The notes under the pieces were generated by a model. The model saw only the letters and a list, made by a program, of their open reading frames with translations, was not told where the DNA came from and made no database searches. From Nocardioides zeae (GTDB lineage Bacteria > Actinomycetota > Actinomycetes > Propionibacteriales > Nocardioidaceae): 64,000 nucleotides of DNA. Location: the NCBI RefSeq assembly GCF_030818655.1, contig NZ_JAUTAN010000001.1, positions 1,922,001-1,986,000 of the forward strand, written 5' to 3'. Both the position numbers and the translations under genes were made by a program. Of this stretch, positions 1 through 64,000 are shown piece after piece. Every line of letters starts with the position of its first letter. The stretch's first letter is position 1.

Positions 1-1
1 G

Positions 2-1000
2 AAGGGCGTCGTGCTGTCGCGGCGGGCCGTGGCCGCCGGGCTCGACGCGCTCGCCGGAGCCTGGGACTGGGACGCGAGCGACACGCTCGCGCACGGCCTG
101 CCGCTCTTCCACGTCCACGGGCTCGTGCTCGGGGTGCTCGGCGCCCTCCGCCTCGGCTGCGGGCTGCTGCACGTCGGCAAGCCGACGCCCGCGGCGTACG
201 CCGACGCCGTCCGCTCGGGGGCGACCGTGCTCTTCGGCGTGCCGACCCTGTGGTCGCGGATCGCCGCCTCGCCCGACGACGCCGCCGCGCTGCGGCCCGC
301 CCGCCTGCTCGTCTCGGGCAGCGCACCCCTCCCCGCGCCCGTCTTCGACCGCCTGCGGGAGCTGAGCGGGCACGGGGTGGTGGAGCGGTACGGCATGTCC
401 GAGACGCTCGTGACCCTGGCGACGCGCGCCGACGCGGAGCCGCGGGCCGGCTGGGTCGGCGTGCCCGTCGCGGGCGTCGCGACACGGCTGCGGGACGAGG
501 ACGGGCACCCGGTGCCGCACGACGGCGAGTCCGTCGGCCAGCTGGAGGTGCGCGGCCCGTCGCTGCTGGAGGGCTACCTCGGACGACCCGACGCCGACGC
601 GGAGGCCTGGACGGCGGACGGCTGGTTCCGCACGGGCGACGTCGCCGTCGTCGACCCGGACGGGTGGCACCGCATCGTCGGGCGTGCCTCCGTCGACCTC
701 ATCAAGTCCGGCGGCTACCGGATCGGCGCCGGCGAGGTCGAGACCGTGCTGCTCGGGCACGCCGCCGTCGCCGAGGTCGCCGTCGTGGGCGTCCCCGACC
801 CCGACCTGGGGCAGCGGGTCGTGGCCCACGTCGTGCTCCGGGACGGGTACGCCGCGGGCGACGCCCTCGCCGCGGAGCTCGTCGCCCACGTCGGCACGGA
901 GCTCAACGGGCACAAGCGGCCGCGGGAGGTGCGGTTCGTGGCGGGGCTCCCCCGCACCGCGCTGGGCAAGGTGCAGAAGGCGGCGCTCAGCGCCGGGTGA
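2..1000 (+). CDS. Malonyl-CoA synthetase (MatB)-like acyl-CoA ligase, 5' end outside window
   Basis: ANL-superfamily adenylating enzyme that would activate malonate or another short acid to its CoA thioester through an acyl-AMP. The window opens inside the phosphate-binding loop (KGVVLSRR). The reading frame then shows LPLFHVHGLVLG, the aromatic/A5 motif ERYGMSETL, the A7 motif WFRTGDVAVVDPDGW and the hinge/A8 region DLIKSGGYRIGAGEVE. The A10 lysine region is near the end (PRTALGKVQK). The FHVHGL and IKSGGY segments resemble MatB malonyl-CoA ligases more than long-chain enzymes, so malonate is the best guess for substrate. About 330 C-terminal residues are present; roughly 150 N-terminal residues lie upstream. 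It converges on the next gene with an 18-nt gap. Confidence 0.85.
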   Translation, partial: KGVVLSRRAVAAGLDALAGAWDWDASDTLAHGLPLFHVHGLVLGVLGALRLGCGLLHVGKPTPAAYADAVRSGATVLFGVPTLWSRIAASPDDAAALRPARLLVSGSAPLPAPVFDRLRELSGHGVVERYGMSETLVTLATRADAEPRAGWVGVPVAGVATRLRDEDGHPVPHDGESVGQLEVRGPSLLEGYLGRPDADAEAWTADGWFRTGDVAVVDPDGWHRIVGRASVDLIKSGGYRIGAGEVETVLLGHAAVAEVAVVGVPDPDLGQRVVAHVVLRDGYAAGDALAAELVAHVGTELNGHKRPREVRFVAGLPRTALGKVQKAALSAG

Positions 1001-1018
1001 GCCGGTCGGGCGTGCGGC

Positions 1019-1771
1019 TCAGTACCAGTTGTTGGCCTGGCTGTGCGCCCAGGCCGAGCACGGGGTGCCGTAGCGGTCCTCGATGTAGCCGAGGCCCCAC
1101 CGGATCTGGGTGACGGCGTTGGTCGCCCAGTCGGCGCCCTCGGACGACATCTTCGAGCCCGGCAGCGCCTGCGGGATGCCGTAGGCCGACGAGGACGGGT
1201 TGTCCGCGTCCACGCGCCAGCCCGACTCCTTCGTCCACAGCGAGTCGAGGCAGCTCCACTGGTCCTGGCCGAAGCCCGCCTCGGCGAGCAGCAGCTGGCC
1301 CAGCTCGCGCGGGGCGAGGTCGGAGCCGTTCTCCTGCTGGGTGACGGCGGGGCCGGCCTCGACCGAGAGGGACACGGCCTTGGTCGGGTCGGTGGCGCTG
1401 CGGGTGTCGGAGCGCGACACGGTCGCGTCGGCGTCGCGGTCGGCCAGCAGGGCCTCGACCTCGGCGTCGCGGGCGGCCGCCCCCGACTCCGGGGACTCCG
1501 GGGACTCCGTGGAGTCCGTGGAGCCGGCGGAGTCGGCCGCCTCGGCGGCGGACGCCGCAGCCAGCCGGCCGTCGGCGGTCTCGCCGGAGGCGCCCGACGC
1601 GAGGACGCCGCCCCCCACGACCACGCCGGTCGTCGCGGCGGCGACGGACGTCAGGACCACGCCGGAGCGGAGCGCCTTCGCGGGGTCGACGGGCAGCACC
1701 GCCCGCCCGGGGGCGCGGTGCTTGGCCTTGCGGTGCTTCGGTTCGGGCTTCGTCAAGAGCTGAGTTCTCAC
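1019..1771 (-). CDS. Secreted transglycosylase-like (lytic murein) protein
   Basis: A 250-residue exported protein likely to cleave peptidoglycan glycan strands. Residues 1-30 are basic, one hydrophobic segment at about 36-58 serves as signal or anchor, and residues 60-150 form a low-complexity Ser/Glu/Ala linker. The C-terminal 95 residues are a compact lysozyme-fold domain. The segment around LWTKESGW places a probable catalytic Glu at 182, followed by YGIPQALPG and the WGLGYIEDRYG helix, as in actinobacterial SLT-like and Rpf-neighbour proteins. The start is GTG at 1771; I see no strong ribosome-binding site, so a slightly different start is possible. It is transcribed after phoH2 but is separated from it by a long palindrome. 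Confidence 0.8.
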   Translation of the reverse strand: MRTQLLTKPEPKHRKAKHRAPGRAVLPVDPAKALRSGVVLTSVAAATTGVVVGGGVLASGASGETADGRLAAASAAEAADSAGSTDSTESPESPESGAAARDAEVEALLADRDADATVSRSDTRSATDPTKAVSLSVEAGPAVTQQENGSDLAPRELGQLLLAEAGFGQDQWSCLDSLWTKESGWRVDADNPSSSAYGIPQALPGSKMSSEGADWATNAVTQIRWGLGYIEDRYGTPCSAWAHSQANNWY

Positions 1772-1829
1772 GTGAGGGGACGTGTGGACCGCGAGCCAGC
1801 GTGCCCGATGCCCCCGCAGGAGGCAAACC

Positions 1830-1875
1830 GGGGATCCCCAGGACCTGCCCGATCGGACAGGTCCCGGGGATCCCC
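1830..1875 (-). terminator. 46-nt near-perfect inverted repeat downstream of phoH2
   Basis: The arms GGGGATCCCC and GGACCTGCCCGATC are mirrored with two mismatches around a GATC centre, giving a hairpin of about 21 bp. It lies 43 nt past the phoH2 stop and 59 nt before the transglycosylase start. No U-tract follows, so it is a strong stem of the actinobacterial terminator type, not a classical intrinsic terminator. Confidence 0.6.
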
Positions 1876-1918
1876 GCCGCCACCATGGAGCACGGACGGG
1901 GACCGGATGGGGACCGGG

Positions 1919-3253
1919 TCAGAGCACCACGTTCTCCAGCATCTCCGTGACGAGCGCGGCGATGGGCGAGCGCTCGGAGCGGGTGAGCGTCACGTGCGCG
2001 AAGAGCGGGTGGCCCTTCAGCTTGTCGACCACCGCCACGACGCCGTCGTGCCGACCCACCCGGAGGTTGTCGCGCTGCGCGACGTCGTGCGTCAGCACCA
2101 CCTTGGAGTTCGCGCCGATGCGGGAGAGCACCGTCAGGAGCACGTTGCGCTCGAGCGACTGCGCCTCGTCGACGATCACGAAGGCGTCGTGGAGGGAGCG
2201 GCCGCGGATGTGCGTCAGCGGGAGCACCTCGAGCATCCCGCGGGCCAGCACCTCCTCGATCACGTCGCGCGACGTCACCGCGCCGAGCGTGTCGAAGACC
2301 GCCTGGGCCCACGGCGACATCTTCTCGCTCTCGCTGCCCGGCAGGTAGCCGAGCTCCTGGCCGCCCACGGCGAAGAGGGGGCGGAAGACCACGACCTTCT
2401 TGTGCTGCTGCCGCTCCAGCACCGTCTCCAGCCCGGCGCACAGTGCGAGCGCCGACTTGCCGGTGCCGGCGCGTCCCCCGAGGGAGGCGATGCCGACCTC
2501 CGGGTCGAGCAGCATCTCGAGCGCGATCCGCTGCTCGGCCGAGCGACCGTGGATGCCGAACGCCTCCCGGTCACCGCGCACGAGGTGGATCCGCTTGTCC
2601 GCGCCGACGCGACCCAGCGCCGTACCGCGGTCGGAGAGGAGCACGAGGCCCTGGTGGCACACGAGGTCGGGGCGCACCCCGTCGACGGTCGGGACGTCGA
2701 CCACGCCCGCGTCGTAGAGGTCGTCGAGCAGCTCGGCGGTGACGTCGAGCTCGGCCATGCCGGTGTAGCCGGTGTCGGAGTCGGAGATGGCCTCGCCGCG
2801 GTACTCCTCCGCGGCGAGCCCGACCGCGGAGGCCTTGATCCGCATCGGCAGGTCCTTCGACACGAGCGTGACCGCGTGGCCCTCGTTGGCGAGGTTGCGG
2901 GCCACCGCCAGGATCCGCGTGTCGTTGTCACCGAGGCGGAAGCCCGACGGCAGCGACTGCGGGTCGGTGTGGTTCAGCTCCACCCGGACGGTGCCCCCGA
3001 GAGAACCGACCGGTACCGGCTCGTCGAGCCGGCCGTTGGCGACGCGCAGCTCGTCGAGGGTGCGGAGCGCGGTGCGCGCGAAGTACCCCAGCTCGGGGTG
3101 GTGACGCTTGCCCTCCAGCTCGGTGATGACCACCACCGGGAGGACGACCTCGTGCTCGTCGAAGCGGCGCAACGCGCCGGGATCCGCCAGCAGGACGCTG
3201 GTGTCGAGAACGTAGGTGCGGACGGACGTGGTGCGCGTCGGGTTCGAGGCCAC
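1919..3253 (-). CDS. phoH2: PhoH2-type protein: PIN domain fused to PhoH ATPase
   Basis: A 444-residue cytoplasmic RNA helicase/ribonuclease of the PhoH2 class. The N-terminal PIN nuclease domain (about 13-150) has the acidic metal-binding residues in YVLDTSVLL (Asp17), ITELEGK and [11 protein letters not shown]. The C-terminal PhoH ATPase has Walker [12 protein letters not shown] (about 260-270) and Walker B FVIVDEAQ, then TRIGANSK-like helicase residues. The start is GTG at 3253 with GAGGGG six bases upstream. In mycobacteria PhoH2 is a toxin-like unwinding RNase with an upstream small antitoxin (phoAT). I see no convincing small ORF overlapping its start here. Its closeness to a cis-prenyl transferase and hemolysin III recalls the Rv1085c-Rv1095 neighbourhood. 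Confidence 0.92.
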
Positions 3254-3557
3254 GGTCTACCCCTCACGAACCGGCACGCGCACTCGTCGTCCCGGCCCTA
3301 GCTCCAGCGGTTGGACTCCAGGCACGCCCGAAGACGGGAGTGCCCGCCTCCTCCCGCGCGGCGGCAGCGCCACACGGTGCGGTCGTGAACGATCACGAAC
3401 GGGCCTCCTCGAGTTCGGCGGGCTTCCCCACCCGCCGATGCCGGGGACGCTACTCCTGCTCGCCAGCACGACACGGGAGGTCGGGGAAGTCGTTCGTGAA
3501 CGCTGTGTTTAAGCGTCGACGACACCGCCGTACGGCGTGCCCCGGTCAGCGTCGGGG
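3254..3557. other. Intergenic region upstream of phoH2 with short palindromes
   Basis: 304 nt without a supported gene; the short ORFs crossing it have no family features. Two related inverted repeats are visible: CGTGAACGATCACG near 3384-3397 and CGTTCGTGAACG near 3490-3501. They share the half-site CGTGA/TTCGTGAA. They could be operator sites for a regulator of phoH2, whose promoter must lie here, but no regulator can be assigned. Confidence 0.3.
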
Positions 3558-4337
3558 TCAGCGCCCGTGGCGCCGCTCGCGCTGGGCGTAGGCCCGCACG
3601 GCGCGCAGGAAGTCGACCTTCCGGAAGTCGGGCCAGAAGGCCTCGCAGAAGTAGAACTCGCTGCCCGCGCTCTGCCACAGCAGGAACCCGCCGAGCCGTT
3701 GCTCGCCCGAGGTGCGGATGACGAGGTCCGGGTCGGGCTGGCCCTTCGTGTAGAGGTGCGCACCGATCGCGTCGACGTCGATGGTGGCGGCCACCTCCTC
3801 CAGCGGCGTGCCGCGCTCGACGTGCTCCGCGAGCAGGGAGCGCACGGCGTCGGCGATCTCCTGCCGCCCGCCGTAGCCGACCGCGATGTTGACGAGGAAG
3901 CCGTCGACGTCGGCGGTCGCCGCCTCGGCGTCCTTGAGGCGGGTGCGCACGGCGGCGGGCAACAGGTCGAGCGCACCGACCGGGTGCAGGCGCCAGCGGC
4001 GCTGCACGGCGAGGCTGTCGACGGCCTCCCCGATGATCTCGAGCAGCGGCTCGAGCTCCGCGGGCTCGCGGTGCAGGTTGTCGGTGGACAGCAGCCACAG
4101 CGTCACGACCTGGACGCCGATCTCCTCGCACCAGCCGAGCAGCGGCTCGATGTTGGCCGCTCCTGCGCGGTGGCCGTGGGCGGTGTCGGCACCGACCGCG
4201 CGGGCCCAGCGCCGGTTGCCGTCGAGCATGACGCCGATGTGGGTGGGGAGGGCGGCCGGGTCGAGGTGCTTCTCGATCCGTGCCTCGTAGACCGGGTAGA
4301 GCGCACGGCGCACCACGGTCCTCCAGCTGCGGGTCAC
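3558..4337 (-). CDS. cis-Prenyl transferase, short-chain Z-isoprenyl diphosphate synthase type
   Basis: Condenses isopentenyl diphosphate onto an allylic primer with Z stereochemistry, feeding polyprenyl-phosphate carriers for the cell wall. The 259-residue protein has the family signature HIGVMLDGNRRWAR with the catalytic Asp, then GHRAGAANIEPLL, TLWLLSTDNL and the C-terminal DLVIRTSGEQRLGGFLLWQ. STDNL in place of the usual STENW matches the mycobacterial Z-FPP synthase Rv1086 type, not the long-chain undecaprenyl enzyme. The start chosen is GTG at 4337; longer readings have no conserved sequence. No Shine-Dalgarno is visible and TAGCAT lies close upstream, so the message may be leaderless. 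It is divergent from hemolysin III. Confidence 0.88.
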   Translation of the reverse strand: MTRSWRTVVRRALYPVYEARIEKHLDPAALPTHIGVMLDGNRRWARAVGADTAHGHRAGAANIEPLLGWCEEIGVQVVTLWLLSTDNLHREPAELEPLLEIIGEAVDSLAVQRRWRLHPVGALDLLPAAVRTRLKDAEAATADVDGFLVNIAVGYGGRQEIADAVRSLLAEHVERGTPLEEVAATIDVDAIGAHLYTKGQPDPDLVIRTSGEQRLGGFLLWQSAGSEFYFCEAFWPDFRKVDFLRAVRAYAQRERRHGR

Positions 4338-4436
4338 CCGGGCGATGCTAGTGGCTCGGAGACGGAGCGCCGCAGCGTGGGTGAACTCATGCCGGCGGAG
4401 GCGGCGAGCGGTCCCGGAGCGCTTACATTGGGGGGC

Positions 4437-5201
4437 ATGAACGCCCCCACCCAGCGCCTCTCCGAGAGCATCGCTGACCTGCGCGACTCGGCGGGCCACC
4501 GCATCGACGCCGCCAGCAAGCACGTGCGGGACGCGCTGGACGAGGTGAAGCCGAAGCTGCGGGGCTGGCTCCACCTCGGCACCGCGCCGCTGACGCTGGC
4601 CGCCGGCATCGTGCTCATCGTCCTCTCACCGGACGCGACGACCCGGATCGGCTCGACGGTGTTCACCGCGTCGGCGCTCCTCCTGTTCACGGTCTCCGCC
4701 GTCTACCACCGCGGCACGTGGTCCCACGGCGTGTGGACCTTCCTGCGGCGCTTCGACCACTCCAACATCTTCCTGCTCATCGCCGGCTCCTACACCCCGT
4801 TCACGCTGCTCCTGCTCGACGGGTGGAAGCGGGAGGCCCTGCTGGCGGTCGTGTGGACGGGTGCGGTCTCCGGCGTGCTGATGAAGGTCTTCTGGGCGGG
4901 TGCGCCCCGGTGGCTCAGCGCGCCGATCTACATCGCGCTCGGCTGGGCCGCCGTGTTCTTCATCCCCGACTTCGCCTCCGGGGCCGTCGACCAGTACGGC
5001 ACGGGCATCGGCGTCGCGGTCTTCGTGCTCATCTGCGCGGGCGGCGGGCTCTACACGATCGGCGGGGTCGTGTACGCCCTGAAGCGCCCCAACCCGTCCC
5101 CGCGGTGGTTCGGGTTCCACGAGGTGTTCCACACGTTCACCATCCTCGCGTTCGCCACGCACTACGTCGGGGTCTCGCTCGCGACGTACGCGCTCCGCTG
5201 A
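4437..5201 (+). CDS. Hemolysin III (PAQR/YqfA family) membrane protein
   Basis: A 254-residue polytopic protein. The first 45 residues are hydrophilic, followed by about seven membrane segments. The family metal-site motifs are present: SAVYHRGTW (Ser-x3-His), RRFDHSNIFLLIAGSYTPF, and near the end GFHEVFHTFTILAFATHY with the His pair. Bacterial members are called hemolysin III, but most are probably membrane hydrolases or lipid-homeostasis proteins. ATG at 4437 is preceded by GGGGGG and by TTACATT, consistent with a promoter very close to the start codon. It shares a 99-nt divergent region with the cis-prenyl transferase, a pairing also seen in mycobacteria (Rv1085c/Rv1086). Confidence 0.9.
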   Translation: MNAPTQRLSESIADLRDSAGHRIDAASKHVRDALDEVKPKLRGWLHLGTAPLTLAAGIVLIVLSPDATTRIGSTVFTASALLLFTVSAVYHRGTWSHGVWTFLRRFDHSNIFLLIAGSYTPFTLLLLDGWKREALLAVVWTGAVSGVLMKVFWAGAPRWLSAPIYIALGWAAVFFIPDFASGAVDQYGTGIGVAVFVLICAGGGLYTIGGVVYALKRPNPSPRWFGFHEVFHTFTILAFATHYVGVSLATYALR

Positions 5202-5259
5202 GCGGCACCACCTTCGCCGTTCGCCCTCTCCGGGCCCCCGGGAAGTGGTTCCATCAGTC

Positions 5260-6006
5260 GTGACCACTCACCCCGACCGCGTCGGCACGCCGCAGCGCGT
5301 GCTCGACGTGTGGCGCGCGGAGCTCACGCCCGTCGCACGGGAGTGGTCCCTCCTGCTCTCCAGCCCCGAGGTCGAGCTCAACCACGGCGACCTCCGTCCC
5401 GGCCCGGGTGCCGGGGCCGCGACCCCGCTGCTCCTCGCCCAGGCGGTCGACCTCGGCGCAGCGGCTGGCGCCGACGACGCCCCCGACCTCGCGACCGTCC
5501 TCGACGCGTCCGCCCGCGCCGCGCGGCCCACGAGCGGTTCGCCGGACCAGGCCCTCGCCACCCTCGTCGCGCTGCTGGGCGGTGCCGAGGCCGTGAACGA
5601 CCGCCTCCGGCGCGGAGGTCACCGCACCCGCTTCCGGACCGACGGCGGGAGCAGCCTCGTGCCCGCCGAGCAGGCCGAGACGATGGCGGCGCTCACGGGC
5701 AACCCCGTCTACGAGGTCACCCTGCCGGCCCTCCTCGCGGACGCGCCCGCGGGGCTCGCGGCGTACCTCGTCGCCGACGCGGTGCTCTGGCACGCGCAGG
5801 GCTGGACGCCGACCACCCGCCAGGACGGCGGGGTGCTCGCGCTCCCCGACGGCGAGGACCTGACGGTCCACGTGCGCGCCGTCGTCGCGGGGCCGTCGAG
5901 CAGCGCGGAGCCGGTGCTCGACGACCCCGTGTACGCCGCCTTCGGCCGCGCGCTCGGTCGCACGCTCCCGCTCCTCGGCCACGGGGACCTGCGCGTCGAG
6001 GCCTGA
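5260..6006 (+). CDS. Hypothetical protein, about 248 residues
   Basis: I do not recognise this protein. It is Ala/Leu/Asp-rich, with no signal peptide, membrane span or obvious catalytic motif. GTG at 5260 gives VTTHPDRVGTPQRV; an in-frame GTG at 5245 would add five residues. The C-terminal half is mixed alpha/beta in character (LPALLADAPAGLAAYLVADAVLWHAQGW). Third-position GC is strongly biased, which supports real coding. It sits 58 nt after hemolysin III and 23 nt before the FUSC protein, all on the same strand, so co-transcription is plausible. Confidence 0.6.
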   Translation: MTTHPDRVGTPQRVLDVWRAELTPVAREWSLLLSSPEVELNHGDLRPGPGAGAATPLLLAQAVDLGAAAGADDAPDLATVLDASARAARPTSGSPDQALATLVALLGGAEAVNDRLRRGGHRTRFRTDGGSSLVPAEQAETMAALTGNPVYEVTLPALLADAPAGLAAYLVADAVLWHAQGWTPTTRQDGGVLALPDGEDLTVHVRAVVAGPSSSAEPVLDDPVYAAFGRALGRTLPLLGHGDLRVEA

Positions 6007-6029
6007 GAGGGACCTGGCACCATCCTCGG

Positions 6030-7121
6030 GTGGAACGGTTCGGTGCGCACCTGAGGGACGTGCTGAGGTTCCACCCGGCGAGCGGCACGCGGGTGGTGGC
6101 GCTGCGGGCCACGCTGACCGTGCTCGTCCCGCTCCTCGCCCTCTGGGCGGTCGACCACCTGGCGTGGGGGCTCTTCGCGGTCTTCGGCGGCTTCGCCGCG
6201 GTGTACGGCGGCGGCACGCCCTTCACCGGCCGCTGGCGCATCCAGGTGCACGCGGGCGCCCTGCTCGTCGGCGCCACCCTCCTCGGCACCGCGATCGGCA
6301 TCAGCCCCCACCGCGCCTGGCTGGTCGTGCCGGCCGCGGCGGCCGCCGGCGCGGTGCTCACGGCCGTCTCCGACCGCCGGCGGTGGGTCCCGCCCGGCCC
6401 CCTGTTCGGGGTGTTCGCCGTCGGCGCCTGCGCGGCCCACCCGAGCCGCCCCGGCGACCTGCTGGCCGCGCTCGGCGTCGCCGCGGGCACGGCGGCCCTG
6501 GCGGTCGCGCTCGGACTGGTCGACGAGCGCCGCGCCCGGGTGCCCCGGGAACCGCACCACGGGCGCGTCCCCTTCCCCCACGACCTCGAGCGTCACCGCC
6601 TGCACGTGGCGCGCGTGGCGGTCGCGGTCCTCCTGGCGGGCGGGGCCGCCACGGCATCGGGGATCGGCCACCCCTACTTGGCGATGGTCGCGGCCGTCGC
6701 GCCCCTCAGCGCCCCGGTGCTGCGGGCCCAGGTCACGCGCGGCACCCAGCGGGCGGTCGGCACGGTGCTCGGCGTGGGGCTGGCCTTCGTGCTGCTCTCG
6801 CTGCACCTCCCGCCGCTGGCCGCGGTGCTGCTGGCCGCCGCCCTCCAGGGGCTGACGGAGCTCCTGGTCGTCCGCAACTACGCGGCCGCGCTCGTGTTCA
6901 TCACCCCGCTGGCCCTGCTCATGGGGCAGCTCGCCGCTCCCCTGCCGGTGGGCGGCCTCGTCCTCGACCGTCTGCTCGAGACCCTGCTCGGCACGCTGCT
7001 CGGCATGCTCGTCGCAGCGGCCACGCGCGAGCGAGGCGCGCTCCCCGCACCCGGGCACGGGACCGGGCACCCACCCGGGCACGGGACCGGTGCGGCAGGC
7101 ACGGACGAGGTGGCAGGGTAG
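6030..7121 (+). CDS. FUSC/aromatic-acid-exporter family membrane protein
   Basis: A 363-residue inner-membrane protein with two sets of hydrophobic helices (about 25-155 and 195-345) separated by a basic, hydrophilic linker rich in Arg and Pro near 165-195. This layout is typical of single-unit fusaric-acid-resistance/YhfK-like permeases. Family-like features include the early helix pair WGLFAVFGGFAAVYGG and, in the second half, ATASGIGHPYLAMVAAVAPL then TRGTQRAVGTVLGVGLAF. The C-terminus ends in a HGTGHPPGHGTG tail. GTG at 6030 follows the previous stop by 23 nt with no clear ribosome site. The substrate cannot be inferred. The gene is followed five nt later by a thioesterase. Confidence 0.75.
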   Translation: MERFGAHLRDVLRFHPASGTRVVALRATLTVLVPLLALWAVDHLAWGLFAVFGGFAAVYGGGTPFTGRWRIQVHAGALLVGATLLGTAIGISPHRAWLVVPAAAAAGAVLTAVSDRRRWVPPGPLFGVFAVGACAAHPSRPGDLLAALGVAAGTAALAVALGLVDERRARVPREPHHGRVPFPHDLERHRLHVARVAVAVLLAGGAATASGIGHPYLAMVAAVAPLSAPVLRAQVTRGTQRAVGTVLGVGLAFVLLSLHLPPLAAVLLAAALQGLTELLVVRNYAAALVFITPLALLMGQLAAPLPVGGLVLDRLLETLLGTLLGMLVAAATRERGALPAPGHGTGHPPGHGTGAAGTDEVAG

Positions 7122-7126
7122 GCGCG

Positions 7127-7576
7127 GTGGACACCAGCCTCCAGCAGACCTACTTCCCCGACCTGCCGTGCTTCGGCTGCGGACCGGCGAACGCGCTGGG
7201 CCTGCAGCTGCAGAGCTTCGTCGACGGCGACCGCGTGACGGCGTCCTTCACGCCGCGGCCCGAGCACGACAACGGGCTGGGCTTCCTCAACGGCGGGATC
7301 ATCGCCACCGTGCTCGACTGCCACTCCGCCGCCGCCGTCACCCACGCCGCGCACGAGCGCGGATGGCCGGCCGACCCGGGTGTCCCGCTGCCCTACGTGA
7401 CCGCGGGCCTCGACGTGCGCTACCGCCGGCCGACCCCGCTCCGGGCCACGCTCACGCTGGTCGCCGAGGTGCGCGAGGCGAGCCGGGACGAGATCACGGC
7501 CCACGTCCGGATCGAGCACGACGGCAAGGTCCGCGCCGAGGCCGACGCGCTCTGGAAGCGGTGGCGGGCGCGCTGA
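7127..7576 (+). CDS. PaaI/YbgC-type hotdog thioesterase
   Basis: A 149-residue single hotdog domain, probably hydrolysing acyl- or aryl-CoA thioesters. The helix-loop GLGFLNGGIIATVLDCHSAAA contains the conserved acidic residue (Asp in VLDCHS) used in this clade. The N-terminal CFGCGPANALGLQLQ segment is typical of actinobacterial PaaI-like proteins. It starts with GTG at 7127, five nt after the FUSC stop, so the two are almost certainly one transcript. Exporter plus thioesterase suggests clearance of an organic acid or its CoA ester. Confidence 0.82.
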   Translation: MDTSLQQTYFPDLPCFGCGPANALGLQLQSFVDGDRVTASFTPRPEHDNGLGFLNGGIIATVLDCHSAAAVTHAAHERGWPADPGVPLPYVTAGLDVRYRRPTPLRATLTLVAEVREASRDEITAHVRIEHDGKVRAEADALWKRWRAR

Positions 7577-7592
7577 CCGCGCCGTACCCCCG

Positions 7593-7640
7593 GGACGTCG
7601 TGCGGCGTGGTGCCCGGGGCCCGCGGCACGCATGACGTCC
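7593..7640. repeat. GGACGTC(A/G)TGCG inverted repeat (family A), copy 1
   Basis: Twelve-base arms GGACGTCGTGCG and CGCATGACGTCC face each other across 24 GC-rich bases. The structure sits exactly between the convergent ends of the thioesterase and the beta-lactamase-like gene, so it can act as a bidirectional terminator. The same arms recur twice at 31.2-31.4 kb. Confidence 0.65.
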
Positions 7641-7656
7641 GCGGCCCCGGAGCCGC

Positions 7657-8598
7657 TCAGCCCGCCCGGAGCACGTCGTGGAGACCGCGGGCGACGGCGG
7701 CCATCTCCGCCTCGGCGACCGGCTGCACGACCGCCGGCACCCGTGACCGCGTGAGCGCGACGACGGCGAGCACGCCCCCGTCGTCGTGCTCGACGACCCC
7801 CGCCTCGTGGCGCTCGTTGAGCAGGGTCCCGGTCTTCGACGACCACCGCGCCGCGTCGCTGGCGAGCTCGGTGGCGAGCCGCTGCCGCATGACGTTGAGG
7901 CCGAGGAGCGAGCGCACGCGCAGCGCCACCTCCGGTCGCACCGCGGTGTCACCGGCCGACCCCGCGACGGGCGCCCACAGGGCCTCCAGCAGGTCGGCCA
8001 GCGCCGTCGCGGTGGCCGTGGAGGCGCGGGTGAGGTCGAGCTGCGCCACGGCGTGGCCCCCGTCGGCCGTGCCGGTCCCGATGGCCAGCCGGTGGGCGAG
8101 GTGGCCCTCCGCGGCGTCCAGCCGCTCGGCCGGCGTGGCGTTCAGGTCCCCCACGGGGTGCCGCACCTCGATGCCCTCGACCCCGACCGCGGCCAGGTAG
8201 GCCCCGACGTCCGCTGGCGGCACGAGCCCGAACAGCGCGTCCGCGGCCGTCGAGTCGCTGAGCGCGACGGCGAGGTAGAGCAGGTCCTCGACCGCGACAT
8301 CCACGGCGTGCCGGAAGCGGCCCGTGCCCGGCGGTCCCGGCCGGTCGACGAGGGCGGGGTCGCCCGGCCCCACCCGCAGCCGTCGGGCCGGGTCGATCTC
8401 GCCGGTCGCGACCCGCTCCAGCACGGCCATCGCCAACGGGACCTTCACGAGGGAGGCCACGGCGTACCGCTCCTGCGGGTCGATCGCCAGCTGCCGCCCG
8501 GTGCGGAGGTCGCGGACCAGGAACGAGCCCGCCAGGCCGGCCTCCTGGAGGCGGGCGCGGAGGCGGCGCACCCGCAGGTCCTCGGTGGGCACGGTCAC
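7657..8598 (-). CDS. Beta-lactamase-fold serine protein lacking Glu166 and a signal peptide
   Basis: A 313-residue relative of class A beta-lactamases. The nucleophile motif is SLVK (Ser49-x-x-Lys52), SDST takes the place of SDN, and SKTGT supplies the KTG triad. In the omega-loop position, where class A enzymes have E-x-x-L-N, this protein has VGDLN, so the deacylating Glu is Val. No signal peptide is present: the N-terminus [18 protein letters not shown] is charged. It may be a penicillin-binding or esterase-like protein or a cytoplasmic sensor, and is unlikely to turn over beta-lactams well. Its GTG start overlaps the LysR stop by four bases, so the two are translationally coupled. Confidence 0.78.
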
Positions 8599-9476
8599 GC
8601 GGGCACCCCCAGCAGGCGACGGAGCGGCACGGCGAGCGCTGCGCCCAGCGCCGCCTGCTCGCCCCTATCGCCGGTCACGAGGGTGTGGCCCCGCGCCCAC
8701 GTGCCGTCGGCCAGCTCGCCGAGTGGGCGCCAGCGGAGGTCGAGCGCCCGCGCCTCGGCGGCGGAGCAGACCACGAGGTCGCCCGCGAGCACGGCGGCGG
8801 TCGCCGCGGCGTCGGAGGTCGCGACGGCGACCTGCCCGGGCCGCAGGCCGAGGGCGTCACGCAGGCGCAGCAGCGGGTCGCGCACGTGGGGCACGTCGTC
8901 CTCGGGGAGGAGGTGGACGCGGCGTACGCCCTCGGCGCCCCGCACGACCCGCAGCGCGGCGAGGTGCACCCGGGCGCCGGGGCCGACGGCGTCCTCCGCG
9001 ACCCCGAGGGGCACGCGCCACGTCGCCCGGTCGGGCGGCACCGGCACCACGGCGGCGTCGGCGACGCGCTCGTCGACGGCGGTACGGCGCGCGCTCGCGT
9101 CCTGCACGTCGACCTCGAGGCGCAGCTCGGCGTCGCGCCCGGCCGCGACCACGTCGGCGAGGGCCCGGGGCGTCACGAGGGGACCCGCACCGACGAGCAG
9201 CGACCGCGGCCGGCTGCCGGCCCGCTCCGCGGCGACCCCGAGCTCGTCGGCCGTGCGGACGAGCCGCCGGGCCAGCGGCAGCAGGTCCTGCGCGGTGGGG
9301 GTGAGCCGGGCCCGACGGGCACGCCGGTCGAGGAGGTCCGCGCCGAGGGTGCGCTCGAGGGCCGCGAGGCGTCGGCTCGCGACCGACTGCGGCACGCCGA
9401 GCACGGCCGCGCCCCGGGTGACGCTGCCCTGCTCGCCCACCTGCACCAGCACCCGGCACGCCGCGACGAGGTCCAC
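8595..9476 (-). CDS. LysR-family transcriptional regulator
   Basis: A 293-residue LTTR. The N-terminal winged helix-turn-helix (about 1-60) reads [43 protein letters not shown] in segments typical of the family. A periplasmic-binding-protein-like effector domain follows from about 85. GTG at 9476 is preferred over ATG at 9509 because the latter lies inside a palindromic operator. It is divergent from the beta-lactamase at 9598 and coupled to the Glu166-less paralog downstream, an arrangement like AmpR/NmcR-type control of lactamases. The effector is unknown. Confidence 0.85.
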
Positions 9477-9490
9477 GGGAGGAGTGTGCC

Positions 9491-9543
9491 ACCCATGCCG
9501 GTCGAGCATGGCTCGGCGCGATCCGGTCTTGGACGGCATGGGT
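9491..9543. promoter_or_regulatory. Probable LysR operator between regulator and beta-lactamase
   Basis: Two nested symmetries are visible. ATGC-N7-GCAT at 9495-9509 is a T-N11-A box of the kind bound by LysR proteins. ACCCATGCCG at 9491-9500 is the exact inverse of CGGCATGGGT at 9534-9543. The sites lie in the 121-nt divergent gap, fitting autoregulation plus activation of the beta-lactamase. Confidence 0.6.
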
Positions 9544-9597
9544 CGGGAGGCCGCAGAGTGCCGTCCGTCCCCGTCCCTCACGCGGAAGGTCCGACCG

Positions 9598-10554
9598 ATG
9601 CGTCTCCTGCCCACCCGCTCCGTGCTCCTCGCCGCCGTCCTCGGCGCAGCACTCGTCGCCCCCGCTGCGTCCGCGGCACCCACCCCCGCCAGCTCCGTCG
9701 CCCCCTCCGTCGCCGTCGCCGCGCCCGCGGCCGGGGTGCCGTCGGAACGCAGCACGGAGGCGCGGTTCTCCGCGCTGGAGCGCCGGTACGACGCGCGTCT
9801 CGGCGTCGTCGCCCTGGAGGTCGACACGGGCCGGGTCGTCGCCCACCGGCCCGACGAGCGCTTCGCATTCGCCTCCACCATCAAGGCGCTGCAGGTCGGC
9901 GCCCTGCTCCGCACGGCCAGCGACGCCGACCTCGACCGGACCGTGCGCTGGACCGAGGACGACCTCGTCACCTACTCCCCCGTCACCGAGCAGCACGTCG
10001 CCGACGGCCTCACGGTGCGCGAGCTCGCCGACGCCGCGGTCCGCTACAGCGACAACACGGCGGCCAACCTGCTCTTCGACGAGCTCGGCGGGCCGGCCGG
10101 GCTGACGGCCGAGCTCCGGCGGATCGGCGACACCACGACCACCTCGGTGCGCGAGGAGCCGGACCTCAACACGGCGGTCCCCGGCGACGTGCGCGACACG
10201 AGCACCCCGCGCGCCCTCGCGCGCTCGCTCGCGTCGTACACGCTCGGCTGCGTGCTCGCCCCGGACCGCCGCGCGGAGCTCGTCGACCTCCTCGTGCGCA
10301 ACACGACGGGCGACGCCCTCGTGCGGGCCGGAGCCCCCGACGGCTGGACGATCGGCGACAAGACCGGGTCGGCGTCGTACGGCACGCGCAACGACATCGC
10401 CGTCGCCTGGCCGCCCGCCGGCTCGGACCGCTCGCCCGTGGTCATCGCCGTGCTGACCAGCGGTGACGAGGTGGACGACCCGACCCACGACGCGCTCGTC
10501 GCCGACGCCACCCGCGTCGCGTTCGCGGGCCTGGGGGTGGGTCGCGCGGGGTGA
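9598..10554 (+). CDS. bla: Class A beta-lactamase
   Basis: An exported serine beta-lactamase that hydrolyses penicillins and related drugs. The 318 residues begin with a signal peptide ([26 protein letters not shown]) and an Ala/Pro/Ser spacer. The catalytic set is complete: STIK (Ser70-x-x-Lys73), YSDN (SDN loop), EEPDLN with Glu166, and DKTGSASYG (KTG). Length and motif spacing are normal for the class. ATG at 9598 has GGAAGG about nine bases upstream. The divergent LysR and the operator between them suggest inducible expression. The 3' end is followed at once by a cluster of large palindromes. Confidence 0.93.
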
Positions 10555-10647
10555 CACTTTCCCCGGTCGACCGGGGAAGGTGTCACTTAGACCATCAATG
10601 TTGATGGTCTAAGCGGCGTGTTCCCCGGTCGACCGGGGAAAGTGCCG
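10551..10647. repeat. Three consecutive palindromes between convergent genes (family B)
   Basis: A 36-nt palindrome (10551-10586) overlaps the bla stop codon and contains TTCCCCGGTCGACC with its inverse. A second perfect palindrome with 13-nt arms CTTAGACCATCAA occupies 10586-10613. The TTCCCCGGTCGACC palindrome then recurs at 10621-10640 with weaker flanking pairing. Bla and the methyltransferase converge here, so the block probably terminates both. The AT-rich middle element differs sharply in composition from its neighbours. Confidence 0.8.
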
Positions 10648-10662
10648 CGCCTCCCGCGGCTC

Positions 10663-11274
10663 TCAGCCCCGGCGCACCTCGAGCACGCGGAAACCCTTGG
10701 CGCTGGCGATGCGCTCGGTCGGCCAGCCCTGCTCGCCCAGCCAGCGCTGCAGGGAGTCGGCGCCCAGGTTGCGACCGACGACCAGCACCGCACGGCCGCC
10801 CGGCGCCAGCCGCGGCAACCACGTCAGCAGCAGCTCGTGGAGCGCCGCCTTCCCGATGCGGATGGGCGGGTTGGACCAGATCTCATCGTACGTCGCGTCC
10901 GGCGCCACCTCGTCGGGCCGGAGCGCCTCGTAGCGGTCGGCGACACCGAGGCCCGCCGCGTTCTCCCGCGCCAGCAGCAACGCCCGCTCGTTGACGTCGA
11001 CGGCCGTCACCCGCGCGTCGGGGAGGCACCGGGCAAGCGCGAGGCCGATGACCCCGTACCCGCAGCCGAGGTCGAGCACCCGCTCCACCTCGGTCGGCGG
11101 GTCGGTCTCGCGGAACAGCACCGCCGTGCCCACGTCGAGCCGGCCGCGGGCGAAGACGCCGGACCCGGTGTCGAGCCGCAGGCGCTCGTCCCAGACCTCG
11201 ACCTCGATCCGCTCGCGCGTGAACGGGACCGAGGGGTCCGCGGTGAAGTAGTGCTCGTCGGGCTGCTCAGTCAC
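10663..11274 (-). CDS. Class I SAM methyltransferase, RsmC-like small domain
   Basis: A 203-residue methyltransferase. Motif I is DLGCGYGVIGLALA, motif II is AVDVNERALLLARENA, and the catalytic motif IV is SNPPIRIGK, which marks N-methylation of a nucleobase exocyclic amine. It corresponds to the catalytic half of RsmC (16S rRNA m2G1207) but lacks the N-terminal pseudo-catalytic domain, as in many Gram-positive one-domain members. GTG at 11274 gives VTEQPDEHYFTADPSVP and overlaps the truA stop by eight nt, so the gene is coupled to truA. An rRNA target is likely but not proven. Confidence 0.82.
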   Translation of the reverse strand: MTEQPDEHYFTADPSVPFTRERIEVEVWDERLRLDTGSGVFARGRLDVGTAVLFRETDPPTEVERVLDLGCGYGVIGLALARCLPDARVTAVDVNERALLLARENAAGLGVADRYEALRPDEVAPDATYDEIWSNPPIRIGKAALHELLLTWLPRLAPGGRAVLVVGRNLGADSLQRWLGEQGWPTERIASAKGFRVLEVRRG

Positions 11275-12100
11275 GGGTGCGCACCTTCCGGGTCTCCTCC
11301 GCGCGCAGCGCGAGCGCGGCGTCGTCGGGGTAGCCGACCTCCTCGAGCACCAGGCCGTGCGCGTGCACGACCTGCACCGACGGGTCCCGCACGCCGGCGA
11401 GGAGCACGTCGCGCGCCCAGCCCGGCGATCGCCGGCCCTCCCCCACGGCCAGCAGGCACCCGACGAGGGCACGCACCATGTTGTGGCAGAACGCGTCGGC
11501 CCGGATGGTGCCCTCGAGGAGGCCGTCCCCGCGGCGTACCCAGTGCAGGTCCAGCAGGGTGCGGATCGTCGTGGCGCCCGGGCGCTTCTTGCAGAAGGCG
11601 GCGAAGTCCTGCTCGCCGACGAGGTCGGCGGAGGCGGCGTTCATGAGCGCCTCGTCCACGGGCTGCCCCCAGGCCAGCACGTGCCGCCGCTCGAGCGGGT
11701 CGACCACCTCGGTGCGGTCGGCGATGCGGTAGGCGTAACGGCGCCACACCGCCGAGAACCGCGCGTCGAAGCCCACGGGGGCGAGGCCCGTGCGGTGGAC
11801 CCGGACGTCGGGCGGCAGCACCCCGTTGAGCTTGCGGGTCAGGGCAGGGACGGGGTCGGTGACACCCCGGCTCGCCGACGCGGCGACCCGCTCGTCGTCG
11901 AGGTCGACGTGCACCACCTGGCCCCGCGCGTGCACCCCGGCGTCGGTGCGGCCGGCGACGACCACCGAGACCGGCTCCGGCAGGCGCAGCACGGTCGCCA
12001 GGCCCCGCTCGAGCTCGCCCTGCACGGTGCGCAGCGTCGGCTGGGTGGCCCAGCCGTGGAAGTCGGTGCCGTCGTAGGCGAGGTCGATCCGCAGGCGCAC
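11267..12100 (-). CDS. truA: tRNA pseudouridine(38-40) synthase TruA
   Basis: Isomerises uridines 38-40 in the anticodon arm of tRNAs. The 277-residue protein has the N-terminal DLAYDGTDFHGWATQP motif and the catalytic Asp in VVVAGRTDAGVHARGQVVH. The second-domain signatures are RRYAYRI, FAAFCKKRPG and FCHNMVRALVGCLLAVGEG. The start is GTG at 12100. In many Actinobacteria truA directly follows rplQ; here a kinase, a GntR gene and a small acidic protein intervene. It lies 10 nt after the kinase stop and is followed by the overlapping methyltransferase. Confidence 0.95.
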   Translation of the reverse strand: MRLRIDLAYDGTDFHGWATQPTLRTVQGELERGLATVLRLPEPVSVVVAGRTDAGVHARGQVVHVDLDDERVAASASRGVTDPVPALTRKLNGVLPPDVRVHRTGLAPVGFDARFSAVWRRYAYRIADRTEVVDPLERRHVLAWGQPVDEALMNAASADLVGEQDFAAFCKKRPGATTIRTLLDLHWVRRGDGLLEGTIRADAFCHNMVRALVGCLLAVGEGRRSPGWARDVLLAGVRDPSVQVVHAHGLVLEEVGYPDDAALALRAEETRKVRTRD

Positions 12101-12110
12101 GCGGAGGATC

Positions 12111-13052
12111 CTACGAGCGGTCGCGCGGGCCGACCTCGGCGAGGTACGGCGGGTCCGCCCCCGGCCGCGACACCGTCAGCGCCGCGGCGCGGACCGCCCA
12201 CGCGAGGGCCGCCCCGACCTCCTCCGGCGCCAGGTCGTCGAGCCGTTCCCGGGCCTCCGCCCCCACGACACCGAGGTCCCAGAGCGCGTCGACGAACGCG
12301 GCGGCGAGGGTGTCGCCGGCACCGATCGTGTCGACGACGCCGAGGTCGGTCACGGCCGGGACCCCGGCCACGAGGTCGGTCCGGTGGCACTCCGCGCCGG
12401 CCGCGCCGCGCGTGACGACGACCAGCCGGGCGCCCAGCTCGAGGAGCCGCGCGACGGCGTCGCTCTCCGTCAGCGCCGGCCACAGCGCCGCCAGGTCCTC
12501 GTCGGAGGCCTTCACGACGTCGGACGCGGCCACCAGCGCCTCGACCCGCGCGACGACCTCGGGCCCCGTCCCCGTGATGGCGGGCCGGGCGTTGACGTCG
12601 TAGCTCACCAGCGCGCGCGACCGCTCCCGCCGCACGACGGCGAGGACGTCCTCGTACCCCGGGGGCAGGACCGCCGCGATCGAGCAGACGTGCACCCAGC
12701 CGGGCACGCCCTCCCCCACGGCGACGTCACCGAGGCGCCACTCGAGGTCGAACTCGTACGACGCGGCACCGTCGGCCGCGATGGTCGCGACCGCCGACGA
12801 GGTGCGCTCGATCGTCTCGGGATCGGCGGCCAGCCGCACGCCGTCGCGCCCGATGTGGGCGGCGAGGATGGCGCCGTACCGGTCGTCCGCCATCGCGGTG
12901 GCGAACCACGTCGGGCGGCCGAGCCGCGCCAGCGCGACGGCGACGTTGGCCGCGCTCCCACCGGCCCGCTCGTCGGTGCCCCCGTCGGTGCGACGCACCA
13001 CGTCCACGAGGGCCTCGCCCACCACCAGCGCCACCTGCTGCTCCTGTGCCAC
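12111..13052 (-). CDS. PfkB/ribokinase-family carbohydrate kinase
   Basis: ATP-dependent sugar kinase of 313 residues, closest in style to fructokinases. The N-terminal PfkB signature is AGGSAANVAVALARLGRP. The ATP/anion-hole signature DTIGAGDTLAAAF carries the catalytic base Asp at the end of GAGD. The substrate loop YDVNARPAI is fructokinase-like. The protein is full length and starts at GTG 13052. A short GntR regulator is divergent across 59 nt and is a natural candidate regulator. Its position upstream of truA suggests it has been inserted into the ribosomal-operon tail. Confidence 0.85.
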   Translation of the reverse strand: MAQEQQVALVVGEALVDVVRRTDGGTDERAGGSAANVAVALARLGRPTWFATAMADDRYGAILAAHIGRDGVRLAADPETIERTSSAVATIAADGAASYEFDLEWRLGDVAVGEGVPGWVHVCSIAAVLPPGYEDVLAVVRRERSRALVSYDVNARPAITGTGPEVVARVEALVAASDVVKASDEDLAALWPALTESDAVARLLELGARLVVVTRGAAGAECHRTDLVAGVPAVTDLGVVDTIGAGDTLAAAFVDALWDLGVVGAEARERLDDLAPEEVGAALAWAVRAAALTVSRPGADPPYLAEVGPRDRS

Positions 13053-13111
13053 GGGGCCACCTCATCACACGCCGTACGCCGCGGCGAGCGCGGGCGGCTA
13101 CCGTGCTGCCG

Positions 13112-13468
13112 GTGACGATCCAGCCGCCCGACCCCACGTCGGCCACGCCCCCGTTCGAGCAGCTGCGGGCCCAGGTGGCGGCCCTCGTCGCCGGGGGCGA
13201 CCTCGCCGCCGGGGAACGCCTGCCGACCGTGCGCGGTCTCGCCGAGCAGCTCGGCCTCGCCGCGGGCACCGTCGCCCGGGTCTACCGGGAGCTGGAGGCC
13301 GACGGCGTCGTCGAGACCCGCGGCCGGGCGGGCACGTTCGTGGCCGAGTCTGCCGCCGCAGGCGAGGGTGACGTCGGAGCGGCGGCCGCGACGTACGCCG
13401 CCGCCGCCCGCCGCGCCGGCCTCACCCGCGCCGAGGCGCACAACGCGCTCGACCGCGCCTGGCCCTGA
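13112..13468 (+). CDS. Short GntR-family (YtrA-type) transcriptional regulator
   Basis: A 118-residue DNA-binding protein with the GntR winged helix at about 12-80 (PFEQLRAQVAALVAGGDL, GERLPTVRGLAEQLGLAAGTVARVYRELE) and only about 35 residues after it. That short tail is typical of the YtrA subfamily, which has no effector domain. GTG at 13112 is the start before the conserved region; a longer reading has no conserved residues. It is divergent from the sugar kinase and converges on a small acidic-protein gene across a tandem repeat. Confidence 0.85.
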   Translation: MTIQPPDPTSATPPFEQLRAQVAALVAGGDLAAGERLPTVRGLAEQLGLAAGTVARVYRELEADGVVETRGRAGTFVAESAAAGEGDVGAAAATYAAAARRAGLTRAEAHNALDRAWP

Positions 13469-13478
13469 CCCCCGCGCC

Positions 13479-13622
13479 GAGTTGGGTCGTACGCCGCGGC
13501 AGATGCGCCGAGATGGGACTTGTGGCGACCGCGCAGTGCGCCGTCGACCCAACTCGACGCGAACGCCGCGCCGTCCGACCCAACTCGACGCGCACGCCGC
13601 GCCGTCCGACCCAACTCGACGG
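13479..13622. repeat. 31-nt tandem repeat with inverted partner (family C)
   Basis: CGACCCAACTCGACGCG starts at 13545, 13576 and 13607, an exact 31-nt period. The inverse, GAGTTGGGTCG, lies at 13479-13489. Any copy can therefore pair with the upstream inverse arm to form a hairpin. It fills the gap between the convergent ends of the GntR gene and the acidic-protein gene, so a transcription-ending role is likely. Confidence 0.7.
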
Positions 13623-13626
13623 GAGG

Positions 13627-13875
13627 TCAGTCCTGGCGCGCCTCGATGATGTGCTCGCCGGCGGACTCCTCGAGGGCGGCTGCGGCGTCGGGGGCGTCCG
13701 TCGTCGGCGCCACGTCGGCGGCGCCCGGCGTCGGGTCGTCACCGCCGTCCGGCTCCTCCTCCGCGCCCGCGACGGGCTGGCCCGCCTCGGCCTCGCGGGC
13801 ATCGCCCTCGAGGGTCGGCTCGGTCGTGGGGTCCTCGGTGCGCAGCTCCTCCGCGGGAGACTTGTCGGTGCTCAT
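13627..13875 (-). CDS. Small acidic hypothetical protein
   Basis: 82 residues starting [16 protein letters not shown], with very many Asp, Glu, Ala and Pro and no hydrophobic stretch, so probably disordered and cytoplasmic. ATG at 13875 is chosen; a longer reading has no support. It sits beyond the rplQ terminator and is transcribed in the same direction. I do not recognise a family. The frameshifted reading of rplQ would run across this gene, which is an artefact of that frameshift. Confidence 0.5.
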
Positions 13876-13910
13876 GGGCCCACCGTAGGGAGGCCCCCGA
13901 AATGCGGAAC

Positions 13911-13938
13911 GGTCCGCCACCCCGGAGGGTGGCGGACC
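13911..13938 (-). terminator. Intrinsic terminator of the rplQ operon
   Basis: Twelve-bp perfect stem (GGTCCGCCACCC with its inverse) and a four-base loop, followed on the minus strand by GTTCCGCATTT. It lies 27 nt past the predicted rplQ stop at 13966, which supports that stop as the true gene end. Confidence 0.85.
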
Positions 13939-13965
13939 GTGCGCGGTGCTGCGGGAGCCGACCGA

Positions 13966-14545
13966 TCAGGCCTTGGCCTCGTCGGTGCCCTCGGCCTCGG
14001 CCTCGGGGGGCCTCGTCCGTGGTCTCCTCCGTGGTCTCCTCGGCCGGGGCCTCGGTGGCCTCGTCCGTGGTCTCCTCGGCGGCGGGGGTCTCCTCGGCGG
14101 GCTCCTCGACCGGCGCGGCGGGCGCGGCGGGCTTGGTGACGGCCTTGGCGACGTACTCCTCCGTCACGAGCTCGATGACCGCCATGGGGGCGTTGTCGCC
14201 CTTGCGGGGGCCGAGCTTCGTGATGCGGGTGTAGCCGCCCGGGCGCTCCGCGAACGTCGGCGCGATCTCCGTGAAGAGGACGTGCACGATGCTCTTGTCA
14301 CGGACGGTCTTGAGGACCTCGCGACGCTGGTGGAGCGAGACGACGGCCTCGTCGGCCTGCTCCGCCTTGTACGCCTTGACGGCCTTGGTGATGAGCTTCT
14401 CCGCGACGGGGCGGAGCGTGCGGGCACGCGACTCCGTCGTGACGATGCGGCCGTGCTCGAACAGCTGGGTGGCCAGGTTCGACAGGATCAGGCGCTGGTG
14501 GGCCGGGCTGCCGCCGAGGCGGGGACCCTTCTTGGGGGTGGGCAT
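13966..14545 (-). CDS. rplQ: 50S ribosomal protein L17 (apparent frameshift in the C-terminal tail)
   Basis: L17 binds 23S rRNA in the large subunit. The core is intact: [23 protein letters not shown], then [19 protein letters not shown], and the conserved [25 protein letters not shown]. As read, the acidic Ala/Glu/Thr-rich tail runs into a basic, Arg-rich sequence and on to 13739. Removing one base from the run of six G at 14005-14010 restores a tail ending in [12 protein letters not shown], with a stop at 13966 just before a good terminator. I therefore place the end at 13966. The extra base may be a sequencing error or a real polymorphism; the ribosomal core is unaffected either way. Confidence 0.9.
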
Positions 14546-14594
14546 CGCAGATCTCTACCTTCTTCCCGGCCGTACCAGGTACCGGGATAGACAC

Positions 14595-14649
14595 GGGGTC
14601 GCGGTGCGACCCCAGGGGCGGGCTCGGACGGCCGGTCGGCCGCCCGAGC
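14595..14649 (-). other. Two hairpins between rpoA and rplQ
   Basis: GGGGTCGC-GGT-GCGACCCC (14595-14613) and a longer stem with GCTCGG/CCGAGC and CGGCC/GGCCG arms (14622-14649) lie in the 113-nt gap between rpoA and rplQ. They are likely RNA processing or attenuation structures inside the operon; no U-tract follows. Confidence 0.45.
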
Positions 14650-14658
14650 AGGGGTGGA

Positions 14659-15675
14659 TCAGTACTGCTCGTCCTCGACGAACGCGTCGTCCTCGTCGTC
14701 GCCGTAGGCCGCGAGGGCCGTGGCGGGGTCGAAGCCGGGCGCGCTGTCCTTGAGCGAGAGGCCCATCTCGACGAGCTTGGCCTTCACCTCGTCGATCGAC
14801 TTCGCGCCGAAGTTGCGGATGTCGAGCAGGTCCTGCTCCGAGCGCGAGATGAGCTCGCCCACGGTGTGGATGCCCTCACGCTTGAGGCAGTTGTAGGACC
14901 GCACCGTGAGCTGCAGGTCCTCGACCGGCAGGGCCAGGTCGGCGGCCAGCTGCTCGTCGACGGGCGACGGGCCGATGTCGATGCCCTCGGCCTCGACGTT
15001 GAGCTCGCGGGCGAGGCCGAAGAGCTCGACCAGCGTCTTGCCCGCCGAGGCGAGCGCGTCGCGGGGGTGGATCGAGGGCTTGGTCTCGACGTCGATGATC
15101 AGCTTGTCGAAGTCGGTGCGCTGCTCGACACGGGTGGCCTCGACCTTGTAGGTCACCTTCAGCACGGGGCTGTAGATGGAGTCGACCGGGATGCGGCCGA
15201 TCTCGTTGTCGGCACCCTTGTTCTGCACGGCCGAGACGTAGCCACGGCCACGCTCGACGACGAGCTCCATCTCCAGGCGGCCCTTGTCGGACAGCGTGGC
15301 GATCTTCAGCTCGGGGTTGTGGACCTCGACGCCGGCCGGCGGGGCGATGTCCGCGGCGGTGACGTCACCGGCACCCGACTTGCGCAGGTACATGGTGACC
15401 GGCTCGTCGTGCTCGGAGGAGACGACGAGACCCTTGAGGTTCAGGATGATCTCGGTGACGTCCTCCTTGACGCCCTCGACCGTCGAGAACTCGTGGAGCA
15501 CGTTGTCGAGCTTGATGCTGGTGACCGCGGCGCCCGGGATCGAGGACAGGAGCGTGCGGCGCAGGGAGTTGCCGAGCGTGTAGCCGAAGCCCGGCTCCAG
15601 GGGCTCGATGACGAACCGGGACCGGTAGTCCCCGGCGGCGTTCTCGTCCAGGGTCGGGCGCTGAGCGATGAGCAC
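14659..15675 (-). CDS. rpoA: DNA-directed RNA polymerase subunit alpha
   Basis: Alpha subunit, 338 residues; it dimerises to nucleate RNA polymerase assembly and its C-terminal domain contacts UP elements and activators. The N-terminal domain shows [32 protein letters not shown]. The flexible linker is near 225-250. The C-terminal helix-hairpin-helix is [29 protein letters not shown]. The tail is acidic. GTG at 15675 (VLIAQRPTL) is chosen because AAAGGA lies eight bases before it and matches actinobacterial N-termini; an upstream start at 15699 would place that ribosome site inside the coding region. Confidence 0.97.
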
Positions 15676-15747
15676 TGGTTGGTTCCTTTCCGGGCTCACC
15701 CACTATTTGATGGGCCCGAACGTGATGGAAGGAAAGGTCGAACGACA

Positions 15748-15786
15748 GTGCGGGGCACCCGGCTCGAGGAGCCGGGAACCCCGCAC
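15748..15786 (-). other. Hairpin between rpsD and rpoA
   Basis: GTGCGGGG and CCCGGCTC pair with their inverses through a two-base bulge, giving a 16-bp stem in the 118-nt rpsD-rpoA gap. It ends eight bases past the rpsD stop. It is probably an internal attenuator or RNA cleavage/stability element that sets the ratio of S4 to RNA polymerase alpha. Confidence 0.5.
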
Positions 15787-15793
15787 CGCTGGG

Positions 15794-16402
15794 TCACTTC
15801 TTGGAGTAGAACTCCACGATCAGCTGCTCCTGGACGGGCACGTCAATCTGCGCACGGACCGGGCGCGAGTGCACCAGGATCCGCATGCGGCTCGGGACGG
15901 CCTCGAGCCACGCCGGGACGACGCGCTCGCCGTGGGTCTCGCGCGCGACGATGAACGGCGTCGTCTCGAGCGACTTCTCCCGCACGTCGATGACGTCGTA
16001 CTGCGCCACCTGGTAGCTCGGGATGTTGACCTTCTTGCCGTTCACCAGGAAGTGGCCGTGGCTCACGAGCTGGCGGGCGTGGCGACGCGTGCGGGCGAAC
16101 CCGGCGCGGTAGACCACGTTGTCGAGACGGCACTCCAGGAGCTGGAGCAGGTTGTCGCCCGTCTTGCCCGTGCGGCGCGACGCCTCGACGTAGTAGTTGT
16201 AGAACTGGCGCTCGAGCACGCCGTAGCTGATGCGCGCCTTCTGCTTCTCCTGCAGCTGGGCGCGGTACTCGCTCTCCTTCACCCGCGCGCGGCCGTGCAT
16301 GCCGGGCGGGTAGGGGCGACGCTCGAACGCGGCGTCGCCACCGACGAGGTCGACACCGAGACGGCGCGACTTCTTGGTCATGGGGCCGGTGTAACGGGCC
16401 AT
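15794..16402 (-). CDS. rpsD: 30S ribosomal protein S4
   Basis: Primary 16S rRNA-binding protein of 202 residues that starts 30S body assembly. It begins [19 protein letters not shown]. The N-terminal region has no zinc-binding Cys cluster, so this is the zinc-free S4 form. The S4 RNA-binding domain is at about 93-155 ([38 protein letters not shown] in parts). It ends [11 protein letters not shown] as expected. It lies 30 nt after rpsK and before the hairpin that precedes rpoA. Confidence 0.97.
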
Positions 16403-16432
16403 CTGATCAGTCTCCTAGGTCTCTGGTGTCGG

Positions 16433-16840
16433 TCAGACGCGGCGGCGCTTGGGCGGCCGGCATCCGTTGTGGGGCTGCGGCGTGACGTCCTGGATGGTGC
16501 CGACCTCGAGGCCGATCGCACCCAGCGAGCGGATCGCCGTCTCGCGGCCCGAGCCCGGGCCCTTCACGAAGACGTCGATCTTCTTCATGCCGTGCTCCAT
16601 CGCCCGACGACCAGCGGCCTCGGCGGCCATCTGCGCGGCGTACGGCGTGGACTTGCGCGAGCCCTTGAAGCCGACGGTGCCGGCGGAGGCCCACGAGATC
16701 ACGGCACCGGTGGGGTCCGTGATGGTGACGATGGTGTTGTTGAACGTGCTCTTGATGTGAGCCTCGCCGGCGGCGACGTTCTTCTTCTCCTTGCGGCGCA
16801 CCTTCTTGGCGCCAGCCGCAGCGCGTCCCTTGGGGGGCAT
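16433..16840 (-). CDS. rpsK: 30S ribosomal protein S11
   Basis: S11 sits on the 30S platform next to the mRNA exit site. 135 residues: the basic N-terminus ([20 protein letters not shown]) is followed by the conserved core [43 protein letters not shown]. The C-terminal signature is [26 protein letters not shown]. Length and end are normal. It lies 62 nt downstream of rpsM. Confidence 0.97.
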
Positions 16841-16902
16841 GCGTTATCTCCTGAAAGTCTGGTGAGCTCGTGACGAGTGGACCGTTGATCCGCGAAGCGG
16901 GA

Positions 16903-17277
16903 TCAGCGGGCCTTCTTCTTGCCGGCGACCGTGCGCTTCGGGCCCTTGCGGGTGCGCGCGTTGGTCTTGGTGCGCTGACCGCGGACCGGGAGGCCCATGC
17001 GGTGGCGGCGACCCTGGTAGCTGCCGATCTCGATCTTGCGGCGGATGTCGGCCTGGACCTCGCGTCGGAGGTCACCCTCGAACTTGTAGTTGGCCTCGAT
17101 CTCGTCGCGGAGCTTCACCAGCTCCTCGTCACCCAGCGTGTGCACGCGGGCGTTCGGGTCGACCCCGGTCGCCGCGAGGATCTGCTGGGAGCTGGTACGG
17201 CCGATGCCGTAGATGTAGGTGAGTGCGATCTCGACGCGCTTGTCGCGCGGGAGGTCAACACCAACGAGGCGTGCCAT
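16903..17277 (-). CDS. rpsM: 30S ribosomal protein S13
   Basis: S13 at the head of the 30S subunit contacts the P-site tRNA and the large subunit. 124 residues: [26 protein letters not shown] at the start, helix-turn-helix-like [11 protein letters not shown], then [29 protein letters not shown] and a basic tail ending GKKKAR. An unusually long gap of 180 nt separates it from rpmJ. Confidence 0.97.
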
Positions 17278-17457
17278 GAATGGCGTTTCCCTTCGATGTG
17301 CACAGAGGTCTCGGTCGTGTCGCCTCCCGGACGGTCGACCGGCTGGTCGACCACGGGCTCCGGCCTCTGCTCCGGAGGTGCATCCCCCGCCGTGCGGCGG
17401 GTTGAGCGATCACGTGGGTGGGGGTGGTGCTGGTGGCCGGCGGACCGGCCCGGTGCG

Positions 17458-17571
17458 TCAGCCCTGGCGCTGCTTGTGACGCGGGTTCTCGCAGATGACC
17501 ATGACGCGCGAGTGGCGACGGATCACCTTGCACTTGTCACAGATGGGCTTGACGCTCGGCTTGACCTTCAC
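17458..17571 (-). CDS. rpmJ: 50S ribosomal protein L36 (zinc-binding form)
   Basis: Only 37 residues, beginning [19 protein letters not shown] and ending NPRHKQRQG. The zinc ligands Cys11, Cys14, Cys27 and His32 (CDKC, IC, H) are all present, marking the zinc-containing C+ form. In zinc-starved cells Actinobacteria replace it with a Cys-free paralog encoded elsewhere. The GTG start at 17571 has AGGA close upstream. It sits between infA (32 nt) and rpsM, the standard actinobacterial order. Confidence 0.96.
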
Positions 17572-17603
17572 GAGGAGGTCCTTTCAACGTGTCTCGGCTG
17601 ATG

Positions 17604-17825
17604 TCACTTGTAGCGGTAGACGATGCGGCCGCGGGTCAGGTCGTACGGCGACAGCTCCACCACCACGCGGTCCTCGGGGAGGATCCGGATGTAGTGCTGG
17701 CGCATCTTGCCGCTGATGTGCGCGAGAACCTTGTGCCCGTTGCTCAGCTCCACGCGGAACATCGCGTTCGGGAGAGCCTCGATGACGGAGCCCTCGATCT
17801 CGATGACGCCTTCCTTCTTGGCCAT
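17604..17825 (-). CDS. infA: Translation initiation factor IF-1
   Basis: 73-residue OB-fold protein that occupies the A site during initiation. The sequence is [20 protein letters not shown], then [21 protein letters not shown] and [29 protein letters not shown], which is complete and nearly invariant. ATG at 17825 has TGGAGGA seven bases upstream. It is the first gene of the infA-rpmJ-rpsM-rpsK-rpsD-rpoA-rplQ operon. Confidence 0.98.
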
Positions 17826-18120
17826 GTCCTCCACAATCCGTCGTACCGGCTGACCGGTGCTGGTCGTCTCGTCTACCGTGTCGTGCACCGCTCGACCAGT
17901 GGTGGTCGAACGGCTGGCCCGGGAACCGCCTGGGGCCCTCCGGGGAGGGCAGTCCAGTGGACCTCGTGCAGCCGCCCGTCGCGTCCCATCCCGGCGAGCC
18001 GGGCAGCCGCGGGACACGGCGAAGCAGACCCACGTTGGGCCGACGCACGAGTCTAGGGAAACGGCCCAACAATTCCTAATCGGGCCGGACAGCCCCGGAG
18101 CTGCTCCCCGAGCGGTCCCC
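17826..18120 (-). promoter_or_regulatory. Leader and promoter region of the infA operon
   Basis: 295 nt with no gene. On the minus strand TAGACT at 18055-18050 is a plausible -10 hexamer preceded by an AT-rich patch with TTGTTG (rare in this DNA), though the spacing is shorter than ideal. A second TAGACG lies near 17873. The rest is a long GC-rich 5' leader with short GGTCG/CGACC inverted repeats. Assignment is by position and composition only. Confidence 0.35.
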
Positions 18121-19182
18121 TCAGACCGCGGCGAGGAGCCGCAGCGTCTCCTCGCGCGCCGGCGACGCGCTGGTCGGCGTGCCGTCCGTCGCCCCGTCGA
18201 CCGGGTGGACCATCACCTCGTCCACCCCGTACGTCGCGGCCAGCGCCGCCACCTGGGTGCGCGCGGCCGCGGCGTCACCGACGACCCACGTCGCGAGCAT
18301 GGCGTCGACGAACTCCTGGTGCGACGGGGGCAGCTCGACCGCCGCCGCCTCCTCCACGCTCAGCTGGGGACCCAGCGGTGCCCCGGTGCGCAGTGCGAGC
18401 ATCATCAGCTGCTGCGGCCGGGCCCGTCGACGCGCCTCGTCCTCCGTGCCCGCCACCGCGGCGTTCACGGTGAGGAAGGTGCGGGGCGCCTCGAGCGCCT
18501 CGGAGGGCCGGAACTCCCGGCGGTAGATCTCCAGGGCGCGCTCCGTCCCCTCGCCGGAGAAGTGGTGGGCGAACACGTAGGGCAGGCCCTTCTGGGCCGC
18601 CAGGTGCGCCGAGTAGTCCGAGGAGCCGAGCAGCCACAGCTGCGGCACCGAGGTCGCGACCGGCGTGGCACGGAGCTCGTGGGTGCGCCCCTGCAGCTGC
18701 AGGCCGACACCGGCGGGCGACATCATCGCGACGACGTTGCCCACGTGCTCGGCGAAGCGCGCGACCGCCTCGTCGTCACCGCCCGCGGGGCCGCCGTGCC
18801 GCAGCGCGAAGCTCGTCACGGGGTCGGAGCCCGGCGCGCGTCCGATCCCCAGGTCGATCCGCCCCGGGTGGGCCGCCTCCAGCAGCGCGAACTGCTCGGC
18901 CACGGCGAGCGGCGCGTGGTTGGGCAGCATCACGCCGCCGGACCCCACCCGGATCCGCTCCGTGGCCGCCGCCAGCATCGCGATGATGACGGGCGGGTTG
19001 GTGGCCGCGACCGCCGGCATGTTGTGGTGCTCCGCCACCCAGTAGCGCTCGTACCCGGTGGCGTCCGCCACCCGGGCGAGCGAGCGGGAGGCGGCGAGGG
19101 CGTCGCCGGTGGACTGCCCGCGCCGTACCGGCACGAGGTCGAGGACGGACAGGCGGGGGCGGGCGGCAGTGGTCTCGGACAT
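18121..19182 (-). CDS. LLM-class flavin-dependent oxidoreductase (luciferase-like)
   Basis: A 353-residue TIM-barrel monooxygenase using reduced FMN or F420. Features of the MsnO8-like group are the N-terminal [38 protein letters not shown] (the EHHN loop), [23 protein letters not shown], and [18 protein letters not shown] at 19182 is the first start before conserved sequence; a far longer open frame upstream is the antisense shadow of the STAS and HATPase genes. It is divergent from the STAS gene across 124 nt. The substrate is unknown. Confidence 0.88.
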
Positions 19183-19306
19183 CGTCCGGCGCAGCGTCGC
19201 CGGGGGCCAGGATATTCCCGCCTGCTCCGCGGTTGCGGCACCCGTCGGGGTGAGCGGCGCGACCGGGGTCCCGAGGGCGTTCCGGGGCCTCACGTACAGT
19301 GCCCCC

Positions 19307-19615
19307 GTGACCGCTACCTCCTTCTCCGCCACGTCGGCGCCGGGGAGCCTCGTCCTGTCGGGAGACATCGACGCTGCTGACCACCGCGCCCTCAACGACC
19401 TCATCGAGCAGGCCAGCGAGACGTTCACGCAGAACCTCACGGTGGACCTCCGCGCCGTGACGTTCCTGCCGAGCATCATCGTCGGCGTCCTCGCCCGCGC
19501 CACCGTGCTGGCGAAGAAGAACGGCGCGCAGGTGACGCTGGTCGCCGCCGAGGGCAGCGTGCCGCAGCGCGTGCTCACGGTCTGCAAGATCCCCTTCCAG
19601 CAGGTCGACGCCTGA
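19307..19615 (+). CDS. STAS-domain anti-sigma factor antagonist (RsbV-like)
   Basis: A 102-residue single STAS domain. VDLRAVTFLPSIIVGVLARATVLAKKNGAQ is the phosphorylation-loop region. Ser56 occupies the position of the serine that the partner kinase phosphorylates, although the usual D-S-S/T-G is changed to P-S-I-I. GTG at 19307 has TACAGT just upstream, so transcription may start at or near the codon. It is the first gene of a four-gene partner-switching operon. Unphosphorylated, it would bind the HATPase anti-sigma factor encoded 35 nt downstream and release a sigma factor not encoded in this window. Confidence 0.82.
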   Translation: MTATSFSATSAPGSLVLSGDIDAADHRALNDLIEQASETFTQNLTVDLRAVTFLPSIIVGVLARATVLAKKNGAQVTLVAAEGSVPQRVLTVCKIPFQQVDA

Positions 19616-19650
19616 GGGCCCACGCCCGCTGATCCCCCTCGGACGCCCCC

Positions 19651-20064
19651 ATGACCACGAGCCCCCTCAGTTCCCCGCCGCCGGGCTGGCACGTCGTCGA
19701 CGTGCCCCACTCCGACGAGGCCGCCCGGCGGACCTGCGACGTGGTCCGGGGGGCGCTCGAGGCGCTCCACCTCCCGACGCACGTGCTCAACGACGCGGTG
19801 ATCGTCGCGGGCGAGCTCGTCATCAACGCCGTCGAGCACGGCTCCCCCGGACCCGGTGACCAGATCGAGCTGGCCTGGAGCGTGGAGCCGTCCCACGTGG
19901 TGCTGCGCGTGACCGACGGCGGCGCCGGGCCCGCCATCACCGTGCAGCCCGTCTCCGACGACGGCCTGCGCGGCCGCGGGCTCGCCATGGTCGCCGCCAT
20001 CTGCGACGACTGGAGCGTCACCCGCGCCACGGGGACCACGGTCACGGCCAGGATCGCCCTGTGA
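19651..20064 (+). CDS. Anti-sigma factor serine kinase, HATPase_c (RsbW-like)
   Basis: A 137-residue GHKL ATPase domain. The N-box is GELVINAVEHGSPG, the G1-like loop is RVTDGGAGPAI and the G2-like loop is GLRGRGLAMVAAI. Proteins of this type bind a sigma factor and phosphorylate a STAS antagonist. The start is ATG 19651. The stop overlaps the SpoIIE phosphatase start by four bases (ATGA-type), giving a fixed kinase:phosphatase stoichiometry. The cognate sigma factor is not in the window. Confidence 0.85.
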   Translation: MTTSPLSSPPPGWHVVDVPHSDEAARRTCDVVRGALEALHLPTHVLNDAVIVAGELVINAVEHGSPGPGDQIELAWSVEPSHVVLRVTDGGAGPAITVQPVSDDGLRGRGLAMVAAICDDWSVTRATGTTVTARIAL

Positions 20065-21416
20065 CCGACACCGGGAGCCGACCCCTCGGCGCCGACCTCG
20101 ACGCCGACCTCGAGGCCGACCTCGACGCCGACCTCCGGGCCACCGTGCTCCTCGAGCGCGAGGCCCTCCAGCAGCACCTGGGCGAGGTGCTCGGCGCGGT
20201 GCACCGCCCCGCGCGGGCCCTCGAGCTGACGGTCGACACCTTCGTGGACCACGCGGTCGACTTCGCCCAGGTCGCCCTCCACAGCCACCAGGGCTGGATG
20301 TCGGTCGGCCGCACCCGTGGCCACGACCTCGTCGGCGAGCGCGACCGACCGATCGGCCGCCGCCAGGCGGAGGCCGTGCGGGACGTCCTGTCCCGCCAGG
20401 CGCCCGAGCACTGGCTCCTGCCGCCCGAGACGCCCGAGCGCGAGGCCATGCTGACGCAGCTGCTCGGTGAGAGCCCGCTCGTGGCCCAGCTGGCGCAGCT
20501 GGACGCCGCCTCCGTGCTGAGCCTGCCGCTGGTGGCGCGCGGGCGGGGCATCGGCCTGCTGACCCTCGCCCGTGCGCGGGGCCGCGACCTGACCGCCGAC
20601 GACGTGCTGTTCCTCGAGGACGTGGCCCAGCGGCTCGCCGTCGCCCTCGACGTCACCATCGTCGTCGCCGACAACCGGCACGCGGCGAGCACGCTGCGCA
20701 CGGCGCTGCTCCCGCCGCCGCTGCCGGCGAGCGCGGGGCTCGACGTCGCGTCGTACAACCGCGTGGCGCAGGAGGAGGTGACCGTCGGCGGCGACTTCAT
20801 CGACCTCCACGGCGCCGAGACCGACCTGACCCTCCTGCTCGGCGACGCCGTGGGCAAGGGCGTCGGCGCAGCGGTCGCCGCGAAGCGGATCCGCACGTCG
20901 GTGCGCACCGCCGCCCTCGTCGACCGCTCCCCCGACCGGGTCCTCACCCTGACGAACCAGGTGCTGGTGCACGAGGCCGAGTCGCCCGTCGAGAGCTTCG
21001 CCACGGCGGTGTGCGGGCGACTGCGGCGCCAGGACGACGGCTCGTTCGAGGTCACCCTCAGCAACGCCGGCCACCCGCCGCCGATCATCCTGCGACGCGA
21101 GGGCACGCTGGAGTACGTCGAGTCCCACGGCCCGGCCCTCGGCATCTTCGAGGACGCGGAGTTCGGCCGGTCGGTGCACCGGCTCGAGCCGGGCGACACC
21201 CTCATCTGCTACACCGACGGCATCACCGAGGCCCGCGGACGGATCGACATGTTCGGTGAGGACGGGATCGCCACCGCCCTCGCCGGGCTCGGCGGCGCCC
21301 CCAGCAGCGCGGTCGTCGAGCGCCTGGCCATGAGCGTCTCGTCGTTCCTGGGACCCGACTCCCTCGACCGGGACGACGCCGCGATCGTCGCGCTGCAGCC
21401 GTCCGTGTCGGCCTGA
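20061..21416 (+). CDS. GAF-SpoIIE serine phosphatase (RsbU/RsbP-like)
   Basis: A 451-residue PP2C-type phosphatase that would dephosphorylate the STAS protein. An N-terminal acidic repeat (DLDADLEADLDADL) precedes a GAF-like sensor of about 35-205, rich in ALHSHQGWMSVG and SLPLVARGRGIGLLTLAR. The SpoIIE domain (about 215-450) keeps the metal-binding Asp residues in VGGDFIDL, LLGDAVGKGVGAA and CYTDGITEARG, plus LSNAGHPPPI and RDDAAIVAL. It is coupled to the kinase gene upstream and followed 25 nt later by the cobalamin-binding protein, which could supply the signal. Confidence 0.9.
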   Translation: MTDTGSRPLGADLDADLEADLDADLRATVLLEREALQQHLGEVLGAVHRPARALELTVDTFVDHAVDFAQVALHSHQGWMSVGRTRGHDLVGERDRPIGRRQAEAVRDVLSRQAPEHWLLPPETPEREAMLTQLLGESPLVAQLAQLDAASVLSLPLVARGRGIGLLTLARARGRDLTADDVLFLEDVAQRLAVALDVTIVVADNRHAASTLRTALLPPPLPASAGLDVASYNRVAQEEVTVGGDFIDLHGAETDLTLLLGDAVGKGVGAAVAAKRIRTSVRTAALVDRSPDRVLTLTNQVLVHEAESPVESFATAVCGRLRRQDDGSFEVTLSNAGHPPPIILRREGTLEYVESHGPALGIFEDAEFGRSVHRLEPGDTLICYTDGITEARGRIDMFGEDGIATALAGLGGAPSSAVVERLAMSVSSFLGPDSLDRDDAAIVALQPSVSA

Positions 21417-21441
21417 GCCCGGCTCCCCCCGCCGCTCCCCC

Positions 21442-22441
21442 GTGCTCACCACCACCGTCCAGGACCGCTACTGGGACCGCGTCGTCCACAACGACGGCGC
21501 GGGGGCGCGCGCGATCGTGGACGCCGTGCTCGCGGACGGCACGCCGCTGGCCGGCGTGCTGACCGACCTGGTCGGGGACGCCCAGCGGCGCGTCGGCGCC
21601 CTGTGGGCGGCCGACGAGTGGAGCGTGGCCCGCGAGCACGCCGCGACGGCGGTCAACGAGCAGGTCGTGCAGCACCTGCGGTGCCGCACCCGCGGGGCCC
21701 GGAGCGGCTCCGCCGGGCGTACGGCGCGGAGCACGGCCCCGCTGCTCGTCGTGTGCGCCGAGCGCGAGTGGCACGCCCTGCCGGCCCTCATGCTGACGGC
21801 CCGCCTCGAGGAGGAGGGTCACGCAGTGGCCTACCTCGGCGCCGACGTCTCCACGTTGGCGCTGCAACGGGCGATCGCCGACCACGAGCCGCGGGCGACG
21901 CTGGTGAGCGCGTCGCTGGCCTCGTCGCTGGTGTTCGTGCGCCGCCACGTCGAGACGTCCACCGCCTCCGGCGTCCCCGTGGTGGTCGGCGGCGCCGCCT
22001 TCGACGCGGGGCGGACTGCGGTCCCGTCGCCTCGGGATCACGGCCCAGGCCCTCGACCCCGCCGACGTCGGGGACCTGCTCGCCTACCTCCCCCGACGGG
22101 TGCCCGCCGTGGCACCGCTCCGCACCGACGCCGCGCGGGAGGCCTTCGCGCTGCTGGCCGCCATCGACACCCACACCGACGTGGTGAGCCAGCGGGTGGC
22201 GCGGCGGGGCGGATCCGGCACCGCCACGGTGCTCGACCAGGTGCCCCACGTGCTCGGCTCGCTGGCCGCTGCGCTCCTCACCGACGACCCGAGCATCGTC
22301 GGCGAGACGCGGGCGTGGCTCGACGCCGTCGGCGACGCCCGCCACTGCGACCCCGGGACCCTCGAGGAGCTCTGGGCGGCCATCACCGCGCAGGTCGCGG
22401 ACTACCCGCGGGGTCGCCGCATGCTGGCCGACGCGGCCTGA
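21442..22441 (+). CDS. Cobalamin-binding, CarH-like light-sensor domain protein (frameshifted)
   Basis: No DNA-binding domain precedes the cobalamin module. A four-helix cap carries WAADEWSVAREH, that is Trp55-x9-Glu65-His66, the signature of CarH-type adenosylcobalamin photoreceptors. The Rossmann cobalamin domain follows, with His111 (AEREWHALPAL) as candidate lower axial ligand and YLGADVS. Around 22007-22014 (GCGGGGCGG) the frame must shift by one base. The first frame ends in an Arg/Pro-rich sequence, while the second continues sensibly (LGITAQALDPADVGDLLAYLPRR) through a helical C-terminal domain to a stop at 22439-22441. It may be a sequencing error or a real lesion. The context points to light or B12 control of the partner switch. 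Confidence 0.78.
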
Positions 22442-22443
22442 GG

Positions 22444-22517
22444 TGCCCCCGGTGGGACTCGAACCCACAACACGCCGGGTTTAAGCCGGCTTCCTCTGCC
22501 AGTTGGGACACGGGGGC
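22444..22517 (-). tRNA. tRNA-Leu(UAA) with a short, class I-sized variable loop
   Basis: A 74-nt cloverleaf read on the minus strand. Acceptor GCCCCCG pairs with CGGGGGC, followed by discriminator A; CC continues the 3' end in the DNA. The D arm is a 3-bp TCC/GGA stem with loop CAACTGGCAGA, like leucine tRNAs. The anticodon arm GCCGG-CTTAAAC-CCGGC gives anticodon TAA. The variable region is only GTGTT and the T arm is GTGGG-TTCGAGT-CCCAC. Bacterial tRNA-Leu normally has a long variable arm (about 85 nt in total), so this one is atypical. The anticodon loop equals that of Streptomyces bldA. It lies 2 nt from the stop of the converging cobalamin gene. Confidence 0.85.
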
Positions 22518-22533
22518 CGGTCGGAGCGTGACC

Positions 22534-23118
22534 CTACAGGTAGGTCTTGCGCTGGTAGATCGCGTGGGCGCCGGCGACCTTGTCGAGGAAGAGGAAGCCG
22601 TCGCAGTGGTCGATCTCGTGCTGCAGGGCCCGGGCCTCGAAGGCGTTGGCGGTCACCTCGACCTCCTCGCCGGTGCCGGGGAGCTGCCCGCGCACGACGA
22701 TGCGCGAGGGCCGCTTCACGTCACCGGTGAGGTCGGGCACCGACATGCAGCCCTCGCGGGCCTTCTCGTTGCGGCTCGAGGTGACGACCTCGGCGTTGCA
22801 CAGCACGAAGGTGCCGTGGTGGTCGCGGGTCTTGGGGTGCGCGGACACGTCGACGCAGAAGACCTTCACGCCGACGCCGACCTGGGGGGCGGCGAGCCCG
22901 ACGCATCCCGGGCTGACGCGCATCGTGGCGACGAGGTCGGCCGCGAGCTGCACGGTCTCGGGCGCGGTGGGGTCGACGCGCTCGCCGTCGGTGGACAGCA
23001 CGGCGGCCGGCGCGCGCACGACGTCGAGCACCCGGCCCTCGACGCCGAGCTCGGTCTCGCTCCAGCCCGCGACCCGGGCGTCGACCTGGCTCACGGCGCC
23101 CTCGGGGGTCTGGCTCAC
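22534..23118 (-). CDS. def: Peptide deformylase
   Basis: Removes the formyl group from nascent N-termini. The 194-residue protein has all three motifs: GLAAPQVG, EGCMSVP (Met in place of the common Leu) and QHEIDHCDG with the two metal-binding His. The Cys of EGC is the third iron/zinc ligand. It has an N-terminal extension of about 30 residues and a C-terminus ending YQRKTYL. The start overlaps the ACT-domain gene stop by four bases, so the two are co-translated. Strong motif matches make the assignment safe; whether it is the only deformylase is unknown. Confidence 0.95.
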   Translation of the reverse strand: MSQTPEGAVSQVDARVAGWSETELGVEGRVLDVVRAPAAVLSTDGERVDPTAPETVQLAADLVATMRVSPGCVGLAAPQVGVGVKVFCVDVSAHPKTRDHHGTFVLCNAEVVTSSRNEKAREGCMSVPDLTGDVKRPSRIVVRGQLPGTGEEVEVTANAFEARALQHEIDHCDGFLFLDKVAGAHAIYQRKTYL

Positions 23119-23633
23119 AGCTCGTCGGCCTCCGCGGCGCGCAGGGTGACGCCGACCCCGAGCCGGGCGGCCTCGTCCGTCAGGGCGGCACGGAGCGCCT
23201 CGACGTCCACGCCCGCGGGCAGGTCGACCTCGGCGAGGAGGACGTAGAGGTCCCCCGAGAGCCGGGTCGTGAGGTCGGTGACGTTGCCGCCGACGCCGGC
23301 GACGACGGCCACCACGCCGGACACGATGCCGGGACGGTCGCCACCGTGGACGGTCAGCACGTGCGGCACGCCGCCCGCACCGGCCGCGTGCTCGCCCGAC
23401 ACCTCGCGCACCGTGACGGTCAGCGAGCCGTCCTCCGCGAGCGGGGCGAGCGCGTCGGCGATCCGCCGCTCGGTGGCGCCGCCGGCGCAGATGAGGGTCA
23501 TCGCGAAGTGGCCGCGGAGCAGGGTCATCGAGGTGTCCTCGATGTTGAGGCCGAGGTCGGCGAGGACCGCCGTGGCCTGCGCGATGATGCCGGGGCGGTC
23601 GTGGCCGAGGACGGTGATGGCGTGCTGCGTCAC
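23115..23633 (-). CDS. Double ACT-domain protein (GcvR-like)
   Basis: 172 residues made of two ACT domains (about 4-80 and 88-165). Each starts with the ligand-loop pattern GHDRPGIIAQATAVLADLGLNI or GGDRPGIVSGVVAVVAGVGGN. Proteins of this layout resemble the glycine-cleavage regulator GcvR and amino-acid-sensing ACT proteins. No enzyme domain is attached. Its stop overlaps the def start, an unexpected pairing that hints at amino-acid control of deformylase or simple operon sharing. Ligand unknown. Confidence 0.82.
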   Translation of the reverse strand: MTQHAITVLGHDRPGIIAQATAVLADLGLNIEDTSMTLLRGHFAMTLICAGGATERRIADALAPLAEDGSLTVTVREVSGEHAAGAGGVPHVLTVHGGDRPGIVSGVVAVVAGVGGNVTDLTTRLSGDLYVLLAEVDLPAGVDVEALRAALTDEAARLGVGVTLRAAEADEL

Positions 23634-23694
23634 CGGGGCATCCTCTCAGCCGGGGACGCCGCCCGCACGTCGGGCCCCTCCCCCGTCCCCGCCG

Positions 23695-24606
23695 TCAGTC
23701 GACGAGCGAGGCGGCGATCCCGTCGAGGATGTCGGCGACCGACAGCGTGAGCTCGTCGACGCCCGCGCGCTCGAGCACCCGGTCGAGGATGAGCGCCCCG
23801 GCACCGATGACGTCGGCGCGACCGGGGTGCACGTAGCCCAGGCCACGGCGCTCCTCGACCGACAGGGCGAGCAGGCGCTCGACCTCGGTCCGCACGGCGT
23901 CCCGCGGCACGACCGCCTGGTCCAGCAGCACCGGGTCGAACGTCGGCAGCCCGAGCGCGCCGGCCCCCACGGTCAGGGCCGTGCCGGCCACGCAGACGAC
24001 CTGGGCGACACCCGCGACGTCGACCGGGCTCGCGTCGAGCGCGGCGTCGACGTCGGCGAGGAGCCGCTCCACCTCCGCGGCGGTCGGCGGGTCGGCGGCC
24101 AGGTGCCGCTCGTGCAGGCGCACCGACCCGACGTCCATCGAGTGCGCGCCCGTCGGCGCGAGCACGCCCTCGGCGTCCCGGTCGCCGCGCACCAGCTCGG
24201 TCGAACCCCCGCCGATGTCGACGACCAGGACGGGGAGCCGGGGCTCGTGGCGCAGGTGGGCCACCGCGCCGCCGAAGGACAGGGCCGCCTCCTCCGCTCC
24301 GCTCAGCACCTCCGGCTCGACGCCGAGGCGCTCCATCACCCCGGCGCGGAACACGTCGGCGTTGGAGGCGTCGCGGGTGGCCGACGTGGCGCAGAACCGG
24401 ATGCGCTCCACGTCGTGGGCGGCGATGATCGCGGCGTACTCGTCGAGCGCCGCGAAGGCGCGCTGCACGGCGGCGTCGTCCAGCCGGCCCGTGCGGTCGA
24501 CGCCCTCGCCGAGACGCACCATCCGCGACGTGCGCACCACGGCGTGCGGCGGCGTGCCGACGAAGAGCTTGATGGTGTTGGTGCCGCAGTCGACGGCGGC
24601 GATCAC
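23695..24606 (-). CDS. ppx: Exopolyphosphatase / guanosine pentaphosphate phosphatase
   Basis: ASKHA-fold Ppx/GppA phosphatase of 303 residues. It hydrolyses polyphosphate or pppGpp from the end. The phosphate-1 loop is AAVDCGTNTIKLFVG and the phosphate-2 loop is VVDIGGGSTELVRG. ATSATRDASNADVF and the catalytic Glu region VLSGAEEAALSFGG are also present. It is the short two-domain form without the C-terminal HD module, as in mycobacterial Ppx2 (Rv1026). GTG at 24606 overlaps the DUF501 stop by four bases. Confidence 0.92.
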   Translation of the reverse strand: MIAAVDCGTNTIKLFVGTPPHAVVRTSRMVRLGEGVDRTGRLDDAAVQRAFAALDEYAAIIAAHDVERIRFCATSATRDASNADVFRAGVMERLGVEPEVLSGAEEAALSFGGAVAHLRHEPRLPVLVVDIGGGSTELVRGDRDAEGVLAPTGAHSMDVGSVRLHERHLAADPPTAAEVERLLADVDAALDASPVDVAGVAQVVCVAGTALTVGAGALGLPTFDPVLLDQAVVPRDAVRTEVERLLALSVEERRGLGYVHPGRADVIGAGALILDRVLERAGVDELTLSVADILDGIAASLVD

Positions 24607-25136
24607 GCGTCGTCCCGCTGCTCGGGGGCGTCGGCGCCGGGCGTCACGCAGGGCCCGGAGGCCCACCAGTCGCCGAGCTCGTCGAGCACCTCGTCGCCGA
24701 GCGGGTTGACGCCGCGGCCCTGGGCCAGCGACTGGCCGGCGAGCACGTGGAGGCACTTGACGCGGTCGGGCATCCCCCCGGCCGAGATGCCGGCGATCTC
24801 CGGGACGCCGCCCACCTGCGGCTCCAGCTCGGCGCGGGCGGCGAGGTAGCGCTCGTGGGCGGCGCGGTACGCCGCGGCCAGCTCCTCGTCGTCGCCGAGG
24901 CGCGCCTGCATCTCCTTCATCGTGCCGCCGCCCTCGAGCGTCCCGATGCGGGAGGCGGCGCGGGGGCAGGTCAGGTAGTACGTCGTCGGGAACGGGGTGC
25001 CGTTGGGCAGCCGCGGCAACGTGGTCACCACGTCGGGGTTGCCGCAGGGGCAGCGGTGCCCGATGCCCGCGATGCCCCGCGGCTCCCGCCCCAGCTGGGC
25101 GGCGATGGCGGCGCGGTCGGCGTCGGAGACGCTCAC
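24603..25136 (-). CDS. DUF501 protein
   Basis: A 177-residue actinobacterial protein found between ftsB and ppx (Rv1025-like). Characteristic segments are GHRCPCGNPDVVTTLPRLPNGTPFPTTYYLTCPRA with a CPC motif, then SRIGTLEGGGTMKEMQARL and GGMPDRVKCLHVLAGQSLAQGRGVNPLGDEVL. The Cys-x-Cys and later Cys residues suggest a metal site, but none is established. GTG at 25136 overlaps the FtsB stop and its own stop overlaps the ppx start, so the three genes are tightly coupled. Function unknown. Confidence 0.88.
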   Translation of the reverse strand: MSVSDADRAAIAAQLGREPRGIAGIGHRCPCGNPDVVTTLPRLPNGTPFPTTYYLTCPRAASRIGTLEGGGTMKEMQARLGDDEELAAAYRAAHERYLAARAELEPQVGGVPEIAGISAGGMPDRVKCLHVLAGQSLAQGRGVNPLGDEVLDELGDWWASGPCVTPGADAPEQRDDA

Positions 25137-25756
25137 TCGGTTCCTTCCTCGGTCTGCTCCGGCGGCGGGGCGATCTCGTCCGCCGGCTGCTGCTCGGCCT
25201 CCTCCTCGGCGGCGGCCTGCGGGTCGCCCGCGGCCTCCACCGAGTCCCAGGCCGTGTCCCACCACGCGGGCGGGGTCTCGTCGTCGGCCGGCACCGCGAC
25301 GGGGTCGGAGAGGCTGGCGTCGTCACCACCCAGGGGCTCGCCGTCCTCGCCGATCACGACGTAGGACGTCTCGCCCGGGTTGACGTAGTCGAGCCGCTCG
25401 CGGGCCTGCTGGGCGACGTACCCGTCGTCGTCCCAGCGGCGCGCCTCGCGCTCGTAGGCCTCGATGTTGGCGCTCTTCTCCTCGATCTGCGCCCGCAGGT
25501 CCTCCAGGTGGGCGCGCTGCGTCAGGTAGGCACGCAGCGACGACGCGTAGGAGACGGTGAGCACCGCCAGCACGAGCACGAGGATCGCGGCCCGGCCGGT
25601 GAACCGGGGACGCGGTCGTCCGGTCCCGCCGGCGCGGGGCGCGGACGGACGTCCGCCGGGCGGGGTGCTGCCCCGGCCGCCCGCGCGGGCGCGGCCCGGC
25701 CCCGTCCCGGCCCGGGGACCGGAACCGCGGGTGGTGCGACGACGCTCGTCGGCCAC
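25133..25756 (-). CDS. ftsB: FtsB/DivIC-type septum formation protein
   Basis: A 207-residue single-pass divisome protein. The basic, Pro/Gly/Arg-rich cytoplasmic N-terminus (1-52) is followed by one membrane helix (about 54-75, AAILVLVLAVLTVSYASSL). A coiled-coil of about 76-105 (RAYLTQRAHLEDLRAQIEEKSANIEAYERE) leads to the DivIC tail WDDDGYVAQQARERLDYVNPGETSYVVIG. An acidic extracytoplasmic tail rich in Glu, Ala and Pro ends the protein. It links the FtsQ/FtsL complex to septal wall synthesis. It lies 70 nt downstream of eno. Confidence 0.9.
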   Translation of the reverse strand: MADERRRTTRGSGPRAGTGPGRARAGGRGSTPPGGRPSAPRAGGTGRPRPRFTGRAAILVLVLAVLTVSYASSLRAYLTQRAHLEDLRAQIEEKSANIEAYEREARRWDDDGYVAQQARERLDYVNPGETSYVVIGEDGEPLGGDDASLSDPVAVPADDETPPAWWDTAWDSVEAAGDPQAAAEEEAEQQPADEIAPPPEQTEEGTE

Positions 25757-25791
25757 GGCTCTGCTCCTCTCGGGCGCGGGACGGGGTGGGC

Positions 25792-25822
25792 GGGTGCTGC
25801 GGGGTGCTGCGGGGTGCTGCGG
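25792..25822. repeat. Three copies of a 10-nt tandem repeat between eno and ftsB
   Basis: GGGTGCTGCG is repeated three times without change in the short eno-ftsB gap, directly past the eno stop. Repeats of this size are prone to slippage; an effect on ftsB expression is possible but not shown. Confidence 0.6.
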
Positions 25823-25826
25823 TCGG

Positions 25827-27194
<1,368 letters not shown>

Positions 27195-27247
27195 CTAACG
27201 AAGCCGCGACCTCCGCGAGACCAGGCGTGCCGAGGCGCGCCGCACGG

Positions 27248-27291
27248 TGTCGCCGAGCGTTCACCCAGCGGCCACCGCGGGGCATCCCGAG
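27248..27291 (+). promoter_or_regulatory. PHO-box-like direct repeats upstream of the phytase-like gene
   Basis: Four consecutive 11-nt units can be read: TGTCGCCGAGC, GTTCACCCAGC, GGCCACCGCGG and GGCATCCCGAG. The second has the full GTTCACC core known for PhoP boxes in Streptomyces; the others keep only part of it. They end 110 nt before the start of the phytase-like gene, inside the 297-nt region divergent from eno. The rest of that gap shows no gene. Confidence 0.4.
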
Positions 27292-27401
27292 CGTCGACCG
27301 TCGCACCCGCCGGTGACCCGAAGATGCGCGCGGGACGGCGCGACCAGCGCCGGCCCCGTCCGTCGCCCCGTCGTCACGCCGTCCCCCGAAAGGGAACCCG
27401 C

Positions 27402-30400
27402 ATGTCCCTCCGGACCGTCCGCCGCTCCGTCGGCACCACCGTCACCCTGGCCCTGGGTGCCGCCGTCCTCGCCGGCGTCGAGCTGGGCTCCGCCGGTCTC
27501 GCCGCGGCCGCCGTGCGTGGCCCGGCCGCCCCGCTGGCGCCCGCCGCGCCCACGGCGCCGGTCGACGGCGCCTCCTACTTCGACCGCACCGCGACGTACC
27601 CCGTCCACCTCAACCGGCCCTACGGCGAGCCCGTGACCACGGAGACGGTCGCCGAGATCTCCGACGTCTCCGACGACGGCCGCACGCTCTACTACACGGA
27701 CGCGGCGGGCCAGCGGGTCGGCGTGCTCGACATCGCGGACCCCGCCGCGCCGGTCGGCCGCGGGACCCTCGACCTCACCCGGTTCTTCGACGCCGGCACC
27801 CCGGTGCAGCCGACGTCGGTCGCGGTGGTCGGCGACCACCTGCTCGCCGTCGTGGACACGAGCTCGTCGTTCACGTCGCCCTCCGGCGCGCTCCTCGTCG
27901 TGCGCACCAGCGACGGCAGCCTCCGCAGCCGCATCGACCTGGGCGGCCAGCCCGACTCCATCGCCATCAGCGCCGACGGCGCCTGGGCGGCGATCGCCAT
28001 GGAGAACCAGCGGGACGAGGACGCCAACGGCGCCGCGCTGCCCCAGGCCCCGGCCGGCTTCCTCCAGACGGTCGCCCTCACCGGCGACCCCGCGACGTGG
28101 ACGGCCCGCCCGGTGCCGTTCACGAACCCCGACGGGAGCGCCCTGGCCGCGTTCACCGCGGCGGGCATCGACACCCCGGTCGACCCCGAGCCCGAGTACG
28201 TCGCGATCAACGCCGACGACGAGGTCGCGGTCACCCTGCAGGAGAACAACGGCGTCGTCGTGGTCGACCTGCCCACCGGGACGATCGAGAAGGTGTTCTC
28301 CGCCGGCAACGCGCGCGTCCGCGGCATCGACACCACCTCCGACGGGGTCTTCAACCCGACCGGGTCGCTCGACAAGCCCCGCGAGCCCGACGCGATCGCC
28401 TGGGTCGGCGACGGCCTCGTCGCGACCGCCAACGAGGGCGACTGGAAGGGCGGCACGCGCGGCTGGACGGTCTTCGACACCGCGAGCGGCGACGTCGTCT
28501 GGGACGCGGGCAACAGCTTCGAGCAGATCGCCGCGCGGCACGGCCTCTTCAACGACGCCCGCGCCAAGGCGTCGTCCAAGGGCACCGAGCCGGAGGGCCT
28601 CGCGTTCGCCGAGGTCGGCGGCACGCCGTACGCCTTCGTCGGCTCCGAGCGCAGCAACTTCGTCGCGGTCTACGACATGACCGACCCGCGCAACCCGGCC
28701 TTCCGCCAGGTGCTGCCCGCCACCAACGGCCCCGAGGGCATCCTGCCGATCCCCGGCCGCGACCTGCTGGCCGTGTCCTCGGAGACCGACAACGCCGCCG
28801 CGGGCGTGCGGGCCAGCGTCAGCCTCTACGAGCTGGGGGCCGACGCGCCGTCCTTCCCGTCGATCGTGTCGGGCGACGTGCCGGGCAGCGACCCCGCGCA
28901 GCCCATCGGGTGGGGTGCGCTGAGCGCGCTCAGCGCCGACCCGACCGACCCCGACGTGCTCTACACGGCGAGCGACTCGGCCTACAAGCCCGGCCGCGTC
29001 TACACGGTCGACGTGTCGGGCTCGCCCGCCGAGATCACGTCGGTCGTCGACGTGCGCAACGCCGCCGGCACGCCCCAGAACCTCGACATCGAGGGCCTCG
29101 CGGCCCGTCCCCAGGGCGGGTTCTGGCTGGCCAGCGAGGGGGCGACCGGCCCGGCCAACGCGCTCGTGCGGATCGACGCCGACGGCGTCGTGCAGCAGAC
29201 CGTCAGCCTGGCCTCCGACGTGACCGCGGGACTCAAGAACTGGGGCCTCGAGGGCGTCTCGATCGCCCAGGGGTTCGCCAACGAGACCCTGTACGTCGCG
29301 CTCCAGCGCCCGCTCGGCACCGGCGTCAGCGGGGCGACGCCGGAGGCCAGCACGCGGATCGGCCGCTACGACACCGTGACCGGCGCGTGGACCTGGTTCG
29401 GCTACACGCTCGAGCAGACCAGCACGAGCGGCGACTGGGTCGGCCTGTCGGAGATCGTCACCGTCGACGCCGACACCGTCGCCGTCATCGAGCGCGACAA
29501 GCTCAACGGCCCGAACGCGCGCATCAAGCGCGTCTACACCGTCGACCTGCCCGCCGGCACCCCCGGCACGGTCACGCCCGTCGCGAAGGAGCTGGCCGTC
29601 GACGTGCTGCCGGTCCTGGCCGAGCAGCACGGCTGGACGCAGGAGAAGCTCGAGGGCCTCACCATCGCCGCCGACGGCGAGGTCTACGCGGTCACCGACA
29701 ACGACGGCCTCAAGGACGCCACCGGCGAGACCCAGCTCCTGCGCCTCGGCCGCGCGCTCGACACCGAGCTGGCGAGCACGACGACGACGCTCGCGGCCCA
29801 GCAGACGGGGGCCGGCGCCGTACGGCTCTCCGCCACGGTCACCGGTGGCAGCGCCGCCGGAGAGGTCGAGTTCCTCGAGGGCGAGACGGTCGTCGGCACC
29901 GTGCCGGTGACCGCGGGGGCGGCGACGCTCGACCTCACCGGGGTGGCGCTCGGCCCGCACTCGTACGCGGCCCGGTTCGTCCCGGCCACCTCCTCGGGCC
30001 TGGCGGCGTCGACGTCCGACCTCGGCACCGTGACGGTCACGACCACCACGACGACGACCCTCTCCACAGCCGCGCTCAACCGCGACGTCGCGAACCTCAC
30101 CGTCGTCGTCGCCCCGGCGGCGTCCACGCCGGTCACCGGTCGGGTCGTCGTGCGCCAGGGCGAGACCGAGGTCGCATCCGCCGAGCTCGTCGACGGCCGC
30201 GCGAGCCTCCAGACGGCGCTGCCGCCCGGCCGGCACACGCTCACGGCGACCTACGTCCCGGCCGACGGCGCCTACGCCGCCGGCTCGACGTCGGCCTCCA
30301 CGGACGTCACGGTGCTCACGTCGTCGACGACGCTGCTCACGGCCGTGTCCTCCGGCGCCGGCCGGGCACAGCTGCGCGCCGTGGTGACGCCGCGCAGCGA

Positions 30401-31154
30401 GTCGCCCGTGCTCGGCAACGTCGCGTTCTTCGAGGGCGTCGAGCTCGTCGGTGTCGGCCCGGTCGTCGACGGCCAGGCGACCGCCGACCTCACGGGCGTC
30501 AGCGGCGGCGCGCACGCCTACACCGCGATGTACGTCCCCACCGGAGAGAGCTTCGTCGCCTCCTCGACGTCGCCGGAGGTGGAGCTGGGCGTCGGTGCCG
30601 TGACGTCGCTCTACGTCGGCGCGACGCCGGTCGACGCGCCGTACGGCCGCACCCGCACCGTCGGCGTGAAGGTGACCGGCGGCGAGCCGGTCGACGGCGT
30701 GGCGCAGGTGCACCTCGGCGGCATCCGCCGGGACGTGACGCTCGTCGACGGCGTCGGTCGGATCACCATCCCGGCGGGCCTCGCGGTCGGCACCCACACG
30801 GCGCTCGCCGTGTTCGCCGGCGACGAGACCCACGGCGCCTCCTCGGGCACCATCGACCTCGTCGTGCGCCCCGCGGGGACGCGGATCGACGAGGCGCTGC
30901 CCGGCACCATCGCGGCGGGCCGGTCGGTGACGAGCTCGTTCTACGTCACCGCGCCCGGGTCCCAGATCCCGGCGCGGGGCGCCATCCGGATCTACCACGG
31001 CGGCCGGCACCTCACGACCGCCGAGGTGCGCAACGGGCGCGCGACGGTGACGCTGCCGCGCCTCGCGCGGGGCACCTACGCCCTGCGCGCCGAGTTCGAC
31101 GGCGGCGGCACGTTCGCCCGCTCGCAGCTCACGTTCCGCACGGTCGCGCGCTGA
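27402..31154 (+). CDS. Secreted phytase-type esterase-like protein with C-terminal Ig-like repeats
   Basis: A 1250-residue exported protein. It has a signal peptide of about 38 residues (RRSVGTTVTLALGAAVLAGV, then AAAAVRG). A beta-propeller region (about 50-780) has alkaline-phosphatase/phytase-like and SdiA-independent esterase-like blades, e.g. ALLVVRTSDGSLRSRIDLGGQPDSIAIS and EPEGLAFAEVGGTPYAFVGSERSNFVAVYDM. LEGLAARPQGGFWLASEG and EKLEGLTIAADGEVYAVTDNDG are typical of the phytase-like family. About five Ig-like repeats follow (about 790-1250). ATG 27402 has GAAAGGGA upstream. It has no LPXTG-type anchor. The PHO-box-like repeats and domain type suggest organic-phosphate scavenging; catalytic activity is unproven. 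Confidence 0.8.
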   Translation: MSLRTVRRSVGTTVTLALGAAVLAGVELGSAGLAAAAVRGPAAPLAPAAPTAPVDGASYFDRTATYPVHLNRPYGEPVTTETVAEISDVSDDGRTLYYTDAAGQRVGVLDIADPAAPVGRGTLDLTRFFDAGTPVQPTSVAVVGDHLLAVVDTSSSFTSPSGALLVVRTSDGSLRSRIDLGGQPDSIAISADGAWAAIAMENQRDEDANGAALPQAPAGFLQTVALTGDPATWTARPVPFTNPDGSALAAFTAAGIDTPVDPEPEYVAINADDEVAVTLQENNGVVVVDLPTGTIEKVFSAGNARVRGIDTTSDGVFNPTGSLDKPREPDAIAWVGDGLVATANEGDWKGGTRGWTVFDTASGDVVWDAGNSFEQIAARHGLFNDARAKASSKGTEPEGLAFAEVGGTPYAFVGSERSNFVAVYDMTDPRNPAFRQVLPATNGPEGILPIPGRDLLAVSSETDNAAAGVRASVSLYELGADAPSFPSIVSGDVPGSDPAQPIGWGALSALSADPTDPDVLYTASDSAYKPGRVYTVDVSGSPAEITSVVDVRNAAGTPQNLDIEGLAARPQGGFWLASEGATGPANALVRIDADGVVQQTVSLASDVTAGLKNWGLEGVSIAQGFANETLYVALQRPLGTGVSGATPEASTRIGRYDTVTGAWTWFGYTLEQTSTSGDWVGLSEIVTVDADTVAVIERDKLNGPNARIKRVYTVDLPAGTPGTVTPVAKELAVDVLPVLAEQHGWTQEKLEGLTIAADGEVYAVTDNDGLKDATGETQLLRLGRALDTELASTTTTLAAQQTGAGAVRLSATVTGGSAAGEVEFLEGETVVGTVPVTAGAATLDLTGVALGPHSYAARFVPATSSGLAASTSDLGTVTVTTTTTTTLSTAALNRDVANLTVVVAPAASTPVTGRVVVRQGETEVASAELVDGRASLQTALPPGRHTLTATYVPADGAYAAGSTSASTDVTVLTSSTTLLTAVSSGAGRAQLRAVVTPRSESPVLGNVAFFEGVELVGVGPVVDGQATADLTGVSGGAHAYTAMYVPTGESFVASSTSPEVELGVGAVTSLYVGATPVDAPYGRTRTVGVKVTGGEPVDGVAQVHLGGIRRDVTLVDGVGRITIPAGLAVGTHTALAVFAGDETHGASSGTIDLVVRPAGTRIDEALPGTIAAGRSVTSSFYVTAPGSQIPARGAIRIYHGGRHLTTAEVRNGRATVTLPRLARGTYALRAEFDGGGTFARSQLTFRTVAR

Positions 31155-31172
31155 CCCCCGCGCCCCCACCCA

Positions 31173-31520
31173 CCCGGGACGTCATGCGGCGCGGTGGCCC
31201 GCGCCGGCGGTGCGCATGACGTCCGCGAGGTGGGTGGGTGGCGCGGCGGGGCAAGGCGCCGGGCACGCGAAATGTGCGGCTGGGACAGGCCGGACCCGGC
31301 CCGAGGCGCACCAACGTCCCAGTTCGCAAGGTCGGACCCCCGCCCGGTGGTGTGGACCCGCCCACCCAGGACGTCATGCGTGACGGCGCCCCCGGCCCGC
31401 GGTTCGCATGACGTCCGCGGGTCGAGCGGAGGGCGGCGGGGCGGGCTCCGCCGCCGGGCACGCGAAATGTGCGGCGGGGACAGGCCGGACCCGGCCCAGG
31501 GCGCACCAGCGTCCCAGTTC
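31173..31520. repeat. Tandem pair of structured intergenic repeats (family A, copies 2 and 3)
   Basis: Most of the 422-nt gene-free stretch 31155-31576 is taken up by two copies of a unit of about 150 nt, offset by about 192-195 nt. Each begins with perfect 12-nt arms GGACGTCATGCG / CGCATGACGTCC (31177-31224 and 31369-31416). Each continues with GGGCACGCGAAATGTGCGGC (31261 and 31456), a GGACAGGCCGGACCCGGCCC stem, and GTCCCAGTTC. The arms match the palindrome at 7593-7640. No ORF with family features lies inside. Confidence 0.8.
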
Positions 31521-31576
31521 CGGGGTCAGGCCCGGGGCCTGGCTCCTCGCTTCGCACGCGACCTACCCTGGGCCAC

Positions 31577-32239
31577 GTGGATGCCGCTCCCGAGCCCGCC
31601 GCCGGCCACGCCCTCGTCGAGCTCGTCGGCGTGATGGCGCGGCTGCGGCGGGAGTGCCCGTGGAAGGCGGGGCAGACCCACCGGTCGCTGGCGCGCTACC
31701 TGCTCGAGGAGACCCACGAGGTGCTCGAGGCGCTCGACACCGACGACGCCACGCTGCTGCGCGAGGAGCTGGGCGACCTCCTGCTGCAGGTCTACTTCCA
31801 CGCCGCGATCGCCGCCGAGCGCACCGACGCCACGGCCTTCACCATCGACGACGTGGCCGCCGACCTCACGGCGAAGCTCGTGCGCCGGAACCCGCACGTG
31901 TTCGCGGCGGACCCGGCGGCCGGCCCGGGCGACGGCACCAGTCCCCTGGACGCCGCCGCGGTCAACGAGGCGTGGGAGGCCGTCAAGGCGACCGAGAAGA
32001 CCCGCACCGACCCCACCGACGGCCTGCCCCCGACGCTGCCCGCCCTGCTGTGGGCCGACAAGGTGCTCGACCGGTCGGCGCGGGCCGGCACGCCGCTGGA
32101 CCCGGCCCCCCGCGCTCCCCGCGCCGACGCCGACGCCGACGCGATCGGCGACCGCCTCCTCGGGCTCGTCGCCGAGGCACGCGCGGCCGGGGTCGACCCG
32201 GAGCAGGCGCTGCGCGACGCCGTACGGGTGCGGCTGTGA
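31577..32239 (+). CDS. mazG: MazG-family nucleoside triphosphate pyrophosphohydrolase
   Basis: A 220-residue protein that hydrolyses (d)NTPs to monophosphates, cleaning damaged nucleotides. The MazG fold starts with LVELVGVMARLRRECPWKAGQTHRSL. The metal-binding E-x-x-E-x-(12-28)-E-x-x-D pattern is LLEETHEVLEAL followed by LREELGDLLLQVYFHA. The conserved KLVRRNPHVF segment follows. The C-terminal part is shorter than the two-domain E. coli enzyme, and EVEK(x)WE is seen only as NEAWEAVKATEK. GTG 31577 with TACCCT eight nt upstream suggests a near-leaderless message. The stop overlaps the next gene (GTGA). Confidence 0.92.
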   Translation: MDAAPEPAAGHALVELVGVMARLRRECPWKAGQTHRSLARYLLEETHEVLEALDTDDATLLREELGDLLLQVYFHAAIAAERTDATAFTIDDVAADLTAKLVRRNPHVFAADPAAGPGDGTSPLDAAAVNEAWEAVKATEKTRTDPTDGLPPTLPALLWADKVLDRSARAGTPLDPAPRAPRADADADAIGDRLLGLVAEARAAGVDPEQALRDAVRVRL

Positions 32240-32793
32240 CGGGCGCAACCCGGCGCGTCGGCCCGGTCCGACGCCTGTTCCCCCGCCCGGGGGTCAGCGA
32301 GCGGCACGTGCAGGTGCAGGCGCCGCTGGCCGACGCCTGGCGCGTCGTCGCGGCTCTGCCGGCCCCGGGGGCCGAGCGCTGGTACGCCGACGCCGCGCCC
32401 CTGGCCTTCCGCGGCCGGCTCGACGACGCCGCACGGACCGTGCTCGGCCCACCTCCCCCGGCCCCCGTGGCGTCACCGGGCCCGACGGCCGGCGAGGGCC
32501 TGCTCCGCCCCGGCGACGAGGCGGGCTTCTGGACCGTGCTGGAGGCCGACCCCGCGGCGTACCGGCTCCGGCTGCACGCCCGCGTCCACGCCCCCGGGAC
32601 GGTGCGGCTGAGCGTCTGGCTCACCGCCCTGTCGGGGGTGCCGGGCGCCTGCCGCGTGCACGTGCGGATCGGGTTCCGGCCGCGGGGCCTGGTGGGCGCC
32701 GGGTACCTCGTCGCCGACCTGCCCGCGCGCGAGGTCGTCGTCGAGGGCGTCGCGCGGCGTCTCGCCGCGGACGTGGCGGCGGGCGTCGCCTGA
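32236..32793 (+). CDS. DUF2867-type SRPBCC-fold protein
   Basis: A 185-residue protein resembling the DUF2867 group. It has an N-terminal SERHVQVQAPLADAWRVVAAL helix-grip start, a central GDEAGFWTVLEADPAAYRLRLHAR strand region and the C-terminal VRIGFRPRGLVGAGYLVADLPAREVVVEGVARRLA. Ligand and function are unknown; such proteins often accompany NAD-binding oxidoreductases, not seen here. The GTG start overlaps the mazG stop by four bases. Confidence 0.7.
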   Translation: MTGATRRVGPVRRLFPRPGVSERHVQVQAPLADAWRVVAALPAPGAERWYADAAPLAFRGRLDDAARTVLGPPPPAPVASPGPTAGEGLLRPGDEAGFWTVLEADPAAYRLRLHARVHAPGTVRLSVWLTALSGVPGACRVHVRIGFRPRGLVGAGYLVADLPAREVVVEGVARRLAADVAAGVA

Positions 32794-32800
32794 GTCCGCT

Positions 32801-32816
32801 CCCCTCCGGTAGGGGT
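32801..32816. terminator. Short bidirectional hairpin between convergent genes
   Basis: CCCCT and AGGGG pair across CCGGT in the 22-nt gap between the DUF2867 gene and the convergent beta-propeller lipoprotein; the last base abuts the latter's stop. It is short, so only weak termination is expected. Confidence 0.4.
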
Positions 32817-34777
32817 CAGAAGTCGACGATGTCGCCGACGGCACGGTTGCCCTCCGCGACCCGGATGACGGCGGAACCACCCGCGAACCAGATGCGGTCG
32901 TCGACGACGAGCACCCGCTTCACTCCGCCGCCGTCCGGGAGCTCGGCCGTGACGCTGACGCTGGGTCCGCGCTCCAGCCCCCCGGGGTCGACGTCGAACG
33001 ACTCGACCGTCTCCGTGTACCCGTCGCGCCACCCCTGTGCGGGCAGGTAGACCCGGTCCTGCCACACCAGGAACGCCCGGTGGTCCGTCTCGACGGCCGA
33101 GCTGAAGCCGTCCCACGTCACCGTCGAGACCTGCCGCGGCGCGGTCGGGTCGATGATGTCGAAGAGCGACGCCTGGAGGCCGGTCGTGCGGCCGTCCTCG
33201 GTCGCGTGCTGACCGATGCCGAGGAGGAGGCCGTCGTCGAGGGGGTGGAGGTACGCCGAGTAGCCCGGCACCTTCAGCTCCCCCGCCAGCGTCGGGGCGG
33301 CCGGGTCGCTCGTGTCCACGAGGTAGAGCGGGTCGACCTGCCGGAAGGTGACGACCGCGGCCAGCTCGGGCGAGAGGAACCGCACCGCCTGGATCTGCTC
33401 CGTCACGCCCAGCCCGTCGACGCGTCCGGTCTCGACGAGCCCCTCGCCCGGGCGCTCGGCGAGCACGACGAGCGAGGAGCTGGACTGCTCCCCCGGCGTC
33501 CCGTCCCTCGTCACCGCGACCCGCACGACACCCGACGCCTCGTCGAGCGCGAACTGGTTGAGGAGGCGCCCCTCCACGCGGCCGGAACCGACGTACGTCG
33601 TCGCGTCGGGCTCGCTGATGTCGAAGGAGTGCAGGTCGGACGAGGGCTCGTCGTCGGCATCGTCGTCGTCGCGCACCGTGGACCACGGGGTGGAGGCCAC
33701 GATCATGCGCTCGGTCGAGGCGTAGACGATGTCCCCCGAGCCCACGACCCCGGCGGACGAGGTGGGCGCGGCGCCGCCTCCGATCTCGAGGCCGGCGACC
33801 GACACGGTGGTGAAGCCGCTGAACGCGGTGGGCACGCCGACGTCGCCGCAGCCGAGGAGGGGCTCGACGTCGCCGCCGTCGACGGAGAGCTGCGGCAGCC
33901 AGTCGGTGATGGTGCTGGCCTCGATCAGGTCGCGGTTGGCCTCGATCGCCTCCGTCTCCGCCGCGAGGGAGGTGCCCTCGGGCTCGACCCAGTCGAGACC
34001 CGGCGGGGCGCTGACCATGACCAGCCGCACGGTGTCGCCGACGAGGCGCGCGCTGCGGTACTCGCCCTCGACCCGCGTCGAGCGGACCACCTCGGGCGAG
34101 GCCGGGTCGGAGAGGTCGACCTCGGTGATGAGGGTGCGAGCGGGGCCCGTCCCGTAGGGGTTCGCGTGATCGCTGACCCCGTCGTCCCAGACCACCCCGC
34201 CTCCCTGCTGCCCGAGCACGAGCAGCGTCGAGCCGTGGAGGAGCAGCTCGCTCGGGGCGCCGACGCCGCCCAGGTCGACGGAGCCGAGCGCCTCCGCCGA
34301 CGCCGCGTCGACGACCTGCACGACCCCCTCGACGATGGCGACCACCACGTCGCCGTCGGTCGTGACGATGTCGGCCTCGTCGACGCCCTCCTCCTGGGTG
34401 TTGGCCTCCGACGTGCCGTGGTCGGGGCCGACGTAGCCGCCGCGGGGCATGACGCTGGACCGGGGTGAGACGCCGTCGAGCGCCGCGTCGGACTCCCAAG
34501 AGCCGGCCGCTCCCTGACGCACCACGTCGAGTCCGCCGAACCCGTCGAACCCGTCGAGGCCCTCGAGCCCCCACGCCGTCACCCGCTCGAGCGCGTTCTC
34601 CTGGAAGTACCCGAGCAGGTCGTCGCAGCCCGCGAAGCGGACCAGGCTCGCCACTCCCGTCGGGCCCGCCGGATCCGGCGCGGCGTCGGGCGTCGACGTA
34701 CAAGCGGCGAGCAGCAGCGGGGCGGCGACCACGGCGGCCAGGCCGCCGCGGCGGAGGGTGTCGGTCGAGCGGTTCAT
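32816..34777 (-). CDS. Lipoprotein with C-terminal beta-propeller domain
   Basis: A 653-residue surface lipoprotein. The signal peptide ends in the lipobox LLLAAC (Cys at about 26), then a Pro/Ala linker. The sequence FAGCDDLLGYFQENALERV and the segment EEGVDEADIVTTDGDVVVAIV are hallmarks of the beta-propeller family once called DUF2012-like. Repeated blades (VQVVDAASAEALGSVDL, LFDIIDPTAPRQVSTV, LVVLAERPGEGLVETG) fill the rest. No catalytic site is visible. ATG 34777 is preceded by AGGGG. It follows the small membrane protein by 47 nt in an operon that probably starts at or after mfd. Confidence 0.8.
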   Translation of the reverse strand: MNRSTDTLRRGGLAAVVAAPLLLAACTSTPDAAPDPAGPTGVASLVRFAGCDDLLGYFQENALERVTAWGLEGLDGFDGFGGLDVVRQGAAGSWESDAALDGVSPRSSVMPRGGYVGPDHGTSEANTQEEGVDEADIVTTDGDVVVAIVEGVVQVVDAASAEALGSVDLGGVGAPSELLLHGSTLLVLGQQGGGVVWDDGVSDHANPYGTGPARTLITEVDLSDPASPEVVRSTRVEGEYRSARLVGDTVRLVMVSAPPGLDWVEPEGTSLAAETEAIEANRDLIEASTITDWLPQLSVDGGDVEPLLGCGDVGVPTAFSGFTTVSVAGLEIGGGAAPTSSAGVVGSGDIVYASTERMIVASTPWSTVRDDDDADDEPSSDLHSFDISEPDATTYVGSGRVEGRLLNQFALDEASGVVRVAVTRDGTPGEQSSSSLVVLAERPGEGLVETGRVDGLGVTEQIQAVRFLSPELAAVVTFRQVDPLYLVDTSDPAAPTLAGELKVPGYSAYLHPLDDGLLLGIGQHATEDGRTTGLQASLFDIIDPTAPRQVSTVTWDGFSSAVETDHRAFLVWQDRVYLPAQGWRDGYTETVESFDVDPGGLERGPSVSVTAELPDGGGVKRVLVVDDRIWFAGGSAVIRVAEGNRAVGDIVDF

Positions 34778-34824
34778 GCCCCTGGGACGCGGGGGCGCGG
34801 GCGTTCGGTTCCGACCTCCGCGTC

Positions 34825-35067
34825 CTACAGCACGAACACGCTGAGCACCTGCAGCACGATGGCGATCCCCACGAGCGGCAGCCCGATGCGCTGCAGCCGG
34901 CGCGACTCCGGCGTCGTGTGCCGCACGGACGGGTGCCGCGGCCACTCGCCCGCGCGCTCCTTCGCGTCGCGGTGGCGGTTGTCGTGCCACCACCCCCGCC
35001 ACACGAGTCCCCACCCCACCACGAGGCAGACAACGGCGAGGACCAGGGCAGCGTCCTTCGGACTCAC
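34825..35067 (-). CDS. Small two-helix membrane protein
   Basis: 80 residues with a hydrophobic helix at each end (ALVLAVVCLVVGWGLVW and IGLPLVGIAIVLQVLSVFVL) and a basic/His-rich loop of about 40 residues (WWHDNRHRDAKERAGEW). Both ends probably face the same side. GTG 35067 overlaps the stop of the SurA-like lipoprotein (GTGA), so co-translation is likely. I do not recognise a family. Confidence 0.65.
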   Translation of the reverse strand: MSPKDAALVLAVVCLVVGWGLVWRGWWHDNRHRDAKERAGEWPRHPSVRHTTPESRRLQRIGLPLVGIAIVLQVLSVFVL

Positions 35068-35699
35068 CCCGCCGACCCGCACCGCTGGGCGGCCGGCAGC
35101 GCGGCGACCTCCTCGGGCGTCGGCGGGTCGTCGATGCTGAAGGTCGCGCCGAGCGCGGTGTCGCTCGCGGCCACGCTCACCCCGTCGCCCCCGGTCGCCA
35201 CGGCACCGTCGGCGTAGCTGCCCACCGCGGGGTTCACCGTGACGTCGAGGTCACCGAGGGTCGTGGAGGCCACCTGGCCCACCGTCGGGTCGGACAGCGC
35301 GTTCGACACCGTGAGCAGCCGCACCGTGAAGGACGCGACGTCGGCGTCCGCCCCGGCCGCCTGCATCTCGCGGGCGATCTCGTCGGCCGCCGGCGGCGGG
35401 TCGAGGGCGTCGGGCCCGGCCGCCTCGGTCAGCGCGGCGTCGTAGAGCCACAGCTCCGTCAGCCCGGTCCGCACGATCGCGCGCGGCACCGCCTCGACGC
35501 CGACCTCGGCGACGTAGTCGCAGTACGCCGCGGTGGCCGCGTCCAGCCGGTCCACCGTCAGCGTCGCGTCGCCGGCGGTCGCCGCCGTGCGCGGGTCGGC
35601 GTCGCACCCCGCAAGCAGGGCCCCACCGAGGAGGGCCACCGCAGCGGCGGCCAGGACGCGGGTGCCGGTACGGGCGCGGGACGAGGTGACCACGCTCAC
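35064..35699 (-). CDS. SurA-N-like lipoprotein
   Basis: A 211-residue lipoprotein. The signal peptide VLAAAAVALLGGALLAGC carries the lipobox LAGC. The following segment GDATLTVDRLDAATAAYC resembles the first helix-strand of SurA/PrsA N-terminal chaperone domains, and the all-helical remainder fits that fold. There is no PPIase domain. The start is GTG 35699 with GGAAGGGGG upstream; the second codons VVTSS offer an alternative GTG. It lies 41 nt after mfd and overlaps the small membrane-protein gene, suggesting envelope protein quality control. Confidence 0.7.
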   Translation of the reverse strand: MSVVTSSRARTGTRVLAAAAVALLGGALLAGCDADPRTAATAGDATLTVDRLDAATAAYCDYVAEVGVEAVPRAIVRTGLTELWLYDAALTEAAGPDALDPPPAADEIAREMQAAGADADVASFTVRLLTVSNALSDPTVGQVASTTLGDLDVTVNPAVGSYADGAVATGGDGVSVAASDTALGATFSIDDPPTPEEVAALPAAQRCGSAG

Positions 35700-35740
35700 A
35701 CCGTAGCGGCCCCCTTCCGGCAGGTCACGCGTCCCGCAGG

Positions 35741-38700
35741 TCACGCGTCCTTCGGGTCGAGCACCGTGTCGATGACCTTGGCCGCCCACTCGAGCAGCGC
35801 CAGCCCGGTGATGGGCTTGCCCGCCACCACGGCGGTCTGCGGACGCGGCACCAGCACGGTGTCCGTGGCCGGCTTGACCAGCGACTTCGGGTAGAGCCGC
35901 TGCAGCCGCACGGCGCGCGACTCGGGCAGCGAGACGGGCGCGAACCGCACGTTCTTGCCCGCCGAGGTGACCTCGCGGATCCCGGCCGCGCGGGCCCGCG
36001 CCCGGAACCGCGCGACGTAGAGGAGGCTCTCCACCTCGACCGGGGGCTCGCCGTACCGGTCGACGAGCTCCTCGCGGATCGTGTCGACGTCCTCGTTGCT
36101 GCGCACCTCCGACAGGCGCTTGTACATCTCGAGCCGCAGGCGCTCGCTCGGCACGTAGCCGTGCGGCAGGTGCGCCTCGACGGGCAGCTCGATGCGCACC
36201 TCCTCCAGCTGGTCGTCCGGGGCGCCCTTGAAGTCGGCCACCGCCTCGCCGACGAGCCGCACGTAGAGGTCGAAGCCGACGTCCGCGATGTGGCCGGACT
36301 GCTCCCCGCCGAGCAGGTTGCCGGCGCCGCGGATCTCGAGGTCCTTCATGGCGATCGCCATGCCGCCGCCGAGGTCCGAGTGCTGGGCCAGCGTCGCGAG
36401 CCGCTCGTGCGCGGTCTCCGTCAGCGGCTTCTCGCTCGGGTAGAGGAAGTAGGCGTAGGCCCGCTCCCGCGACCGGCCGACGCGCCCGCGCAGCTGGTGC
36501 AGCTGCGAGAGGCCGAGCGTGTCGGAGCGCTCGATGATCATCGTGTTGGCGTTGGAGACGTCGAGGCCCGACTCCACCAGCGTCGTGCAGACGAGCACGT
36601 CGAAGCGCTTCTCCCAGAAGTCGAGCATCACCTGCTCGAGCTGCTTCTCGTTCATCTGGCCGTGGGCCGTGGCGACCCGTGCCTCCGGCACCAGCTCCGT
36701 CAGGTGCTGGGCGGCCTTCTCGATCGACTGCACGCGGTTGTGGATGTAGAACACCTGGCCGTCGCGCAGCAGCTCCCGCCGGATGGCGGCGATGACCTGC
36801 CGGTCCTCGTACGCGCCGACGTACGTCAGCACCGGGTGCCGCTCCTCCGGGGGCGTGGTGATCGTCGACATCTCGCGGATGCCGGTCACCGCCATCTCGA
36901 GCGTGCGCGGGATGGGCGTCGCCGACATGGCCAGCACGTCGACGCTGGTGCGGAGCCGCTTCATCTGCTCCTTGTGCTCCACGCCGAAGCGCTGCTCCTC
37001 GTCGACGATGATGAGGCCGAGGTCCTTGAACCGGATGTCGGGGTTGAGCAGGCGGTGGGTGCCGATCACGATGTCGACCTCACCGGTGGTGAGGCCCTCC
37101 AGCACCGCCTTGGCCTCCTTGTCGGACTGGAAACGGCTCAGCGCCTTCAGCACGACGGGGAACCCGCTCATGCGCTCCGCGAAGGTCGAGAAGTGCTGCG
37201 TCACGAGCAGCGTCGTGGGCACGAGCACGGCGACCTGCTTGCCGTCCTGCACCGCCTTGAACGCGGCGCGCACCGCGATCTCGGTCTTGCCGTAGCCCAC
37301 GTCGCCGCAGACCAGCCGGTCCATGGGCACCAGCCGCTCCATGTCGCCCTTGACCTCGTCGACCGTCGAGAGCTGGTCCGGCGTCTCCGCGAACGGGAAC
37401 GCGTCCTCGAGCTCGCGCTGCCACGGCGTGTCGGGGCCGAAGGCGTGGCCCTGGGTGGCCTGCCGCGCGGCGTACAGCTTGATGAGCTCCGCCGCGATCT
37501 CCTTGACCGCCTTGCGGGCACGCGCCTTGCGCTTGGTCCAGTCGCCGCCGCCGAGGCGGTCGAGGGCCGGCTGCTCGCCGCCGACGTAGCGCGTCACCTG
37601 GTCGAGGGCGTCGGCCGGCACGTAGAGCCGGTCCGGCGGGGCGCCCCGCTTGGAGGCGCCGTACTCGAGCACGAGGTACTCCCGCACCGCCCCCTGCACC
37701 TCGCGCTGCTTCATCTCGATGAAGCGGCCGACACCGTGCTGCTCGTGCACGACGAAGTCGCCGGCCTTGAGCTCGAGCGGGTCGATCTGGCGCTTGCGGC
37801 GGGCGGGCATCTTGCGCATGTCGCGCGTCGACGCCTTCTGGCCCGAGATGTCCTCACCGGTGAGCAGGGCGAGGCGGTTGGGCTCGTCCACGAGGCCGTG
37901 GGTGAGCGCGCCGCAGGTCACCGTCACGACGTCGGTCGGCGGGAGGGTGTCGACGGCGTCGACGAGACGGGCCGGTACGTCGCGGTCCGCCAGCGCCTCG
38001 ACCGTGCGCTGGGCCGGACCGTGGCCCGGGTGCACGACGACGACGCGGTAGCCCTGGGTGAGCCAGCCCCCCACGTCGGCGAGCGCCTTCTCGACGTCGC
38101 CGCGGTAGGCCTCGGCGGGCTTCACCGACAGCGGCCGGCTGGGCACGCCGGCGATGGCGGCTTCCGTGGCCGGGGCGTCGACGGGCGCGCCGTCGTCCGC
38201 GATGCCGAACGGGCTGATGCTCCACCAGGCCTGGCCGCGGGCCAGGGCGTGCTCGCGCACGTCGGCGTAGGAGCGGTACGACGCCGCCCCCAGGTCGATC
38301 GGCGCCTGGCCCCCGCCGGCCGCGGCCGCCCAGGAGGCCGCGAGGAACTCCTCGCTCGTCGCGACGAGGTCCGCCGCACGACGGCGGCCGCGCTCGGGGT
38401 CGAGGACGAGCACGTGGGCGTCGGTCGGCAGCACGTCGAGGAGCAGCTCCAGCTCGTCGACGAGCACCGGCGCGAGCGACTCCATGCCCTCGACCGCGAT
38501 GCCCTCGGCGAGCTTCTCGGTGAGCTCGCGCAGCTGCGGGTGCTGCTCACCGAGGGCCCGGGCGCGCTCCCGCACCTCGGGCGTCAGCAGCAGCTCGCGG
38601 CAGGGCGGCGCCCACAACCGCTCGACCTTCTCCAGGGTGCGCTGGTCGGCGACCGAGAAGGTGCGGATGTCCTCCACCTCGTCGCCCCAGAACTCGACGC

Positions 38701-39298
38701 GCAGCGGGTGCTCGTCCGTCGGGGGGAAGACGTCGACGATGCCGCCACGCACGGCGTACTCCCCGCGCTTCTCGACGAGGTCGACGCGCGTGTACGCCGC
38801 CGCCTCCAGCCCGCGGACCACTCCCTCGAGCGACGCCTCGGCCCCGGGGGCGAGCTCGACGGGCACGAGGTCGCCCAGGCCCTTGACCTGCGGCTGCAAC
38901 ACGCTGCGCACCGGCGCCACGACGACGGACAGCGGGCCGTTGGCCGCGTCGTCCCCCGGGTGCGCGAGGCGGCGCAGCACGGCGAGGCGGCGGCCGACGG
39001 TGTCGCTGCGGGGGCTGAGCCGCTCGTGCGGGAGGGTCTCCCAGCTGGGGAAGTAGCCGACCGTCGCCGGGTCGAGCAGGTCGCCCAGCGCGGCGACGAG
39101 CTCCTCGGCGTCACGGGTCGTGGCGGTCACGGCGAGGACGGTGCGACCGAGGTCGGCGAGCCCCTTCACGACGAACGGCCGCACCGCGGCGGGACCGGTC
39201 AGGTCGAGGACCCGCTCGGAGCGGTCCCGCGCCCCCGCGAGCGCCTCGTCGAGGGTCGGATCGGCCAGGACGGCGTCGGCGAGCCCGGAGAGTTGCAC
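35741..39298 (-). CDS. mfd: Transcription-repair coupling factor
   Basis: Removes stalled RNA polymerase from DNA lesions and recruits UvrA. The 1185-residue protein has the complete order: UvrB-like damage module (TVGYFPSWETLPHERLSPRSD); RNA-polymerase-interacting domain (GDFVVHEQHGVGRF); and RecG-like motor with Walker A (CGDVGYGKTEIAVRAAF), DEEQRFG, ATPIPRTL and SGLDVSNANTMIIERSD. The TRCF C-terminal domain (LPHGYVPSERLRLEMYKRL) ends it. GTG 39298 has no clear ribosome site; TAGGCT sits just upstream, so a leaderless message is possible. The region upstream holds inverted repeats shared with the end of the transglycosylase gene. Confidence 0.97.
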   Translation of the reverse strand: MQLSGLADAVLADPTLDEALAGARDRSERVLDLTGPAAVRPFVVKGLADLGRTVLAVTATTRDAEELVAALGDLLDPATVGYFPSWETLPHERLSPRSDTVGRRLAVLRRLAHPGDDAANGPLSVVVAPVRSVLQPQVKGLGDLVPVELAPGAEASLEGVVRGLEAAAYTRVDLVEKRGEYAVRGGIVDVFPPTDEHPLRVEFWGDEVEDIRTFSVADQRTLEKVERLWAPPCRELLLTPEVRERARALGEQHPQLRELTEKLAEGIAVEGMESLAPVLVDELELLLDVLPTDAHVLVLDPERGRRRAADLVATSEEFLAASWAAAAGGGQAPIDLGAASYRSYADVREHALARGQAWWSISPFGIADDGAPVDAPATEAAIAGVPSRPLSVKPAEAYRGDVEKALADVGGWLTQGYRVVVVHPGHGPAQRTVEALADRDVPARLVDAVDTLPPTDVVTVTCGALTHGLVDEPNRLALLTGEDISGQKASTRDMRKMPARRKRQIDPLELKAGDFVVHEQHGVGRFIEMKQREVQGAVREYLVLEYGASKRGAPPDRLYVPADALDQVTRYVGGEQPALDRLGGGDWTKRKARARKAVKEIAAELIKLYAARQATQGHAFGPDTPWQRELEDAFPFAETPDQLSTVDEVKGDMERLVPMDRLVCGDVGYGKTEIAVRAAFKAVQDGKQVAVLVPTTLLVTQHFSTFAERMSGFPVVLKALSRFQSDKEAKAVLEGLTTGEVDIVIGTHRLLNPDIRFKDLGLIIVDEEQRFGVEHKEQMKRLRTSVDVLAMSATPIPRTLEMAVTGIREMSTITTPPEERHPVLTYVGAYEDRQVIAAIRRELLRDGQVFYIHNRVQSIEKAAQHLTELVPEARVATAHGQMNEKQLEQVMLDFWEKRFDVLVCTTLVESGLDVSNANTMIIERSDTLGLSQLHQLRGRVGRSRERAYAYFLYPSEKPLTETAHERLATLAQHSDLGGGMAIAMKDLEIRGAGNLLGGEQSGHIADVGFDLYVRLVGEAVADFKGAPDDQLEEVRIELPVEAHLPHGYVPSERLRLEMYKRLSEVRSNEDVDTIREELVDRYGEPPVEVESLLYVARFRARARAAGIREVTSAGKNVRFAPVSLPESRAVRLQRLYPKSLVKPATDTVLVPRPQTAVVAGKPITGLALLEWAAKVIDTVLDPKDA

Positions 39299-39375
39299 GA
39301 GGAAGGAGCCTAGTCCGGGCCCCGGCGCGCCACCATTCGAGGACGGGCGGGGCGTGGGTGGGGGCCCGGGGTAAA

Positions 39376-39470
39376 GAAAACGCGGACCGGGCGTCGGCCT
39401 GGGGAAAGAGAACGCGGACCCGGAGGCCCGGGTCCTCGGCGTGTCGCGGGCTCGGGTCCGCGTTTTCCTT
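39376..39470. repeat. GA(A/G)AACGCGGACC direct and inverted repeats (family D)
   Basis: GAAAACGCGGACC at 39376-39388 and GAGAACGCGGACC at 39408-39420 are direct copies, and GGTCCGCGTTTTC (39455-39467) is their inverse. Either upstream copy can pair with the inverse to make a 13-bp stem, so two alternative hairpins exist. The block lies between the transglycosylase stop and the mfd start, both on the minus strand, and may end one transcript or regulate mfd. Confidence 0.65.
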
Positions 39471-39532
39471 CGCCGCGCCGCACGGCCCGCGCACTTTCTT
39501 CCGACCGGGCTCGACCAGGCCCGATCGGCGCC

Positions 39533-40492
39533 TCAGCCCGCGGCGTCCGCGTACCCGCTCGCGGCCGCGTACACCGACGCGACGTAGGCATCGTCGTGGT
39601 TGTAGGAGAACACCGCCTCGGCCCAGCCCTTCCCCGTCGCGAGGTCGTGGCCGTCGTGGCAGAGGTAGCGGGCGGCGGCGTAGGCCGCGTCGTCGAGGTC
39701 GTTGGGATCCATGACGCCGTCACCGTCGCCGTCGGAGCGCCAGCGGTCCCAGGTCGAGGAGATGAACTGGAGCGGACCGACGGCGTGGTCCCACGTCGGG
39801 TCGCCGTGCCACGCGGCGAGCAGCGGGTCGGACGGGATCGCCGCGAACCCCCCGGTCCCGTCGAGCGCCGGACCCACGATCGGCGGCTCGGCCCGGCCGT
39901 CGAGGCCGAGGATGCTGCCGTGGATCGTGCCGTGGTGGGACTCGACCCACCCGATGCCGGCGAGCGTCGACCAGCCCATCGAGCACGACGGCGCCTCCGT
40001 GCGCAGGCGCAGCTCGGCCACGGCGTACGCGTTGACCGCGACCGGCGGGATGCCCGTCGCCTCGGCCACCTGGGCGGTCCAGGCGGCGTCCACGACCGGG
40101 ACGACCGGGCGCCCGGCGGGCACGATCGGCGCGGGGTCGGAGGCGGGCGGCACCACCCCGCCGGGCGCGGACGTCCCCGCCTCGGGCGCCGGTGCCGGGG
40201 TGTCCCGGCCGAGCCACCACGCCGTGCCGACGAGGGCGAGGCCGAGGACCGCCACGAGGAGGGGTACGGCGAGGCGCCGTGTCCGCTGACGCCGCTGCGC
40301 CGCCCGGCGTCGGCGCTGGGCGGCGGTGGGCGCGCGACCCGACGACCGCGGCGCAGGCCGCCTGGCCGGAGCCGTCTTCTTCGCCGCGGCCTTCTTCGGC
40401 GCGGCCTTCTTCGGCGCGGCCTTCCCAGCCGCGGTCGTGCGCGGCGTCGGCCGGCTCCGCGGCGCCGGACGCCGCGGACCCGGCGAGGTCAC
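39533..40492 (-). CDS. Membrane-anchored lytic transglycosylase (LpqU-like)
   Basis: A 319-residue peptidoglycan lytic enzyme. The cytoplasmic N-terminus is a Lys/Ala/Pro-rich tail of histone-H1 style (KKAAPKKAAAKK). One membrane helix (about 73-94) is followed by a Pro-rich linker. The SLT-like domain at about 135-319 has catalytic Glu184 in AGIGWVESHHG, then VGPLQFISSTWDRW. A calcium-loop-like DGDGDGVMDPND and FSYNHDDAYVASVY follow. This resembles actinobacterial LpqU proteins near mfd and eno. GTG 40492 overlaps the pstB stop by four bases, tying it to the phosphate operon. Confidence 0.85.
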   Translation of the reverse strand: MTSPGPRRPAPRSRPTPRTTAAGKAAPKKAAPKKAAAKKTAPARRPAPRSSGRAPTAAQRRRRAAQRRQRTRRLAVPLLVAVLGLALVGTAWWLGRDTPAPAPEAGTSAPGGVVPPASDPAPIVPAGRPVVPVVDAAWTAQVAEATGIPPVAVNAYAVAELRLRTEAPSCSMGWSTLAGIGWVESHHGTIHGSILGLDGRAEPPIVGPALDGTGGFAAIPSDPLLAAWHGDPTWDHAVGPLQFISSTWDRWRSDGDGDGVMDPNDLDDAAYAAARYLCHDGHDLATGKGWAEAVFSYNHDDAYVASVYAAASGYADAAG

Positions 40493-41415
40493 CCGAAGCG
40501 GCCGTTGACGTAGTCGCTCGTGCGCTGGTCGCGGGGTGTGGTGAACATGGCGTCAGTATCCCCGTGCTCGACGATCACGCCGGGAGTGCCCTGCGCGGCG
40601 AGGAAGAAGGCGCAGGTCTGGGAGACCCGACGGGCCTGCTGCATGTTGTGCGTGACGATGACGATGGTGATCTCGCGGGCCAGCTCCGTCATGGTCTCCT
40701 CGATGACCCGGGTCGAGGTGGGGTCGAGCGCGGAGCACGGCTCGTCCATGAGCAGCACCTCGGGCCGCACCGCGAGCGAGCGGGCGATGCACAGCCGCTG
40801 CTGCTGCCCGCCCGACAGGCCGCCGCCGGGCGCACCGAGCCGGTCCCGCACCTCGGTCCACAGGCCGGCCCGCACGAGCGAGCTCTCGACGAGCTCGTCC
40901 TTCTCGTCGCGTGACGCCTTGGTGCCGGTGAGGCGGAGGCCCGCGAGCACGTTCTCCCTGATCGACATGGCGGGGAACGGGTTGGGCTTCTGGAACACCA
41001 TCCCGATGGCCCGGCGGGCGTCGGTCAGCTTGCGCCGCGGGTCGTAGACGTCCTGGCCGTCGAGGAGCACCTCGCCGGCGAGCGCCGCGGACGGCACCAG
41101 CTCGTGCATCCGGTTGAGGATGCGCAGGAAGGTCGACTTGCCGCACCCCGACGGACCGATGAGCGCGGTCACGCTCCGTGCGGGCATGGTGAGCGAGACG
41201 CGGTCGAGCACGAGCCGGTCGCCGAACCACGCCGACACCTCGCGCGCCTCGAGCTCCCCGCCCGTGCCGGGACCGGCGCCGCCGGTGCCCACCCGGTACG
41301 CCGCGGGCCCGCCGCCCGGCACCTCCCCGGGCAGGGCCGGGATGACGGTGGTGGCCTGGTCGTCGGCGTACAGGTCGACGGTCGCCGCGGTGGGGACGAC
41401 GGGGTCGTGGCGCAT
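40489..41415 (-). CDS. pstB: Phosphate ABC transporter ATP-binding protein PstB
   Basis: ATPase of the high-affinity phosphate importer. Walker A is LIGPSGCGKSTFLRILNRM, the Q-loop is FQKPNPFPAMSI, the ABC signature is LSGGQQQRLCIARSLA and Walker B is VLLMDEPCSALDP. The His switch is IVTHNMQQA. The NRM after Walker A and QKPNPFP are specific to PstB. An extra N-terminal stretch of about 55 residues (Pro/Gly/Ala-rich) precedes the ABC domain. It is separated from the rest of the pst genes by a strong hairpin and overlaps the transglycosylase start. Confidence 0.95.
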   Translation of the reverse strand: MRHDPVVPTAATVDLYADDQATTVIPALPGEVPGGGPAAYRVGTGGAGPGTGGELEAREVSAWFGDRLVLDRVSLTMPARSVTALIGPSGCGKSTFLRILNRMHELVPSAALAGEVLLDGQDVYDPRRKLTDARRAIGMVFQKPNPFPAMSIRENVLAGLRLTGTKASRDEKDELVESSLVRAGLWTEVRDRLGAPGGGLSGGQQQRLCIARSLAVRPEVLLMDEPCSALDPTSTRVIEETMTELAREITIVIVTHNMQQARRVSQTCAFFLAAQGTPGVIVEHGDTDAMFTTPRDQRTSDYVNGRFG

Positions 41416-41435
41416 GGGTCGGTTCCTCTCGGGGT

Positions 41436-41474
41436 GGCCCGCCGCCGTCGGACGGTGTCCGACGACGGCGGGCC
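41436..41474 (-). terminator. Strong hairpin between Ig-bearing binding protein and pstB
   Basis: A GGCCCGCCGCCGTCGGAC arm pairs with its inverse over about 18 bp (one mismatch) with a three-base loop, 32 nt past the stop of the upstream gene and 21 nt before pstB. It is likely a partial terminator or an RNA stabiliser that lowers pstB relative to the binding-protein genes. Confidence 0.6.
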
Positions 41475-41506
41475 GGGATGTGCGGTGGGGCGGTCCGGCG
41501 GGTGGG

Positions 41507-43354
41507 TCAGCGACCCGTGACCGTGAAGGTCTGGCTGCGGCCGTTGACGCTGCGGTCGCCGGAGTAGACGGCGCGCAGGGTGTGCGTGCCCCGGCCGACC
41601 TTCGGCAGGGTGATGGCGGCGACGCCCCGGCTCACCGTGCCGCGGGCGAAGACCTTGCTGCCGGCGTAGATCGTCACGCTGCCGGTGATGGCCTGCTGGA
41701 CGCCGGGCACGGTGACGACGACGGTCCCGCGGGTGCGGGACGCGCTGGTGGAGACGGCCGACGGGAAGGTCTCCCCGATGGCCGGGGTCGCCTTCTGGAT
41801 GGTGTGCGTGCCCGACGCGGAGGCGGGGACGAGCACGTCGTTGCCGAGGTACTCCATCTTGATGGCGTAGGCACCGGCGGGCGTCGAGGCCCCGGCGGTC
41901 AGCGTGGCCTTGCCGTTCGCGTCGAGGGCGACGGTCGTGCGGGCGCCGCCGAACGTGAAGCGGACCTGGCCGGTGGCCGCGGCGCCGTCCGGCGTCGTGA
42001 CGGTCGCGGACAGCACCCGGGCCTGGCCGAAGCTGCTGCGGCTCGGCGAGACACCCGCCCGGAGCACCGGTGCGACCTTGACGACGACGGAGGCGGCGGC
42101 GGAGGTGGAGCCCTCCTGGAGCACGCCGGAGCCGGGCACGTAGCGCGCCGTGTAGGTGTGGCTGCCCGCGGGGACGCCGGTGATCGTCGTGGCGAAGCGG
42201 CCCTGCGCGAACCGCGCCGTGGCGACCTTCGTCGTGCCCTCGAGGACCTCGACGGTGCCCGCCGAGACGTCCGCGCCCTTCGCGTCGACCGTGGCCGCGA
42301 ACGCCACGCTGCCCGCCGCCGGCGAGGACGCGGTGAGCGTCGTGCCCGTCACGACGACCTCGTTGGTCGTGAAGTTCGACGTCGCGCTCTGGGTCGCCTC
42401 GCCGCACACGCCGCCGAACTCGTCGCGGGCGAGCTGGTCGAAGCCGGCGGCCTCGATGAGCGGGCGCGCGTCGGTCGAGCACACGAAGCCGTCGGCGCCG
42501 AAGACGCCCGCGAGGCGGGTGCGGTCGGCCGCGCGCACGACGTTGTAGAGCGCACGCTTGGCGGAGAACCCGCCGACGATGGTGACGGTGCCCGCCAGCT
42601 CGGCCCGACCGGTCGAGAACGGCGCGATCGCGTTGGGGTTCGACTTCACGGTGGTGTCGTCGTGCTCCTGCACGTCCACCACCGTCGCGGCCAGCGTGAC
42701 GTCGACACCGCCGTTGAGCTTCTTCAGCTCGGAGGTGAAGAAGGAGCGCGTGCCGGAGCCCGACTGCGGGATCTGCGGGACGATCGCGCCCGCCTTGCCG
42801 CCGACCTCGCTCCAGTTCTTGATCGTGCCCTGGTAGATCCCGACGATCTGCGCCGAGGTCAGGGTGGCGGGCGCGTTGGTCGTGCGGGCCGTCGCGAGCC
42901 CGAGGCCGTCGACGGCGAACGGGTAGGCGTAGAGGCCGGCGTTGACCTCGGCGTCGTTGAGCGCCGAGGAGGAGCGCGCGAAGTCGATGTTCGGGTTCGA
43001 GGGGTTGTAGAGCGTGGCCTTGCCCTGGCCCGAGCCGTTGGGCCGGTTGACGGGCTGCGTCCCCTGGCGCACGACGATCTGCGCGCTGGTGCCGGCCGTG
43101 AGGGCGTGGAAGCTGCGGAGCTTCCCCGTGGTGACGGAGGCGTTGTAGCCCGGCACCGCGGTCCCGGCGACGGTCGCGCCGTCGGCCAGGTTGTCGAGCA
43201 CGAACTGGCTGGTGTCGGAGCCGACGCCGACGATGTCGCCGGCGGCGGGCGGAGCGGCGGGGTCGGCCGAGGCGGGGGCGAGCGAGCCCAGCGCGAGCGC
43301 CGCGGTCGCCAGCGACCCGGCGAGCACGGTGGAGAGGAGCGGACGAGCGAACAT
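41507..43354 (-). CDS. PstS-like substrate-binding protein with C-terminal Ig-like repeats
   Basis: A 615-residue secreted protein. The signal peptide MFARPLLSTVLAGSLATAALALGSLAPASA is followed by a PBP-II fold (about 31-335): GDIVGVGSDTSQFVLDNLA, IDFARSSSALND, VDGLGLATARTTNAPATLTSAQIVGIYQG, and the PstS-type anion loop PQSGSGTRSFFTSEL. Cys-containing VCSTDARPLIEAAGF/GGVCGE follow. Three or more Ig-like domains (about 340-615) end in RGTHTLRAVYSGDRSVNGRSQTF. Those Ig domains resemble those of the phytase-like protein at 27.4-31.2 kb. It probably binds phosphate or a phosphorylated ligand at the cell surface. Sits in the pst operon. Confidence 0.82.
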   Translation of the reverse strand: MFARPLLSTVLAGSLATAALALGSLAPASADPAAPPAAGDIVGVGSDTSQFVLDNLADGATVAGTAVPGYNASVTTGKLRSFHALTAGTSAQIVVRQGTQPVNRPNGSGQGKATLYNPSNPNIDFARSSSALNDAEVNAGLYAYPFAVDGLGLATARTTNAPATLTSAQIVGIYQGTIKNWSEVGGKAGAIVPQIPQSGSGTRSFFTSELKKLNGGVDVTLAATVVDVQEHDDTTVKSNPNAIAPFSTGRAELAGTVTIVGGFSAKRALYNVVRAADRTRLAGVFGADGFVCSTDARPLIEAAGFDQLARDEFGGVCGEATQSATSNFTTNEVVVTGTTLTASSPAAGSVAFAATVDAKGADVSAGTVEVLEGTTKVATARFAQGRFATTITGVPAGSHTYTARYVPGSGVLQEGSTSAAASVVVKVAPVLRAGVSPSRSSFGQARVLSATVTTPDGAAATGQVRFTFGGARTTVALDANGKATLTAGASTPAGAYAIKMEYLGNDVLVPASASGTHTIQKATPAIGETFPSAVSTSASRTRGTVVVTVPGVQQAITGSVTIYAGSKVFARGTVSRGVAAITLPKVGRGTHTLRAVYSGDRSVNGRSQTFTVTGR

Positions 43355-43449
43355 CGGGTGGATCTCCTGTCATCAGCTGCGCACCACGGTCGCGGTGCGT
43401 TCTTCTCGGGTGGGGTGGGACGGGAGGAACGGGTGCTGCGGAGGAGCGG

Positions 43450-44358
43450 TCAGAGGAGGTTGGGGAGCAGCCGCGCGGCGCTGTCGGCGGTCGCCCAGGA
43501 GAGCGCGAGCACGACGGGGGCGCTCACGACCCACACGAGGGCCCCGGCCACCCGGCGGCGGAGGAGGGCGATGGCGACGACCGCGACGCACACCCCGCCG
43601 AGCTGCAGCGCGAGCAGCGGCAGGGCGGCCGTGTCGACGTGCTGGGGCTTCTCCCCCGCGGGTACGGCGCTGGGCACACCGCCCGGCGCCGCGAACCCCT
43701 CGCCGTCCACGGGCACGGTGGAGGTGTCGACGTAGAGCACCTCGCCCGTGCTGAGCCGCCCGAGCGCCGTGTCCGTCGCGCCCGTGACGAGCGTGAGCCG
43801 GGCCTCGCCGTCGGCGAGGGGCCCGGGCAGCGGGTCGCCCGCCCGCCGCAGCCCCGTCACGGCGAGGCGCTGCCGGCCCTGGGCCCCGACGACCTCGACG
43901 GTGTCGCCGACCGCCAGCTCGTCGAGCCGCGCGAAGGGTCCGCCGAACGTCACGGCCCGGCCCTGCACGACGCTCACGCCCACCTGGCCGGGGAGCACGG
44001 TGTCCCGCCGGTGGCCGGGGCCGGCCCGGAGGTCGCCCGACGCCGTGCCCTCGACGACCACCTCGGCGACGTCGATCGCGGGGATCGTCAGCAGCGCGAC
44101 GGGTGCGCCGACCGGAGCGGTCGGACCGACGGGCACGAAGCCGCCCGCGACGTCGGCGCGGAACGCGTCGTACAGCACCGCCTGGTCGCGCGCGTGGGAG
44201 ACGCCGGAGAGCACGAGCAGGTGCAGCAGCAGCGTGAGGCTGAGCAGCGCGAGCGTGAACGCGGCGGAGGAGCCGACCTCGAGCCGGCTGCCGGGCCCGC
44301 CGACGGGGGCGGTCCTCGGCGGGCCGGGCGCCACGGGGTCGACCACCGGGGCGTTCAC
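43450..44358 (-). CDS. Sortase-fold membrane protein with Cys-to-Gly replacement
   Basis: A 302-residue protein. N-terminal membrane helix at about 33-53, sortase beta-barrel at about 85-212, then two C-terminal membrane helices at about 236-256 and 262-282. His116 (GPGHRRDT) aligns with the catalytic His and Arg201 (LGRLSTG) with the catalytic Arg. The transpeptidase motif TLxTC reads LTLVTG, so Gly193 (GGC codon) replaces the nucleophile. It should be inactive as a transpeptidase, unless the sequence is wrong at one base. GTG 44358 overlaps the previous stop. A scaffold or recognition role for the neighbouring secreted binding proteins is possible. No LPXTG substrates are visible in the operon. 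Confidence 0.72.
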   Translation of the reverse strand: MNAPVVDPVAPGPPRTAPVGGPGSRLEVGSSAAFTLALLSLTLLLHLLVLSGVSHARDQAVLYDAFRADVAGGFVPVGPTAPVGAPVALLTIPAIDVAEVVVEGTASGDLRAGPGHRRDTVLPGQVGVSVVQGRAVTFGGPFARLDELAVGDTVEVVGAQGRQRLAVTGLRRAGDPLPGPLADGEARLTLVTGATDTALGRLSTGEVLYVDTSTVPVDGEGFAAPGGVPSAVPAGEKPQHVDTAALPLLALQLGGVCVAVVAIALLRRRVAGALVWVVSAPVVLALSWATADSAARLLPNLL

Positions 44359-46934
44359 GAGCGGACCTTCCGCGCGACGAGCACGACCCGCCCGACCGCG
44401 CCCCCGAGGGCGCCGACGAGCGTCAGCACGAGGAGCAGTGGCAGCAGGGCGCTGGACGTCCAGGGCGAGCTCACCGGTGCGGTGGCCGCGGTCGTGACCG
44501 CCGCCGCCCCACCGGCCGGCGCGGTCGCGCCCGCAGCGGCGGGGGCGTCCGCCGCCGGGACGGCGCCGGGCAGGTCGCCCACGCCTCCCCCGGCCGGGAA
44601 CGAGGGCGCTCCGGTGTCGGTGCCGGGGACGACCGGGGGTGCGACCGTCGGCGCCTCCTGGGCCGCCACCAGCTCGGCCGCGCGCTGCGCGCTGCGCCAC
44701 AGCGGGGCGGTCGCCCCGGCGTCGGTGATGGGCAGGTACCCCTCCGGCAGCGTGCCGTTGCCGCGGCCCGGCCGCTGGCCCTCCGTCGTGGCCACCTGCA
44801 GGAACTGTGCGACGTCCGTCGCCTGCTCCGCCGGGAGCCCGTGGGTGCGGGCGACCGTGTGCACGACGAGGGTCCCCGGGTAGGCGTCACCCGCCTGCCG
44901 CACGGCCTGCTGGTCGACCACGTACGGCGCGACCGCGGCCTCCGCCACCCCGACGGTGTCCGTCGCGGGGCGGGCGAGGGCGACGGCCTTCGTCAGTCCC
45001 TCCGTCGTCGGTCCGACGAAGGTGCCCTCGCGGGTCTGGAGCTCGGCGACCGACAGCCCGAGGCGGGCGGCGTCACCGAGGCTGACGATGCCGAGCATGA
45101 AGCGGGTGCCGAGGCCCTGCCGGTTGACGCGTCCCACCCGCCACGGGTCGTTCGCCGAGGACCGCTCGCAGCGCGTCTGCACGTTGGGCCAGGCGTCGAG
45201 CACGGCCTCGGCGACCCGGCGCAGCGTCGTGACGGGTGCGGCGACCTGGTTGAAGTAGACGGACGGGTTGGCCTTGAGGCACTCCTGCTCGCTGGACGGC
45301 ACGTAGGTGTCGAGCAGCGGGAAGTCCCGCACCGGCAGCGCCATCCCGGCGTACGACGGGTTGACCCGCATGCCCCAGGGGTCCGGCCGGCCCTGCACGA
45401 ACGCGGCCGCGTCGGGGTCGGCCGCGACGTACGCGGTCAGCGCACCGATGACGTCCGAGGACTCCGAGATCGAGAGCACGGTGGCCGCGGCCTCCCGGGC
45501 GATCCGGTCCAGGTCGGGGTTGAGGGCGACGAACTCGGGGTCCTGGTTGATCGAGGTCGGGTTGTCCCCCATGCCGGGGTGCCCGCGCCCGAGGTCGGAG
45601 GCGACGTAGGACTGGGTCAGCAGCTTGGCGACGAGCCGCGCGTTGAGCCGCAGCTCGTCGACGGCCCCGGCGTTGTCGGGGCGGTCGACCACGTAGGCGA
45701 CGCCGAACCCGGTGACGGCGGTCGGTCCGTAGGCCGTCGAGGTGCCGCGACGCGCGTCGTGCGGCCCGGACACGAGGGCCGCCGCGCCCTCGCCGCTCTC
45801 CATGAGCGCGAAGCCCGCCTCGTCGCTCATCCGGTTGTGCTGGAACTTGAAGCGGCCGTCCTCCAGGCAGTAGGCCGGGGCCCACTGCAGCGAGGCCTGC
45901 GCGAGCAGCTCGGACCCGTAGAACCCGACCGGTGCCCGCGGGTCGAGCACGTCGCACACGTTGGGGGCGAGGCCGAAGGTCAGCGGGACGGAGAACCGGT
46001 GCTGCCAGTTCGACGCCGACCACCACAGCGCGGGCGACACGGCGAGGTCGACGCCCTCGGACGCGTAGTTGCTGGAGCCCTCCAGCCAGCGGCCGCTGCG
46101 GCGGCACTCGGGGTCGGTGTCGCACGACAGGCCCATGATCGGGATGACGACGATCGAGCAGGGCGTGGTCGCGTTGCAGCCGAGGGAGGCGTTCTCGACG
46201 TCGGTGCGCACCTCGAGGTCGACCGACCCGCGGCCGTCGGCGTCGGTGAACGCCGCGACCTCGGCCGGCGGCAGCGCGCCGTCGACGGCCGCCTCCGGCG
46301 CCATGGTCTCCGCGCTGCACGAGGCGAACCGGTCGCCGTCCGCGGCGGTGAACCCCGTGGCCCAGGTCGAGAAGCCGTCGACGGCGGCGCAGGTCGCGGC
46401 GTCCGGCAGCGGCGTCGTCCCCGCCCGGGCGGACCGCTCCTCCTCGGTCGCGGCGGTGTCGTGGCGCCACACGGCGGTGCGGTCGGGCAGGCTCTGCGAG
46501 CGCTGGGCCCGCGTCGAGGTCCAGCACGTGTCCCTCGACAGCCGCTGCGCGGCGGGCAGGTCGGGGTCGTCGAGCCCCCGGCACTGCAGCACGACGACGG
46601 GGTACTCCTGCGCCAGTCCGGTCTCGCCGTAGGGGTCCGCCGCCCGGGCACCGCTCGGGCGCGCGCCCGACCAGCTGACGTGCACCCGCTCGCGCGAGCG
46701 CAGCTGCTGGGTCTTGTCGACCGTCACGGTGACCTCGCGGCTGTCCACCACCTCGCGCGTGCCGTCGGCGTCGGTGAAGGTGCGTTCCAGCGTGCGGGTC
46801 TGCTCGAAGCCACCGGTGGCCGGCGCCGCCTGGGCCGGCGGGACGTCGGCGGACGGCAGCCCGACGAGCACCGCCGCGGCGAGCAGCAGGCCGGCCAGCA
46901 GCCGGGCGCGGGCGCCGGCGAGCCGCCGCCTCAC
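44355..46934 (-). CDS. Large secreted, C-terminally membrane-anchored protein of the pst operon
   Basis: An 859-residue protein with a signal peptide (LLAGLLLAAAVLVGLPSA...AQA). The long ectodomain has several Cys pairs (VLQCRGLDD, DTCWTS, GCNATTPCSIVVIPIMGLSCDTDPEC). The C-terminal membrane helix SALLPLLLVLTLVGALGGAVGRVVL precedes a basic tail. Central segments such as SVPLTFGLAPNVCDVL, FKFQHNRMSDEAGFALMESGEGAAALVSGPHD and AVTGFGVAYVVDRPDN read like a periplasmic-binding-protein fold, so I favour an enlarged binding protein; this is not certain. GTG 46934 overlaps the pstS stop and its own stop overlaps the sortase-like gene. I know no characterised homolog. Confidence 0.65.
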   Translation of the reverse strand: MRRRLAGARARLLAGLLLAAAVLVGLPSADVPPAQAAPATGGFEQTRTLERTFTDADGTREVVDSREVTVTVDKTQQLRSRERVHVSWSGARPSGARAADPYGETGLAQEYPVVVLQCRGLDDPDLPAAQRLSRDTCWTSTRAQRSQSLPDRTAVWRHDTAATEEERSARAGTTPLPDAATCAAVDGFSTWATGFTAADGDRFASCSAETMAPEAAVDGALPPAEVAAFTDADGRGSVDLEVRTDVENASLGCNATTPCSIVVIPIMGLSCDTDPECRRSGRWLEGSSNYASEGVDLAVSPALWWSASNWQHRFSVPLTFGLAPNVCDVLDPRAPVGFYGSELLAQASLQWAPAYCLEDGRFKFQHNRMSDEAGFALMESGEGAAALVSGPHDARRGTSTAYGPTAVTGFGVAYVVDRPDNAGAVDELRLNARLVAKLLTQSYVASDLGRGHPGMGDNPTSINQDPEFVALNPDLDRIAREAAATVLSISESSDVIGALTAYVAADPDAAAFVQGRPDPWGMRVNPSYAGMALPVRDFPLLDTYVPSSEQECLKANPSVYFNQVAAPVTTLRRVAEAVLDAWPNVQTRCERSSANDPWRVGRVNRQGLGTRFMLGIVSLGDAARLGLSVAELQTREGTFVGPTTEGLTKAVALARPATDTVGVAEAAVAPYVVDQQAVRQAGDAYPGTLVVHTVARTHGLPAEQATDVAQFLQVATTEGQRPGRGNGTLPEGYLPITDAGATAPLWRSAQRAAELVAAQEAPTVAPPVVPGTDTGAPSFPAGGGVGDLPGAVPAADAPAAAGATAPAGGAAAVTTAATAPVSSPWTSSALLPLLLVLTLVGALGGAVGRVVLVARKVRS

Positions 46935-48562
46935 CGCGACGCTCCCGGGCGGCGGCGGAGCCAGACGGTGATCATCGCGGGCAGGAAGACGAGCGCGAGC
47001 ACCTCGGCCGCCACGAGCCACGCGAACGGTCCCCGGTCCCCCGGCCGGTCGGAGGTCAGCTCGAGCGGGCTCGCGAAGACGGCTCCCCCGCCCGTCGCCG
47101 CGGCCGCCACCGGTTGCCCGGTCGTCGGGTCGAGCTGCACGTCGGACCCCACCGGGGCCGCGCCGGTGCCGGCGCCGGCCGGACCCGCCGCCGTACCCGT
47201 GCCGCCGCCTCCCCCGCCGCCACCACCCGCGGCGGGGTCGTCGGTCGAGGGCTCGCCGGTGCCGGTGTCGGTGCCGCACGGTCCCGCACCCTGCTTGTCG
47301 CAGGCCGCCGGGGCGGGCGCGATCGTCGCGAGCCGGTTCTCGTTCAGGTTGCGACCGTTGAAGGTGGGGTTGTTGCAGGACCGTACGTCGCGGTTGGCGA
47401 GCTCGACGCCCCCGTCGGCCGTGCCGAGCCGGGCGAGCTGGGTGAAGCCCGCCTGCACGAGGTTGAGCGGGAGCGGCGAGTAGCCGTAGGGGCCGGCCTT
47501 GGTCTGGCCCTGGCAGAGCGAGTAGTACATGAAGTCCACGAGCGTCTGCCGCTTCGCGGTCGTCATGCGCCGGTCCTGCGCGCCGACCGGGATGATCATG
47601 TAGGAGTACGACGACAGGGGGTAGGCCCGCGGGTCCGTCGAGGAGTAGACGCCCCGCAGGTCCTGCGTCAGGTAGTCCGACGCCGACGGGTCCTCGGTCT
47701 TGATCCGGGCCTGGGTCAGGGCCACCGCGACGTTGTACTGGGTCGGCTCGACGTAGTACCCGCCCTCGTTGAGCACCTTGACGACCGGGTAGTCCTCGTT
47801 GACCGGGTAGGAGTACTCGACGTACCCGATCGTGCCGTTGCCCGACGAGCTCGCGACCGTGTTCATCACCTGGTCGGAGCCGGCCTGGGCGATCGCGCGT
47901 CCCTCGCGCGGGAAGTAGGACGTGAGCGTGCCCCGGGGGAAGAGCGACTTCCAGGTGCTGCCGTGCCGGGCCGCCAGCCACGCCGTGAACTGGGCGGTGG
48001 TGCCCGAGCCGTCGGCGCGCACGACGGGCGTGATGGGGATCTTGGGGAACGTGCGGCCGTTGTTGTCGGCCGTGATCGCCGGGTCGTCCCAGCTCGTGAT
48101 CTGGTTGGTGAAGATCTTGGCGATCGTGGCGCCCGACAGCCGCAGGTTGCGCACCTGCTGGTTGCCCACCTTGAGCTGGTAGGTGAAGGCCGTGCCGCCG
48201 GCGACGATCGGCAGGTAGGCGAACTGCCGGTTGCCCGCGGTGTCGGCGTTCCCGAACTCGTCGACCCCCTGGTACGGGATCTCCGAGATGGCGAAGTCGG
48301 TGCTGCCCTGGGCGAAGTTCTTGCGGCCGAGGGACGAGCCGCCGCCCGTGTAGGCGACGCGCATGCCGGTGGCCTCGACGTCCGCGATCCACTGCTCGAC
48401 GATGAGCTGGCTCCACGTCGAGCCGGTGCCCTCGATCTGGGCGTAGACCACGGCGCGCGCGGCGGCCGCGTTGCCGGACGTCGTCCCCAGCAGCAGGAGG
48501 AGCGTGGCCACGAGGGCGGCGTACCGGAGCACCCGGGGTCGGGGCGGGGCGGGGAGTCGCAT
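46931..48562 (-). CDS. pstS: Membrane-anchored phosphate-binding protein PstS
   Basis: A 543-residue phosphate-binding protein. The signal peptide RYAALVATLLLLLGTTSGNAAA precedes the binding fold with phosphate loops EGTGSTWSQLIVEQW, TGGGSSLGRKNFAQGSTDFAISEIPY and RADGSGTTAQFTAWL. The usual Gram-positive PstS is an N-terminal lipoprotein of about 370 residues. Here there is no lipobox; instead a Gly-rich linker (about 430-500) leads to a C-terminal membrane helix (WLVAAEVLALVFLPAMITVWL) with RRRP. ATG 48562 overlaps the pstA stop (TGATG). It lies after the permeases, not before them. Confidence 0.9.
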   Translation of the reverse strand: MRLPAPPRPRVLRYAALVATLLLLLGTTSGNAAAARAVVYAQIEGTGSTWSQLIVEQWIADVEATGMRVAYTGGGSSLGRKNFAQGSTDFAISEIPYQGVDEFGNADTAGNRQFAYLPIVAGGTAFTYQLKVGNQQVRNLRLSGATIAKIFTNQITSWDDPAITADNNGRTFPKIPITPVVRADGSGTTAQFTAWLAARHGSTWKSLFPRGTLTSYFPREGRAIAQAGSDQVMNTVASSSGNGTIGYVEYSYPVNEDYPVVKVLNEGGYYVEPTQYNVAVALTQARIKTEDPSASDYLTQDLRGVYSSTDPRAYPLSSYSYMIIPVGAQDRRMTTAKRQTLVDFMYYSLCQGQTKAGPYGYSPLPLNLVQAGFTQLARLGTADGGVELANRDVRSCNNPTFNGRNLNENRLATIAPAPAACDKQGAGPCGTDTGTGEPSTDDPAAGGGGGGGGGTGTAAGPAGAGTGAAPVGSDVQLDPTTGQPVAAAATGGGAVFASPLELTSDRPGDRGPFAWLVAAEVLALVFLPAMITVWLRRRPGASR

Positions 48563-49713
48563 CAGGACCTCTTCGAGAGCGGGCCACGGGCCAGGAGCCG
48601 GGCGGTGACGAACAGCACGAGCACCAGCACGAGCAGCACGCTCGCCGCGGCGAAGCCGCGGGCGATGGCCTGGGGCTCGCCCGAGCGCACCGTGCTGAAG
48701 ACGTAGAGCGGCAGGGAGTTCATGAACCCCGACGTCGGGTCGAGCGTGAGGAAGGGCGCCGCGCCGGACGTGAGCAGCACGGGTGACGTCTCGCCGACGC
48801 CGCGGGCGACGCCGAGGATGAGGGCCGTCGCCAGTCCGGGCCGCGCGGTCGGCAGCACGACGTGCCAGACGACGCGCCACCGGCTGGCGCCCAGGGCCAG
48901 GCCCGCCTCCCGGAGCCCGCTCGGCACGACGCGGAGCACGACGTCGGAGGCCCGGGCGATGATCGGCAGCATCATGACGGCGATGGCCAGGCCGGCCGCC
49001 AGGCCGGAGCGGGGGTAGCCGAGCGCCACCACCATCACCGTGTAGACGAACAGGCCGGCCACGATGGAGGGCAGCGCGGTCATCGCCTCCACGACGGTGC
49101 GCACGACCGTGGCGAACCGTCCTCCGACCTCGGTCATGAACACCGCGGTGCCGATGCCGAGCGGCACCGTGATCGCGATCGCGATGCCCAGCTGGATGAG
49201 CGAGCCGGCCACGGCGTGGAGGATGCCGCCGCGGTCGAAGGCGTCCCGCGGGCCGATGCCCGCCATGTCGTCGGTGAAGAAGTTGAGGTGCAGGAGCGGG
49301 CGCCACCCCTTCGCCAGCGTGAAGACCATGACGCTGACCAGCGCCGCGCCGACGACGAGGGCGCCGACCGTGACCGCGGAGCGCACCAGCTGGTCGGCCA
49401 CCTCGTTGCGGTTGCCGACGAGGGCCGTCGTGACGGCGACGAGCCCCATGCCGAGCACGAACCACAGCAGGAGCAGCCAGCCGACGGACGCCAGCGGCAG
49501 CACCCGCTGCGTCAGCAGCCACGCCAGCGCGAACCCGGCGACCCACGCCCCCGCACGGGCGACGCGCTCCTCGGCCGTCGCCCGCCCCAGGCCGGTGCGG
49601 CGCACCGGGGGCGGCGCGGCGGGGTCGACGGCGGGCAGCACCGTGCGCGGGGGCACGGCGACGTGGCGGGCCTCGTCGAGGGCGGGACGGGGGAGCTCGG
49701 GGGCCGTGGTCAT
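48562..49713 (-). CDS. pstA: Phosphate ABC transporter permease PstA
   Basis: A 383-residue inner-membrane permease with about eight helices. An N-terminal cytoplasmic stretch of about 55 residues and two extra helices (WVAGFALAWLLTQRVLPLASVGWLLLLWFVLGMG) precede the BPD_transp_1 core. The core has ALPSIVAGLFVYTVMVVALGY and the EAA loop EAGLALGASRWRVVWHVVLPTARPGLATALILGVARGVGETSPVLLT. The latter pattern is diagnostic for PstA. ATG 49713 overlaps the pstC stop (ATGA). Confidence 0.94.
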   Translation of the reverse strand: MTTAPELPRPALDEARHVAVPPRTVLPAVDPAAPPPVRRTGLGRATAEERVARAGAWVAGFALAWLLTQRVLPLASVGWLLLLWFVLGMGLVAVTTALVGNRNEVADQLVRSAVTVGALVVGAALVSVMVFTLAKGWRPLLHLNFFTDDMAGIGPRDAFDRGGILHAVAGSLIQLGIAIAITVPLGIGTAVFMTEVGGRFATVVRTVVEAMTALPSIVAGLFVYTVMVVALGYPRSGLAAGLAIAVMMLPIIARASDVVLRVVPSGLREAGLALGASRWRVVWHVVLPTARPGLATALILGVARGVGETSPVLLTSGAAPFLTLDPTSGFMNSLPLYVFSTVRSGEPQAIARGFAAASVLLVLVLVLFVTARLLARGPLSKRS

Positions 49714-50720
49714 GCGTCGGTCCCCTGTCCCGAGCGGCTGCGGTTGACGATGATCGCGGCGAGCGTGTTGACCGCCAGCGTGATGAGGAAGAGCGCGAAC
49801 CCGGCGGCGAGCAGGGCCGACAGCTGGGCGGCGCTGGCGTCGCCGAAACGGGCGGCGATGAGTGCGGCCACGGTGTTGGTGCCGACCTCGAGGATGTGCG
49901 GCTTGATGTCGAACGCGGGGCTGATGATGAGGTAGACCGCGATGGTCTCGCCCAGCGCGCGCCCGAGCCCGAGCATGGTGCCGCCGACGATGCCGCCGCG
50001 TCCGAAGGGCAGCACGACGGTGCGCACCATCCCCCACCGCGTCGCGCCGAGGGCGAGGGCGGCCTCCTTCTCGGCCTGCGGGGTCTGGCTGAACACCTGG
50101 CGCATCACCGCGCACGACATCGGCAGCACCATCATCGCCACGGCGATCGCCGCGCAGAACGCGCTGGCGATGTAGCGGGTCTGGTCCCAGACCGCCGCGT
50201 CCGGGTCGGCGCTCGGGACGTCGAAGAGCGGGATCCAGCCGAGCGTGCCGTGGAGCCACCGGGCGATCTCCGCGGCGTACGGCTGCACGAGCAGGGCGCC
50301 CCACAGCCCGTAGACGATGCTCGGGACGGCGGCCATCAGGTCGACGAGCGAGACGAGCGTGGCCCGGACCGAGTGCGGGGCGTACTCCGCGATGAACAGC
50401 GCCGTCAGCAGGGCGAGCGGGAAGGCGATGACCAGCGCGACGCCCGCGACGGAGACCGTGCCGACGAGGATCCCGGCGATGCCGACCGTGCCCTGCTCGG
50501 GCGCCCAGTCCTCCTCGGTGAAGAAGGACAGCCCGTAGTGCCGCAGCGTGGGCACGGCCTGCCACGCGAGGAACAACCCGATGCTGCCGGTGACGACGAG
50601 CACCGTCGCCCCGATCGCCCGGAAGCCGTGCACGAACACCCGGTCCGCGCCCGTCGGGCGTCGGGAGATCGCGCGCGGGAGCGCCTCGATCTCGTCGTGC
50701 TGCGTCGGAACCGTCGTCAC
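49710..50720 (-). CDS. pstC: Phosphate ABC transporter permease PstC
   Basis: A 336-residue permease and first gene of the operon. Six or more helices; TEEDWAPEQGTVGIAGILVGTVSVAGVALVIAFPLALLTALFIAEYA is the typical PstC N-half. The EAA loop is EKEAALALGATRWGMVRTVVLPFGRGGIVGGTMLGLGRALGETIAV. GTG 50720 (VTTVPTQHDE) is chosen; a longer reading runs into the regulatory region. It heads pstC-pstA-pstS-ORF-sortase-like-binding protein-pstB-transglycosylase, all but one joined by overlaps or short gaps. Confidence 0.94.
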   Translation of the reverse strand: MTTVPTQHDEIEALPRAISRRPTGADRVFVHGFRAIGATVLVVTGSIGLFLAWQAVPTLRHYGLSFFTEEDWAPEQGTVGIAGILVGTVSVAGVALVIAFPLALLTALFIAEYAPHSVRATLVSLVDLMAAVPSIVYGLWGALLVQPYAAEIARWLHGTLGWIPLFDVPSADPDAAVWDQTRYIASAFCAAIAVAMMVLPMSCAVMRQVFSQTPQAEKEAALALGATRWGMVRTVVLPFGRGGIVGGTMLGLGRALGETIAVYLIISPAFDIKPHILEVGTNTVAALIAARFGDASAAQLSALLAAGFALFLITLAVNTLAAIIVNRSRSGQGTDA

Positions 50721-50788
50721 GGGTCGGTGTCCCCCATCGGGTGCGGGCGGCCACCTGACGGCCGCGGACCGACGGGAAATCTGGGGGC

Positions 50789-50832
50789 GGTCCGCCAACG
50801 GACCGACCGCTTCGGGTGAACGTCCGACCAAC
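50789..50832 (-). promoter_or_regulatory. PHO-box-like 11-nt direct repeats upstream of pstC
   Basis: On the minus strand four 11-nt units follow each other: GTTGGTCGGAC, GTTCACCCGAA, GCGGTCGGTCC, GTTGGCGGACC. The second carries the GTTCACC core of actinobacterial PhoP boxes and matches the core before the phytase-like gene. They lie 69-112 nt before the pstC start within the 293-nt gap 50721-51013, which holds no gene. Confidence 0.45.
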
Positions 50833-50903
50833 GCCGTCCGGCCCGTCGGCACAGCAGCCCGACGGGGCCACCCGCGACCCCCGGGAGGGGTCACGGCGGG
50901 TGG

Positions 50904-50920
50904 TCCGGGCATGGCCCGGA
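50904..50920 (-). terminator. Short hairpin downstream of cysQ
   Basis: TCCGGGC and GCCCGGA pair across ATG, about 95 nt past the cysQ stop. Small direct repeats of GGTCTGGAC near 50965-50985 lie between. A plausible end of the polysaccharide/cysQ transcript before the pst promoter. Confidence 0.4.
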
Positions 50921-51013
50921 GGGACTAGGACCGGCCCGCGGGGACCGACCCCCGGACGGGATCGGTCTGGACCGGTCTGGACGGGTCGACCGGTCCGGCA
51001 GGTCCGGCCGGGC

Positions 51014-51859
51014 TCAGCCGGCCGCGATCGCCGCCAGCACGGCGTCGGCGAGCTCGGCCCGGCAGACGACGAGGTCGGGCAGGTAGACGTCGGCCGCGTT
51101 GTAGCGCAGCGGCGACCCGTCGATCCGGCTCGTGTGCAGGCCGGCGGCCCGCGCGACGGCGACCGGTGCCGCGGAGTCCCACTCGTACTGCCCCCCGGCG
51201 TGCACGTAGACGTCCGCGACGCCCCGCACGACCGCCATCACCTTCGCGCCCGCCGAGCCCATCGGGACCAGCGTGGCGCCGATGGCGGCGGCCACGACGT
51301 CGCTCACCTCCGGCGGGCGGCTCCGGCTGACGACGAGGCGCGGCGCTCCCGCGGCGTACGGCGGGGGCACCGGCACGTCCGCCGTGCTCCAGGTCTCCCC
51401 GAGCGCGGCCTGCGCGACGGCCCCGGCGGTGAGGTCGCCGACCTCGCCGGGGGCGCCGGCACCGCGCTCCCACAGGGCGACGTGCACCGCCCAGTCGTCG
51501 CGGGGCGGCTCGCCGAACTCGCGGGTGCCGTCGAGGGGGTCGACGATCCACACCCGGTCGGCGTCGAGACGGGCCGGGTCGTCCGCACCCTCCTCGGAGA
51601 GGACGGCGTCACCCGGCCGCAGCCGGGCCAGCAACCCCGTCAGCAGCACGTGCGCGGCGCGGTCGCCCGCGTCCTTCAGGTCGCTCGTCTCCCACGACTC
51701 GGCCACCGCCGTCGTCCGCAGGTCGACGAGCCGTGCGCCCGCCAGCGTCGCCAGCCGCTCGGCGAGGCGGTGGTCGTCGAGCCCGGCGAGCCCGGCGAGC
51801 CCGGGGTCGGTGGCGCTGGGCCGCGGGGACGGATCGGACGGGCTGGAGTCGTGGGGCAC
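51014..51859 (-). CDS. cysQ: 3'(2'),5'-bisphosphate nucleotidase (CysQ-like)
   Basis: Inositol-monophosphatase-fold enzyme of 281 residues, likely hydrolysing 3'-phosphoadenosine 5'-phosphate (PAP) to AMP. Metal site 1 is LSEEGADD (E-E), then VWIVDPLDGTREF (D-P-L-D-G-T), and the distal YEWDSAAPVAVARAAG. The S-E-E-x-x-D and DGTREF wording matches CysQ more than IMPase or HisN. The N-terminal 20 residues are Ser/Pro-rich. PAP is the by-product of sulfotransferases, and one is encoded 2.6 kb upstream in the same direction. FBPase or IMPase side activity cannot be excluded. Confidence 0.82.
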   Translation of the reverse strand: MPHDSSPSDPSPRPSATDPGLAGLAGLDDHRLAERLATLAGARLVDLRTTAVAESWETSDLKDAGDRAAHVLLTGLLARLRPGDAVLSEEGADDPARLDADRVWIVDPLDGTREFGEPPRDDWAVHVALWERGAGAPGEVGDLTAGAVAQAALGETWSTADVPVPPPYAAGAPRLVVSRSRPPEVSDVVAAAIGATLVPMGSAGAKVMAVVRGVADVYVHAGGQYEWDSAAPVAVARAAGLHTSRIDGSPLRYNAADVYLPDLVVCRAELADAVLAAIAAG

Positions 51860-51890
51860 CCCGCCAGCCTAGAACGCCGGGATCGCGGGC

Positions 51891-53204
51891 TCAGTCGATG
51901 TCCGCGGCGAGCACGTCGAGCAGCGCCGCCGCCGCCTCCGCGGCACGCTGCTCCCCCGCGGCGGCCAGCAGCGCGCGGCGCACGGCCATGTCGAGGAGGA
52001 ACAGGCGGGCGGTCAACGGGCTCGTGCCCAGCTCCCCCGGGTGGTCCGACGCGCTGCGCTCGAGCAGGTCCGCCGCAGCCGTCCCGGCCGCGACGCGGTC
52101 CACGCTCGTGGCGCGGGCGAAGTGCCAGTTGTGGCGGTCGAGGGCGACCGGCGCCTCGGCCTCGCCGAACTCCCAGTCCCACGCGACGAGCCGGCGGCGC
52201 GCGCCAGCGCCGGTCCAGCCGAGGTTCCACGGCGACCAGTCACCGTGCCGCAGCCCGTGGAGGAGGAAGGCGTCGCCGTGGTGGCGGTGGTACTCCGCGG
52301 CCATCTCGACCGAACGGCGGCCGAGGTGCGCGACCACCGGACCGACCGGCACCCCGTGGGGGCCCTCGCCGTCGCGGAGGCCGCGCGCGTCGGCGAGCAG
52401 GCGCCGCAGCCACGGTGACTCCCCGAGGCGGGTGGCCGTCGTGGGACCGGCCGCGACGAGCCGGTCGAGGACGCGCCACGTCGGCGCCGGGTCGTGCGCG
52501 TCGACCGGCGTCACGTCGTCGGGCAGCGGCGTCATCCCCAGCGCGCTGCCCGCACCCGCGCGGTGCAGCAGCACGGGGCGGGGCACGACCACGCCGAGGT
52601 CGCCCCGGTGGCTGCGGGCCGCCGCCACGGCGGTGGCGTCCCGCTCGCGCTCGAGCGCGGCGCGCCGTGCCGCGCCCGCCCCGACCTTGAGGAACAGCCG
52701 CGCGTGCCCGCGCCCGTCGGAGACGAGGACGGTCGGCCGGGCGCTGCCCTCCCGGTCGATGACGGCGAAGCTGAGGTGCACCGCCTCCTCGTCGCAGCCC
52801 AGGGCGGCCGCAGCGGCCGTGCGGAGACCGAGCGCGTCGTCGTCGCCGGGCACCTCCACGAGGTCGCCGACGCGGTCCCGCGCCCCGAGGAGGAACCAGG
52901 AGCCGACGAGGCGGCGCGCCCACCGCCGCGAGGGCGACCGGAGGTCGTTGCCGTAGCGCAGCACGGCCCGGCGGGCGCGCCGACCGAGCTCCGCGGCGAC
53001 CACGAAGCGCACCCGGCCCTCGAAGCGCACGAGCCGGTAGTGCCCCAGCGGGTCGGCCGGTCCCCGGCGGCGGCGGGCAGGCTGGGCCGCCGTGCGTCCG
53101 GGCTCGTCGACCGACGGCCACACGACCGCCGCCGTGCGCGCCCACGCCGGGTCGGGGCCGGGGACGCGGCCCCGACCCGTGACCTCACGCGGCGCGGACG
53201 ACAT
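51891..53204 (-). CDS. Aminoglycoside-phosphotransferase-fold kinase-like protein
   Basis: A 437-residue protein. The C-terminal half is an APH/choline-kinase-like domain with Brenner motif LRHGDWSPWNLGW (catalytic Asp and Asn) and the metal-binding DFG equivalent VAWDWEFGEAEAP. A Lys-bearing strand ARLFLKVGAG is the likely ATP-anchoring lysine. The first 150 residues are Arg-rich and unfamiliar (RWARRLVGSWFLLGARDRVGDLVEVPGDDDAL). ATG 53204 has GGTGA eight nt upstream; GTG 53216 is an alternative. It sits inside the polysaccharide locus between the beta-propeller protein and cysQ and may phosphorylate a sugar or lipid intermediate. Substrate unknown. Confidence 0.7.
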   Translation of the reverse strand: MSSAPREVTGRGRVPGPDPAWARTAAVVWPSVDEPGRTAAQPARRRRGPADPLGHYRLVRFEGRVRFVVAAELGRRARRAVLRYGNDLRSPSRRWARRLVGSWFLLGARDRVGDLVEVPGDDDALGLRTAAAAALGCDEEAVHLSFAVIDREGSARPTVLVSDGRGHARLFLKVGAGAARRAALERERDATAVAAARSHRGDLGVVVPRPVLLHRAGAGSALGMTPLPDDVTPVDAHDPAPTWRVLDRLVAAGPTTATRLGESPWLRRLLADARGLRDGEGPHGVPVGPVVAHLGRRSVEMAAEYHRHHGDAFLLHGLRHGDWSPWNLGWTGAGARRRLVAWDWEFGEAEAPVALDRHNWHFARATSVDRVAAGTAAADLLERSASDHPGELGTSPLTARLFLLDMAVRRALLAAAGEQRAAEAAAALLDVLAADID

Positions 53205-53221
53205 CGCGAGGGTCACCGTCC

Positions 53222-54493
53222 TCAGCGCGCCGTGAAGCGCGTGATGTTCGCCTGGCGCTGGTTCTGCACCCAGTCGAAGCCGCCGCCCATGACGACCTGC
53301 GACCCGTCGCTCGCCAGCGTGCGGGACAGCAGCAGCGAGTCCTGGTTGGCGGTCGTGCCGGTCGTCGTCACTTGGAACCCGCTGCGGACCCGACCCGTGC
53401 TGCGGTCGAGCACGTGCATGGCGACGTACGTCCGCGGGTTGGTCTCGCCGAACCCGCCGGCCGCGCTGCAGTCGTGGGCGTGGGACGCGACGTACACGTC
53501 GCTGCCCTGCACGAGCACGTCGAAGGTGTCGCCGTAGCAGCGCGCGAACCACCGCACCTGACCGTTCGAGACGGTGATGGCCTGCACGCCCTCCTTGCGC
53601 GACGAGGAGCCGGAGCGGTCGTCGCGGCCGCCCATGTAGAGCACGCCGTCGGCGACCTCGAGCGTCGTGGCCCAGTTCGTCGGGGCCAGCAGGTAGCTGC
53701 GGCCGAAGCCGCTGGCGTTGGCGCCCGTGGTGCCGTTGACGGCCGCGACGCCCTGGTGGGCCACGCCGTTCATCTGCTGGAACGTGCCGCCGACGAAGAC
53801 CTTGGCGCCGTCGCCCGACACCGCGAGGGCGGTCGGACGCAGGCCCTCGCCGGGCACGGCGACGCTCATCTTCGGCTGCCACGACGTCAGCCCGCCGCCG
53901 GCCAGGTCGAACGCGGCCAGCCGGTCGCGCGAGCTCCAGTTGGCGGCGCTGAAGATGCCGCCGACGTAGAGGGTCGTGCCGTCGGGCGAGACATCGAGCG
54001 CACGGACGCTGCCGTTGACGCCGTTCCACCCCACCTGGCCGAGGAACCGGCCGGTCGCGGTGTCGAACGCGGCGAGGTGCTCCGCCTTCTGGCCGTTCAC
54101 CTCGTTGAAGTCGCCGCCGACGTAGAGCGTCGCCTTGTCCGGCGACAGGGCCATCGCGTGCACCGTCCCGGGCGAGCCGTCCCACGTGTTGCGCAGCACC
54201 GGCGCGAAGCCGGTGATGCGCCGACCCGTCGAGGCGTCCATTGCCACGAGGTGCGCCTGCCCGGACTCGTTCGTGCCCGCCGCGGCGCCCGCGGGCCGCG
54301 TCGAGGTGAACGCACCGCCCACGTAGATGCGGCCCCCGGCGATCTCCGAGGCCCACACGGGGCCGTTCGTCTGCTCCATCGGCGCCGGTGTCGTCGACAC
54401 CAGCGCCTGCGCCGGCGGGGTCACCAGCTGCATGCCCAGCGCCACGCACAGCGCAGCCAGGGCGGTCCACCATCGTCTCGTCATCGTGCTCAC
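53222..54493 (-). CDS. Secreted beta-propeller protein
   Basis: A 423-residue exported protein with a signal peptide (RRWWTALAALCVALGMQLVTPPAQA). Six or seven blade repeats recur: IYVGGAFTST, ATLYVGGDFNEVNG, TTLYVGGIFSAANW, AKVFVGGTFQQMNG, GVLYMGGRDD, SQVVMGGGFDWVQN. Each is followed by a TGR/DTATGR turn, like delta-60-repeat or NHL-like propellers. Two Cys (ARCYGD, HDCSAA) may form a disulfide. GTG 54493 overlaps the sulfotransferase stop and has GGAGA upstream; ATG 54484 is possible. It may bind the polysaccharide made by this cluster. Confidence 0.75.
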   Translation of the reverse strand: MSTMTRRWWTALAALCVALGMQLVTPPAQALVSTTPAPMEQTNGPVWASEIAGGRIYVGGAFTSTRPAGAAAGTNESGQAHLVAMDASTGRRITGFAPVLRNTWDGSPGTVHAMALSPDKATLYVGGDFNEVNGQKAEHLAAFDTATGRFLGQVGWNGVNGSVRALDVSPDGTTLYVGGIFSAANWSSRDRLAAFDLAGGGLTSWQPKMSVAVPGEGLRPTALAVSGDGAKVFVGGTFQQMNGVAHQGVAAVNGTTGANASGFGRSYLLAPTNWATTLEVADGVLYMGGRDDRSGSSSRKEGVQAITVSNGQVRWFARCYGDTFDVLVQGSDVYVASHAHDCSAAGGFGETNPRTYVAMHVLDRSTGRVRSGFQVTTTGTTANQDSLLLSRTLASDGSQVVMGGGFDWVQNQRQANITRFTAR

Positions 54494-55395
54494 CACCAGA
54501 TCTCCGTCCCCAGCTGTCGTGCCAGGTCCTTGTTGTGCGGCTCGTAGTGAGCCCTCAGCTCCTCGGCGACGTCGCCGTCGAGGTCGACCCCGGGCGCACG
54601 GTTGCGCCGGGTCGACGAGGGTCCGGCCGCCACCGGGTCCATCCCGGCGAAGTCGGTGACCCGGCGGAGCGTGCCCGTCGGGTCGGCGTAGAGGTCCTCG
54701 CTGCGCAGCACGAGCACGCGGTCCTCGCCGTATGCGGCCGTCCAGGCCGCGACGGGGCCGGCGTACTCGCCGCGGGCGCGGTACGCGTACCAGTCCCACG
54801 CCCGGGCGTAGTACGCCGGGCGCTCCCGCAGGCGGTCCAGCTCGCCCGCCGTGCGGCCCGCCTCGGCGGCGAGGGCCTCGGGGAAGCCCAGGCCCTCGAC
54901 GCCGGCCTTGACGCGCTCGCGGTAGTGCGAGTGCGCCCGCGCGACGGGGTCGCGGAGCAGCACGACGACGCGGGCGTCGGGCAGCACGGCGCGCGCCCGG
55001 CCCGCGGCCCGCGGGTCGTGCAGGAGCAGCGGGTCGGCCTCCACGGTGAACGCGCCACCGGTGCGGGCCGCGTGCCGCCGGCGCGTCTGCTGCGTCGGGA
55101 AGTGTCCCCGGTACCAGCTCTCCGGCCGGCCCGCGTGCCGCGTGAACCAGTGCGGGCTCTTGATGTGCTGCGCCGCCGGCACGAGCGGGAGCACCTGGGG
55201 GTGCGCCAGGAGCGAGGACCACAGGAACGTGGTGCCGCTGCGCTTGGCGCCCACGACGAGGAGGTCCGGCCCGGGACGCAGGGGCGCGGTCGCCTGGCCG
55301 GCGAGGCGCACGAGGCCCGCCGCGCCGGCCTTCGCCGGCGCCGGCACCAGGTCCTTCGCTCGGCGGACGAGACGGGTGTCGTCGAGACTGCTCAT
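54490..55395 (-). CDS. PAPS-dependent sulfotransferase
   Basis: A 301-residue enzyme of the carbohydrate/heparan-type sulfotransferase fold. The 5'-phosphosulfate loop is LLVVGAKRSGTTFLWSSLLAHP (P-loop-like K-R-S-G-T-T). The 3'-phosphate site is RVVVLLRDPVARAHSHYRERV with the R-D-P and Ser. LVLRSEDLYADP and the C-terminal FAGMDP follow typical order. The ATG start 55395 overlaps the flippase stop. It would transfer sulfate from PAPS to a glycan, releasing PAP for CysQ. A PAPS supply (cysNDC) is not in the window. Confidence 0.88.
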   Translation of the reverse strand: MSSLDDTRLVRRAKDLVPAPAKAGAAGLVRLAGQATAPLRPGPDLLVVGAKRSGTTFLWSSLLAHPQVLPLVPAAQHIKSPHWFTRHAGRPESWYRGHFPTQQTRRRHAARTGGAFTVEADPLLLHDPRAAGRARAVLPDARVVVLLRDPVARAHSHYRERVKAGVEGLGFPEALAAEAGRTAGELDRLRERPAYYARAWDWYAYRARGEYAGPVAAWTAAYGEDRVLVLRSEDLYADPTGTLRRVTDFAGMDPVAAGPSSTRRNRAPGVDLDGDVAEELRAHYEPHNKDLARQLGTEIWW

Positions 55396-56972
55396 CGGTT
55401 TCTCCGGTTCGGACGGGGTCGGTGGATCAGGGAACGGACGTCGGGGAGGTCGAGCGGGCGCCGCAGGAGCTGCAGCAGCACGCCGTAGACGACGAGCCCG
55501 CCCACCACGTGGAGCCCGAGCATCGCCACGGTCGGCGCGGCCAGGAGGTGCAGGGCCAGCCCCGGGAGCCCGAAGGCCACGAGGGCGGCCGCACCGGCGA
55601 GCGCGACCTGGCGGACCGGCAGGCCGAGCCCCAGGCGTCGCCCGCGGAGGAGGCAGAGCGCGGAGTCGAGGGCCAGGCAGCTGGCCCAGGCGACGGCGGC
55701 CCCCACCAGACCGAGCCACGGCACCAGGGCCAGGTTGAGCGTGACGTTGAGCGCCAGGGCGACCGCCGTGTTGCCGGCGGTGACGCCGCTGCGCCCGGCC
55801 ATGAGCAGCGCCGCGTTCACGTTGCCCATCGCGACGTAGGCCAGCATCCCGAGCGCCATGACGGTCAGCGCCGGGGCAGCCTCCGCGAACTCCGGGCCCA
55901 CGAGCCCGAGCACGAGCGGCGACCACGTCGCGAGGCCGAGGAACAACGGCCAGGACACGAGCACCAGCCACACCGCCGTCACGCGGTAGACCTCGTCGTA
56001 GCCCCGCCGGTCGCCCCGCGCCCAGGCCGCCGCCATGGCCGGGGCGCTCTGCAGGCGCAGGGCCTCCATCGCCATCGTGCCCGTGGTGACGAACCGGCTC
56101 GCGGCAGCCCAGGCGCCCGCCGCGGCCGGCCCGAGCAGCACGCCCACGATGATGACGTCGGCCCACACGATGGCGAGCTCGAGGCACGACGCGACGCCCC
56201 GCGGCAGGTTGAACCCCCAGAGCTCGCGCAGCTCCGCGCGCACCGGCACCTCGGGCTCCACCGGGCCCACCTCCCCCGCCGTACGGCGCGCCCGCGCCAG
56301 GCCGCGCACCAGGAGGGTGGTCGCGACGACGTCGAGGAGCACGAGGGGCAGCGCGTAGCTGAGCAGCAGCCACTCGACCGGGGCCTCGAGCAGCCACAGG
56401 AGCGCGACGCCCACGAGGCGGGTGACGGGCAGCGCCACCTGGTAGAGCCAGACGAAGGGCAGGACCGAGCCGAGCGCGCGGGTGCCGTTGAGCGAGGCCT
56501 GGCCGACGGCCGAGACGACGAGCGTCCCGACGAGCACCCAGAGGAACGCCGCCACCGCCGGTCGGTCGTCGGCGGGGAAGGTGGCCACGACGTGCTCGAC
56601 CGAGACGCCGAGGGCCAGCGCCACCACGAGGCTCCACAGGAGCACCGGGGTGAGGGTCCAGCGCATCGCGGAGAACGCGCGGACGTGGTGGCCCACGGCG
56701 CGGTGGCCGGAGACCGACCGGACGATGCCGGTGTCGCTGCCGGCGAGGGCGACGCCGTTGAGGATCATGAAGACGGCGACGGCCTGGTAGTAGAGACCCG
56801 CGACGTGCGCACCGAAGAGCCGTCCGACCAGCACCGTGAGCGCGAACCCGCCCGCGGCGGCGAACACGGCACCCACCAGGGAGACCGCGCCGCTGCGCGC
56901 GAGGTCGCGCCGGCCGCCGGTCGCGACGGGCGCGACCGGCTCGGCACCGGAGAGGACGGACGGGGCGGACAT
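55392..56972 (-). CDS. Wzx-type polysaccharide flippase
   Basis: A 526-residue membrane protein with about 12-14 helices of the MATE/oligosaccharide-flippase superfamily. Features are the first helix LARSGAVSLVGAVFAAAGGFALTVLVGRLFG, then GLYYQAVAVFMILNGVALAGSDTGIVR, and the later WSPLVLGLVGPEFAEAAPALTVMALGMLAYVAMGNVNAALLMAGRS. It should flip lipid-linked repeat units across the membrane. ATG 56972 follows the GT2 stop by four nt; an earlier ATG overlaps the GT2 gene and adds non-conserved residues. It overlaps the sulfotransferase start. Confidence 0.88.
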   Translation of the reverse strand: MSAPSVLSGAEPVAPVATGGRRDLARSGAVSLVGAVFAAAGGFALTVLVGRLFGAHVAGLYYQAVAVFMILNGVALAGSDTGIVRSVSGHRAVGHHVRAFSAMRWTLTPVLLWSLVVALALGVSVEHVVATFPADDRPAVAAFLWVLVGTLVVSAVGQASLNGTRALGSVLPFVWLYQVALPVTRLVGVALLWLLEAPVEWLLLSYALPLVLLDVVATTLLVRGLARARRTAGEVGPVEPEVPVRAELRELWGFNLPRGVASCLELAIVWADVIIVGVLLGPAAAGAWAAASRFVTTGTMAMEALRLQSAPAMAAAWARGDRRGYDEVYRVTAVWLVLVSWPLFLGLATWSPLVLGLVGPEFAEAAPALTVMALGMLAYVAMGNVNAALLMAGRSGVTAGNTAVALALNVTLNLALVPWLGLVGAAVAWASCLALDSALCLLRGRRLGLGLPVRQVALAGAAALVAFGLPGLALHLLAAPTVAMLGLHVVGGLVVYGVLLQLLRRPLDLPDVRSLIHRPRPNRRNR

Positions 56973-56976
56973 CGGC

Positions 56977-57960
56977 TCAGATGCCCCGCCCGCGGGCGTG
57001 GAGGGCGTCCTGGATGCGGTCCGGCGTGACACCGGCCAGCACGAGGGCGGTCAGCGCGAGCCGCGGCTCGCGGCGGTTGTCGCTCCAGGCCCGGCGCATC
57101 CACGTGCGCGCCTCGGCGCGCTCGCCGGCCGCCGCGTGCGCGAACGCGATCTGCCCGCTGATCCGCGCGCGGCCCCGGGGGGACGCCGCGAACTCGGGGA
57201 ACGCGCCGAGCAGGGTCGCGAGCGCCGCGGAGACCGTGCGCCACCGGCTGAAGAAGTGGGAGCCACCGTTCCAGTGGACGTCGGCGACGACGTCGTCGAC
57301 GAGCCCGAGGGGGCCGCCGCGCGCGAGCCGCAGCAGCAGCTCGTAGTCCTCGGCGTAGCCGCCGGGGATGTCCTCGTTCCAGCCGCCGACGACCCGGAGC
57401 GGCCGCGTGCGGTAGAGCAGGGCCGACGGGTGCAGCTCCATGACGCGGGAGTCGAGCAGGTCCTGGAGGTGCACGCGGTGCCGGGGCGCCCGACGCACCG
57501 TGTGGACGTCGCCGCGGACGATGCGCACGCTGCCGCCGACGGCGAGCACCGCCGGGTCGGCCTCGAGCGCGCGCACCTGGCAGTCGAGGCGTCCCGGCAG
57601 CCACGCGTCGTCGTCGTCGCAGGTCGCGAGCAGGTCGTGCTCGGCGAGCGCGAGCGCCGTGTTCCGCGCGCCCGCGACCCCCGGCCGCCGGTCGTTGACG
57701 ACGACCCGCAGGGACTGCCGCGACGGGTCGAGCGGAGCGGGCAGGCCCAGGTCGGCCGGCGCCCGGGCGTCGTCGATGACGACGACGACGTCGATCCGTC
57801 CCCGGTAGGTCTGCGCCCAGATCGCGTCGAGGGCCCGCCGCAGCGTCACCGTGCGGCCCCGCGTCGCGATAGCGACGGACACCGGCGGCAGGGAGCGCTC
57901 GGGGCGCGCCCGATCCGCGACGGCGGTGCTGACCTGGCTGGTCGTGGTGGCCTCAGGCAT
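56977..57960 (-). CDS. Family 2 glycosyltransferase
   Basis: A 327-residue GT-A enzyme adding a sugar to the lipid-linked intermediate. VSVAIATRGRTVTLRRALDAIWAQTYRG is the start of the fold. DVVVVIDDA binds the nucleotide, and the acidic metal site LLATCDDDDAWLPG is the DxD region. VVGGWNEDIPGGYAEDYELLLRLA is the ED-Y acceptor motif. The last 80 residues are helical and Ala/Arg-rich. It overlaps the chain-length gene by eight nt. The linked sugar cannot be inferred. Confidence 0.88.
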   Translation of the reverse strand: MPEATTTSQVSTAVADRARPERSLPPVSVAIATRGRTVTLRRALDAIWAQTYRGRIDVVVVIDDARAPADLGLPAPLDPSRQSLRVVVNDRRPGVAGARNTALALAEHDLLATCDDDDAWLPGRLDCQVRALEADPAVLAVGGSVRIVRGDVHTVRRAPRHRVHLQDLLDSRVMELHPSALLYRTRPLRVVGGWNEDIPGGYAEDYELLLRLARGGPLGLVDDVVADVHWNGGSHFFSRWRTVSAALATLLGAFPEFAASPRGRARISGQIAFAHAAAGERAEARTWMRRAWSDNRREPRLALTALVLAGVTPDRIQDALHARGRGI

Positions 57961-59308
57961 CGGTCGCCACCCGCACCAGGCCGAGCACCTCGACGTCGAC
58001 GGCCGCGAGGTGCAGGCGCGCCACGCGGAGGGCGTCGTTGGACCAGCTCGTCGAGCCGACGAGCACGACGACCGCGTCGCAGGCCTCGAAGTCCACCCGC
58101 CAGGTGGGTCGACCGAGGTCGACGGTCTCGACCTGCAGCCGGTTCTCGGCGCCCACGACGCGCAGGCCGCGCCGCACGATCTCGGCCGCGTCCTCCGGGA
58201 GGTCCGGCGTCACGTAGACACCGAGGCGGAACTCCTCCCCCGGGTCCTCGGCCTCGCGCTCGAGCAGCCACGGCGCGATGGCCACGCCGACGGCGACGAC
58301 GTCGCTGCCGTCGCTCCGGGTGTCGCGCACCTCGGCCAGCACGGGCAGACCCGTGTCGTCGAGCGGCTCGCCGCCGTTGCCGCCCCGCTCGCGGAAGAAG
58401 GTCGCGAGACCGCCGGTCGGGCGCCGCGTGGTCGCCGCCTCGCCGCGCTCCTCGCGGGGGCGGTCGTGGCGGTTGCGCGCCGCGTCGGTCGCCGGCTTGC
58501 TGGCGCGCGGCGTGGTCGGCAGCGGCGGGGCCGCCGCGGCGACGGCGGCGGCCGGGGCCGCCGCGGGGGTGGGACGGCGCGGGTTGCGGACCTGGGCGAG
58601 GTACGCCGAGGCGATGCCGACCAGGAGACCGCCGGCACCGCCGGCGACCACGTGGGCGGCGGTGGGCAGCGACGACTGCTCCGCCGTGCCCGCGGCCTCG
58701 CTCGCCACGCTGCCCGGGTCGATCACCGTCTCCTCGAGCCGCATGCGCTCGAGGACGAGCTGCTGGCCGCGGTTGCCCTCGGGGTCCGTCTCGTCCTGCA
58801 GGCCGGCGAGACGCGTGTCGTGGGCGCGCCAGCGCTCGACGGCCTGCGCCTCGGCCTGCTCCAGGTAGACCTCGGCCGCCGTCTCCGCCCGCGACTCGGC
58901 GCGGGCGGCCGTGTCGTCGGTCCAGGTGAAGACGAGGTAGTTGCTGCTCTCCTCGACCGTCACCGACAGCCGGTCCGCGACGTCGTCGAGGTCGGTGCCG
59001 TCGCCGATGCGCTCGGCGACCGCGCGGCGGACCGGGTCGGTGCGGGTCAGCGCGACCTGGTCGTCCGCCCAGAGCGTGTCGGAGGTGAAGTCCCCCACCG
59101 CGACGAGGCCGCCGCCGACGCGGACCGTGGCCTGGGCGTGGTAGGCCGGCGCGGACGTCGCAGCCACGGCGACGCCGAGGAGGAGGCCGACGGCGAGGCC
59201 GACGACCACGTGGATCCAGCGCCTGCGGACGGCGCCGGCCAGGCTCGGCGGACGACGCAGCTCGGAGCCGGGTCGCGTCTCCGAGGCGAGCTCGGTGTCG
59301 TCATGCAT
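57953..59308 (-). CDS. Wzz/chain-length determinant-like protein with modified cytoplasmic domain
   Basis: A 451-residue membrane protein. One helix follows the N-terminus (RWIHVVVGLAVGLLLGVAVA), then an extracytoplasmic coiled region (about 60-210: DPVRRAVAERIGDGTDLDD, AETAAEVYLEQAEAQAVERWRAHD). A second helix is at about 217-238 (AAHVVAGGAGGLLVGIASAYL). A Pro/Ala/Arg linker leads to a Rossmann-like C-terminal domain (LPVLAEVRDTRSDGSD, ACDAVVVLVGSTSW) that resembles a BY-kinase without Walker A or Tyr cluster. It probably sets polymer length. It overlaps both neighbours by eight nt. Confidence 0.8.
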   Translation of the reverse strand: MHDDTELASETRPGSELRRPPSLAGAVRRRWIHVVVGLAVGLLLGVAVAATSAPAYHAQATVRVGGGLVAVGDFTSDTLWADDQVALTRTDPVRRAVAERIGDGTDLDDVADRLSVTVEESSNYLVFTWTDDTAARAESRAETAAEVYLEQAEAQAVERWRAHDTRLAGLQDETDPEGNRGQQLVLERMRLEETVIDPGSVASEAAGTAEQSSLPTAAHVVAGGAGGLLVGIASAYLAQVRNPRRPTPAAAPAAAVAAAAPPLPTTPRASKPATDAARNRHDRPREERGEAATTRRPTGGLATFFRERGGNGGEPLDDTGLPVLAEVRDTRSDGSDVVAVGVAIAPWLLEREAEDPGEEFRLGVYVTPDLPEDAAEIVRRGLRVVGAENRLQVETVDLGRPTWRVDFEACDAVVVLVGSTSWSNDALRVARLHLAAVDVEVLGLVRVATDA

Positions 59309-60578
59309 GGGTGATCACCTTTCTGGTGTGCGAGTGGTCGAGAGCACGACGCCGGTGCACGCCGGCGACGGCGAGAGCGAGGAGGGTGACGGCCAGCGGG
59401 ACGGGCAGCACCTCGTAGAACGCGATCTGCACGAGGAGCGCGACGCCGGTGGCGTGGAGCCAGACGTCGGGGTCGCGGCCGGAGAGCGGTCGGGCGTGCC
59501 ACCAGACGAGCAGCACGGCACCGATGAAGAGCACGACACCGGCGATGCCCTGCGAGACCAGGATGGTCCAGAGCTGGCCGTGGGTCCCGATGGAGACGTC
59601 GTTGCTGTCCGCCAGGCCCGCCGAGGACTGCGGCGCGCCCCAGCCGAAGAGGGGCGAGCGGAGGGCGAGCGACCACGACGCCTCGTAAAGGGTCGCGCGG
59701 GTGCTCGTGTTGCCGTACTCGAACCGCGCCGCGATGACCCGGCGAACGGGCTCGATGGCCAGCACCGAGCCGACGATGCCGACGACGCCGACCACGACCG
59801 CGGCCAGGGCCCGGAAGTCCCCGGCCGCCGCGCGGCGCGCCACCACGTAGGCCACCGCCACACCGATCGTGATCCAGCACCCGCGGTTGAGCGAGACGAG
59901 GATCGGCGGGACTGACGCGAGCACGAGACCGCCCAGCAGGAGCCGCTCACCGCGGCCGCGGGCCGTGACGAGGGCGTGGACGGCGACCGGGAACCCGATG
60001 CCGACGGCCGCGCCCCAGTCGTTGGTGTAGGCGAACAGGGGGCTCGGTCGGGGCGAGCCGTAGAGACCGTCGTACTCCGAGAACTCCGGGTGGGTCAGCG
60101 CCGTCACGAACGGGTCGGAGAACCCGACGACGCGCAGCAGCGCCTCGAGCGGGCTCGTGAACTCGAGGTTGTTGACGAGGATCCCGGGATAGGCGAGCAG
60201 CACCGCTGCGCCCCAGAGGGCCACCACCCACCGCACCACCGTGCGGCCGGGCAGGCCGCGGTGCACCACGTTCCACACCGCGACGGCGATGACGACCACG
60301 GCCGTGTAGAGCACGAGCCGGAACCCGTACGCCGCGAGGTAGCGCGGTCCCGAGAGCATCACCGCCGAGATGCCGACCCAGCCGAGGAAGAGCAGCAGTG
60401 CCAGGTACCCGGGCGGCAGCACGAGGACGCGACGGTTGAGCAGCAGCCACATCCCGACGGGCACCGCGACCAGCGCCCACGCCGGCACCTGCACCCCCAG
60501 CGCCCACCACAACGGGTAGAGCAGGAAGAGCGCGGCGACCGGGCGCAGGGCGCGGCGGAGCTCGGCGGTCTCGTTCAC
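59301..60578 (-). CDS. O-antigen ligase / Wzy-like polymerase
   Basis: A 425-residue protein with about 12 membrane helices. Helix runs such as PPGYLALLLFLGWVGISAVML and LLLGGLVLASVPPILVSLNRGCWITIGVAVAYVV are typical of the Wzy_C/O-antigen ligase family. The signature periplasmic loop is EASWSLALRSPLFGWGAPQSSAG followed by IGTHGQLWTILVSQGIAGVVLF, with the H-N/H-G type motif. It would polymerise or ligate repeats delivered by the flippase. GTG 60578 overlaps the acyltransferase stop (GTGA) and gives the expected N-terminus before the first helix. Confidence 0.87.
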   Translation of the reverse strand: MNETAELRRALRPVAALFLLYPLWWALGVQVPAWALVAVPVGMWLLLNRRVLVLPPGYLALLLFLGWVGISAVMLSGPRYLAAYGFRLVLYTAVVVIAVAVWNVVHRGLPGRTVVRWVVALWGAAVLLAYPGILVNNLEFTSPLEALLRVVGFSDPFVTALTHPEFSEYDGLYGSPRPSPLFAYTNDWGAAVGIGFPVAVHALVTARGRGERLLLGGLVLASVPPILVSLNRGCWITIGVAVAYVVARRAAAGDFRALAAVVVGVVGIVGSVLAIEPVRRVIAARFEYGNTSTRATLYEASWSLALRSPLFGWGAPQSSAGLADSNDVSIGTHGQLWTILVSQGIAGVVLFIGAVLLVWWHARPLSGRDPDVWLHATGVALLVQIAFYEVLPVPLAVTLLALAVAGVHRRRALDHSHTRKVITHA

Positions 60579-61159
60579 GGGCGGGCCGTCCCCCCGGTCG
60601 TCACGGCGTGCACCGCCGTGGAGGGGGAGCCGTCCACCCGGCGGGCCGGGACGCCCGCGTAGGTGCCACCGGAGGCGAGGCGCCCCCGCACGACCGCGCC
60701 GGCGGCGACGACCGCGCCGCGCTCGACGACGGCACCGGGCAGCACGGTGACGCGCGCGCCCAGCCAGACCTCGTCCTCGATCCGGGTCGTCAGGTAGTCG
60801 GCGACCTTGGCCGCCCGGCCGCCCTCGTCCCGCCCGTGGGTGGCGGTCAGCACCATGACGCCGGGACCCAGGTGGCAGTCCTCCCCGATCTCCACGCGGC
60901 CGCGCGCGACGTCGAGGTAGCAGTCGTGGTTGACGAAGGTGCGCCGCCCGATGCGGAGGCCCCGGCCCGTGATGCGCACACCGCTGAACACGTTGGCGGT
61001 CTGGACGTCGAGGCCGGCCGCCCGGTAGACGGCCCACCGCAGCGGCCGCGGCACCAGCGCGGACCCCGCCAGCAGGTCGAGCAGCACGTGACGCAGCGCG
61101 ATGGCCAGGTCGAGACGGAGCGCGCCCAGCGCGCGCCCGACGAGCCCCGGGCGCGTCAC
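60575..61159 (-). CDS. Left-handed beta-helix (hexapeptide) acyltransferase
   Basis: A 194-residue acyltransferase, probably adding O-acetyl groups to a sugar. The hexapeptide coils are clear: VRITGRGLRIGRRTFVNHDCYLDVARGRVEIGEDCHLGPGVMVLTATHG, with the catalytic His in ATHG. A later set reads EVWLGARVTVLPGAVVERGAVVAAGAVV and TYAGVPARRV. A helical N-terminal stretch of about 45 residues precedes it, as in WcaF/maa-like enzymes. It overlaps genes on both sides by four bases. Confidence 0.86.
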   Translation of the reverse strand: MTRPGLVGRALGALRLDLAIALRHVLLDLLAGSALVPRPLRWAVYRAAGLDVQTANVFSGVRITGRGLRIGRRTFVNHDCYLDVARGRVEIGEDCHLGPGVMVLTATHGRDEGGRAAKVADYLTTRIEDEVWLGARVTVLPGAVVERGAVVAAGAVVRGRLASGGTYAGVPARRVDGSPSTAVHAVTTGGTARP

Positions 61160-61722
61160 CGGGTCACCCGCGACAGCAGGGCACGCCGGACCGAGCGCAC
61201 GCGTCGGACACGCCGACCCACGACGGGGTCGATCTGGCGCGCGAACCGCTCGGCGGACTCACCGGCGGCCCTCTCGATCCCGACCGCGTCCGCCTGGGGG
61301 CCGCTGTCGCGGAGCGCTGCCGCGACGCCGTCGGCCAGCGTGGAGAAGTCGGTGGCGAGCCGCACGACACCGGCGTCCTCGACGACGGCGGCGAAGCGCT
61401 CCTGGTGCCCGTCGACGTGCTCGCCACGGGACGGGTCGCGCGGCACGCAGACGGGCACGTGCCCGGCCCGTCGCGCGTCCATGATCGTGCCCGGACCGCC
61501 GTGGCACACCACGACCGCGGCGCGGTCGAGCAGGTCCGTCAGCTCGGCCTGGCCGACGAACTCGACACCGCGCGCGACCTCCGGCCGTGCGCTGTGGCCG
61601 TGCTGCACCACGACCTCCACCCGCGGCCCCAGGGTCGCGGCCAGGCGGTCGAGCCAGCCGACGAGCCGGTCGAACGGGTGGTGGTCGGTGCCCACCATCG
61701 CGACGACGAGCGGCGCGCTCAC
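61156..61722 (-). CDS. Glycosyltransferase donor-binding subunit (PssE/Alg13-like)
   Basis: A 188-residue GT-B C-terminal half that binds a UDP-sugar. Segments are LVVAMVGTDHHPFDRLVGWLD, VVQHGHSARPEVARGVEFVG, and the donor loop VVVCHGGPGTIMDARRAGHVPVCVPRDPSRGEHVDGHQ, which matches GlcNAc/glucuronosyltransferase C-terminal domains. Alone it lacks the acceptor-binding half, supplied by the overlapping neighbour, as in the EpsF/EpsE and PssD/PssE pairs. GTG 61722 overlaps that gene's stop. Confidence 0.86.
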   Translation of the reverse strand: MSAPLVVAMVGTDHHPFDRLVGWLDRLAATLGPRVEVVVQHGHSARPEVARGVEFVGQAELTDLLDRAAVVVCHGGPGTIMDARRAGHVPVCVPRDPSRGEHVDGHQERFAAVVEDAGVVRLATDFSTLADGVAAALRDSGPQADAVGIERAAGESAERFARQIDPVVGRRVRRVRSVRRALLSRVTR

Positions 61723-62222
61723 AGCAGCGGTCCCACGACGACGGCGTCCGGGTAGACGTCGAGCTGCGTGTCCCACTGCACGACCCGACGGGTCGTGAAC
61801 GGGCCCACGAGCCGGCCCGTCATCGTCGGCGAGTCCACTCGGTCGTAGACCTCGACGAACACCGTCGGGACGCGGAGCAGCCAGGCCAGCACGAAGAAGG
61901 GCACGGCCACACCCGCGCCGGCGCTGACGACCACGGCGGGCCGCTCACGCCGCAGCACGCGCCACGCGAGCACGAGGTTGCGGAGGAGGTTGGGGACGTT
62001 GCGCGTGGTCGGCGAGTAGGACGTGACGACCCGCTCGTCGGCGAGACGGTCGCGCACGTCCGGCGTGTCGGGGCAGACCCACACGCGGTCGCGGATCGTC
62101 CACCACGGACGGAGGGCCAGGAGCTGCGCCAGGTGGCCGCCCTGGGTGCTGACCAGCAGGGCCTTCCCCCGCGGTCCGTCCCCGGGACGCGCTCGCGCGG
62201 CCTCGGCGAGGAGTTCGGACAT
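61719..62222 (-). CDS. Glycosyltransferase acceptor/membrane subunit (PssD/Alg14-like)
   Basis: A 167-residue partner of the Alg13-like protein. GKALLVSTQGGHLAQLLAL is the N-terminal loop of the Alg14 family. The hydrophobic VVVSAGAGVAVPFFVLAWLLRVPTVFVEVYDRVDSPT carries the SGAG and E-residue motifs. FTTRRVVQWDTQLDVYPDAVVVG ends the domain. It probably anchors the heterodimer to the membrane for the second glycosylation step on the lipid carrier. The start shares its first base with the last base of the preceding stop. Confidence 0.86.
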   Translation of the reverse strand: MSELLAEAARARPGDGPRGKALLVSTQGGHLAQLLALRPWWTIRDRVWVCPDTPDVRDRLADERVVTSYSPTTRNVPNLLRNLVLAWRVLRRERPAVVVSAGAGVAVPFFVLAWLLRVPTVFVEVYDRVDSPTMTGRLVGPFTTRRVVQWDTQLDVYPDAVVVGPLL

Positions 62223-63629
62223 CAGTACGCTCCCTTCCCGCGCAGCACCGCGGAGACGGTGCGCGCACAGATGACGAGGTCACCCGCGATGGTGTGGTTG
62301 TCGGTGTAGGTCAGGTCGAGGTCGACGCTGGTCGCCCACGAGAGGTCGGAACGGCCGCTCACCTGCCACAGCCCGGTGAGGCCCGGCTTCACCCGCAGGC
62401 GCCGGCGCTCCGTCGCGTCGTACGCCGCGACCTCCTCCGGCAGCGCGGGGCGCGGGCCGACGAGGGACATCTGCCCCCGCACGACGTTCCAGAGCTGGGG
62501 GAGCTCGTCCAGCCAGCGACGTACGGCGCAGGACGCGCCCCAGGCGGGTGACACGGGGGTCGGCTCGGATCTTGAAGAGCACGGCGTCGGAGTCGTTGAG
62601 GTGCACGACGTCCGCCCGCACGACCTCGGCGTCGACGGTCATGGTGCGGAGCTTCAGCATGACGAAGGGCACGCCGTCCCGCCCCACGCGGAGCTGGCGG
62701 AAGAACGCCGGGCCGGGGCTGTCCGCGCGGACCGCGACGGCGAGGACGAGCAGGACCGGGGCCACGAGCACCAGCGCGAGCGCGGCGACGACACGGTCGA
62801 GGACGCCCTTGGCGACCGCGCGCGCCCGCGACGCCTGGGGCGGCGCCACGGACACGATCCCGCGCCCCGCCAGCCGACCGACGCCCATGCGGTGGGGCGC
62901 CACCGGCGGCGCCGGGAAGCCGAGCGGGACACCCGTCGGCTGCAGCTCCCACGTCAGCCGGCGCAGGCCGTCCGTGCCCAGGCCGAGGCCCGGGTCGACC
63001 AGCACGATGTCGGCGTGCTTCTCGGCGACCTCGTGCGCCAGCGGGGCGTCGGTGAAGCGCGCGGCGCTGCCCACGACCCGGCCCGTGCGGCGCTCGACCG
63101 GGAGCCGACCCACGACGCGCACGTCGTGCTCGGTGGTGGTGACCGTGTCCAGGTCGTCCGGGTCCACGAGCACGACGGCCCGGGGCCGACCGCGGAGGAC
63201 ACCCGCGACGGCACGCGCCAGCACGACCGCCGCCACGAGCACGACGAGGGGGGCCACGGGCTCGCCCAGCTGCGCACCGGGCACGGCCAGGTCGACCAGC
63301 ACCAGCACGCCCAGCGCGACCAGCCCGGACGTCGCGACGCCCGCCAGGTCGGTGCTCGACAGCGCGGGGTGGGGACGGGTCACACCGACGATGCCGCGCG
63401 CGACGGCCCACGCGGCTCCCAGCACGAGCACCTCGTCCGCACCACCCCCGGCCGCGAGGACCCCGACGAGCACCATCGCGACCGACGCCACCTCCGCGCA
63501 TCGCGGGAGGGCGACCCGCCGCCGCAGCGCCACGGCTGCGGCGGGGGACGTGCCGACGCGCGTCCCGGTCGGGCCCGGCCTCGGGCGCGACGAGGCGACG
63601 TCGGCCGACGGTGCGAGTGCGCGAGGCAC
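62222..63629 (-). CDS. Undecaprenyl-phosphate glycosyl-1-phosphate transferase, priming enzyme (frameshifted)
   Basis: Would start repeat-unit synthesis by moving a sugar-1-phosphate to the lipid carrier. N-terminal helices at about 30-140, a Rossmann-like CoA-binding-type middle, then the bacterial sugar-transferase domain: KGVLDRVVAALALVLVAPVLLVLAVAVRADSPGPAFFRQLRVG and MLKLRTMTVDAE. The frame then breaks at about 62509-62516, where CCAG is duplicated. Upstream ends in VLRRTSL, and the other frame resumes with DELPQLWNVVRGQMSLVGPRP through VKPGLTGLWQVSGRSDLSW to the stop. Deleting one CCAG unit restores the family sequence exactly. GTG 63629 has AAGGAG five bases upstream. Confidence 0.85.
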
Positions 63630-63801
63630 GGCGGCTCCTTCCTCGGGATGTCGATCCACTGGACTAGACCGGTCCAGCGAACACCGTTCTCCCAAACGAA
63701 CAGGAGGCGCAAACGTGATGCGTGTTTCTTTTACCTTTCTCGTCGGGCACCGACCGGCTCGGCACCCCGCGCGGAGCCGGCCCGGCCCCGTAGGGTGAGG
63801 G

Positions 63802-64000
63802 GGATGGACACCAGCACCGACCACTCGCCCGGAGAGGTGGCGACCGGATCCTCGGCCGCGCCCGACGGCGCTGCTGGGCTGTCGCGCCGGGACCGCCTCC
63901 GGATGGCCACGATCGAGGAGATCAAGGCGGCGGCCCGTGACCTGCTGCTCCCCCCGCCGGGCGGTGCCGACCTGTCGCTGCGGGCCGTGGCACGCGAGAT
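63802..64000 (+). CDS. TetR-family regulator, 3' end outside window
   Basis: The first 66 residues are visible. MDTSTDHSPGEVATGSS and a Ser/Ala linker precede RRDRLRMATIEEIKAAARDLL...GGADLSLRAVAREM, the beginning of a TetR helix-turn-helix. ATG 63802 has GAGGGG just upstream and TAGGGT as a possible -10. It is divergent from the polysaccharide locus across 172 nt that contain an AT-rich stretch (63690-63740) with the likely promoters. It could regulate the cluster; the ligand domain is not in view. Confidence 0.75.

Follow-up and report, generated by a model that had tools for sequence, protein, structure and literature searches.

A second pst operon in Nocardioides zeae

Analysis of a 64,000-nucleotide stretch of the Nocardioides zeae genome (the window) revealed an operon that probably encodes a Pst importer additional to the ordinary one, with a PHO-box-like element at its promoter and capture proteins organised as a complex at the membrane and within the wall. 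A wall-reaching capture complex had already been proposed in the preliminary description of this DNA, and it is the best reading given the linkage of the additional genes to pst, the PHO-box-like repeat, and the WxL and WxLIP proteins encoded in related operons.

Coordinates and profile matches showed that all the genes previously named (pst, BIG, SRT, PstS2, and transglycosylase genes) are present, on the minus strand. The operon begins with the permease genes pstC (49710-50720; TIGR02138, 249.7 bits, cut-off 196.45) and pstA (48562-49713; TIGR00974, 209.9 bits, cut-off 193.45), followed by those encoding the predicted phosphate-binding protein PstS1 (46931-48562; 543 aa), the protein called here BIG (44355-46934; 859 aa), the pseudosortase SRT (43450-44358; 302 aa; Pfam Sortase, 42.7 bits, cut-off 26.6), and the secreted PstS-like protein PstS2 (41507-43354; 615 aa), which carries PBP_like_2 and Ig-like repeats (three Big_3_5 stretches). 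The last two genes are pstB (40489-41415), encoding the ATPase, and a gene for a lytic transglycosylase-like protein (39533-40492) with a GWVESHHG motif and an SLT_2 match of 22.8 bits, just below the cut-off of 24.3. Regarding membership of PstSCAB, PstC and PstA exceed the phosphate permease cut-offs, and PstB is slightly under its own, covering the whole model length (TIGR00972, 336.5 bits, cut-off 343.2). The span initially given, 40489..50832, leaves out the transglycosylase gene, and its end at 50832 is the first base of the PHO-box-like repeat.

The genes were described as nearly all joined by overlaps, which is true of five of the seven junctions (4, 1, 4, 4, and 4 nt) and not of the other two, where the genes are separated by 95 nt (SRT/PstS2) and 91 nt (PstS2/pstB). 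The latter gap holds a stem-loop with a perfect 18-bp stem (41436..41474, minus strand; z -4.05, 0/200 shuffles). As noted before, phoU is not in the cluster; it sits at 2.26 Mb, adjoining a gene for a PhoR/PnpS-like kinase.

The operon had been considered a rebuilt version of the Pst operon. This reading was rejected, since N. zeae retains in the same genome a canonical Pst operon whose lipoprotein PstS has a lipobox. The two PstB proteins are 57% identical. Considering that the canonical Pst is kept and that at least two PstB were found in every genome with a full-length SRT (a match reaching residue 301 or 302) across the order, the operon constitutes a second system. In these genome surveys, scoring was limited to 12 and 13 candidates per genome, and the counts were read from tables. 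In the genus, the SRT operon was found in 19 of 47 genomes, and this patchy presence indicates that the trait is not essential.

PHO-box-like repeat upstream of pstC

A PHO-box-like 11-nt direct repeat, GTTGGTCGGAC-GTTCAC (50816..50832, minus strand), precedes the pstC start by 112 nt. Of 44 regions, 28 have the pattern GTTC-N7-GTTCAY within the interval 91-140 nt upstream (expected 0.01), and the strict form was missing in 16; these regions are the N. zeae locus and the 43 of 80 loci that include a pstC start preceded by 400 nt. The N. zeae repeat falls outside the 28 strict matches, its first unit being degenerate (GTTG). A separate PHO-box count also took in the canonical pstS region of this genome. 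Streptomyces pstS is reported to have a PHO-box-like direct repeat (PMC7866108). Judging from the repeat, PHO-box-like in relatives and degenerate in N. zeae, the second pst operon could be under putative Pho control.

Binding proteins PstS1 and PstS2

PstS1 shows the C-terminal hydrophobic helix attributed to it, followed by an Arg tail, and has no lipobox Cys. Among its homologues, the helix is present in 59/62 and a lipobox-like motif in 3/62. In this, PstS1 departs from the PstS of actinobacteria, which is reported to be a lipoprotein (PMC2605767).

PstS1 scored 186.9 bits, below the PstS equivalog cut-off of 205. The numbering of the phosphate-site residues (T10 to T141) is taken here to be that of E. 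coli PstS, and the counts cover the 62 PstS1 and 70 PstS2 frames uncut by the locus end, plus N. zeae. The T10, S38, R135, S139, G140, and T141 positions are kept in most of the 63 PstS1 sequences, and the D56 position is Glu in 53 of them (E94 in N. zeae). The alignment thus shows a predicted phosphate site that is largely kept.

PstS2 matches the PBP domain in part only (residues 35-213), and the R135 position is Pro in 62/71 sequences. A C-terminal helix was found in none of its 70 homologues, so the earlier idea of membrane-anchored binding proteins is valid for PstS1 and BIG and fails for PstS2. Intermediate-length PstS2 frames outside the frame table include those of L097 (429 aa), L119 (453 aa), L123 (489 aa), and L135 (523 aa).

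The system could be a real importer that takes up some phosphorus compound other than free inorganic phosphate, such as pyrophosphate, phosphate esters, or wall-derived phosphate. Such a ligand would explain the coexistence with the canonical Pst, and both the Glu at the D56 position of most PstS1 and the Pro at the R135 position of most PstS2 would be consistent with it. However, the six other PstS1 positions largely kept, the PHO-box-like repeat upstream, and the scores of PstC and PstA over the phosphate permease cut-offs argue against this option, which we regard as unlikely.

BIG, a PstS fold without phosphate ligands

BIG comprises a beta-rich N-terminal part (residues ~43-300), a PstS-fold domain (residues 331-759; 44658..45944, minus strand) supported by a profile match and a model, a low-confidence linker, and a C-terminal helix (825-858). 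Pfam gave no match for BIG itself, and PBP_like_2 was matched in only 2 of 55 homologues. The PDB search with the single BIG sequence gave no match either, unlike the profile search, which retrieved PstS. Consequently, the option of a protein of unknown fold was rejected, the N-terminal ~43-300 aside. In the profile alignment of 55 chosen sequences, the ligand positions are replaced (T10 by Glu, D56 by Val or Thr, R135 by Leu, Pro, or Ile, G140 by Asp, and T141 by Val or Ala), and S139 is still Ser in 47/55. Alignment and model together show BIG as a predicted PstS fold that has lost its phosphate ligands. Compared with PstS-1 and PstS-3 of Mycobacterium tuberculosis, BIG lacks these ligands and has in addition an N-terminal part of 300 residues, six invariant Cys, and the C-terminal helix. 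Both the fold and the replaced ligands had been overlooked in the preliminary description.

The conserved acidic residues E342, D371 (Asp or Glu in the family), and D494 are at or beside phosphate-ligand positions. It is doubtful, but conceivable, that they bind a divalent metal such as Ca2+ or Mg2+, with phosphate bound by PstS1 and PstS2. In that case, the complex could separate phosphate from the calcium that binds it at the wall or, alternatively, wall-bound calcium could position the phosphate, giving access to mineral phosphate that is unusable by an ordinary Pst.

SRT, a sortase fold without catalytic residues

SRT had been presented as a sortase-fold protein, and the fold was indeed found: a class-E-like sortase domain (residues ~84-219) is flanked by predicted membrane helices, one on the N-terminal side and two on the C-terminal side. 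The catalytic residues of sortases are His, Cys, and Arg. By alignment, R134 (codon 43957..43959, minus strand) occupies the position of the His, and G193 (codon 43780..43782, minus strand) that of the Cys. Two sets of SRT sequences, which may overlap, were inspected: 121 (the best-listed 120 of 2562 matches plus N. zeae) and 79 (the best 80 of 333 relatives, with L074 dropped), the 333 having been found by one peptide pattern that avoids the catalytic positions. Neither the Cys (0/121 and 0/79) nor the Arg (0/121 and 0/79) was found in these sets, and the His appears in 0/121 and 4/79. The old His position is Arg or Lys in 121/121, and the Cys position is Ala in 63/79. A working sortase was therefore rejected. 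The missing residues had gone unremarked before.

SRT resembles the class E sortases (SrtE/SrtF) in its fold and in sequence up to the active site, but it differs from them in lacking the catalytic His, Cys, and Arg, in its two C-terminal membrane helices, and in being encoded together with pst genes in 79 of the 80 named loci. Many of these proteins are named 'sortase', 'class E sortase', 'sortase A', or 'hypothetical protein' in databases, so that a group of presumed sortases probably carries the wrong name.

The membrane helices of SRT and BIG, their lack of catalytic or phosphate-binding residues, and the Arg or Lys that replaces His throughout the 121 SRT could also suit signalling parts that sense the occupancy of PstS1 and PstS2 and report the phosphate status instead of organising capture. 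This role seems improbable, since the models of SRT and BIG leave no room for a folded cytoplasmic domain and PhoU and the PhoR/PnpS-like kinase are encoded elsewhere in the genome. It is very improbable that SRT has remained a transpeptidase, attaching PstS1 or BIG to the wall by means of other residues: Cys is missing from both sets, its position being mostly Ala, and LPxTG/LAxTG-like motifs were found in 2/62 PstS1 tails and 3/69 BIG tails.

Recurrence of the gene set

Many families have SRT together with pst genes, in several different gene orders, and the loci compared show that the gene set recurs across families of the Actinomycetes. This recurrence indicates that the arrangement is not due to chance, and a chance neighbourhood was rejected. 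It agrees with the initial proposal that the extra genes belong with pst; their absence from the pst locus in all relatives, which would have spoken against it, was checked and is not the case. That the extra genes are hitch-hikers with no part in transport, as their patchy presence in the genus might suggest, is the least probable explanation, given the 79/80 loci in many families and several orders and the overlapping frames at the N. zeae locus.

Using extracted frames, the stricter test, the complete set was present in 36 of the 58 loci of at least 19 kb. As most of the misses are unextracted frames or cases with pstC/pstA off the locus, the set was recounted from matches, resulting in 52/57 loci without requiring pstC/pstA and 46/57 requiring one of them. 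PstS2 was not found in the Dactylosporangium loci, and it had no match at E 1e-6 in L036, L041, L045, and L048.

Wall-binding proteins and proposed mechanism

Related operons contain inserts whose products carry WxL and WxLIP peptidoglycan-binding domains, and many of these products have C-terminal helices. The insert table contains 74 frames (75 minus L109:15410-18154, which is BIG), of which some overlap each other and a few may not be genes. Seen singly, four of five WxLIP matches are under the Pfam cut-off and only that of L043 is above it (31.1 vs 27.3). No WxLIP was found in N. zeae's own genome. WxL proteins are reported to occur almost entirely in Firmicutes (PMC10599100); the insert proteins are similar in WxLIP architecture to those of the DUF916-DUF3324 clusters described there, but their genes are located beside a phosphate importer in Actinomycetota.

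In the capture complex proposed here, PstS2 would catch phosphate out in the wall and hand it inward, and BIG could be a PstS-like docking surface beside the permease that does not compete for phosphate. With its old sorting-signal groove, SRT may hold PstS1 and BIG by their C-terminal segments without cutting them, which would place these anchored proteins around PstCA. In other families, the complex would be tied to peptidoglycan by the WxL and WxLIP proteins, a job that the Ig domains fused to PstS2 may do in the N. zeae clade.

The second operon shares with the PstSCAB transporter the PstC, PstA, PstB, and PstS homologues, clustered behind a PHO-box-like direct repeat. In contrast to it, the operon starts with pstC, has no phoU, carries a PstS1 in which a C-terminal helix replaces the lipobox, adds BIG, SRT, and PstS2, and runs beside a canonical copy. 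No description of a pst operon with a sortase-like or WxL protein was found among the matches listed in the open-access literature, and the gene set (pst, SRT, BIG, and PstS2) is not described in any paper found here. The term 'pseudosortase' was not found in that literature.

To our knowledge, how solute-binding proteins are held around an importer in the thick Gram-positive wall is poorly known. This operon offers a widespread natural case, in which an importer is joined by three proteins of PstS fold with different anchors and by a conserved pseudoenzyme derived from a sortase, and, in relatives, also by wall-binding proteins of the WxL type. These genomes would divide phosphate uptake between the canonical system and an added surface system.

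Finally, the transglycosylase is an accessory member, matched in 31/80 loci. Where present, it might open room in the wall, although this role is a guess. The ES/ET motif is kept in 29/29 extracted copies, followed by xH in 28.

Gene cluster and encoded proteins

Eight genes were found on the minus strand, from 50720 down to 39533, in the order pstC, pstA, pstS1, BIG, SRT, pstS2, pstB and a transglycosylase gene, which confirms the preliminary description of pst genes and extra surface-protein genes in one cluster. Frames overlap at pstC/pstA, pstA/pstS1, pstS1/BIG, BIG/SRT and pstB/transglycosylase, and gaps of 95 and 91 nt precede pstS2 and pstB. The locus of strain JCM 30728 (L073) presents the identical eight-gene order, with 89-98% identity to the window cluster.

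Other features of the window include a minus-strand open frame of about 280 residues upstream of pstC (51014-51859), which we take to resemble inositol monophosphatase/CysQ-type phosphatases. Directly downstream of the transglycosylase gene, outside the counted cluster, lies a 1185-residue minus-strand open frame (35741-39298), presumably mfd. An L17 ribosomal protein leader (Rfam RF03132, 44.5 bits) is located at 14561-14613 on the minus strand.

PstS1, a 543-residue binding protein, aligns with PstS proteins of solved structure (best E 9.9e-30). The phosphate-site positions T10, S38, R135, S139, G140 and T141 (E. coli PstS numbering) are kept in most of 63 PstS1 sequences, with Trp at F11 in 63/63 and Glu at D56 in 53/63. 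PstS2 is a remoter PstS relative (95.6%, E 1.3e-8, residues 35-213 aligned), in which GSDT and SGT are invariant (71/71). Most PstS1 sequences (59/62) and BIG sequences (68/69; BIG is the 859-residue protein with a PstS-fold domain) carry a hydrophobic helix at the C terminus, and no PstS2 sequence does (0/70); LPxTG/LAxTG-like motifs appear in two, three and one of these sequences, respectively. With its acidic residues, BIG could conceivably bind a metal.

A second Pst system

The N. zeae genome (one contig, 4.38 Mb) also encodes, at about 3.008-3.012 Mb, a canonical Pst operon. Its PstS has the lipobox LSAC and scores 211.4 (cut-off 205), its PstB scores 368.8 (cut-off 343.2), and reading of the sequence places two permease-like frames between them. 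The phoU gene is at 2.26 Mb (TIGR02135, 181.8 over 130.25), next to a PhoR/PnpS-like kinase, below the cut-offs of both models, and a response regulator recognized by sequence.

Across the order, full-length SRT (the 302-residue pseudosortase) was counted by reading in 40/196 genomes, and all 40 encode at least two PstB (threshold E 1e-75). In 37 of them the PstB number equals SRT copies plus one, and G060, G087 and G153 have one PstB more. The 156 genomes without SRT carry one PstB in 150 cases, two in three (G108, G178, G181) and none in three. Of 47 genomes in the genus, 19 carry the trait. The operon had been described as rebuilt; given the canonical operon and the PstB numbers, the SRT-bearing Pst is instead a second system, an addition, patchily distributed.

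Adjoining the canonical operon on the opposite strand (L165 2785-4429, near 3.005 Mb) are a PitA-like phosphate transporter frame (145.8 bits, below the 800 cut-off) and a TIGR00153-like partner also below its model cut-off. Two full-length SRT copies occur in G007, G038, G136, G153, G161, G174 and G175, several with operons differing in gene order.

Conservation of the gene set

Scanning named genomes with the SRT alignment gave 333 relatives, and locus counts use the best 80. These 80 include Nocardioides, Aeromicrobium, Mumia, Pimelobacter, Cellulomonas, Pengzhenrongella, Dactylosporangium, Asanoa, Amycolatopsis, Actinocrispum, Jiangella, Microbacterium, Cryobacterium, Herbiconiux, Streptomyces and an Acidimicrobiales MAG. 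The gene set itself is found in many families. pstC, pstA, pstS1 or pstB is near SRT in 79/80 loci, the single exception being a 3.2-kb locus with BIG (L114); BIG is present in 76/80, the remaining loci being short. Among the 57 loci with 9 kb on either side, PstS1, BIG, SRT, PstS2 and PstB are all present in 52; the incomplete ones are four from Dactylosporangium without PstS2, plus L144. Gene order varies by group: L040 and L046 read pstS2-BIG-SRT-pstB-pstC-pstA-pstS1, and in L053 SRT follows pstS1 directly.

Among 118 genomes sampled evenly across the class, 32 gave an SRT match at E 1e-15 or better. Of these matches, as counted by reading, 23 span residue 33 or earlier to 301-302; the remaining nine cover SRT in part, and some of them are surely ordinary sortases.

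The Dactylosporangium pseudosortases (L100, L101, L104, L107), at loci where PstS2 was not matched, retain the catalytic His and not the Cys, and are possibly an early branch.

Proposed mechanism

Sortases read the C-terminal segment of membrane-held surface proteins. Since SRT is a non-catalytic sortase beside two proteins with C-terminal helices, it would most simply be read as a holder of their C-terminal segments. Two non-functional derivatives, one from a sortase and one from PstS, would then serve as structural parts, and the capture proteins of the second importer would be distributed from membrane to wall. The parts suggest such a membrane-to-wall span, and to this extent the earlier idea of a wall-spanning capture device is partly supported, without the rebuilding. 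No published description of a Pst importer with a pseudosortase was found in the open-access literature searched; the second system is a new Pst importer variant with a conserved pseudosortase.

Inserts with wall-binding domain matches in relatives

Inserts were compared in 57 loci where SRT or pstB comes after PstS2. In 25, from the Nocardioides clade, PstS2 has 508-635 residues and the next gene is at most 139 nt away; in 32 it is 323-391 residues long and 1.4-6.4 kb of extra sequence comes after it (BIG in L109). Some PstS2 frames not covered by this comparison are of intermediate length. At a threshold of E 0.01, 19/74 insert frames matched the WxL-interacting peptidoglycan-binding domain (WxLIP; best E 1.6e-9, with 1/5 matches examined singly above the Pfam cut-off), 15/74 the Big_3_5 Ig domain and 9/74 the WxL domain. 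These matches indicate that the Ig domains, which in the window form part of PstS2, are in other loci often encoded by separate adjacent genes, close to those of wall-binding proteins. WxL proteins and WxLIP have been described in Firmicutes (PMC10599100); like domains occur in the inserts of related pst operons, and a domain search of the N. zeae genome found no WxLIP.

Regulation

The motif GTTC-N7-GTTCAY is located 91-140 nt upstream of pstC in 28/44 regions (0.01 expected from shuffled sequence), and GTTC pairs at ten other spacings (7 to 17) appear in 0-2 regions each. The window is absent from the 28 and carries a weaker form, GTTGGTCGGACGTTCAC, at 50832-50816. GTTCAY alone was counted 49 times across 45 upstream regions, including the canonical pstS region with three, versus 3.8 expected; five control words occur 0-5 times versus about 4. 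PMC7866108 describes the Streptomyces pstS PHO box as two 11-nt direct repeats, and reports that in S. lividans the pstS transcript exceeds those of later genes, probably due to terminators after pstS. In the window, the 91-nt gap between pstS2 and pstB contains a perfect 18-bp hairpin (41436-41474; z -4.05, 0/200 shuffles), which would be compatible with a terminator of this kind.
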